DNA of 33,836 bases, from positions 1 to 33,836 of the forward strand of contig CANQJK010000014.1 of NCBI GenBank assembly GCA_947624235.1, read 5' to 3'. The notes beneath the pieces were generated by a model. It worked only from the letters and a program-made list of their open reading frames with translations. It was not told where the DNA came from and made no database searches. Shown piece after piece: positions 1 through 33,836 of this stretch. Within the stretch, counting starts at the first letter, position 1, and each line of letters begins with the position of its first letter. Made by a program: the position numbers and the translations under genes. Origin of the DNA: an uncultured Clostridia bacterium (GTDB taxonomy: Bacteria > Bacillota > Clostridia > Christensenellales > CAG-314).

Positions 1-1848
1 GTTGAGTATGCGCCCGTTTTGCATTGTCAGCACGCACATTATTATGCCGTCCTCCGACAGCATGAGGCGGTCTTTCAGCACCATGTTGCCCACGTCGCCC
101 ACGCCCAAGCCGTCCACCATTACGTTTCCGCAATAGACGTGTTCTGCCACGCGGAAGGTGTTTGCGTCCACTTCCACCACGTCGCCAATTTCGGGGATGA
201 TGATGTTGGACTTTTTGTGTTTGAGGTTCTCCACAAGCATGGCGTGCTGTTTGAGGTGGCGAAACTCTCCGTGCACGGGGATGAAGTACTTGGGCTTTGC
301 CAATGTGTAGATGAGTTTCAACTCCTCCTGACAGGCGTGTCCCGAAACGTGTACGGCGGAAAGCGCCGAATACACCACGTTTGCGCCCAGACGATACAAC
401 TTGTTGATGACGGAATAGACGTCACGCTCGTTGCCGGGGATGGGATTGGCGGATATGACTATCGTGTCGTTGGGACCTATCTGCACCTTGTTGAACTCTC
501 CGCTTGCCATGCGTGTGAGCGCAGACATGGGTTCGCCCTGACTGCCCGTGGACAAAATTACCAATTTGCCGTCGTCTAACGAATTTATTTTGTCAATATC
601 CACAAACATGTCGTCGCTGACGTTGAGTATCCCAACGCGTTTTGCCGTTTCGATGTAGGTGTTCATAGACTTGCCCGTAAGCGCAATCTTGCGCCGATAG
701 GTTTTTGCAAGTTCTATTATCATGCCCAACCTGTCTACGTTGGAGGCAAATGTGGCAATTATTATGCGCCTGCCCTTCGCCTCGGAAAACACGTTGTTTA
801 TCGTCTCCTGCACGACCGATTCGCTCATTGTGTAACCGGGTTTTTCCACGTTGGTAGATTCGCTCATCAGTAGCAACACGCCCTGTTTGCCGATTTCCGC
901 AATGCGGTTGAGGTTCATTATCTCATTGCCCAGCGGAGTGTAGTCTATTTTGAAGTCCCCCGTGTGCAACACCGTCCCCACGGGAGTGCGCAAACATATG
1001 GCTACACTGCCCGCAACGGAGTGGGACACATGAATAAATTCCGCCGTGAAGGCGCCCAAAGACACCACGCTCCTGTCGGATACGGGCACAAAATTGACCA
1101 GATCCGTCACCTTGTGCTCGGCAAGTTTGTTTTCTGCAAGCGCAAGAGTAAGCCGTGTTCCGTACACGTCCACGCGCCTGCCCAGCTTTTCCACAACAAA
1201 GGGGAGCGCGCCGATGTGATCTTCGTGCCCGTGCGTGAGCAAAATGCCCCTTATGTTGTCCTTTTTGTCTTCGAGATAGCTCGTTTCCGGTATCACGACG
1301 TCCACGCCCGGCATGTCCGAACCGGGGAAGCTCATGCCCACATCCACGATGATGATGTCGTTGCCGTATTCGAAAACCGTCATGTTTTTGCCTATCTCGC
1401 CCACACCGCCGAGAAATACCACCCTCAATTTGTGGCGCGGTTTGCGTAGCGTTTGCATAGAGGGCTGTGCACGGCGAGGCGACAATGTGCCGTTTGGTTG
1501 CGACGGGATCCTCGGCGCGTTGCCGACGGGTTTTGTCGATTTTTGTCCTTTTGCTTGGGTTTTTGACGTGTTGCTCGCGCTTTTTGTAAATTTTTGTCCT
1601 TTTGTTTGAGTTTTCATATTATTTGAGGAATTTACCTCGCCTTTTGTCGATTTTTGTTCCCTTTTTGGGGCTTTTGATGTTTTTGATACATTGCCCGCGG
1701 GTTTTGTAGAATTTTGTTCCATTTTGGGTGTTTTTGACGTATTGCTCGCGCTTTTTGTAGAATTTTGTCCTTTTGATTGTTTTTTCATATTATTTGAGGT
1801 ATTTACCGCGCTTTTTGTAGAATTTTGTCCTTTTGATTGTTTTTTCAT
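1..1848 (-). CDS. rnj: Ribonuclease J, C-terminus cut by window edge, long basic N-terminal extension
   Basis: This is a metallo-beta-lactamase/beta-CASP ribonuclease that processes and degrades mRNA and 16S precursor from the 5' end. The frame is open from about 2028 to the left edge. Visible motifs, in order, are LRVVFLGGVGEIGKN, the metal-binding HGHEDHIGALPF, HTGDFKIDYTPL, the beta-CASP segment STGSQGEPMSA, and HVSGHACQEEL followed by PVHGEFRH. By comparison with the usual size of about 555 residues, roughly the last 100 residues lie outside the window. The catalytic core starts near the ATG at 1458, which has no clear ribosome site. In-frame ATGs at 1617, 1722, 1788 and 1848 extend it by up to 130 residues rich in Lys, Ser, Thr, Asn and Gln. 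I chose 1848, the longest ATG start, but the true start is uncertain. Basic N-terminal tails are known on some clostridial RNase J proteins; here the tail is built from repeats. Confidence 0.93.
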   Translation of the reverse strand, partial: MKKQSKGQNSTKSAVNTSNNMKKQSKGQNSTKSASNTSKTPKMEQNSTKPAGNVSKTSKAPKREQKSTKGEVNSSNNMKTQTKGQKFTKSASNTSKTQAKGQKSTKPVGNAPRIPSQPNGTLSPRRAQPSMQTLRKPRHKLRVVFLGGVGEIGKNMTVFEYGNDIIIVDVGMSFPGSDMPGVDVVIPETSYLEDKKDNIRGILLTHGHEDHIGALPFVVEKLGRRVDVYGTRLTLALAENKLAEHKVTDLVNFVPVSDRSVVSLGAFTAEFIHVSHSVAGSVAICLRTPVGTVLHTGDFKIDYTPLGNEIMNLNRIAEIGKQGVLLLMSESTNVEKPGYTMSESVVQETINNVFSEAKGRRIIIATFASNVDRLGMIIELAKTYRRKIALTGKSMNTYIETAKRVGILNVSDDMFVDIDKINSLDDGKLVILSTGSQGEPMSALTRMASGEFNKVQIGPNDTIVISANPIPGNERDVYSVINKLYRLGANVVYSALSAVHVSGHACQEELKLIYTLAKPKYFIPVHGEFRHLKQHAMLVENLKHKKSNIIIPEIGDVVEVDANTFRVAEHVYCGNVMVDGLGVGDVGNMVLKDRLMLSEDGIIMCVLTMQNGRILN

Positions 1849-1895
1849 ATTGTTTGAGGAATTGACCTCGCTTTTTGTAGAATTTTGTCCTTTTT
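1530..1895 (-). repeat. Degenerate repeats encoding the RNase J N-terminal tail
   Basis: Imperfect tandem units, with 60 bp between the ATG codons at 1788 and 1848, repeat a theme that reads on the minus strand as roughly MKKQSKGQNSTKSA followed by NTSNN. The first complete units are nearly identical and those nearer the catalytic domain are more diverged. The tract is in frame with RNase J, and the encoded sequence is positively charged and low in complexity, so it is probably disordered. It could be an RNA-binding tail. Alternatively it may be untranslated leader that happens to be open, because the ribosome-binding sites of the possible starts are weak. Confidence 0.75.
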
Positions 1896-1969
1896 GCGCG
1901 GTTTGCGCAGGGGCGGTGCCCGTCGGAGCCGAGCTCCGAGATTTTTTCAAAGCGTCCGAGTTGCCTGCG

Positions 1970-2122
1970 GAAGCGCTCGGGTATTCCGCGCAAAAAGGCT
2001 TCGCGCGTCGCAACTCGCCTTTTGACATCACCGCTCACACGAACAGTGTGGGCGGTACCGCTGTCAGGCGGTTGCTCCTTTCCCCACCAAGTCTTTTGGA
2101 CTTGTTGGGGGCCCCGTAATTG
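1970..2122. repeat. Dispersed structured element, copy 1
   Basis: About 150 bp nearly identical to 2512-2656 and related to 20405-20540 and 20890-21040. It contains two hairpins. One has arms CCGCTCACAC and GTGTGGGCGG near 2030-2055. The other has arms CCCCACCAAGTC (2082-2093) and GACTTGTTGGGG (2099-2110) around a 5-base loop. Short open frames through it occur in both directions in every copy and are not convincing genes. Confidence 0.85.
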
Positions 2123-2124
2123 CC

Positions 2125-2487
2125 CTCGTTGCAGATTATTTTAAAGGGGACACACTCGCTCCCACTATTACAAGGTCGGGACATTGTTTTGACTTACTGG
2201 TTTCGCGACAGTCCCTCGTTGCAGATTGTTTTGATTGGGGACATGCTCGCTCTGTCTATCACAAGGTCGGGACATTGTTTTTGACTAACCGATTTCGGGA
2301 CAGTCCCTCGTTGCAGATTATTTTGCGCGAAACACCCTCGCTCTGTCTATCACAAGGTCGGGACATTGTTTTGACTTACTGATTTCAGGACAGTCCCTCG
2401 TTGCAGATTGTTTTGATTGGGGACATGCTCGCTCTGTCTATCACAAGGTCGGGACATTGTTTTGACTTACTGGTTTCGCGACAGTCC
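2125..2487. repeat. Tandem array of about 90 bp units
   Basis: Four units start with CTCGTTGCAGATT at 2125, 2215, 2307 and 2397, with a fifth start at 2488, so the period is 90-92 bp. Each unit continues through CTCGCTC, an ACAAGGTCGGGACATTG segment, TTTTGACT(T/A)A(C/A)(T/C)G, and (G/A)TTTC to CAGTCC. A core of about 15 bases after the GCAGATT is swapped between three variants: TTTTGCGCGAAACA, TTTTGATTGGGGACA and TTTTAAAGGGGACA. Single or partial units recur at 2660-2850, 5225-5290 (reverse), 20545-20900, 21240-21390, 27930-28030 (reverse) and 29890-30110. Confidence 0.88.
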
Positions 2488-3032
2488 CTCGTTGCAGATT
2501 ATGGTGTCGCTCGGGTATTCCGCGCAAAAAGGCTTCGCGCGTCGCAACTCGCCTTTTGACATCACCGCTCACACGAACAGTGTGGGCGGTACCGCTGTCA
2601 GGCGGTTGCTCCTTTCCCCACCAAGTCTTTTGGACTTGTTGGGGGCCCCGTAATTGCACTCGTTGCAGATTATTTTGCGCGAAACACCCTCGCTCTTTGT
2701 ATTACAAGGTCCCCGACCGCCCGCCCCTATTCGCGGGGATGTGATTGTGAGTGCCATAAATGATGTCGTTCGGACGCGAAACACCCTCGCTCTTTGTATT
2801 GCAAGTCGTTGCGTTGATTTTGACTTATCAATTTCGAGGCTGTGTTCTGTCCGTCACATATCCCTTGCAAAGTGGTTTTGCCTTGGGGATAACGAGGGGC
2901 GAAAGTGCGCGTGGTCGTTAGTTATTTTTTACTTCGTCGGGTTGTTCCATACTCCGACGGCTTTTGCGTTGCAAAAAGCGACAGGGTATCCCCCTAGTCG
3001 CCCATCAGTAAACTATGATCTTTTGTGCCCTA
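2488..3032. repeat. Composite repeat: copy 2 of the structured element plus decayed units
   Basis: Copy 2 of the structured element (2512-2656) is bracketed by complementary arms CGCGCAAAA (2521-2529) and TTTTGCGCG (2673-2681). Its inner hairpin has arms 2616-2627 and 2633-2644. From 2690 to 3030 there are only fragments of the tandem unit (for example ACACCCTCGCTCTTTGTATT twice) and unrecognised sequence. No gene is supportable in this gap. Confidence 0.75.
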
Positions 3033-4004
3033 TCACTTTGAGCGAGCTTGGCGCGCCCTTCTTTTGTTATACCGTTCCGTGCCCTCTATCTCCACACGCT
3101 TGTAGAAAAACGGCTTGTTGTCCGCGCGGAAATATTCCACCATGTTGACGCATTTGAGGTAGAAAAACAGCACAAAGTTGGGGACGGACGTCAACGCCAC
3201 TTTTAGCAGGGTGTTGTTCACAAACATGATGGAGCAAAGGCTGATGGCAAGCATGATGAGGGTGACAACAAGCGTTTTCCAAAACACATGCCAAAAGTGC
3301 GTCATCACGCGGGACATGCCAGACTTGAACGCCTGCCTTGCCGTCAACTCCGTTTGACACACCACGCTGGGCAAGCAGAAGGCAAAAAGCGTCAACCTTG
3401 CAACGTAGAACATCACCGCAATTGCCAACACGGGAATTATCGTCCACCAATTGAATGCCAACAAAAACATCAAATAGAACCCCGCGCAACCGCTGACGAT
3501 AAGTATATCCAACGGCAGGGCGATGAGCGTTTGCAACAGCACGAACGTCCAGCTTCGGCGTTGCTCCTTGATGAAAAACCAAGTGAAGGGGCGCTCGGCG
3601 TTGCTGGTCATAAACTCTTCCAGTTGACAGCCCACCGTCACGTCCGTTACGGACACCAACAGCCTGTACACCACAAACATAAAGCACACCAAAACGTAGG
3701 ACACGGTAACGTCCCCCCAAGGGAAGCGCACGGAGGCAATGGCGCTGTGCAAATTGGCTATCAAGTCGCCCAGTTGCGAAGAAAACTGCTCGCTGTCGAA
3801 GGTGCCGTTTACCACGGAATTGACGGCGTCGGAAACAAAGTTTTGCACATGATTGTTGCGCACAATGTCAACGATGTCCTCAATGGCATGTCCGAAGATC
3901 AACACGCCGAGGGCTATCACCAGCGCAAAAAGCAACGCTTGGTACAATATCGATTTGATTAGCACCTTCCAGTTGTGGTAGGCGAGCCGAAGTGATTTGA
4001 TCAT
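3033..4004 (-). CDS. Polytopic membrane protein, unknown function
   Basis: This 323-residue protein is not a family I recognise. Hydrophobic segments lie near residues 17-38, 102-122, 152-176, 182-215 (long enough for two passes), 240-262 and 267-290. A polar stretch of about 60 residues follows the first segment and a basic tail (RYNKRRARQARSK) closes the protein, suggesting a cytoplasmic C-terminus. There is no signal peptidase site and no catalytic motif. The ATG at 4004 follows the stop of the upstream membrane protein by 12 bp, so the two are almost certainly cotranscribed. The ribosome site is weak (GAG only), which suggests translational coupling. Both products resemble the membrane-only proteins of uncharacterised clostridial operons that may be transport or envelope components; that role is a guess. 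Confidence 0.8.
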   Translation of the reverse strand: MIKSLRLAYHNWKVLIKSILYQALLFALVIALGVLIFGHAIEDIVDIVRNNHVQNFVSDAVNSVVNGTFDSEQFSSQLGDLIANLHSAIASVRFPWGDVTVSYVLVCFMFVVYRLLVSVTDVTVGCQLEEFMTSNAERPFTWFFIKEQRRSWTFVLLQTLIALPLDILIVSGCAGFYLMFLLAFNWWTIIPVLAIAVMFYVARLTLFAFCLPSVVCQTELTARQAFKSGMSRVMTHFWHVFWKTLVVTLIMLAISLCSIMFVNNTLLKVALTSVPNFVLFFYLKCVNMVEYFRADNKPFFYKRVEIEGTERYNKRRARQARSK

Positions 4005-4016
4005 GTTTTACAACTC

Positions 4017-4847
4017 TCAACCGAACATTATTTTGCTTATGTCGCGACGTTCTCCGCCCGCCTCGTCGTAGTAGGCTTTGAAAGCGAGGCAGGGAACATA
4101 CGTCACGGCAAACAGAAACGCCACAAAGTACACCAAAATATCCAAGTTGTACGGGGCAAGCAGATATGCCAATGCCAACACGCCCAATCTACACAGCGGA
4201 TACAACAGGCTGAGCATACACATCAACGACTTTTTGCGGTACATGGCGCGCGCAGAGTAGGACATTGCCCTGTTGAAGCGGTAGTTTTCGCTGTATTTGA
4301 GGGGGAAGGATATGATGAGCAATGCAAACAGATAGGTCAAAAACGCCCTCACGGCAAAGGTGAGCGCAAAGGTTATCACCGCGATTGCCACCGCGTTGCC
4401 CACAAACCGAATGAGGAAGGAAACGCCTATCACCGCCAGAACGCACAACTCCGATACCGATATCCAACACAGAATGTACACGAGCATGAGAGGGAATATC
4501 CCAAATGCGCGCCTGATGGGCAGGACGGGCATAAGTCCCATGCGCATGTGCCTGTCTATCTTGACAACGGCAATGCTCATAGCCAAAGCAAACACCGCCA
4601 ACGCGCACAACATCACCCACCAATACCTGCCGAAACGAAGCACCGAAAGGACATAGAGCAACTGCTGTGAACAATTGTCCATTGTTAAACTGTTGTTGAC
4701 CACCGCGCCGAACAGCTCCACCTCTGCCGAGGGCTTGTACAGCCAACATGCCAGCGCCAACAACACCGCAACGGGTAGGGTGACGTACACCAACTTGAAG
4801 AAGTTGCGGAACATATAGGAGACGGAAGATTTGCTTTGATATCTCAT
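4017..4847 (-). CDS. Polytopic membrane protein, unknown function
   Basis: This 276-residue protein is first in a two-gene operon. Hydrophobic stretches lie near residues 20-38, 75-97, 113-137, 140-175 and 210-262, giving about six transmembrane passes and no large soluble domain. The cytoplasmic-looking N-terminus is short and polar. A basic stretch, SYSARAMYRKKS, precedes the last membrane block. I do not recognise the family. No ribosome-binding site lies before the ATG at 4847, and a near-consensus promoter is placed so that transcription would begin at or within a base or two of the start codon. The gene may therefore be read from a leaderless mRNA. The next in-frame ATG, at 4814, also lacks a ribosome site. 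Confidence 0.8.
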   Translation of the reverse strand: MRYQSKSSVSYMFRNFFKLVYVTLPVAVLLALACWLYKPSAEVELFGAVVNNSLTMDNCSQQLLYVLSVLRFGRYWWVMLCALAVFALAMSIAVVKIDRHMRMGLMPVLPIRRAFGIFPLMLVYILCWISVSELCVLAVIGVSFLIRFVGNAVAIAVITFALTFAVRAFLTYLFALLIISFPLKYSENYRFNRAMSYSARAMYRKKSLMCMLSLLYPLCRLGVLALAYLLAPYNLDILVYFVAFLFAVTYVPCLAFKAYYDEAGGERRDISKIMFG

Positions 4848-4854
4848 TGCACTT

Positions 4855-4883
4855 ATTATACAATAAACAATTTATTTTATCAA
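4855..4883 (-). promoter_or_regulatory. Sigma-70-type promoter abutting the start codon
   Basis: On the minus strand, -35 TTGATA (4883-4878), a 17-bp spacer, and -10 TATAAT (4860-4855) preceded by TG. Only 7 bp separate the -10 from the ATG at 4847, so the expected start of transcription coincides with the start codon. Confidence 0.72.
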
Positions 4884-4990
4884 CTGTTTTGAACAGGTTG
4901 CACACCGCTTGCGTTTTGAAGTTTGCGTTGCGACCTTTGCATGCGCGAGGTTGGCGTCGCTATTCGCGATGATGTGTCGCACCGTTTGCG

Positions 4991-5134
4991 ATGTCGTTGT
5001 GCACTGTTTGCGACGATGTTTCGATATGAGATTTTGTCCTAAACGCATGACGTCCTGCCGTTTGACAAGATTTTTGTTGAAATGCAATGTCGTTGCGCAC
5101 TGTTGCGACGTTGTTTCGATACGAGACTTTTTCG
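4991..5134. repeat. Direct repeat pair in the intergenic region
   Basis: A segment of about 48 bp beginning ATGTCGTTG and containing GCACTGTT(T)GCGACG and TTTCGATA occurs at 4991-5039 and again at 5087-5134, 96 bp apart and about 85% alike. The surroundings (4910-5130) are rich in TTGCGACG-like words that recall the decamer arrays at 14171 and 16701, but here I see no fixed 10-bp register. No gene is supported between 4848 and 5490. Confidence 0.6.
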
Positions 5135-5135
5135 T

Positions 5136-5176
5136 AAAAAAGGGTGAAGTTCGCACACTGAGTACAAACTTCACCC
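5136..5176 (-). terminator. Rho-independent terminator for leftward transcription
   Basis: On the minus strand, the perfect 10-bp stem GGGTGAAGTT / AACTTCACCC (5176-5167 and 5151-5142) has a 15-base loop and is followed by six T (5141-5136). It lies downstream of the phage head module ending at 5492 and probably ends that transcript. Confidence 0.85.
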
Positions 5177-5292
5177 GAAAAATTTAGTTTCCAAGTGTCC
5201 CGTAGAGAACACGAACATTCCTCACGAAAGCGCTAATACATATCCACCGAGAACAAAACACATTTCCGAAACCGGTAGTCATAAAAATGTTC

Positions 5293-5486
5293 CTACAAGT
5301 GGCGACCTGCGCGTCACTTGTAGCCCTCCCCGGGGATGCCGGGGGTATGGGAGACACCGGCGAAGTTCTAAACAATGAACAACCGGGCAGGTTGTTCCGC
5401 AGTAGTCCGACCAAGTCGGCGCGCTCTTCGCGCGCCCCGTAGGGGTAAGGTTGCGTAGTCAACCCAACCGACTTGCGTTTGGTCGG
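5293..5486. other. Hairpin-rich, possibly structured non-coding RNA
   Basis: Five or more consecutive stems fill this 194-bp stretch. They are CTACAAGTG/CACTTGTAG (5293-5301 with 5315-5323), CCCCGG/CCGGGG (5328-5333 with 5339-5344), AACAACC/GGTTGTT (5378-5384 with 5390-5396), and a branched unit closed by CCGACCAA/TTGGTCGG (5407-5414 with 5479-5486). The branched unit encloses GGCGCGC-TCTTC-GCGCGCC (5418-5436) and GGTTG/CAACC (5449-5453 with 5460-5464). It lies between the last head gene and its terminator, so it would be in the 3' part of that transcript. I do not match it to a known RNA family. Flanking sequence at 5260-5290 is a reversed piece of the dispersed repeat family. Confidence 0.5.
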
Positions 5487-5491
5487 ATAAT

Positions 5492-6424
5492 TTACGGTAC
5501 AAGTGTCGTGTTTACCCAATCCACAAAGCCCGAGTAGTACGCGCCCAAATTGTTGCGCACAAAGGAGTCTATCGACAGCACAAAATTGCCCTCGTCCCGC
5601 GTGTAGGAAGAAAACGTGTCGATAAACAGGTTGTATTTTTCCCGCTCTATCATGTCGCGGAAGCCCGTTTCTCCCAACTGCTGATACAGTTTTTGGTTCT
5701 GCTCGGCGCGTTCCTCAGCGTAACGCCAGGCGCTTTCGTATGCCCTTTCGCGAGAATATTGGTAGCGCTGTTCCTTCTCTTCCAGACTGTTGTTGTACTT
5801 GATGATGCTTATTCGCCGTGATTCCTCGCTGTCTGCAAGCTTTTGGTAGGCTTTGGCAAGACGGGCAAGGCGGTCCTCTTCCAGTGCGTCGCAACTTTGC
5901 TGGTACAGTTGCTCCTCGTCCTCTTCTGCGCGGGTGATGAGTTCCCTTTCTGCCTGCGCGTCGGTGTTGGCTCGGCGAACGTTTTCCTGATATTTTGTTG
6001 CGCAGTCGTCCAATGCGGACGTCGCCGTGGAACTGAACGACAAGCCGTGATTTACCAACTTGCGATGTATCGTCGCCTGCTCTACGCCGTAGTCGTCGGC
6101 AAGGTTTCGGCAGGTGACTTCCAACTGCGCGCTCAACTTGTCCCGTTGAAGGGCAAAACTTTTGAGCTTTGTAGCGTGGCTTTTGTCCAGTGCGCTCTGC
6201 TTGGTGATGGTGGCGGAGGCGATCTCCTGTTCGGCAAGGGCGGTAAGTTCCTCTTCCGACTTGGGAACGTAGTCCAACTTTTCCAAATTGAGGCTGGGCG
6301 GAAGGTTGAGTTGCGGTTCCACCACGTCCGTGCTGTACTTGATGTCCACTTCGCGACAGCGGTTTTTGAGTTCCTCGTATTCGCTACGCAACTGCTCCAT
6401 TCGTTGGGAAGAAATGCTGGGCAT
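5492..6424 (-). CDS. Coiled-coil phage protein, last gene of the head module
   Basis: This 310-residue protein is mostly predicted helix, with long charged heptad-like stretches (about residues 60-265, rich in Glu, Arg, Gln and Leu) and a short non-helical C-terminus. The ATG at 6424 has a good site, GGGGAGGAG, and lies 3 bp beyond the stop of the preceding beta-propeller-like gene. I cannot assign a family. By position (portal, scaffold, coat, adaptor, hub, then this) it occupies the place of the P22 gene 26 needle or of the ejection proteins. Needle proteins are slender trimeric coiled coils, which fits the composition. A role as a minor virion or ejection protein is inference from order only. 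Confidence 0.72.
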   Translation of the reverse strand: MPSISSQRMEQLRSEYEELKNRCREVDIKYSTDVVEPQLNLPPSLNLEKLDYVPKSEEELTALAEQEIASATITKQSALDKSHATKLKSFALQRDKLSAQLEVTCRNLADDYGVEQATIHRKLVNHGLSFSSTATSALDDCATKYQENVRRANTDAQAERELITRAEEDEEQLYQQSCDALEEDRLARLAKAYQKLADSEESRRISIIKYNNSLEEKEQRYQYSRERAYESAWRYAEERAEQNQKLYQQLGETGFRDMIEREKYNLFIDTFSSYTRDEGNFVLSIDSFVRNNLGAYYSGFVDWVNTTLVP

Positions 6425-6427
6425 AAA

Positions 6428-7654
6428 CTACTCCTCCCCGTAAACGCGCGCGGACAACCTGACGCTGTCTATATCCATGTCTTCCGACTGCAACTCCAAC
6501 GCAAATTGCTTGCCGTAGGCGGATAGTCGCAGGCTTTGCAAGCCGTTTTTTCCGCTGAGGGTGTACAGCCGTTTGACGCCGTCCGCTTCCACAAACACGT
6601 CGGCGTTTTGCCTTGTGCGGATGTACAGGCGGTCGAGATACTTTGTGCGCCCGATGCCAAAATGGATGTTTTCAAAGCGCACGCAGGCGTTTCCGCCCTC
6701 TTCCAAAACGTACAGCTTGCCCTGACGTGTGCCGTAGACGGTGTTGCCGTCCGAGCAAAGATAGTCGAATCCCTCGGCGAACACGCCCTTTATCCTGCCC
6801 TCTTTGACGTCCAACAGCAGGGTGATGTCGTTTTGCGCACCGCCCTTGCGACGGCAGGACACAAGGTAGCAATTGCCCTGTCGGCAAGCCGTGGCTGTGG
6901 AAAAGTCGGCAAATTCCGTAAGGTTTGCGAAAATTCTTTCCGCTTTGGCGGAGCCTGTCATCTTGCGCAGACCGCTGTCGGTGGCGAACACCGCGCAGTC
7001 CCCCATGTAGACGGCGGAACTCGGGCTTACGTTGCCCATTCCCCTTGCAAAGGGGTAAAATTGCGACTCGATGTCCTCTCCATCGGGGCAATACACATAG
7101 CATGTGTCCCCCAAAAGGTACAACTGTTTGCCCGCAGAAAGCACAGCGGAGCACTTGTCGTGCGCAAAGATCTTTTGTCCGCTCAGCCACTTGCTGGGTT
7201 GGGCGGGATCGCTTGCCACCAATTCCCTTTCGTCCACTCCCACCAGTCTGTCACCGCATACGGCGACGGAATTGTACCCGTAGGGGTTGATGAGCGTAGC
7301 CGTTTCGCCCAGCGTGTAGGTGCCTATCTTGACGCCGGAAAACACCACGCCGTTGTTGAAAACCGTGCAGGAGCCGTCCTGTCCGCCCTTGGTGACAAGG
7401 CGCGTGGCTTCCCCCTCAAAAAGGGTGTACACGCCGTCCTCGGCAAGGACGTACAACTTGTTTTGCCAAAAGAGCAAGGGCTTTACGGCTTTGGGAGCAA
7501 ATTGCGCCTCGACAAACTGCCCTGCCGAGCGGTAACTTTTGTTTACTCTCACGCCGTCGCACACTTCTGCCTTGTCCTCCAACGTAACGTCAAAGGTCTC
7601 GACGCATCGCGTTTTGGCGATATGGGGTAGGTTTTTGGGCAATATCACCCTCAT
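6428..7654 (-). CDS. Beta-rich phage structural protein, possible P22 gp10-like tail hub
   Basis: This 408-residue protein consists of repeated short beta-strand phrases of the type KLYVLAEDGVYTLF, QLYLLGDTCYVYC and KLYVLEEGGNACVRF, spaced about 40-50 residues apart as in beta-propellers. An open frame extends further upstream to 8002, but the start is set at the ATG at 7654. That ATG overlaps the stop of the adaptor gene (TGATG) and follows a G-rich ribosome site inside that gene, giving translational coupling. The upstream 116 codons are the shadow of the adaptor gene. In P22 the beta-propeller hub gp10 (472 residues) directly follows the adaptor gp4, the same order as here. Assignment to the tail hub is therefore inference from fold-like repeats plus position. 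Confidence 0.78.
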   Translation of the reverse strand: MRVILPKNLPHIAKTRCVETFDVTLEDKAEVCDGVRVNKSYRSAGQFVEAQFAPKAVKPLLFWQNKLYVLAEDGVYTLFEGEATRLVTKGGQDGSCTVFNNGVVFSGVKIGTYTLGETATLINPYGYNSVAVCGDRLVGVDERELVASDPAQPSKWLSGQKIFAHDKCSAVLSAGKQLYLLGDTCYVYCPDGEDIESQFYPFARGMGNVSPSSAVYMGDCAVFATDSGLRKMTGSAKAERIFANLTEFADFSTATACRQGNCYLVSCRRKGGAQNDITLLLDVKEGRIKGVFAEGFDYLCSDGNTVYGTRQGKLYVLEEGGNACVRFENIHFGIGRTKYLDRLYIRTRQNADVFVEADGVKRLYTLSGKNGLQSLRLSAYGKQFALELQSEDMDIDSVRLSARVYGEE

Positions 7655-8202
7655 CACCACCACCCCCTGACAGGCAGGCGCAAGGCATACTGCGTACTGC
7701 AACACACTGCCAACGCGTCGCGAAAACGGTCGTCCCATTGGCGGGCAAGATCCCAATCGCCCGTTACGGCGTAGTACTCGCGTAGCACTCCGTACACAAA
7801 CACCCTGTCCGTTATGCGTTGGGAAGGAAGCACCACTTCGCTGTCCCAACTTACCTCGTCGGGCAGGCGCGCGTAGCACATGTTGAACAGACCGTCCCTT
7901 TCCACCCACAGCTTGTTGTCGCCGTAGCGAAAATGCACGTCCTGTCCTTCGCCGTCCACAAGGGATAGCACGCGACACATTTTGTAGGCGGAGGTGTCGC
8001 AAAAACCATCCTTAACTTCCACCACCGTCTTGCGGAGCGCCTGCGCATAACTGCGGTACAGCTCCTCCAACACCGTGTTGCAACACTCCACCAGTTTGCG
8101 CGCACGGCTGTCGTCGGGTGTGTTGACAAGCACAAAATAGGTGGAGGGAAAGTCCAGATCCGCCAACTCTCCGCATATTTTTACAATTTCTTTAACTTTC
8201 AT
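7654..8202 (-). CDS. Phage head-tail adaptor / head completion protein (P22 gp4-like position)
   Basis: A 182-residue protein with an alpha-helical N-terminal half (KLVECCNTVLEELYRSYAQ) and the C-terminal phrase ITDRVFVYGVLREYYAVTGD, typical of adaptor proteins that dock under the portal (the P22 gp4 / gp6-like connector superfamily). Its length is close to the 166 residues of P22 gp4. The ATG at 8202 has an AGGAG site and overlaps the preceding gene by 11 bp; its stop codon overlaps the next start. The tight coupling and position after the coat protein support a connector role. The sequence similarity is recalled rather than searched. Confidence 0.72.
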   Translation of the reverse strand: MKVKEIVKICGELADLDFPSTYFVLVNTPDDSRARKLVECCNTVLEELYRSYAQALRKTVVEVKDGFCDTSAYKMCRVLSLVDGEGQDVHFRYGDNKLWVERDGLFNMCYARLPDEVSWDSEVVLPSQRITDRVFVYGVLREYYAVTGDWDLARQWDDRFRDALAVCCSTQYALRLPVRGWW

Positions 8203-8515
8203 TTTTTCTCCTCATTTCACTTGTGACACTGCCTGCGCGTTCCGCAATGTCGCACGCAAGACGTCTGTCCAAACGGGCGTTGTGCTCTTCCACTTCGCGC
8301 AACAGTCTGTCGGCATTTTGCACCGCCGTGTATCGCGCGTAGTCCACCGCTCTTGCGTCCAGCTCGTCAAAGGGGAGCGCAAATTGCATGCTCCCCCGCG
8401 ACGCACTGTGCACCTCGTAACGGCGAAGCCTGCCGTTGTAGTACAGCCGATAGTCGTCGTTGACGGCACGGAGTCTCCAAGCAATGTCAAATAGGTCCTC
8501 CGTTATCAATATCAT
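8192..8515 (-). CDS. Small phage protein of unknown function
   Basis: A 107-residue soluble, highly charged protein, beta-rich at the N-terminus (MILITEDLFDIAWRL, LYYNGRLRRYEVHS) and helical at the C-terminus (LLREVEEHNARLDRRL). I chose the ATG at 8515 because GGAGAC lies 5 bp upstream; an ATG 24 bp further upstream has no such site. It sits between the major capsid and adaptor genes, where decoration, head-closure and minor capsid proteins are often encoded. No family is recognised. Confidence 0.7.
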   Translation of the reverse strand: MILITEDLFDIAWRLRAVNDDYRLYYNGRLRRYEVHSASRGSMQFALPFDELDARAVDYARYTAVQNADRLLREVEEHNARLDRRLACDIAERAGSVTSEMRRKNES

Positions 8516-8604
8516 TTTGTCTCCTTTGCGCAAAAGCAAGGCTCCTTAACTTTTTACGCGTCTACGCATAGCCCTTTTGCGCGTTTTGAGGTTGCAAACT
8601 GCCC

Positions 8605-9768
8605 TTACGCTTCCGTAATTCCGCTTATCATTGCCTGACCGATGGGTCTGTCGCAAATGAGGTCGGCGTACTTGACCAGCGTCGCCGTGTAGACGGGCTT
8701 GTTGGGCACCTGTTTGATGATGCGTCCGTCGTCCCCTTCCAGCCAGCGCCAGTCGCAAAGTTGATGCAGGTGGAAATCCGACGTGTTCAATATGTACATC
8801 GTTCCCTTGGGTGCAAAGCGATCGGACACAACGGGTATGCCGTTGTAGGATATGGCTTTGTAACCGCCCTGCAAGTTCATCACGTCTATGTTGGTGCGGT
8901 TGGTGATGAGGTAGTCCTGATAGGCGCGTTTCACTCCGCCCGAGCACACGATGAAGTCTGCCTGCGAGCCTGCCGTTTCGTCGATGGCATCGATGGCCTT
9001 TTGAATGGTGACGTCGTTCAAGGTTTCCGCCGTCTTTTTGTAGGGCGTCAACCACTTGTTGGAAGCGCGTTTAAGCCCGTAGAGCGTTTCGGAAGAGCCG
9101 AATATTGCGGAAAGTCCCGTAATTTCCTTGTTGTAACTGCCCTGAACGGTGAGGAAGTCGTCCGCCGTGACGGTGCCCGTCAAAGTCGCGCCCGAAAGGG
9201 TTATCTTGTTGGCGTCGCGGTCCACGTCCGTTATGCGACGGGCAGATATCACCGCCGTTTTGCCTGTGTTGCCTATGACGTCCACCAACATGCCTTCCAT
9301 GACGTTAGTGACGGCGTCCACCGTCAGTTCGTTACCGCTGACTGCCGTTACCGTGCACAGTTTTCCGCTACCGTCGCCGAAAAGCATGCGCCCGAAGTTG
9401 AACTTGGACGCGCGGATAAGCCCTTCCATTTCCGCTTGAAGCAGATTGACGAATGCGCCCGAACTGTCTGCGCTGGCGCGAATTGCCTTGTCGGAAATTT
9501 CCACCGTGCCGTAGAGGTTTTTAAGCGTTAGCACAAATTGCGCGTAGTTGTTGCCTGCCGAGAGGGGCAATTCCCCGTCCTCGGTGCCTGCGCCGATACC
9601 GCCGTTTATGCCAAAGGGCGCAAGTTTGCGAATTTCCTTTCCCCACACGTCGCTGGACGTCTGTTCGATACGGGCGAGAAGGGGGTTTACTGCCGTGTTG
9701 AGCTGTTCTGCCACCACGCCGAGATAAAGTGTTTTTAGTGCGTTGTCTGCACTTGTAAGCGTTACCAT
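8605..9768 (-). CDS. Phage major capsid protein (HK97-fold type)
   Basis: This 387-residue protein has features of an HK97-fold coat protein: an N-terminal helix leading into LLARIEQTSSDVWGKEIRKL, a beta-hinge region (YAQFVLTLKNLYGTVEISDK), a spine-helix region at about residues 90-125, and a C-terminal P-domain-like part (ADFIVCSGGVKRAYQDYL, YNGIPVVSDRFAPKGTMYIL). A beta-rich insertion at about residues 130-215, full of Thr, Val and Gly, resembles the extra domain seen in several podovirus coat proteins. No N-terminal delta domain or protease gene is visible, and a separate scaffold is encoded just upstream. The ATG at 9768 has an AAGGAG site. Confidence 0.9.
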   Translation of the reverse strand: MVTLTSADNALKTLYLGVVAEQLNTAVNPLLARIEQTSSDVWGKEIRKLAPFGINGGIGAGTEDGELPLSAGNNYAQFVLTLKNLYGTVEISDKAIRASADSSGAFVNLLQAEMEGLIRASKFNFGRMLFGDGSGKLCTVTAVSGNELTVDAVTNVMEGMLVDVIGNTGKTAVISARRITDVDRDANKITLSGATLTGTVTADDFLTVQGSYNKEITGLSAIFGSSETLYGLKRASNKWLTPYKKTAETLNDVTIQKAIDAIDETAGSQADFIVCSGGVKRAYQDYLITNRTNIDVMNLQGGYKAISYNGIPVVSDRFAPKGTMYILNTSDFHLHQLCDWRWLEGDDGRIIKQVPNKPVYTATLVKYADLICDRPIGQAMISGITEA

Positions 9769-9780
9769 GTTTGTTTCTCC

Positions 9781-10203
9781 TTATTTGAAATATTTTTTTG
9801 CCAATTCCGACGCTTCCTTGAGTGTCTTGGGGCGATTTGGCGGTGCCACAGACACATTTCCACCGCCCGTCATGACGGTGGGAGGCGCACTCGGGGCAGA
9901 CGTTGCGTTGTCGTCGGCTTGCGCAACATCGGGGACTGTCGCCCCATCCTCCGTCGAGGCGCGCGTCTCTGTGGGCGGTGACGAAGGCTGTCCTTCGCTT
10001 GTACCGCTTGTCTCAATTGCTATCGCGCTCGTTTGTTCATTTTGAACGTCCGCTACTGCTTCCGTTTGCTCCGTTCCCTTTGAGGCGAGGGCGATAGATC
10101 TTTCCAAGGCGGAGAGTTGTTGACACTTTTGCGTAAAACTTTTTTCCAGTTCCGTGTAGCCTTTGAGCAACTCTTCCGCAGAATTGAATTTTCCGTAATC
10201 CAT
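9781..10203 (-). CDS. Phage scaffolding protein
   Basis: This 140-residue protein begins MDYGKFNSAEELLKGYTELE, the pattern of small phage scaffolds. It continues with a coiled coil (about residues 10-40) and then a Thr/Ser/Pro/Ala-rich, probably disordered middle. It ends with a basic helix (PKTLKEASELAKKYFK) of the kind that contacts the coat protein. It lies immediately upstream of the coat gene with an AAAGGAG site, the standard position between portal and coat. Scaffolds guide procapsid assembly and are released or degraded before packaging. Sequence alone is weak, but position and layout agree. Confidence 0.85.
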   Translation of the reverse strand: MDYGKFNSAEELLKGYTELEKSFTQKCQQLSALERSIALASKGTEQTEAVADVQNEQTSAIAIETSGTSEGQPSSPPTETRASTEDGATVPDVAQADDNATSAPSAPPTVMTGGGNVSVAPPNRPKTLKEASELAKKYFK

Positions 10204-10245
10204 TTTTTTACTCCTTTTGTCGTTATTTGCAGGACGTAGTCGCGT

Positions 10246-12138
10246 TTAAGCGTTTTCGTCCGTCGCTTTCAACGCACCGCTTTGCAAAAATTGCTTGTGC
10301 TTTTCGATGTGGGCAAGGATCTTGTCCCGCACCGTTTTGTCCAAGCGGTCGATATCGCGGGATATGATGTAGCGCGTGTGTTCCTCTATGTGCAAGGCGT
10401 GATCGTCCACGGGCAGGACCTCGGCGCAGTCGATATCGGTGTTTTCCCGCTCGGCGCGCGCGATGTGCAGTTGAGTGATGTCCTGCGACGCTTCCCAGTT
10501 GCCGAAGCCCATCATCTGCAACACCTTTGCCTTGGAACTTGCCGACAATTTGCCGTCGCCGTCGGACAGTATTCCCGCTTTGAGCAGGTAGAGAAGCATG
10601 GTCCTGCGCGTTGCGGGGCTGTCGCTCAACTCGTTTTCCGTTTCGAAAACGATGTCGTCGGAACCTATGTCCGAACCGGTAAAGTAGAACACTTCTGCGC
10701 TGTTTTGCCCGTCGGAATACCTGATCAACTTGTCCGCCTTGACAAATTGCTTGTACATTCTGAGCAGGTACTGCGCTATGCGCTTGATGCAGTACTTGAC
10801 GCTGTCGGCGGATATCGCCAGACGTATGTCGTCCTGCTCGGCGATGAGTTGAAGGGCAAGACCGCTTGTCACCTGCGTGGGAGTGGCGCTGTTTCGGGCA
10901 AATTCGGACACGCCCGACACGGTGATGAACTCTTTGAGCAGTTGCTCCTCTTCCGCCGTGAAGTCGTCGGGCACCTTTCCGCTGTCCATGAGGGCAGGTT
11001 TTTGCGCTCCCTGACGGTACACCAATATCTTGCCGGGGGACAATCCCTCCTCTTCCAGATTGTCCGTGTCCACCGAGCCGTCCTCCACCGTCAACACGCC
11101 CATTGCAAGGCGGTTGAGAAATTCGTGCTTACGGTTTTTGACGGCGTTGTAGGCGCGCTGAATGGGAATGACGCGCTCCACCATACTCGTCCCCCAAAAA
11201 CAGCCTGCCTGTTCGAGGGATATCTGGCGCACAAAGGGGTAGGAGTAACTGTCGTCGTCCCCCAGTCGGTAGGGAAGTTCGCCCGCATACAGTAGCGTGT
11301 TGCCTGCGACGATTTCCAACTTGCCGTGGGGATATTGCTTGGTGGGCTTGGTGTAGCGCTCTATCACCAACACTTGGTCGGGCTTGGTCTCCTTGGTGAC
11401 GCAGGGCACGGCAGAATTGTACCCCAGTCCGCCCACGCCTTCCACGCCGTCCAGCGCAAACACTTTGACCGTTTCGCCCGCAATTTCCGCACCCCATATG
11501 TCCAAAACCTGCTGTGAGGAATACACTTTGGCATGGATGACGGACGCACATTCGTCAAGGGACGGCGTGACGTTACTATCGGGGTAGATCTCAAAGGGAG
11601 AGCACACGGACAGGCGCGCCTCGCCTGCTTCGGCATCCCAACTCAACTTGTAAAACGCCGTTCCGCACACTTCGCTCCACACCGTTGCGCGTCCCACCGC
11701 CTCTTCCAGACGCACCCTTTCGCGAGCGCCTGCCAGTATCTTTGTGGACAGCTTTGCCGAGTTGATATCCGCCTCGCTGTTGCTGAACGGGCGGGCAATG
11801 GGCTTGGGGCGCACATGGTCCAAACGGGATATGCGCGTCTCCACAATGGTGGCAACGTGGTTGAACACCTGCTTTTCCTGCCAAAAGTAGTACTTGTCCT
11901 CCTGCTCCACCTCTCCGCGCGGAGTGATGACGCAATATTGATTGCCCATGACAAAGTTCATGTTGAGCATCCAACTCAACTCGTAGGGACGGCGCATTTT
12001 CTGTCGCGCTTCAAAATCCTTTTTGACGTCGCGCACAATGTCCTCTGCGCTTTTGCCAAACAGACAAGTTTTGTTTAACGTAGGGGGCGTTGTTGCGTTT
12101 TGCCCGTCATTGTCTATGTAGTGCGTTTGTTTACTCAC
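10246..12138 (-). CDS. Phage portal protein (P22-like family)
   Basis: A 630-residue protein matching the large podovirus portal type. It has an N-terminal RPYELSWMLNMNFVMGNQYC segment and FNHVATIVETRISRLDHVRPKP (split here as two short phrases), followed by AYNAVKNRKHEFLNRLAMG, SGVSEFARNSATPTQVTSG and a long helical C-terminus. Portals form the dodecameric ring through which DNA is packaged. The start is GTG at 12138 with AGGAGG 7 bp upstream, and the gene overlaps the preceding zinc-finger gene by 8 bp. Length and order (terminase, portal, scaffold, coat) fit the P22-like class. Confidence 0.92.
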   Translation of the reverse strand: MSKQTHYIDNDGQNATTPPTLNKTCLFGKSAEDIVRDVKKDFEARQKMRRPYELSWMLNMNFVMGNQYCVITPRGEVEQEDKYYFWQEKQVFNHVATIVETRISRLDHVRPKPIARPFSNSEADINSAKLSTKILAGARERVRLEEAVGRATVWSEVCGTAFYKLSWDAEAGEARLSVCSPFEIYPDSNVTPSLDECASVIHAKVYSSQQVLDIWGAEIAGETVKVFALDGVEGVGGLGYNSAVPCVTKETKPDQVLVIERYTKPTKQYPHGKLEIVAGNTLLYAGELPYRLGDDDSYSYPFVRQISLEQAGCFWGTSMVERVIPIQRAYNAVKNRKHEFLNRLAMGVLTVEDGSVDTDNLEEEGLSPGKILVYRQGAQKPALMDSGKVPDDFTAEEEQLLKEFITVSGVSEFARNSATPTQVTSGLALQLIAEQDDIRLAISADSVKYCIKRIAQYLLRMYKQFVKADKLIRYSDGQNSAEVFYFTGSDIGSDDIVFETENELSDSPATRRTMLLYLLKAGILSDGDGKLSASSKAKVLQMMGFGNWEASQDITQLHIARAERENTDIDCAEVLPVDDHALHIEEHTRYIISRDIDRLDKTVRDKILAHIEKHKQFLQSGALKATDENA

Positions 12139-12355
12139 GGTTTGCCTCCTCTACGCGCTTGTCCATTTGACGCTTTATCGCGTTTTTGGGGCTTTTGGGC
12201 ACAGTCATTGCCCTGCCGTCCGCCGACAGCCTTGCAAGGCACTGCGCGCACAAAAAGCACTTGTTTTGCCGTCCCTTTGTATCAAAGCAGAACTGCGCGT
12301 CGTTTTTGCAGTCCCTCACGTCGCATTTGGTCTTGGTAGTAATTGCATTTATCAT
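12131..12355 (-). CDS. Small zinc-finger-like protein
   Basis: This 74-residue basic protein has four cysteines arranged as CDVRDC (residues 11-16) and CFLCAQC (34-40), which look able to bind a zinc ion. It ends in a basic helix, KRQMDKRVEEANRE. The ATG has an AAAGGAG site 9 bp away, and the frame overlaps the portal start. Small CxxC proteins are common beside terminase genes in clostridial phages, where they may assist packaging or regulate the late genes. The role here is unknown. Confidence 0.72.
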   Translation of the reverse strand: MINAITTKTKCDVRDCKNDAQFCFDTKGRQNKCFLCAQCLARLSADGRAMTVPKSPKNAIKRQMDKRVEEANRE

Positions 12356-12382
12356 TGTTTTTTCTCTCCTTTTACAAGTTTT

Positions 12383-12676
12383 TCAGTTGTCCCCGTCCGT
12401 GACGGGAGAATTGTCCACGTCTTGAAGCAAACGTATCAGGCGCAGTTTTTCCACTTGAAGTTGTTCGTCCGTCATTTCCGTCACGTCCGTTTGCTCGTTT
12501 AGTTTGAGTAGCGCCGTTATGGCAGAGACGTCGGGCAAAACGTGCTTGGTGACCGTCTTGCTCTTGACTAATTTGCGCTCGCCGTCCACTACGACGTATT
12601 CGTCCGTCTTTTCGCGATAGGTAAAGCCCTTGGCTTTTTTGTAAAGCACCTTTACAAGCAGTTCTTTTGCAGTCAT
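12383..12676 (-). CDS. Terminase small subunit-like protein
   Basis: A 97-residue protein starting at the ATG at 12676 (site GAGGAG). This ATG overlaps the large-terminase stop as ATGA, so the two are coupled. The central phrase KSKTVTKHVLPDVSAITALLKLN resembles the C-terminal part of small terminase subunits, where a beta-hairpin is followed by PPD-x-A-x-x-x-WLKN. The usual N-terminal DNA-binding helix-turn-helix is missing, so it may be a truncated or specialised form. It follows rather than precedes the large subunit. Assignment is moderate; it could also be an unrelated packaging accessory. Confidence 0.58.
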   Translation of the reverse strand: MTAKELLVKVLYKKAKGFTYREKTDEYVVVDGERKLVKSKTVTKHVLPDVSAITALLKLNEQTDVTEMTDEQLQVEKLRLIRLLQDVDNSPVTDGDN

Positions 12677-14091
12677 AGTTTGTCTCCTCGCGCTTTGCGT
12701 ATCAGTCGTTCCTTGTCCAGCTGTATCAATGTTTTGGCAGGTTTTGGCGCGGTGCGTTCGTCTAAATTGCACACATAGTAGCGCAACTCGTCCATGGCGT
12801 GATCGTCCTTTTTGACGGGCGCGTCTCCATTGCCCCAAAAGTAGCCCTTTATTTCCCTTATCATGTTGACGCAGGAACGGAAAATGTACAGTTTGGGCGG
12901 ACCGTTGAGGGGTTTGAGCAACGCCTTTACCCTGTTGATGCCTGCGTACAGTCCCTTGTTGACGCGCGTGTTGACGGATATGCCCTGCTCGGCAAACAGT
13001 TCCGCCGTGCTCCTGACGCCGTTTAGCGTGCGCTGATCCGCCGCGCTGTCCATAAGCACCGACAGCCTGTTGAAGCGATCCTTCTTCCAGTTGAGGCGCT
13101 CGGAAATTTCCTTTATCTTCTCCGCGTGGTAGGCAATATCCCTTTTTGCCTCGTAGTGTTCGGCAATGACATACACGTTGCCGTCAAAGTCCCTTGCGTA
13201 CCAGTGACAGGACAGCGGATTGTTCAACCCCGGATCCACCGATATGGCGTCCTGCCACTCCTCGGGGATGTCCCTCGGCTCTATCACGTTTGCCTCGCTG
13301 AACTCTGCGTACACCAATCCGCCGTTTTGGGTGAAACGTCCGTAACGACGGCTTTCGAGGGCGGTTTCGGACATGCTTTCCGTCATCAGTTCCAACTCCT
13401 CCTTGCTCAAAAAGGGGTTGTCGTTCCACTCCATAAACTCGTACCACACCTCTTTGGAACGGTGCTTGTTGAGGTATATTTCGTCGTACACCCAACTTAA
13501 ACCTTTGAGGGGCGTCATGGTGCCGAATATGTGCCCTTTGCGGTCCAATATCCTCATGCGACACTCCTCGTACACGTCCTGTGGCGGTTCTTCGTCGAAC
13601 CACACAAAGTCGAGGCTGGTGCCCTGAAATTTTTCTCGTCCCGCTTCGCAACTTTTGAAGGCTATTTTGGATATTCCGCCGAACACGTTTCGTATGGCTA
13701 TGCAGTCGATGACGCCGTATTCGGGACTGCTTTTGGATCCGCTCACCATCACGATGTCCGCTATCCAACTTTTGTCCAGATAGTACAATATCTTTTGTTG
13801 CGCCACATCCCTTTGCACCTGTTGCGACAGGGATACCACCCAACAGCAAACGTCCTTTTTGTTGGGACGAAAGGGATGTATCCCCCGCGCCAGCCACACC
13901 GTTTCCACCGCGCCGCACTCGGTTTTTCCGCTTCGGTTGCCCCCGAAAACCCACCTGTTGCGTTTGAGACAACGATGAAACGCCATTTGCTTGGCGTGCA
14001 CTTTGCCCTTGTTGTAGCGCGCAAGCGGACTTTGCTCCCTGCGACGTTGTTCTCGTTCGATATCTTGTATGCGCGTGATAATTTCGTTCAT
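12673..14091 (-). CDS. terL: Phage terminase large subunit
   Basis: A 472-residue packaging motor. The ATPase shows Walker A GGNRSGKT (residues 50-57), Walker B FVWFDEEP (162-169) and coupling motif GTMTPLKG (190-197). The RNase H-like nuclease shows acidic residues in ISVDPGLNNP (Asp286), VLMDSAAD (Asp348) and KKDDHAMDELRYY (Asp430, Asp434). All key residues are present, so the enzyme looks intact. The start is the ATG at 14091, with AAGGAGTG 6 bp upstream; an upstream in-frame ATG at 14136 lacks a site. It is the first gene of the leftward head operon, and the 10-bp-periodic array begins about 80 bp upstream. No obvious promoter lies between the array and the gene. Confidence 0.94.
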   Translation of the reverse strand: MNEIITRIQDIEREQRRREQSPLARYNKGKVHAKQMAFHRCLKRNRWVFGGNRSGKTECGAVETVWLARGIHPFRPNKKDVCCWVVSLSQQVQRDVAQQKILYYLDKSWIADIVMVSGSKSSPEYGVIDCIAIRNVFGGISKIAFKSCEAGREKFQGTSLDFVWFDEEPPQDVYEECRMRILDRKGHIFGTMTPLKGLSWVYDEIYLNKHRSKEVWYEFMEWNDNPFLSKEELELMTESMSETALESRRYGRFTQNGGLVYAEFSEANVIEPRDIPEEWQDAISVDPGLNNPLSCHWYARDFDGNVYVIAEHYEAKRDIAYHAEKIKEISERLNWKKDRFNRLSVLMDSAADQRTLNGVRSTAELFAEQGISVNTRVNKGLYAGINRVKALLKPLNGPPKLYIFRSCVNMIREIKGYFWGNGDAPVKKDDHAMDELRYYVCNLDERTAPKPAKTLIQLDKERLIRKARGDKL

Positions 14092-14170
14092 TTCCACTCC
14101 TTGTGCGGGCGACACCGCGATGGGTATTGCTCGCACGTTGATTTGCCCTTACCGCTCGAACGTTCTGCGT

Positions 14171-14860
14171 TTCGACGTTTTGCGACGGATTTTGATGTTT
14201 TGCGACGTTACTCGACGTTGCTCGACGATTTGCGATGTTTTTTGACGTTACTCGACGTTGTGCGAAGATGTTCGACATTGCTCGACATTGTGCGAAGATT
14301 TCAGACGTTTTGCGACGTTTTTCGCAGATGTTCGACTATGTTCGAAGTTGTTCAACATTGTTTGAAGATTTTCGGCACTATTTGAAGTTGTTCAACATTT
14401 TGCGACGTTGTTCGAAGATGTTCGACTATGTTCGAAGTTGTTCAACATTGTTTGAAGATTTTCGACACTATCGGAAGATGTTCAACATTCTGCGACGTTG
14501 TTCGACGTTATCCGACGTTGTTTGATGTTGTTCGACGTTGTTTGTCAAAATGCGATTTTTGTCGACCGCAAGCGACATTTTGCAACGTCAATCGACGCTA
14601 ACCGACGGTTATCGACGGCTGTCGGCGTTATTCGATATAAATCAACGCAAATCGACGGCTGTCGACCGTTTCCGAATTTTATCAACATTATTCGACGACT
14701 ATCGAACTATATCGACCGTTTCCGAACTATATCGACGTTATTCAACGTTATGCGACATCAACAGACCGCTCTCGACGTTTTTCGAACTCTATCGACATTT
14801 TTCAAACTATATCGACGGATATCGGCGTTATTCAGTGTTTTTTGACGTTATTCGACGGAA
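14171..14860. repeat. Decamer array 1: about 69 units in strict 10-bp register
   Basis: A degenerate decamer with consensus TTCGACGTTN (plus strand) repeats without a single insertion or deletion for 690 bp. The GA at positions 4-5 of the unit is almost invariant, and T/C and G/C at the flanks are frequent. Ten is not a multiple of three, so the open frames running through it (10-residue repeats, in several frames) are by-products rather than genes. The core is the reverse complement of the GTCG core in the array at 16701. It lies between the start of the phage terminase gene and the SH3-like gene at 15016. Confidence 0.93.
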
Positions 14861-15015
14861 ATTTGCTCGTCGCATAAGCCTCGTTGTGCCCGTTGTCGAT
14901 GTTCTTTGCGCATAGCGTAGCCGAATGTCAATTCCTGCCCCATATCGTCACAACTCGGCAAAAACCTCACCGTCAAAGAGGTTATACTTTGCCTTGTATC
15001 GCGAGGGAGGAAACC

Positions 15016-15741
15016 ATGCTCAAAAAGATCTTGATCGCCGTTAGTCTGTTGCTGTCCGTTTGGCTGTTCGCCTGTCCGTTCGTCGCCCGTGCGCAATCGT
15101 CCGACTGGGCGCGCATTGTGGATGACGACGTGTATCTGTACAGCAACGCCGACGGCGCCACCCGTTGTTTCGTCTTGGAAAAGTCCTACTACGTTGAGAT
15201 ATTGGGCGAAGAGGACAACATGTACCGCGTGTCCGTTATGCAAAACGATAGGGACTTCCCCAAAATAACGGGGTACGTTTACAGAAATTCCGTAACCCCT
15301 TGCGCCCCGCCCGTTGCGCCCTACTATCCCACCGAAAAGGTGACTGTGACGCGCGGATCGGCATCCGTGAGACTTTCTCCCACCCAAAACGCCCAAACGG
15401 AAATCGTTGCGCTCAACTCCCAACAGCTCAGTTACTACGGAAGTTTGTTGAGCTACGGCACAAAGTGGTACTATGTGTACTACGGCGATGTGTTAGGATA
15501 CGTCGAGGCGGACACAGTAAGCGCGCCCAACATATTGCCTCATCCTACGCCCCTGCCCTCCAAACCCGTGGTGACGCCACCCGCCGAACAACCGCAACAA
15601 CCTGCCGAGACATCCAAAACGCCCACCGCGGAAATTTTGCTCATTGTGTTTGTAGTGGTGCTTGCTGTGGGACTTACCCTTGCGCTGTTTCTTCCCGGTA
15701 ACATCAAAAAAAAGAACAGCGTGTTCGAAACGGATATCTGA
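15016..15741 (+). CDS. Secreted SH3-like protein with C-terminal membrane anchor
   Basis: A 241-residue protein. The start is the ATG at 15016 with GGGAGG 6 bp upstream; the frame is open further upstream without a site. Residues 1-26 form a signal peptide (MLKKILIAVSLLLSVWLF, cut near ARAQ). Two SH3b-like units follow, about residues 30-95 and 105-165, the second ending in the typical KWYYVYYGDVLGYVEADTV. A Pro/Thr-rich spacer (175-207) precedes a transmembrane helix (about 208-230) and a short basic tail (IKKKNS). SH3b domains usually bind peptidoglycan or peptides outside the cell. It shares its whole layout with the larger protein at 18358-20256, and both have a decamer array upstream. 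Confidence 0.87.
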   Translation: MLKKILIAVSLLLSVWLFACPFVARAQSSDWARIVDDDVYLYSNADGATRCFVLEKSYYVEILGEEDNMYRVSVMQNDRDFPKITGYVYRNSVTPCAPPVAPYYPTEKVTVTRGSASVRLSPTQNAQTEIVALNSQQLSYYGSLLSYGTKWYYVYYGDVLGYVEADTVSAPNILPHPTPLPSKPVVTPPAEQPQQPAETSKTPTAEILLIVFVVVLAVGLTLALFLPGNIKKKNSVFETDI

Positions 15742-15779
15742 CAATGCCCCACCGCCTCGCGCCGTAATGCGAGCGCGCC

Positions 15780-16027
15780 CGAGACTGACGAAATTGTCGC
15801 ACCGTTGCCTTTGAACGTATGACGTCATCCGAGTTGCGCCTCGGGACAGACAAATATGTCTCACAGTTGCCATTGAACGCGTGACGTCATCAAAGTTGCG
15901 CCTCGGGACAGACAAATATGTCTCACAGTTGCCATTGAACGCGTGACGTCATCAAAGTTGCGCCTCGGGTAGACGAAAACATGTCGCACTGTTGCCGTTG
16001 AACGCGTGACGTCATCAGAGTTGAAGT
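15780..16027. repeat. Tandem repeat, four units of about 62 bp, with palindromes
   Basis: Units start near 15780, 15840, 15902 and 15964. The middle two are practically identical, the outer two diverged (60 and 64 bp). Each holds TGACGTCA (15820, 15882, 15944 and 16008), a perfect 8-bp palindrome. Units 2 and 3 also hold GACAAATATGTC, an inverted repeat GACA-N4-TGTC. The array lies between the convergent ends of the SH3-like gene (+) and the helix-turn-helix gene (-). It could be a multi-site operator, a replication or partition site, or a passive repeat. Confidence 0.85.
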
Positions 16028-16084
16028 CGAAATCAACAAAATTGTCGCCTCACCGCACATGCACCGTCCAAAGCGCTACTCACA

Positions 16085-16504
16085 TCACAAAAAGTGCTCG
16101 GCGTACCACTTTTCCGTTGCGCCCATTGAGTGCAAAGCGTCGCAGTACATGGCTCGGGCGTTGGTCAACATGCGAAACAGCGTCGATCGCGACACGTTCA
16201 ATTTGTCCGCAAGTTTGCGCTTGTCCGCCCCGCACATGTACACTGCCACCAGCAACGCGCGACGTTTGACGGGCAGGCGTCTCAGTGCTCCAAACACCTT
16301 TTCGACGTACTGCAACGTAATTTCCGATTGCTCGCACAGATGTTGTATCTGCTTTATCTGCCCTATCGTGCCCTCCTTCCACCCGTAGGTGTCGTAGGAA
16401 GAAAGCGCGACGTTTTTTATCTCCTCCTTCAACTGCATGGCGTGATTTTTCATCAAAAGAGCGCCTTTCAACATTTTCAATTCGTAGTTCACCTGCTCGT
16501 TCAC
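16085..16504 (-). CDS. Sigma-like helix-turn-helix protein, phage late-regulator type
   Basis: A protein of about 139 residues with a helical N-terminal half and, at about residues 79-123, a region resembling sigma-factor region 4 (LPVKRRALLVAVYM, then KLADKLNVSRSTLFRML). This layout and size match ArpU/RinA-type phage activators of late genes. The frame begins with GTG at 16504, but the AGGAGG there touches that codon, so initiation at the GTG at 16492, 11 bp after the site, may be more likely. In Gram-positive phages such regulators sit just upstream of the terminase genes, as here (TerL starts at 14091), although an oppositely oriented gene and two repeats intervene. The DNA target is unknown. 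Confidence 0.75.
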   Translation of the reverse strand: MNEQVNYELKMLKGALLMKNHAMQLKEEIKNVALSSYDTYGWKEGTIGQIKQIQHLCEQSEITLQYVEKVFGALRRLPVKRRALLVAVYMCGADKRKLADKLNVSRSTLFRMLTNARAMYCDALHSMGATEKWYAEHFL

Positions 16505-16579
16505 CTCCTTTTATGCAAGATCGCCTGCGCCGATTTTGTTTGCGCAACGCGATCAATTTTCGAACTTTTGTTCTATTCG

Positions 16580-16608
16580 CCTATATTGTATCACACTAAA
16601 TATGACAA
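16580..16608 (-). promoter_or_regulatory. Probable promoter of the helix-turn-helix gene
   Basis: Minus strand -35 TTGTCA (16608-16603), 17-bp spacer, -10 TATAGG (16585-16580), with TACAAT overlapping as an alternative -10. It lies about 75 bp upstream of the start codon. The -35 overlaps a near-palindrome, GACAGTTGTC, that could be an operator. Confidence 0.5.
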
Positions 16609-16700
16609 CTGTCTGTCAGTCTTTCAAAAAAATTTTCAAAAATTTTTTATTTTTTTGCTAAAATTTTGGAACACCGCCCAAGTAGATATCTTTTGCCCCG

Positions 16701-18100
16701 TAGCAAAAAGCAAGTTGTCGAAAGATGTTGGAAAAAGTTGGGATTTGTTGGGGATAGTCGAAATAAGTTTGAAATTGTAGGAAGTTGTTTGAAATTGTAG
16801 GAAGATGTATAAAACGGTCGGATAGAGTTTAGAATTGACGGATATTGTCGAGAATTGTTTAGAGTTGTTAAAAGATGTATAAAATCGTCGGGAAACAATG
16901 GAAATTGTTGGAAGATGTTTGGAATTGGCGGAAGATGTATAAAACGGTCGGATAGAGTTTAGAATTGGCGGATATTGTCGAGAATTGTTTAGAGTTGTTG
17001 GAAGATGTATAAAATCGTCGGGAAACAATGGAAATTGTTGGAAGATGTTTGGAATTGGCGGAAGATGTATAAAACAGTCGGAAAGAGTTGGGAATTGACG
17101 GAAGATGTATAAAATCGTTGGAAAGAGTTTGGAATTGTCGCAAGGTGCATAAAGCGGTCGGAAGTTGTATAAGATTGTCGGGAAACAAGGAGAATTGTTG
17201 GAAGATGTATAAAACGGTCGGAAAGAGTTGGGAATTGTTGGGGATAGTCGAAATAAGTTTGAAATTGTAGGAAGATGTATAAAGCGGTCGAAAAGAGTTC
17301 CGAATAGTCGAAAAACGTTCTGACTTTTCATAAGTTGTGGGAAATTGTCACAAGTTGCAAAAGATTGTTGTAAATAGTATATGATTGTCGCAAGGAGTAT
17401 AAAACGGTCGAAAACCGTTCCGAATAGTCGTAAATCATTCCGAATAGTCGCAAACCGTCGAAAGCATGTTGATATCTTCCACTACTGTCGAGAACGTGGC
17501 GTTCCGCTCCGTTTCGGTCGAATACACTCGGTTCGGATCGCAAAAGGGAATAAGTTTTCGGAAAACGTTTTGAATTGTCGGAAACCGTTTTAACTTTTCA
17601 CAAACCGTCGCAACTTTTCGTAAACAGTCGCATATCGTCGCAAATCGCACAAACATTTCATAAATCGTTTCAACTTTTCATAAATCATATCAAACTGTCG
17701 CTAATCGTTTTGAATTGTCGCAAGCCGTCGCAAATCATTCTAACTTGTTGTAAATCTTCGCAACTTGTCGCAAACCGTACAAACATTTCATAAATCGTTT
17801 CAACTTTTCATAAATCATATCAAACTGTCGCTAATCGTTCCGAACCGTCGCAACTTTTCAAAAAAACTTCACAACTTGTCGCAAATCGCACAAACATTTC
17901 ATAAATCGTTTCAACTTTTCATAAATCATATCAAACTGTCGCAACTTTTCAAAAATCTTCGCAAATTGTCGAAAATCGTTCCGAACCGTCGCAAGCCGTC
18001 GAAAATCATTCTAACTTGTTGTAAATCGTCGCAACTTGTCGCAACCTTTCATAAATCATCGTACCCTGTCGCAAATCGTTACAAATTGTCGAAAAAGGTC
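16701..18100. repeat. Decamer array 2: about 140 units in 10-bp register with one 1-bp slip
   Basis: The unit is GAAATTGTCG-like in 16701-17400 and CAAATCGTCG-like in 17400-18100. The register is kept from 16701 to about 17866, then shifts by one base at a run of seven A (17870) and continues in the new register to about 18100. Higher-order duplications respect the register: 16801-16930 repeats as 16931-17060 (130 bp, 13 units), GGGATAGTCG at 16751 recurs at 17241 (490 bp, 49 units), and AAACATTTCA at 17651 recurs at 17781 (130 bp) and 17892 (111 bp). Open frames on both strands in several frames are by-products of the repeat. Confidence 0.94.
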
Positions 18101-18192
18101 GGTTTGGGCAGGCAAAACAGCGTCGGAGCGACGTCCGCATCAAATTTGATGTCACAAAATGCAGAAATATTACTACAAATTGCAGAAAACTG

Positions 18193-18221
18193 TTGAAAAA
18201 AAGTTTAGTGTTTGATATACT
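18193..18221 (+). promoter_or_regulatory. Promoter of the large SH3-like surface protein gene
   Basis: -35 TTGAAA (18193-18198), 17-bp spacer, -10 TATACT (18216-18221), with an overlapping TATAAT at 18223-18228. It begins about 90 bp after the decamer array ends and leaves a leader of about 130 bases, which contains a weak CCCAAAA/TTTTGGG inverted pair. Confidence 0.68.
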
Positions 18222-18357
18222 ATATAATACAGAAATATACGGTTGCGACCTATAGCCCCAAAAAAGGCAAATTTTCCGTTGCGTTTTGGGCAGGGGCGCG
18301 CCGTGTACCGCACAGAGACAGCGGTCTCAAAAAATTTATTTGTATAGTTGAGGAACA

Positions 18358-20256
18358 ATGAAAAAATTCGTCGGAATTTGCATATGTCTATTGCTCGCAT
18401 TGACGTTTGTGATACCTACGGGCGCAATGGCGTCCGCCGTCGAATCAGACGCAGGCGACATAATATATTTTCTAAATCCGTCCGCTATTGCCGTGCAAGG
18501 AGACTACCTGTTTGTTGCGGATAACATCGAGGACGAAAAGTGCGTGATACTTTGCTTCAACATCGGCGGAGAAAAGCCCGTCTACAAATTTACGGAAGAG
18601 GTAGACGGCAAGGTGCTCAACCTCTCCGCAAAAAGCGAAGAGGACAACGGTTTGCGCATCTACGCTATATTTGCCGACAAGGTGACGGAATATCTGCTTT
18701 TGGACGAAAAGGCGCTTGCCGTAAGCAGGGTGTTCCACCTGGACGGCGTGGTAGACTTTACCTACGGCGTGATAAACACCGACGACGACAAGGGCGAATA
18801 CTACGCCACCAAGCAGGCGTTTTACAGCAGGGATCCGCGCATGAGCAACCCCGAAGAAACGGGCTACTTTGCTCCCATAGGTTTCGGTTCGCAAAGCGAC
18901 GTTAGCGGAGTGCTTGCCATCGGTCAATTTGTGTACTGCCTGTTCAAGTCGGACGGCACAGTCGTGTGTCAGCGTATCGACGGTCAAATAGGACGTCCTG
19001 CCAACCCCGCAACGGACGCGCTAAACAAAAACACTGCCATGCTCAGCGGAATATCCCCCGCCCCAACGGGACTGTTTGTGTGGAACGACGACTCGGGCGA
19101 ACAACATCCTGCGGTGTTTTCGGAAAGCGGAGTGTGGAACATCACCATATCGGGATCTCTCAGCGGTATCGATCCACTGCTCTCTCCCGACGATTACGAC
19201 TCGGAAGAGCACGGCAAGATCGTGGACGTCGAATCCAAGGACGGCGCGCTGTATGTGCTTAACAGCAACCACAAAATAGAGATCTACCGCAAAAGCGAAA
19301 CATCGGGCAAATACGAAAGCAACGCAACCGTTGGCACGGAGATATTCGACACCAAAGTGCCGACGCTTGCCGAACTTAACAGCTTCACATTGGTGAGGAG
19401 CACGGGCTACCCCACCAACATCGTGTTCAGGACGTCGGGAGAACGTAGCGTTGACAACCTCATTGAAGACGCCGAAGAATACATCGTGCTGGGCTACGAC
19501 GGCGACGAAAACAGCCCCTTCTACTATGTGCTTGTGGGAGACAGCTTCGGCTGGGTGAAAAAGAGCGACAACTCCGCAGGGGCGGATCAGGACAGCAAAC
19601 TGACGGTGGTAAACACCAAAATGAGCAACGACGACGTGGAGTACAAGTCCAAATTAAACTCTCTCAACGGCGTGTACATTGCACCGCTTCCGCGCAATTC
19701 CTTCCTGACGGCGGAATACTGGACGGTGTTGGAACAAACGGCTCAAACCATGACGGAAGTGACGCTGTTGCAACGCTTCACCGAGGGCAACGTCGTGTGG
19801 TACTACGTCCGCTACGGCGAAAACAAAATGGGCTTTGTGATGGAGGAAAACGTCGGCAAGTTCTACATCGAGGCAAACACGTCCAGCACCACCGTGGAAG
19901 GTCAACGCAAAGCCAACAGCGTGCTGTTTAGCTTTGTGCAGATGTACGACAACAACGATCCCGCCACCATGGACGAGGAACACCTTGCCTGCTTCACGGA
20001 CGGGACGGAAGTGCCACATTTGAAGTCTAACCAACGCATAACGCTGATAAAGACCTACGACAACGGCACGGCTTTGGTGCAGGTGATCTTCGGCAACGGT
20101 CAAACGGCAACGGGATATGTGTTTGCCGACAGACTGATAAGTCCCAACGCCCTCACCACCAACGCCATTTTCGGCTTGGTAGCAGTCGGCTTTGCCCTGC
20201 TTCTTGCCATGCTTATCACCGTGGTAGTCGTTAAGAAAAAGAAGGCGAAAAAATAA
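18358..20256 (+). CDS. Large secreted, membrane-anchored protein with propeller-like and SH3-like parts
   Basis: A 632-residue protein. The ATG at 18358 follows GAGGAA by 3 bases. Residues 1-26 are a signal peptide (MKKFVGICICLLLALTFVIP, cut near AMASA). Residues 35-330 contain repeated strand phrases such as AIAVQGDYLFVADN, LAIGQFVYCLFKSDG and DGALYVLNSNHKIEIYR, suggesting a beta-propeller. Residues 350-595 contain SH3b-like units ending FYYVLVGDSFGWV, VWYYVRYGENKMGFV and ALVQVIFGNGQTATGYV. A transmembrane helix (about 603-626) and a KKKKAKK tail end the protein, so it is anchored with the bulk outside. It shares signal peptide, SH3b and C-terminal anchor with the protein at 15016. Its function is unknown; sensing or binding of cell-wall material is a plausible guess. 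Confidence 0.87.
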   Translation: MKKFVGICICLLLALTFVIPTGAMASAVESDAGDIIYFLNPSAIAVQGDYLFVADNIEDEKCVILCFNIGGEKPVYKFTEEVDGKVLNLSAKSEEDNGLRIYAIFADKVTEYLLLDEKALAVSRVFHLDGVVDFTYGVINTDDDKGEYYATKQAFYSRDPRMSNPEETGYFAPIGFGSQSDVSGVLAIGQFVYCLFKSDGTVVCQRIDGQIGRPANPATDALNKNTAMLSGISPAPTGLFVWNDDSGEQHPAVFSESGVWNITISGSLSGIDPLLSPDDYDSEEHGKIVDVESKDGALYVLNSNHKIEIYRKSETSGKYESNATVGTEIFDTKVPTLAELNSFTLVRSTGYPTNIVFRTSGERSVDNLIEDAEEYIVLGYDGDENSPFYYVLVGDSFGWVKKSDNSAGADQDSKLTVVNTKMSNDDVEYKSKLNSLNGVYIAPLPRNSFLTAEYWTVLEQTAQTMTEVTLLQRFTEGNVVWYYVRYGENKMGFVMEENVGKFYIEANTSSTTVEGQRKANSVLFSFVQMYDNNDPATMDEEHLACFTDGTEVPHLKSNQRITLIKTYDNGTALVQVIFGNGQTATGYVFADRLISPNALTTNAIFGLVAVGFALLLAMLITVVVVKKKKAKK

Positions 20257-21160
20257 GCTCGCATATCCTCCTGAAAACAGGCTACACGGCGGGCTACGCG
20301 CCTCGTAATTTAATAGACATCATATCACTTGTGTGTCCCCATCAAAACGGCTTCGCGGTATCGCTTGGGTATTCCGCGCAAAAAGGCTTCACGGTGTCGC
20401 TCGGATATCCCCATCAAAACGGCTTCGCGCGTCGCAAATCGCCTTTTGACATCACCGCTCACACGAACAGTGTGGGCGGTACCGCTGTCAGGCGTTTGCT
20501 CCTTTCCCCATCAAATCTACTGGATTTGATGGGGTGCCCCGAAGTTTGCCCTCGTTGCAGATTGTTTTGATTGGGGATATACTCGCTCTTGGCAGAACAA
20601 GGTCGTTACATTGTTTTGACTTACTGGTTTCGGAACAGCCCCTCGTTGCAGATTATTTTGCGCGAAACACCCTCGCTCTTTGCATTACAAGGTTGATACA
20701 TTTTCAGACTACTGGCTTCGGAAATGTGGCGCTCTTGTTGTGGGTTGTTTTGATTGGGGACATGCGAGCTTTTTATATTACAAAGTCATTGCTTTTTAAT
20801 TTATTGAACATGCGCTATGCCCTTGCTACACATTGTTTTGCAGTGGATACACTCGCTCTGTCTGTCACAAGGTCCCCGACCGCCCACCCCCGCGTCGCAA
20901 ATCGCCTTTTGACATCACCGCTCGCACGAACAGTGCGGTCGGTAAAGCTGTCAGGCGTTTGCTCATGCCACCCATGCGAATATTCATTCGCACGGGAACC
21001 CGTTTTCCCCACAAAGTCTTTGGGACTTTGTGGGGGTCCGTTAATCGTGGGGATATATTTTAGTGCCACAAATGAAGTTTGATATGAGACATTTGGGGAC
21101 AGCGTGTTTTGGTTATAGCGTCCTTTTTTTCTTGCAAAGTCCTTGCAAAACAGGTACGAT
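20257..21160. repeat. Composite repeat region with structured element copies 3 and 4
   Basis: No gene is supported in this 0.9-kb gap. It begins with three 36-bp units (GGCTTC at 20349, 20385 and 20421). Copy 3 is closed by arms ATATCCCCATCAAAAC (20405-20420) and GTTTTGATTGGGGATAT (20564-20580), complementary over 16 pairs with one bulged base. Inside are the hairpin CCGCTCACAC/GTGTGGGCGG (20455-20479) and the perfect hairpin CCCCATCAAATC/GATTTGATGGGG (20506-20534). Copy 4 (20890-21040) has CCCCACAAAGTC/GACTTTGTGGGG (21007-21035) and an added hairpin TGCGAAT/ATTCGCA. Units of the 90-bp family lie at 20545-20900. Confidence 0.82.
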
Positions 21161-21161
21161 C

Positions 21162-21196
21162 AAAAACGGCTTGAAACAAAATTCAAGCCGTTTTTT
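21162..21196 (-). terminator. Bidirectional rho-independent terminator
   Basis: The stem is AAAAACGGCTTGAA / TTCAAGCCGTTTTT (21162-21175 with 21182-21195) with a 6-base loop. On the minus strand it ends in five T and probably terminates the deacetylase-SSB transcript. On the plus strand it is followed by six T and could also stop rightward transcription. The gap from 21200 to 21391 holds a decayed unit of the 90-bp repeat family. Confidence 0.85.
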
Positions 21197-21391
21197 GTCA
21201 TAATTACACATTTTTTTGCTGTTTTTGCGCTCAAAAGGAAAGCCCCACCCTCATTGCAGGTTGTTTGTGTAAAATACCATTGCTCTTTGTGTTGCGCAAG
21301 GTCGTAACGTTGTTTTGACTTACCGTTTTCGGGACAATGTCCCCCATTGCGGGTTATGTGGCGCTCGGTATTACAATGTCACAAACCGCGA

Positions 21392-22024
21392 TCAAGGGAC
21401 GGCGACAACGTCATCCTTCACTACGGTCAATTTGCTCACGGACACTTCGTAGGCGGTGCGCGTTTCCACGGTGTCGTCGGCAAGTCTCTTTTGGTAGTTG
21501 CGCGACTGCACGCGTCCCACCACGCTGATGTGTTCGCCAATGGGCAACGAGCCTGCAAACCGTGCGTTACGTCCCCACACTATCAAGGGGATGTAGTCGC
21601 TTTTGTTGTATTGGCGGTTGACGGCAATCAGCACGTCGCAGATCTCTCTGTTGAAGGGCGTTTTGCGGTAAATGGGTTCCTTGCAGATGTAGCCTGTAAG
21701 TTCCAACACGTTGGAATTTGCCGTTTCGTCAAAGGGAAGCACGTCCCGCACGAAAACGGTGAGCATAAGTTTGCTTTTGTCCCCCACCATTTTGTTGTAA
21801 CTTCTGAACTGCCCCGTCACGGTCACCTTGTTTCCTGCGTGGAAGCTGTCCTTCAACAGGTGCTCGGATACGGAAATGGGCAAAACGTCGTTCATGCCGG
21901 AAAGTCTTGCCACTTCCAGCGTCACTTCGTAAAATTTTTCGCCAAAGATCTCGTGCGAGAAAACGGGTTCTCCGCACACCGTTCCCGACAACGAAATGCT
22001 GTTGTTGTGTATGCCGTTTTTCAT
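21392..22024 (-). CDS. SSB-like protein with two OB folds
   Basis: A 210-residue protein. The C-terminal half (about residues 100-205) matches single-stranded DNA-binding OB folds: NVLELTGYICKEPIYR, REICDVLIAVNRQYNKSDYIPLIVWGRNARFAGSL split around the central strand, and IGEHISVVGRVQSRNY. The N-terminal half (5-95) is a more diverged OB fold with the same order (ISLSGTVCGEPVFSHE, FYEVTLEVARLSG, NKVTVTGQFRSY). The acidic C-terminal tip of housekeeping SSB is absent (it ends VVKDDVVAVP), so it is probably a secondary SSB paralogue rather than the replication SSB. The ATG at 22024 has an AGGTAGGTG site; 34 bp separate it from the deacetylase gene, with which it is probably cotranscribed. Confidence 0.85.
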   Translation of the reverse strand: MKNGIHNNSISLSGTVCGEPVFSHEIFGEKFYEVTLEVARLSGMNDVLPISVSEHLLKDSFHAGNKVTVTGQFRSYNKMVGDKSKLMLTVFVRDVLPFDETANSNVLELTGYICKEPIYRKTPFNREICDVLIAVNRQYNKSDYIPLIVWGRNARFAGSLPIGEHISVVGRVQSRNYQKRLADDTVETRTAYEVSVSKLTVVKDDVVAVP

Positions 22025-22058
22025 GTTTTCACCTACCTCTTGTGTATATTTTACATCG

Positions 22059-22802
22059 TTACACCGCGTTTGCGACGGTCTTTATTTGTTTGCCCGAGTT
22101 GTCTATCGTGTAGTTTTGCGTGTAGATCAGCTCGCCTATCGGACAAAACGTCAAGTTTTTGAGTTTGAGCGCCTCAAATATCAGGGGCAACGCCTCCACT
22201 ATGTGATCGCTGTTGTTGTGACACAAAATGATGTCTCCGCTTTGCGCATTTTGCACGCGTTCGACTATCTCCCGTGCGGACAGCCCCTTCCAGTCCAGAC
22301 TGTCTACGCTCCACTGCACCGTGTACAGCCCCAAGCCGTCGGCGACCTCTATCAACGTGTTGTTGTAGTCGCCAAAGGGCGGTCGAAAAAGCGTTACGGG
22401 CTTGCCCGTCAGTTCGAATATCTTTTTGACGCTTACTGTTAGTTCGTCCCTGCATTGCGCCTCGGAAAGTTTGCTCATTTGCGGATGCGTTGCGCTGTGA
22501 GTGCCTATTTCAAACCCCCGTTGCGCTATTTCCGCCGTCAGTTCGGGATATTTGTCCACCCAAAATCCCACAAGAAAGAAGGTGGCTTTTACCCCGTAAC
22601 TGTCGCATACGTCCATTATCTGGCGCGTTTTGTCTGCGCCCCAGGCCGCGTCGAAACTGATGGACACAAGGTTGTCCGACCTGTCCACGCAGTAGATGGG
22701 CACCTTTCTGCCGTTGGCGTACACCTGCGCATATCCGCCCATTCCGCACACGAGCAACACGCACACAAGCGTCACCGAAACCGCTACAACTGTTTGTTTC
22801 AC
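22059..22802 (-). CDS. Polysaccharide deacetylase, PdaB-like
   Basis: A 247-residue carbohydrate esterase family 4 enzyme. Residues 1-25 are a signal or anchor segment. The NodB motifs are SISFDAAWG (catalytic Asp), THSATHP (metal-binding His pair), LFRPPFGDYN, and near the end GDIILCHNN in place of the usual leucine-histidine motif. The SFDAAWG and THS-x-x-HP forms are typical of the PdaB/YlxY group linked to spore cortex or peptidoglycan modification in Clostridia and Bacilli. The start is GTG at 22802 with AAAGGA 8 bp upstream. A TATAAT at 22840-22845 suggests its own promoter, although the -35 is poor. It is followed by the SSB-like gene. Confidence 0.88.
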   Translation of the reverse strand: MKQTVVAVSVTLVCVLLVCGMGGYAQVYANGRKVPIYCVDRSDNLVSISFDAAWGADKTRQIMDVCDSYGVKATFFLVGFWVDKYPELTAEIAQRGFEIGTHSATHPQMSKLSEAQCRDELTVSVKKIFELTGKPVTLFRPPFGDYNNTLIEVADGLGLYTVQWSVDSLDWKGLSAREIVERVQNAQSGDIILCHNNSDHIVEALPLIFEALKLKNLTFCPIGELIYTQNYTIDNSGKQIKTVANAV

Positions 22803-22936
22803 ATCTACGTCCTTTGTCGAAACGCCTTTGTACCGTTACATTATAGTGCGCTCGATTGCGAACAAAAGGCACAAAGCTGTCGATTTTCGACTTGTTTTGG
22901 CACATTGTATGCAAACAAAAAGTTGTTTAGAACATC

Positions 22937-24637
22937 TTAATAGTAGTACGAATCGCGCAAGTCCACCTTGTAGTCGTACTTTTCGTCCAACGGGTTGGTA
23001 CTGCTGACGTAGTCGCTTTCGTACGTCTTGGGCAGGTTGTTGAATTCCTTGCACTTGTAGAAGCGTTCCATCTTGGAGTACAAAACGTAACCGCTACACG
23101 CCTCCGTCACGATACATTCCCCCTCGTGCAAGTTGGCAAGCACGCTTTTGGGCATGAGGGGAATGGTCTCTATGCAATAGCCCTCTATCTGATCGCTGTT
23201 GCCGTTAAGCGCGCTGGACGGGGCGATACGCGCATATTCTCCGCACTCCGCGCTGAATTCTTTGAGCGTTTGCGGATTGTTGCTACCTATAAACACATGC
23301 ACGTTGAGGTTGTCGCGGATTATCTCCGCAATGTTGTCGCCGTACACGTTGTTTAGCTGAGCGTAACTTTGCAATATCAAGACGAAAAAGATGTTGCGCC
23401 CTGCGCATGCGGAAATGACGGTGTCGAAGTCCGTTATCGCAGGGAAGTTGCCGAATTCGTCCAAAATGAAGTAGAAGGGCACTTTCAGTTTGCCCTCGGG
23501 CAGGCTGTTGGCGTACTGGATGAGAAATCCGTATGCGTCCTGAATGAGGGACGCTATCACCTGGTAATGCGCTTTGAGTTCGTCGCGGTAGGAAATGAAT
23601 ATCGCAATGGGCTCGTCCCCCACCAACTCGGTGAAATCGAAACTGTTGTGGCTGGTGATGAGGCGCACCTCTCCGCTTTTGTACACGGACATCTTGGTGT
23701 TGAATGTGGACACCACGCATTTGCGCGTGTTGGGGGCGTTTTCCAAAATGCAGTTTTTTACCAGCATGTACGCCTTGGAATTTTTTGCCGTGCGTCTGTC
23801 CTTGAAGTAACCGCCGTCCTCGTACGTTCTGCCGTCGTTATCGCGCATGCTGTCCAAAACGGAAAGCAACGTGCGGAAGGAGAATGTCTCTTCCGTTATG
23901 GGCGTTATCTCCCTGTCCTCGTGTTCGTAGTCGGGGTAGATGTCCTCCAACATCGCCCAGATGCCCGCACGCAACAGGTCGCGCGCCGAGTCCTCCCAAT
24001 AGGGATCGGATGCCTTTTGCGTGCTTATCATGCTGATAGCCACGTTGTCCACCTCGTTGTTGACGTCTTCCATCATCAACTTTTTCTGCTGATCCACCGC
24101 TCTCATCACCGTGTCGTAGCCGTCAAAGCGCTCTCCCATAAAGACGTACTGCTCGGGAGCGCCCTCTACTGCGTCCACTTCGTATTCGAGGTTGTACGCG
24201 CGCACATACAGGCGGTAAATTTTGGTAAGCGGGTTCCAGCACTCGGAGTGCATGAAGTCGCGAAAGTTGAAAAGTTTTACCTTGTAGCCCTCTTTGCGAA
24301 GCGTTTCGCTGACGGAACGGTACAGCTCTCCCTTGGGATCGGATATCACCATGGAGCGCTTTATCTTTTGGTGAGCAAAGGACAATATCGTGGGGATAAC
24401 GTAGGACGTAGTCTTGCCAAGACGCGTTGCCGCGATCACGCCGACGTGGTTTTCCTGCTTGGAATAGGTCTGCATAAGTCTGCCGTTCACATATTGGCAG
24501 GCTTTCAGCACGCCGTGCACTTCCAGATTGGGCAGGTCGTCGTAGGCGTAGGTGTTTTCGAAATCCTCCGTCATGTCGTCGTAGTGAACAAGTCGGGTGC
24601 TTTCGTACCCTCTCATAAGTTGATTTGCGTATTTCAT
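22937..24637 (-). CDS. VirD4/TraG-type coupling ATPase without membrane segments
   Basis: A 566-residue ATPase of the type IV secretion coupling-protein family. Walker A is AATRLGKTT (69-77), lacking the usual first glycines. ISDPKGELY (98-106) is the family signature after it, and Walker B is FILDEFGNFP (390-399). LKVFNF-type phrasing (KLFNFRDFMHSECWNPL) also matches the clostridial VirD4 group. Typical members start with two transmembrane helices; none is visible here, so it should be cytosolic or recruited by a partner. No relaxase or other mating-pore gene is in the window. The ATG overlaps the stop of the upstream gene (ATGA), with GGAGG inside that gene, so production is coupled to the ClpP operon. 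Confidence 0.88.
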   Translation of the reverse strand: MKYANQLMRGYESTRLVHYDDMTEDFENTYAYDDLPNLEVHGVLKACQYVNGRLMQTYSKQENHVGVIAATRLGKTTSYVIPTILSFAHQKIKRSMVISDPKGELYRSVSETLRKEGYKVKLFNFRDFMHSECWNPLTKIYRLYVRAYNLEYEVDAVEGAPEQYVFMGERFDGYDTVMRAVDQQKKLMMEDVNNEVDNVAISMISTQKASDPYWEDSARDLLRAGIWAMLEDIYPDYEHEDREITPITEETFSFRTLLSVLDSMRDNDGRTYEDGGYFKDRRTAKNSKAYMLVKNCILENAPNTRKCVVSTFNTKMSVYKSGEVRLITSHNSFDFTELVGDEPIAIFISYRDELKAHYQVIASLIQDAYGFLIQYANSLPEGKLKVPFYFILDEFGNFPAITDFDTVISACAGRNIFFVLILQSYAQLNNVYGDNIAEIIRDNLNVHVFIGSNNPQTLKEFSAECGEYARIAPSSALNGNSDQIEGYCIETIPLMPKSVLANLHEGECIVTEACSGYVLYSKMERFYKCKEFNNLPKTYESDYVSSTNPLDEKYDYKVDLRDSYYY

Positions 24638-26244
24638 AAGTTGCTACCTCCAAATCCGTATCCGCTGTGCGTGTTGAGCAAGTCGGTGTAGGGCGAAAGC
24701 ATTTCCGCCGTGATCGTTTCAAAGCCCTCGGAGAAACGATTGGCTGTGAGAATTTTGTCTATCACGCCGTCGGCTATTTCCACACTGCACTTGCACAAAA
24801 TGTCTGCTACTTCGTCCGTCATGGCGACGTCGTGTCCCAAATAGCTGTGGCTCTTTTGACGAAGCGAAAACTCCACCAACGCGCGCTTTTCCTTGTTTTG
24901 CGGATCGGCGACATTTATCGTCTCCGTTATCTCAAACAACTTGGCGCTGTTGGCTTCGGTGCATATGCAAACGGGAAGTATGGGCGAAAGGTCCAATGTG
25001 ATACGAGGAACGTTGAGCAAAAAACGACTGCGCTTTTCGCTGATGAGGAACTGCTTGACTTCTTCCATCACGTAGTCCTCTATTTCCCCCTTGATAACAA
25101 GCAGATACACGTTGTTTTTGCCCTCTGTTGCCAAACGCACAAACACGTTGGAGCCGGTGGGTTCCAGGTCGTAACTTTTGAGGTCGGCAACGTCTATGCG
25201 CACAACGTGGTCCTCTTCTCCGCCCAAACTTACCAACGCGTCGGCGTACAGCTCCAACATAAAGTCGGAATTGCAACACATACATATTGGACGGAAACTG
25301 TCCCGCTGGCGCAGATCGGCATTGTGAAGCGCCGTGCGCAACTTTGTCTGCTCCTTTTTGCGGTTGACGGGCATGTTGCCCAGCGCCGACAGGTCGGAAA
25401 ACTCGCCCACGGTAAGTTTGAGGGGCAGGTCGCACACCTCAGAGAGCAACGCCTTGTTTTCGGAAAAGAGAATTTTCTCCTTGTCCTTGTAGCTGACGGT
25501 GTCGCAAAACAGCAATTTTGCGCACATGGGATCGAAAATTTGCGGTTGAGCGCGCTTACTTGCAAACAATTTGTACAGCAACACCGTCTCCTTGGAGGGG
25601 TGCACGTCGGTAACGGAAAATTGGCGACAAGCCTTTACGAACAGGGGACCGTACTCCGTGCCCTGCACCGCCGCACACAGACGAGACGCATTGACGGCAA
25701 GCGTTTTGCGGTCGTTGGAGCAGTACCACACGGCGGTGAGAAGGGCAAAGGTGTCCCCCCACATGCAGGCGCGGTCAAGTAGGTGCATGCCCTGCGCCAA
25801 ATTGGGCGTGACAAACAATCCCTCGCATTGAAGGGTGCCCAAAATGCACATAGCCAACACGTTGTTGCACTCTACGCTGTTGAGCAGGCAGTTGTACACT
25901 ATCGAACGGGTGACTACGCCGTCGGGGAGCAGTTTGTTTTCCAACGCTATGCGCAAAGCGTTGCATTTTAGCGCAACGGCAAGACGCACCTCTTCGGGAT
26001 CCTGTTGAAGCGCGCACATCTCGTTGTATTGCACTATGCGGTTGTAACGCATTGCGTCCGAGTTGGTCTCTACCGACTTGACGGTGGGGTTTTGCACAAG
26101 CTCCCACAACTCGCTACTAGTGTCCTCATCCAAAAAGAACACGCGAGCAAGCGTCTCGTACAGCAGTTTGGTGTCGCAAAAACGTCCCACTACCGCATTG
26201 TACAAAAAGTATCTTTGCAAAAAGGTTTCCGAAACAATATCCAT
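24634..26244 (-). CDS. Sel1-like repeat protein with degenerate Clp/HSP100 AAA+ module
   Basis: A 536-residue protein. Residues 110-175 resemble Sel1/TPR-type helical repeats (AMCILGTLQCEGLFV, then AQGMHLLDRACMWGD). Residues 275-500 follow the order of a ClpC/ClpB second AAA+ domain: KLTVGEFSDL, a helix ending SFRPI, then EDHVVRIDVADL (compare EDAVIRIDMSEY), YLLVIKGEIEDYVMEEV (Walker B place), ILPVCICTEANS (sensor 1 place) and a helical lid. The Walker A position reads CCNSDFMLEL instead of GPTGVGKTEL, and the Walker B acidic pair is lost, so ATP hydrolysis is unlikely. It lies between clpP (3-bp gap) and the VirD4-like gene (4-bp overlap). The fold call is by eye and needs a profile or structure search. 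Confidence 0.8.
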   Translation of the reverse strand: MDIVSETFLQRYFLYNAVVGRFCDTKLLYETLARVFFLDEDTSSELWELVQNPTVKSVETNSDAMRYNRIVQYNEMCALQQDPEEVRLAVALKCNALRIALENKLLPDGVVTRSIVYNCLLNSVECNNVLAMCILGTLQCEGLFVTPNLAQGMHLLDRACMWGDTFALLTAVWYCSNDRKTLAVNASRLCAAVQGTEYGPLFVKACRQFSVTDVHPSKETVLLYKLFASKRAQPQIFDPMCAKLLFCDTVSYKDKEKILFSENKALLSEVCDLPLKLTVGEFSDLSALGNMPVNRKKEQTKLRTALHNADLRQRDSFRPICMCCNSDFMLELYADALVSLGGEEDHVVRIDVADLKSYDLEPTGSNVFVRLATEGKNNVYLLVIKGEIEDYVMEEVKQFLISEKRSRFLLNVPRITLDLSPILPVCICTEANSAKLFEITETINVADPQNKEKRALVEFSLRQKSHSYLGHDVAMTDEVADILCKCSVEIADGVIDKILTANRFSEGFETITAEMLSPYTDLLNTHSGYGFGGSNL

Positions 26245-26247
26245 AAG

Positions 26248-26808
26248 CTATTCCTCCTTTGCCTTGTTGCGACTGGGTATAACGGTGTCTATCAAACCGT
26301 ATTCCATCGCTTCTTCGGCGGTCATTATTTTGTCGCGGTCGGTGTCGTGCTGGATGACTTTGAGCGGTTTGCCCGTGTTTTCGGACAAAATCAGGTTGAG
26401 ACGCTTGCGTATGCGCTCGATGTGATTGGCGGCAATTATTATGTCGCTCGCCTGTCCGCTTGCACCACCCAACGGTTGATGAATGAGTATCTCGCAGTTG
26501 GCTGTGGCACGGCGATATCCCTTGCTTCCCGCAGATAACAAAAAAGCTCCCATACTGGCAGCCATTCCGATCCCCACTGTTACGATACGAGCCTTGATAA
26601 AGTTCATTGTGTCGTATATCGCCAAGCCCGCGCTGACGCTTCCGCCCGACGAATTGATTTGGATCGTAATTTCCTGCGCACCGTTGCTGTCGAGATATTG
26701 CAATTGCGAAATGACTAACTCCGCCATTGCGTCATCGATCACACCGAAAATGTTTACGGTGTTGTGTTTAAGTGAGTAACTTAACGAAAATTCTTCCTTG
26801 GTCTTCAT
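26248..26808 (-). CDS. clpP: ClpP-family serine protease
   Basis: A 186-residue protein with the full ClpP triad at the usual spacing: Ser85 in GMAASMGAF, His110 in ILIHQPLGG and Asp159 in HDTDRDK. The oxyanion segment INSSGGSVSAGLAIYDTM and the C-terminal MTAEEAMEYGLIDTVI are also conserved. The N-terminus is divergent and lacks the propeptide and the loop residues typical of housekeeping ClpP, so this may be a dedicated paralogue. The ATG at 26808 has GAGGAGG 10 bp upstream. It is the first gene of a three-gene operon with the pseudo-AAA+ and VirD4-like genes. ClpP needs an unfoldase partner to degrade folded proteins; the only candidate in the operon looks inactive. Confidence 0.93.
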   Translation of the reverse strand: MKTKEEFSLSYSLKHNTVNIFGVIDDAMAELVISQLQYLDSNGAQEITIQINSSGGSVSAGLAIYDTMNFIKARIVTVGIGMAASMGAFLLSAGSKGYRRATANCEILIHQPLGGASGQASDIIIAANHIERIRKRLNLILSENTGKPLKVIQHDTDRDKIMTAEEAMEYGLIDTVIPSRNKAKEE

Positions 26809-26824
26809 ACTTTCTCAACCTCCT

Positions 26825-27300
26825 CGAAGTATTTTTTGCGCCCCCTGCCAAACGCAAGAACGCCTGCTTTGCGGAATTTGTACCGACTGCGCTGTCAAAC
26901 ATAGCACGCCTTTGCAAACAAGGAACCGCCTGTTTTGCGGAGTGTCGCACCGAACGGGTTAAATCGACGTCGGACATCTGCTTGCGTTACCGCGAGAAAC
27001 ACGCGCCCCGCTTTTGCAAACAAAAGATCGCCTGCCTGCCACACATCGCACGACTGCGCTGTCAAACATAGCACGCCTTTGCAAACAAGGAACCGCCTGT
27101 TTTGCGGAACGTCGCACCGAACGAGACAAATCGGCGTTGGATATCTGCTTGCGCCACCGCGAGAAACACACGCCCTGCTTTTGCAAACAAAAGATCGCTT
27201 GCCTGCCACACATCGCACGACTGCGCGTAAACTTGGCTTGCTTTTGCAAACAAAGAAACGCACGTTTTGCAGAACGTCGCACAGCCCACGCGGAAACGGT
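26825..27300 (-). repeat. Tandem repeats in the clpP leader
   Basis: About 2.5 units of 165-167 bp, each made of two related halves marked by TTTGCAAACAA at 26911, 27013, 27078, 27180 and 27243 (spacings 102, 65, 102, 63). Shared phrases include GTCAAACATAGCACGCC, CTGTTTTGCGGA, GTCGCACCGAACG and CACATCGCACGACTGCGC. A diverged half unit at 26840-26890 touches the clpP ribosome site. Long frames are open in several registers on both strands, which reflects composition rather than a gene. The region lies between a consensus promoter and clpP, so it should be transcribed. Confidence 0.85.
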
Positions 27301-27479
27301 CGCACTGCACTGCGCTTGCATAACCTTTCGCTCGTTGAACTTTTGTCGCCCTGTTGGGTTTGGAATGTTTCCGAACCGCACCGCTTGCACCAACAACCAG
27401 CCCGCCGAACAAGTCAAATCGGCGTCGGACATCTGCTTGCGTTACCGTGTCAAATGTACAATTTTCCACTTATAACTCT

Positions 27480-27508
27480 ATTATATACTTGCAATATTCT
27501 TGTGTCAA
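27480..27508 (-). promoter_or_regulatory. Perfect-consensus sigma-70 promoter for the clpP operon
   Basis: Minus strand -35 TTGACA (27508-27503), 17-bp spacer, -10 TATAAT (27485-27480). The predicted start is near 27473, giving a leader of about 665 bases before the clpP ATG. A second TTGACA occurs near the presumed start (27449-27454). No other leftward gene lies between the promoter and clpP. Confidence 0.82.
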
Positions 27509-27589
27509 ATGTTTTGAAACAAATTTTTACACATTTTTACAAATTTTTTCACCGCCCAGATCCCCTCTCCCGCCCTTTCACGTCACGGA

Positions 27590-27828
27590 AATGTAGATTT
27601 GCACCTCAAAAACAGAAACAATAACACCTGTTCCGCCGAGAACAATAGTATTGCGCCAAAACCGATATTAGAATACTGCCTTTGCTATATAAACCGCCAC
27701 ACATGCCCACTCCACTGCAAAAATATATACCAATGCATTGTGCCGAAATCGATAAGTCCCAAATGTCCATATCAGCGCCAATAACTTATGTAGCGAGAAA
27801 AATATATCCCAGCGAATAACGGGGCAAG
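27590..27828 (-). pseudogene. Possible decayed membrane-protein fragment
   Basis: The minus strand reads a hydrophobic stretch (HKLLALIWTFGTYRF, then ALVYIFAVEWACVAVYIAKAVF), a TAA stop at about 27665-27667, then in the same frame YRFWRNTIVLGGTGVIVSVF. This looks like two or three membrane helices interrupted by a stop. There is no start codon with a ribosome site. The local base composition is more AT-rich than its neighbours. It may equally be chance, so the call is weak. Confidence 0.25.
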
Positions 27829-27917
27829 CCCAACGTGGGGTAAAGCAACAGACAACGATGTTGTCATAAATAACAAAAAAGGGAAGCACTAACTTCCCTT
27901 TACAAGTGGCTCCCCGT
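27829..27917. repeat. Partial duplicate of the tRNA-Asn 3' end and its terminator
   Basis: About 89 bp from CCAACGTGGGG through a hairpin with arms GGGAAG and CTTCCC to TGGCTCCCCGTGT, over 90% identical to 28109-28198, where the second half is the 3' end of tRNA-Asn. The two copies are 280 bp apart in the same orientation. The ends of each copy are also roughly inverted repeats of each other (CAACGTGGGG and CCCCGTGTTG). Confidence 0.8.
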
Positions 27918-27924
27918 GTGGGGC

Positions 27925-28100
27925 GTTCGGCAAAGAGGGCGCCACTTTTCAGAAACCAGTAGTCCAAAAATGTCCCAACCTTGCAATAGACAGAGAGAGT
28001 GTATCCCCTGTAAAATAATCTGCAACGAGGACGTAGTCCGAAGCGAAGCCATTTTTACAGGGGATATGCGAACGATACCTCGAAGCCAGGGCAAGAACGT
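27925..28100. repeat. Dispersed hairpin element, reverse orientation
   Basis: Arms TATCCCCTGTAAAA (28002-28015) and TTTTACAGGGGATA (28053-28066) form a perfect 14-bp stem. The 37-base loop carries a second hairpin, GGAC-GTA-GTCC (28029-28039). It is the reverse complement of the element at 29854-29915. Reversed pieces of the 90-bp repeat family (TTTCAGAAACCAGTAGTCC) precede it at 27948. Confidence 0.82.
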
Positions 28101-28108
28101 AGTTCAAA

Positions 28109-28198
28109 CCCAACGTGGGGGAAAGCAACAGACAACGATGTTGTCATAAACAACAAAAAAAGGGAAGCACTAACTTCCCTTTACAAGTGGCTCCCCGT
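28109..28198. repeat. Second copy of the tRNA-Asn 3' end / terminator repeat
   Basis: This is the copy that includes the functional tRNA end. Its left end, TTCAAACCCAACGTGGGG (28103-28120), is an imperfect reverse complement of the tRNA T-arm/acceptor sequence CCCCGTGTTGGGTTTGAA (28193-28210), so the whole 108 bp is flanked by inverted copies of the tRNA 3' end. Confidence 0.75.
28153..28182 (-). terminator. Terminator of tRNA-Asn
   Basis: On the minus strand, AAGGGAAG-TTAGTG-CTTCCCTT is followed by a run of T. It begins about 10 bases after the tRNA CCA. An identical hairpin lies in the duplicate at 27872-27902. Confidence 0.85.
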
Positions 28199-28262
28199 GT
28201 TGGGTTTGAACCAACGACCCTCCGGTTAACAGCCGGATGCTCTGCCGCTGAGCTAACGAGGA
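28188..28262 (-). tRNA. trnN: tRNA-Asn(GTT)
   Basis: A 75-base cloverleaf with encoded CCA. The acceptor stem is TCCTCGT / ACGGGGA (with one T-G pair), the D-arm GCTC/GAGC, the anticodon stem TCCGG / CCGGA with loop CTGTTAA (anticodon GTT), a 5-base variable loop, the T-arm GTTGG-TTCAAAC-CCAAC, and G as the discriminator base. A promoter and a terminator flank it, so it is a single-gene transcription unit. Confidence 0.97.
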
Positions 28263-28280
28263 ATATTCATTTGCTTTTAT

Positions 28281-28309
28281 ATCCTATCACCTTGCGCGAC
28301 GTTTGTCAA
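28281..28309 (-). promoter_or_regulatory. Promoter of tRNA-Asn
   Basis: Minus strand -35 TTGACA (28309-28304), 17-bp spacer, -10 TAGGAT (28286-28281). The tRNA begins about 18 bp after the -10. The stretch 28320-28460 beyond it holds no gene, only traces of the dispersed repeat family. Confidence 0.78.
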
Positions 28310-28460
28310 TTGTTTTTTCACAATTTTTTCGGCATAATGTGCAATGTAGTCTCCTCGCCATTCAAGTGTTGTTCTTGTAAATGGCATAAACGGTGTTGGT
28401 TCATATACAAGGGACACCGCTCGCACTCGACGTCGCAATGGCATTGTGTTTTTGCATTCG

Positions 28461-29717
28461 CTACCAATTAAGGGTTTTTTCGGGGTGGAGAAGGAAGTCG
28501 GAAAGGGAGGCGATCAAAATGCCCTGCTCGTTGTAGGCGGTAAGCACATCCTCGCCCAAAATGACGATCTTTTTGAAGGCGTCGTTTATCCCCAACAGGG
28601 ACGCCTGCTCCTGTTTGCGTTTTTCCTCGTCGGCAATGCGGTAGGCACACTGAATGTAGTATCTGCGGTTGCCCAAGTTGGCGACAAAATCCACTTCCAA
28701 TTGCTTGCGTTGCGACGTGCCGTTAGTTTTGACGTTGCTTTCCACCACGCCCACGTCCACAGAATATCCGCGCGATCGCAATTCGTTGTACACCACGTTT
28801 TCCACAATGTGGTTGTACTCCTGTTGGCGGAAGGAAAGGCGTGTGTTTCGCAACCCCATGTCCACAAAATAGTACTTTGCAGGGGTGTTGATATACTTTT
28901 TGCCCTTGATGTCGTAGCGTAGGGCGCGCTCTATCAAGAAGGCGTCTTGCAGATATCCGATATAGGCGGAGATCGTGTTGGCGGATAGTTTGAGTTTCTT
29001 TTGCGAATTGAATGTGTCGCACAACTTCAACGGGTTGGTGAGGGAACCTATCGACGAGGCGAGAACGTCCGTCAGCTCGCTGATCTCAGCGTTTCTGCGC
29101 ATGTTGTTGCGGTTGATGATATCCGCAAGATAGGTGGTCGCAAACAGATCCTGCAAGTATTTTGCCTTGTCCGCGTCCGACTTCATGGACAAGCACAAGG
29201 GCATTCCGCCGTAGGTGGCATATTGTAGCCAAGCGGTATTGAAGGGCATGTTGTCCAACGCGGAATAAAACTCCGCAAAGTTAAGCGGAAAAACGCGTAT
29301 CTCGTCGCCCCGCCCGCGAAACTCCGTGAGGATGTCGCTGGACAAAAACTTGGAATTGCTCCCCGTAACGTAAATATCCGCATTGGGAATGTGCAAAAAC
29401 CCGTTGACGACGCTTTCAAAATGCGGAACAAGTTGTATCTCGTCCAACAGGATATAATAGGGCGCGTCGTCCGTTATCTGCGTCTTGACAAAGGCGTAAA
29501 GTTCGTCGGGATCGCGCAGTTTTCTGTTGCCGTAGTCTTCCAACGACACGCTGACAATGTGGTCAAGGGGCACGCCGTTACCCAACAGGTATTTGAAAAA
29601 CAGATTGAACAACAGGTACGACTTGCCACACCGCCGAACGCCCGTGACAATTTTTACCAAACCGTTATGTTGATGATCGATGAGCTTTTGTAAATAGAAA
29701 TCTCTTGCAATCTCCAC
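28461..29717 (-). CDS. ATP-binding protein, AAA_14 / DUF4143 family
   Basis: A 418-residue protein. The N-terminal AAA module has Walker A GVRRCGKSY (about 26-34), Walker B YILLDEIQLV and sensor-like YVTGSNSKFL. The C-terminal DUF4143 part contains AKYYFVDMGLRN, a nuclease-like fold segment ending QLEVDFVA and a final strand. This family is very common in anaerobic Bacteria and Archaea, often in variable regions; its physiological function is poorly known, and links to toxin-like or defence roles remain unproven. The start is GTG at 29717 with AGGAGG 7 bp upstream and a consensus promoter beyond. It is a single-gene unit flanked by repeat-rich gaps. Length and all motifs look complete. Confidence 0.93.
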   Translation of the reverse strand: MEIARDFYLQKLIDHQHNGLVKIVTGVRRCGKSYLLFNLFFKYLLGNGVPLDHIVSVSLEDYGNRKLRDPDELYAFVKTQITDDAPYYILLDEIQLVPHFESVVNGFLHIPNADIYVTGSNSKFLSSDILTEFRGRGDEIRVFPLNFAEFYSALDNMPFNTAWLQYATYGGMPLCLSMKSDADKAKYLQDLFATTYLADIINRNNMRRNAEISELTDVLASSIGSLTNPLKLCDTFNSQKKLKLSANTISAYIGYLQDAFLIERALRYDIKGKKYINTPAKYYFVDMGLRNTRLSFRQQEYNHIVENVVYNELRSRGYSVDVGVVESNVKTNGTSQRKQLEVDFVANLGNRRYYIQCAYRIADEEKRKQEQASLLGINDAFKKIVILGEDVLTAYNEQGILIASLSDFLLHPEKTLNW

Positions 29718-29740
29718 AGCGCACCTCCTGATTTGTATCT

Positions 29741-29769
29741 ATTATAGCCAAAAATGCCCGCATTGTCAA
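29741..29769 (-). promoter_or_regulatory. Perfect-consensus promoter of the DUF4143 gene
   Basis: Minus strand -35 TTGACA (29769-29764), 17-bp spacer, -10 TATAAT (29746-29741). The leader is about 20 bases. Confidence 0.85.
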
Positions 29770-29814
29770 CGGGCTATTGAGAATTTTTTCAGATTTACGC
29801 AAAAATTCTCACTC

Positions 29815-30170
29815 GGGTATTCCGCGCAAAAAGGCTTCACGGAGTCGCTCGCATATCCCCTGTAAAAAGGCTTCGCTTCGGACTACGTCCTCGTTGCAGA
29901 TTATTTTACAGGGGACACACTCGCTCTATCTATTACAAGGTCGTTACATTTTTTGACTTACTGGTTTCGGAAAAGAGGTGTCCCTCGTTGCAGATTATTT
30001 TGCGCGAAACACCCTCGCTCCTGCCGTCACAAGGTCGGAACATTTTTGGACTACTGGTTTCGAGGTGAAGTACTCGTTGCAGATTGTTTTGATTGGGGAT
30101 ACAATCACTCCTGTCGTCGCAATGCCATTACGTATTTGAGGCGGGCGGGGTTGGGGAATGTGCTTTTTCG
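29815..30170. repeat. Dispersed hairpin element followed by 90-bp family units
   Basis: Arms TCCCCTGTAAAA (29856-29867) and TTTTACAGGGGA (29904-29915) form a perfect 12-bp stem around a loop with the hairpin GGAC-TAC-GTCC (29880-29890). It is preceded by a GGTATTCCGCGCAAAAAGG unit and followed by units starting CTCGTTGCAGATT at 29989 and 30072. There is no gene. From 30170 to 30260 I see nothing recognisable. Confidence 0.8.
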
Positions 30171-30265
30171 GCGGGTGGGTGCAGGCGGGGAGAGGTTTAT
30201 TATAAAAATCTGCAAGCGTTTTGTATTATTTTGCGGAAAATTTTATAAAATTGCACACAAATATG

Positions 30266-30294
30266 TTGATTTTGCCGTCGATTTAGAGTAAAAT
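30266..30294 (+). promoter_or_regulatory. Probable promoter for the repeat leader and NAD+ synthetase gene
   Basis: -35 TTGATT (30266-30271), 17-bp spacer, -10 TAAAAT (30289-30294). It is the only good rightward promoter I find upstream of the NAD+ synthetase gene and would give a leader of about 970 bases. A closer weak promoter cannot be excluded. Confidence 0.55.
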
Positions 30295-30344
30295 ATTATT
30301 CGGCATAAATAATATACAACCCCTTGCCGGTGGAAAGAGGCGGG

Positions 30345-31183
30345 ACGTTCACCGCAGTTGGACAGGAATCAAGCAAACGCACCACTTGTCGCAGGTGCGC
30401 GGAGTTCGTACATCGGTTCCATTCTCCACGATAACGCAGGCAAGGCGTTCACAACAGGTTGGCGAGGTTTGGAAATCTTCCCACTCACAACAAGTAACGC
30501 AGGGACGAAACGTTCACCGCAGTTGGACAGGAATCAAGCAAATACCCTACTCACCATTGTTACACAGGGCGGAACATGCACCGCAGTTGAAGAGAACGGA
30601 GCCGTAGCGCAACACCGCAACACAGGGTGCACGCCTATATCCCATACAAGGCTTTGCAAGTGCGCGAAATTCGTCAAACACTCCACTTCGTCGAAGGTAG
30701 GACGGAACGTTCACCGCAGTTGCGTAAGGTTCAGGCAAATAGCCTACTCACCACTGTTACGCATAACGGAACATGCACCGCAGTTGAAGAAAACGGAGCC
30801 GTAGCGCAACACCGCAACACAGGGTGCACTACATCTCAAACAACACCTGCCAAATCATCATTGCGTTGGGCGGGCAGGTGGTTCTACTCATAACAGGTAG
30901 GCGGGGTTCGGACATCGGTTCCATTCTCCACGATAACGCAGGCAAGGCGTTCACAACAGGTAGGCGGGGTTCGGTAACCTTCCCATTCGTCGCAGGGCGG
31001 AACATTCACCGCAGGTGAAGAGGGTTCAAGCAATGCTCCACTCACAGCGGGTGGGCGAAGTTCGAACATCGGTATTCCAATTCACTGCCCACTCGTCACA
31101 ATAACACAGGTCGGAACGTCTACCGCACCACTTGTCGCAAGTCGGCACAACGGCGTCGCGCAAGTCGGCACAACGGCGTCGCG
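30345..31183 (+). repeat. Mosaic of repeated modules upstream of the NAD+ synthetase gene
   Basis: Short modules recur in shuffled order. A module of about 33 bp starting ACGTTCACCGCAGTTGGACA is at 30345 and 30509. A module of about 55 bp containing CATCGGTTCCATTCTCCACG is at 30410 and 30908. A 62-bp module from GGAACATGCACCGCAGTTGA to CACAGGGTGCAC is at 30571 and 30768. CACCGCAGTTG or CACCGCAGGTG occurs seven or more times. Tandem 23-bp units AAGTCGGCACAACGGCGTCG lie at 31138-31183. Short frames here are open but composition-driven. This mosaic differs from the other repeat families in the window. Confidence 0.85.
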
Positions 31184-31271
31184 CAAGCAAGTGCGCAAAC
31201 ATTTCAAACATCCTCTTGCAAATTTGCAAGCAAAATCAAGCAAACATCACAAAACACACACAGGAGACATC

Positions 31272-33392
31272 ATGCAACAACTGGTCAAAAAACTCAACGA
31301 AATGAAAAAACTCAGAAAAATGACGCTCAAACAACTTGCCGAGGCAAGCGGGCTGACGCTGGGCACCGTCTTCAAGATCATGAGCGGAGAACTGCAAAAA
31401 ATAATGCCCGACAAGCTGGAAAAACTGGCAAAGGCGTTGGGCGTAAGCACAGAATATCTCACAAGCGCCAGCGTGCCCGTGCGCTCGGACGGGTATCTCG
31501 GTTTGGTGCGCATTGCCTGCATATCCCCCGAGGTAAAGGTGGGCAATTGCGATTTCAACACGCAACAGATAATCGACAAGGCGCAACTCGCCTGCAAAAA
31601 CGGCGTAAAGATTGCGCTGTTTCCCGAACTTTGCATAACGGGCTACACCTGCGGAGATCTGTTCTTTCAGGACGCTCTTCGCAACAGCGCGCTATCCAAC
31701 CTGGACAGGCTTCGCTCTGAAACGGAGGATATGGACATGGTTTTGATCGTGGGCTTACCGCTTATCGGAAGTTTCGGCAGGCTGTACAACGTCGCCGTGG
31801 TGCTCTACCGCGGAAAGATACTGGGCGTAGTGCCCAAAAAGAACCTGCCCAACTACAACGAATTTATGGAAAAGCGTCTGTTTTGCGAATACAGTGGCGA
31901 AAACACTGTCATCAACGTTTTGGGCGAGGAGGTGCCCTTTGGCGTAAAACTCGTGTTTGCCGACTCCCTTCACCCCGAGGTGCGCTTTGGCGTGGAGATA
32001 TGCGAGGACGTGTGGGTAGCCGACTCCCCCTCCATTCAACATTCTCTTGCGGGAGCAAACGCCGTGTTCAACCTGTCGGCAAGCAACGAAACGGCGGTAA
32101 AAAGTCAATACCGCAAAAAGATGATAGAGATACAATCGGCAAAATGCGGTCTCGTGTACGCCTACTGCTCCTCCGGCATGTCCGAATCCACCGCTTCTAC
32201 GGTGTTTTCGGCGCACAACATCATCTGCGAAAACGGCGAATGTCTGGACGAATCCAAGCCCTTTGGCAACGGTTATGCCGAAGCGTGCGTAGACTTCGAC
32301 TTTGTGGAAAACGAGCGCGCGCGCCTCGACCACTCTGCCGTACCGCAAGGCTACGACTACATACGCTTTGAAATGCCCCTGGGACGTGCCGTTCGCCAAT
32401 ACGACGCACACCCCTTTGTCCCCAAAGAAAACGCCCATGAAGTGTACGAACAAATACTCAACGTGCTGTCATACGGGCTCAAAAAACGCGTGGAGCACAT
32501 CAATGCAAGCAAACTTGTGTTGGGCGTGTCGGGCGGATCGGACAGCACCCTCGCATTGTTGGTGTGCAAGCGCGCCCTCAAATTGCTCAAACGTCCCGCT
32601 TCGGACATTTTGGCTGTAACGATGCCCTGCTTCGGCACCAGCGAAAGGACGCTGAACAACAGCATAACGCTGTCTAACGCGCTGGGCGCCACCCTGCAAA
32701 AAATTGACATAAGCGCAAGCGTAACTCAGCACCTCAAAGACATCGGACACGACATGACGCCCGACGTCACCTTTGAAAACGCTCAGGCACGCGAACGCAC
32801 GCAGGTGTTGATGGACCTTGCCAACGCCCACAACGGCTTGGTGATTGGCACGGGAGACATGTCGGAAAGCGCGCTGGGTTGGTGCACCTACAACGGCGAC
32901 CAAATGAGCATGTACAACGTGCTGTCCTCAGTGCCCAAAACGCTGGTAAAAAAGCTTATCGCCTACTGCGCAGACACAGCACAAGGCAACTTGAAAACTG
33001 TGTTGCGCGACATCCTCGACACCCCCGTAAGCCCCGAACTGTTGCCTCCCGACCAACAGGGCAACATTGCGCAGATAACGGAAAACTCCGTCGGTCCCTA
33101 CGAACTGCACGACTACTTTTTGTACATGTTGGTGCGCAAAGGTTTCAGCCCCGCAAAGGTGGCGGAAATGGCGTCGATATCCTTTGAGTGGACCTACGAC
33201 AAGCCGACCATCATCAAATGGTTGAGATTTTTCATCAAGCGACTGTTCAGTCAACAATTCAAGCGCAACGCCGTTGCAGACGGGGTACGGCTCGGTTCGG
33301 TGGACATGTCCAAGTTGAGTTTGCGCCTGCCCTCAGACGCAGATTGCTCTGTGTGGCTTGCCGAATTGGACGTTTTGGAAACTATTTGGTGA
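31272..33392 (+). CDS. nadE: Glutamine-dependent NAD+ synthetase with N-terminal XRE-type HTH
   Basis: A 706-residue protein; the ATG at 31272 follows AGGAG by 5 bases. Residues 1-65 form a Cro/C1-type helix-turn-helix (LAEASGLTLGTVFKIMSG, then LEKLAKALGVSTEYL). The nitrilase-type glutaminase follows, with Glu119 in FPELCITGYTCGDLF, Lys189 in VPKKNLP and Cys244 in GVEICEDVW. The synthetase domain has the pyrophosphatase loop SGGSDS at 420-425. All catalytic residues are present, so it should convert nicotinic-acid adenine dinucleotide to NAD+ using glutamine ammonia. Bacterial enzymes of this class normally begin at the glutaminase; the DNA-binding domain is extra. A repeat-rich region of about 900 bp lies directly upstream, and trmB follows. 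Confidence 0.95.
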   Translation: MQQLVKKLNEMKKLRKMTLKQLAEASGLTLGTVFKIMSGELQKIMPDKLEKLAKALGVSTEYLTSASVPVRSDGYLGLVRIACISPEVKVGNCDFNTQQIIDKAQLACKNGVKIALFPELCITGYTCGDLFFQDALRNSALSNLDRLRSETEDMDMVLIVGLPLIGSFGRLYNVAVVLYRGKILGVVPKKNLPNYNEFMEKRLFCEYSGENTVINVLGEEVPFGVKLVFADSLHPEVRFGVEICEDVWVADSPSIQHSLAGANAVFNLSASNETAVKSQYRKKMIEIQSAKCGLVYAYCSSGMSESTASTVFSAHNIICENGECLDESKPFGNGYAEACVDFDFVENERARLDHSAVPQGYDYIRFEMPLGRAVRQYDAHPFVPKENAHEVYEQILNVLSYGLKKRVEHINASKLVLGVSGGSDSTLALLVCKRALKLLKRPASDILAVTMPCFGTSERTLNNSITLSNALGATLQKIDISASVTQHLKDIGHDMTPDVTFENAQARERTQVLMDLANAHNGLVIGTGDMSESALGWCTYNGDQMSMYNVLSSVPKTLVKKLIAYCADTAQGNLKTVLRDILDTPVSPELLPPDQQGNIAQITENSVGPYELHDYFLYMLVRKGFSPAKVAEMASISFEWTYDKPTIIKWLRFFIKRLFSQQFKRNAVADGVRLGSVDMSKLSLRLPSDADCSVWLAELDVLETIW

Positions 33393-33402
33393 CGCCGTGC
33401 GA

Positions 33403-33836
33403 ATGAGACTTAAAAAACACCTTGAAGAACGCATTGCAAGTTGCAACGACATCTTGCTTGCGCGCGAGGGTGACGGATATTTTAGCCTGACGGAGGAGGA
33501 AAAACTCGCCTACCGCATTTATCCCGAGCAGGTTTTCGGCAACGACCACCCACTGCTGTTGGAAATCGGTTGCGGAAAGGGCGCTTGGGCTATCGGAACG
33601 GCGTTGAAACGTCCGCAGTGCAACATTTTTGCCGTGGAAAAATTGAGCAACGTCATCGTGGTAGCATGCGAACAGGCGCAACAGTTGCACTTGCCCAATT
33701 TGCGATTTTTGAATGTGCGGGCTGAGAACCTCGACAGATACCTTCCGCCCCGCTCCGTTGCGGAGATACACCTCAATTTCAGTTGCCCCTTCCCCAAAAA
33801 GACCTACGCCAACCGCCGACTTACAAGCGCAAACTA
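33403..33836 (+). CDS. trmB: tRNA (guanine-N7-)-methyltransferase, 3' end outside window
   Basis: The first 144 codons of TrmB, which methylates G46 of tRNA using S-adenosylmethionine. The SAM-binding motif is LEIGCGKGAWAIGTA, followed by IFAVEK and NVRAENLDRYL. The family signature that reads NFSDPWPKKRH in B. subtilis is NFSCPFPKKTYANRRLTS here, with cysteine in place of the aspartate proposed as catalytic. The ATG at 33403 starts 10 bases after the NAD+ synthetase stop with no strong ribosome site; GTG at 33397 is in frame and possible. The gene is probably cotranscribed with nadE. Confidence 0.9.
   Translation, partial: MRLKKHLEERIASCNDILLAREGDGYFSLTEEEKLAYRIYPEQVFGNDHPLLLEIGCGKGAWAIGTALKRPQCNIFAVEKLSNVIVVACEQAQQLHLPNLRFLNVRAENLDRYLPPRSVAEIHLNFSCPFPKKTYANRRLTSAN

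Follow-up and report, generated by a model that had tools for sequence, protein, structure and literature searches.

Two arrays of a degenerate decamer run on opposite strands of the window (the whole stretch of 33,836 nucleotides analysed here, from an uncultured gut bacterium of the Clostridia), and we give an even chance to the reading, based on sequence comparison, that both arose by tandem expansion of an operator of the Spo0A-box type with decamer phasing. The arrays keep a 10-bp register, have the core nAAAnnGTCG in common, and resemble both Spo0A boxes and the promoters of Spo0A-family genes, and Spo0A-family proteins are encoded in these genomes. Array 1, overlooked in an earlier sequence-only reading of this DNA, lies between the gene of the terminase large subunit and that of a secreted SH3-like protein, and a small HTH gene and sec632 flank array 2.

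Table. Features of the window that bear on the two decamer arrays
Feature	Positions	Strand	Description
Major head protein (phrog_14242)	8605..9768	-	
P22/SU10-type portal protein	10246..12138	-	
Terminase large subunit	12673..14136	-	Upstream gap contains array 1
Array 1	14171..14862	-	69 decamers, consensus AAAAACGTCG, no internal slip
SH3-like (by eye) secreted protein	15016..15741	+	C-terminal membrane segment; between arrays 1 and 2
139-aa HTH protein	16085..16504	-	Weak Sigma70_r4_2 / Q-like anti-terminator similarity; flanks array 2
Array 2, block a	16701..17470	+	77 decamers, consensus GAAATTGT(T/C)G
Array 2, interruption	17471..17550	+	Decamer pattern disrupted; register resumes afterwards
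Array 2, block b	17551..17870	+	32 decamers, consensus CAAAT(C/T)GTCG
Array 2, register slip	17864..17871	+	Sole internal 1-bp slip of array 2
Array 2, block c	17872..18101	+	23 decamers, one-base shift
sec632 promoter	18180..18221	+	Decamer-phased boxes TTGCAGAAAA / CTGTTGAAAA, by sequence comparison
sec632	18358..20256	+	Predicted secreted 632-aa protein of unknown family; direction of transcription is away from array 2

Array 2 spans 16701–18105 in a strict 10.0-bp register, broken once by a 1-bp slip and once by an 80-bp interruption. Across 16701–18100, identity at lags of 10, 20, ..., 130 was 0.47–0.57 against 0.255 at other lags, and the Fourier peak stood at exactly 10.0, with 95 times the random expectation (10 at 10.1 and 5 at 9.9). 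These two measures confirm the 10-bp array described in the sequence-only reading. Its count of about 140 consecutive units is corrected to about 132 usable ones in three blocks (a–c). Dynamic alignment to a cyclic decamer profile placed the disrupted stretch at about 17471–17550 and the slip at about 17864. The wide base drift at fixed spacing that it described was borne out, with a mean mismatch to the consensus of 37% and the single slip. Lags of 20, 40, and 60 score above those of 10, 30, and 50, indicating that the units partly alternate, and larger blocks of 90–130 bp are duplicated in the arrays. The arrays are not obviously coding. A coding repeat was rejected because no block-wide frame is kept better than in column-permuted arrays, with the modest exception of 16701–17470; the longest open frame falls inside the permuted range in two blocks and is longer in that one (256 aa, p 0.013).

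Array 1 shows 29% mismatch to its consensus, 0 slips, and a Fourier signal of 44 times expectation at 10.0. Other tandem repeats in the window, which match at 75–88%, carry 1–8% indels, so that the combination of 29–37% mismatch with 0 and 1 slips provides the strongest argument for constraint on the arrays. In 400 kb sampled from the same genome, no further period-10 array was found, and whole-genome pattern and profile searches showed the arrays to be essentially confined to the window's contig, with one borderline match on C64. The idea of a motif over-represented throughout the genome, like uptake or orienting sequences, was rejected because TTGTCG and GTCG at 10 bp are unenriched in the 400 kb. 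An RNA family search of the window found a tRNA alone. The window also holds more minisatellites, at 1530–1896, 2123–2502, 15775–16023, and 26884–27282, with units of about 60–170, 91, 62, and 167 bp.

The Spo0A box has the core TGTCGAA, which is contacted at G2, C4, and G5 (PMC3485338), and nAAAnnGTCG is this motif in overlapping register. The array consensus is one position off it (CGTCGAA or TGTCGCA). Perfect copies of TGTCGAA number only five in the window arrays, and the majority of units have at least two mismatches; perfect boxes reach 13–36 times background there and about 117 times in an array of the congener G018, and one-mismatch boxes reach 7–13 times background, on one strand of each array. 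The contact positions are kept in array 1, at 0.70 (G2), 0.86 (C4), and 0.84 (G5), and in an array of G302, a genome from another family of the order; in array 2 the picture is mixed, with 0.91/0.62, 0.36/0.64, and 0.60/0.49 for the same three positions. In blocks a–c, the contacted C4 and G5 rank below the best-kept positions, and in recent duplicates substitution is weakly lower in the core, by counts that are non-independent. A 0A matrix built from the promoters of 18 spo0A genes in the family, most of them in the genus, correlated in register with the three array blocks at r 0.81, 0.85, and 0.79 (99.9% level of the null, 0.73); its sites were collected via TNCGAC near a conserved position, which makes it somewhat biased. 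In this family, TTGTCGAAAA stands at a constant position in the spo0A promoters.

MraZ binds three or four 10-bp tandem boxes, and the mraZ promoters of the genus have (AAAATGGTTN)3 at exact 10-bp spacing, matched by the array profile. The arrays could accordingly be read as MraZ operators, and block a does resemble the Mollicute-type MraZ site or matrix (r 0.75), the site being (AAAGTGKN3)3 (PMC5282649). However, the TGG of the box requires G at unit position 6, which is present in 2–12% of array units, and the correlation is near null for array 1 (0.58) and blocks b–c (0.64). With the TGG missing and a matrix fit of r 0.58–0.75, below the 0.79–0.85 of the 0A matrix, MraZ was rejected as the best binder, and we regard this identity as highly improbable.

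The earlier suggestion of a site recurring about once per turn of the helix holds. DNA has about 10.5 bp per turn, so that with units of strictly 10.0 bp the face rotates by roughly 17 degrees from each unit to the next. Strongly curved DNA had also been put forward. The phased bases would then curve the DNA intrinsically or draw a general nucleoid protein, with sequence identity secondary, and AAA indeed recurs about every 10 bp. Bends predicted from wedge angles and compared with shuffled sequence were raised in one of three blocks (17551–18100, 62.6 versus 38.7 ± 5.8 degrees) but at the shuffled level in 14171–14865 (44.7 versus 37.8 ± 6.2) and 16701–17470 (36.2 versus 40.9 ± 5.7), so that general curvature is unsupported in the latter two. 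Curvature moreover does not require conservation of GTCG, and an exact 10.0 differs from the planar-bend optimum. We consider it a very unlikely basis for the arrays.

For the Spo0A family, candidate binders are encoded in the genomes. The window's genome (G000) has a stand-alone Spo0A_C gene (C18:21962-22261), and most congeners encode full-length Spo0A. No full-length spo0A was found in the G000 assembly (95% complete, 94 contigs), and both spo0A neighbours and mraZ are likewise absent from it; loss of spo0A was not accepted on this account, and a missing contig is the likely cause. Spo0A_C proteins are encoded in 10 of the 10 genomes checked, a co-occurrence that is weak evidence because Spo0A is near-universal in these genomes. 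In the genus, the DNA-binding domain of Spo0A agrees with the solved domain 1LQ1 of Spo0A and retains an intact VERAIRHAIEVAW helix. As a separate observation, the Spo0A receiver of the genus (L309, L311, L318, and other congeners) is degenerate, having lost the acidic pair and carrying E at the position of the phosphorylated aspartate (VVITELMMSGEDG); ADDN/VDDN and VILDLVMP-type motifs are retained in the receivers of the family members L310, L315, and L334. It is possible that Spo0A of this genus is phosphorylation-independent.

A search profile trained solely on the window arrays and run over the family and order also found clusters of 2–8 decamers, located at the sec632 promoter, mraZ operators, spo0A promoters, and promoters of stand-alone Spo0A_C genes. 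The sec632 promoter lies 80–90 bp beyond array 2, in the same orientation; its second box overlaps the −35 element TTGAAA (18193–18198), separated by a 17-bp spacer from the −10 element TATACT (18216–18221), a spacing read off printed sequences. Upstream of the sec632 orthologues, TTTGnnGnAAAnTGTTGAAAAA is conserved in the genus, its two boxes being spaced by 10 bp. The spo0A promoter was matched in G018 and weakly in other congeners, and the promoter of a Spo0A_C paralogue in G235 contains several TGTCGAA boxes at 10 bp that the profile matched. Related phasing is seen at the promoter of the stand-alone Spo0A_C gene of G000 itself (profile match, E 0.044), and the Spo0A_C paralogue promoters of many congeners show TGT-N7-TGT-N7-TGT phasing. 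Since promoter geometry partly dictates 10-bp phasing, the phasing in promoters is only partly independent evidence. Three perfect TTGTCGAA boxes at 10-bp spacing were also seen in each of three viral contigs (L373:109-136, L375:5989-6016, and L372:3357-3384), directly upstream of a likely −10 element and gene start in L373 and L375.

The genus of the window's genome includes Candidatus Fimimonas merdipullorum; L208 (DVOC01000067.1) groups with Clostridia, and NCBI taxonomy puts Candidatus Fimimonas in Myxococcota. The terminase-SH3 and HTH-sec632 gaps measure 881 and 1853 bp here and 130–808 and 248–2060 bp in congeners, where most are much shorter and without a decamer array; in about 18 congeners the orthologous gaps had no arrays. 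Arrays of the same core were present elsewhere: in G018 within the phage operon (the terminase-portal and DUF7934-g4017 gaps), in G019 between convergent genes and off a promoter, and weakly in G024 and G013, all with a period near 10 and a looser register than in the window. Across the order, 13 of 297 genomes matched the array profile at E 1e-4. G302 has 23 decamers, 21 of which keep GTCG; clusters of 3–8 units, promoter-near or intergenic, occur in G161, G173, G262, G311, and G235; and the matches in G199, G185, and possibly G113 are coding. The HTH-sec632 gap of G022 (L155:5830-6640) has about 800 bp of a different quasi-periodic repeat with period 10.9/21.8 and variable unit length. In the same gap of G024, an extra ORF (L157:11026-11955) carries 23 copies of an 11-bp repeat (AAGCAAAACCG) in coding sequence, and this array was discounted as an intergenic one because it is inside an open reading frame.

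The sequence-only reading had taken absence from close relatives, or freely varying unit lengths in related genomes, as the mark of a passive repeat. Comparison of the relatives gave a divided answer: the nearest ones have no arrays at the orthologous gaps, whereas same-core arrays with a period near 10 occur elsewhere in G018, G019, and G302, and the varying unit length is that of the different unit at the G022 gap. A passive origin would start from a short two-box operator of the Spo0A or a similar type, tandem-duplicated in expendable intergenic DNA and drifting without function. The imperfect state of the majority of boxes, the array-less near relatives, and the weak protection of the core in duplicates make this a serious rival; the recent 90–130 bp block duplications, the looser array at the G022 gap, the several other minisatellites of the window, and the position of the G019 array between convergent genes also fit it. 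By itself, however, passive growth leaves unexplained the near-perfect register at 29–37% base mismatch and the reappearance of one core in distinct arrays, on either strand and in a different family. We hold it to be a substantial possibility, at well under an even chance.

The terminase, portal, and major head protein genes constitute a reduced phage-head module. The terminase is present in 40 of 41 family genomes and the RNase J-to-SSB neighbourhood is wholly syntenic in the congeners examined, so that the module looks vertically inherited. Across the family, the terminase, portal, head, and accessory genes of 3033–14136 (minus strand; loci L149–L168) are single-copy, and the phage-head genes are syntenic with the host genes for RNase J, SSB, and a deacetylase; the head protein is 75–92% identical and the internal virion protein about 30%. 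No integrase, tail, or lysis genes were identified in the module at 3033–14136, which may represent a gene transfer agent or a phage head that has been domesticated. Two gaps are kept in the genus, terminase-portal (300–800 bp; window 12139–12672) and head-internal virion protein (about 600 bp; window 8003–8604), and may hold unannotated small genes.

This setting, with array 1 directly upstream of the terminase, could point to a phage packaging or replication site, or to a plasmid or phage partition site of the ParR type, an analogy drawn in the sequence-only reading from the 10–12 bp repeats at ParR sites. Against it, no ParM/ParR family was detected by Pfam among about 19 window proteins, related terminases, whether from viral contigs or from other genomes, have no arrays beside them, and the same-core arrays of G019 and G302 lie away from a terminase in the stretches read. 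A phage-borne array was rejected: no period-10 array turned up at 80 terminase loci from viruses and 69 loci from genomes, and BLAST against phage and plasmid records gave no match. A partition or packaging role is extremely unlikely, and with a decamer that corresponds to the Spo0A box the ParR analogy is not supported. The companion idea of a protein binding head-to-tail on the repeats remains sensible, the candidate, judged from the sequence, being a Spo0A-type DNA-binding domain rather than ParR.

Under the Spo0A-box reading, every 10-bp step would be a degenerate TGTCGAA-like site, and the overlapping register is such that Spo0A-family DNA-binding domains, of full Spo0A or stand-alone Spo0A_C, could bind head-to-tail, one per turn. 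The promoter versions of 2–8 decamers in this order of Clostridia would have grown here to 69 and about 132 sites. A cooperative Spo0A-family lattice on mostly low-affinity sites may then sharpen or buffer expression of the flanking sec632, HTH, SH3, and terminase genes. An effect of such a lattice on flanking-gene expression is the most likely activity of the arrays; its binding, cooperativity, and influence on transcription are steps that we infer. A further and rather unlikely proposal is that the two opposed arrays, with roughly 200 phased sites of low affinity, act as a cooperative switch or titration sink through which the phage-head module, gene-transfer-agent-like and inherited vertically, is coupled to the Spo0A pathway. 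If bound, the arrays would be a naturally occurring system for testing what cooperative binding to weak sites in tandem does to a developmental switch, would link a domesticated phage-head module, present in almost all genomes of its family, to the Spo0A pathway, and would be, to our knowledge, by far the longest arrays of any master-regulator site in bacteria. If unbound, they would represent a clean case of an operator turned satellite with its helical phase frozen, which bears on the birth of regulatory repeats.

Among the closest known systems, ParR/parC sites are tandem 10–12 bp repeats bound by a multimer and have a similar unit length, but the arrays here are far longer and more degenerate. 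MraZ operators resemble the arrays in having promoter-sited direct repeats spaced exactly 10 bp apart; in this genus they consist of three AAAATGGTTN copies, whose TGG the arrays do not have. Bacterial satellites and minisatellites are likewise tandem, lineage-specific, and intergenic, with block duplications (surveyed in PMC6749651). Unlike them, the arrays described here combine a strict register at low identity with a single core at unrelated positions. Tandem 0A boxes at 10-bp spacing occur in Bacillus promoters, and the same arrangement is seen directly in the short clusters here. The Spo0A boxes of Bacillus and Clostridioides have the core TGTCGAA, A/T flanks, degenerate low-affinity variants, and sites in the spo0A promoter (PMC3485338), and the putative boxes here are alike in these respects. 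Known Spo0A promoters contain a few boxes, whereas 69 and about 132 putative ones stand in tandem here, mostly imperfect and beside a phage-head module.
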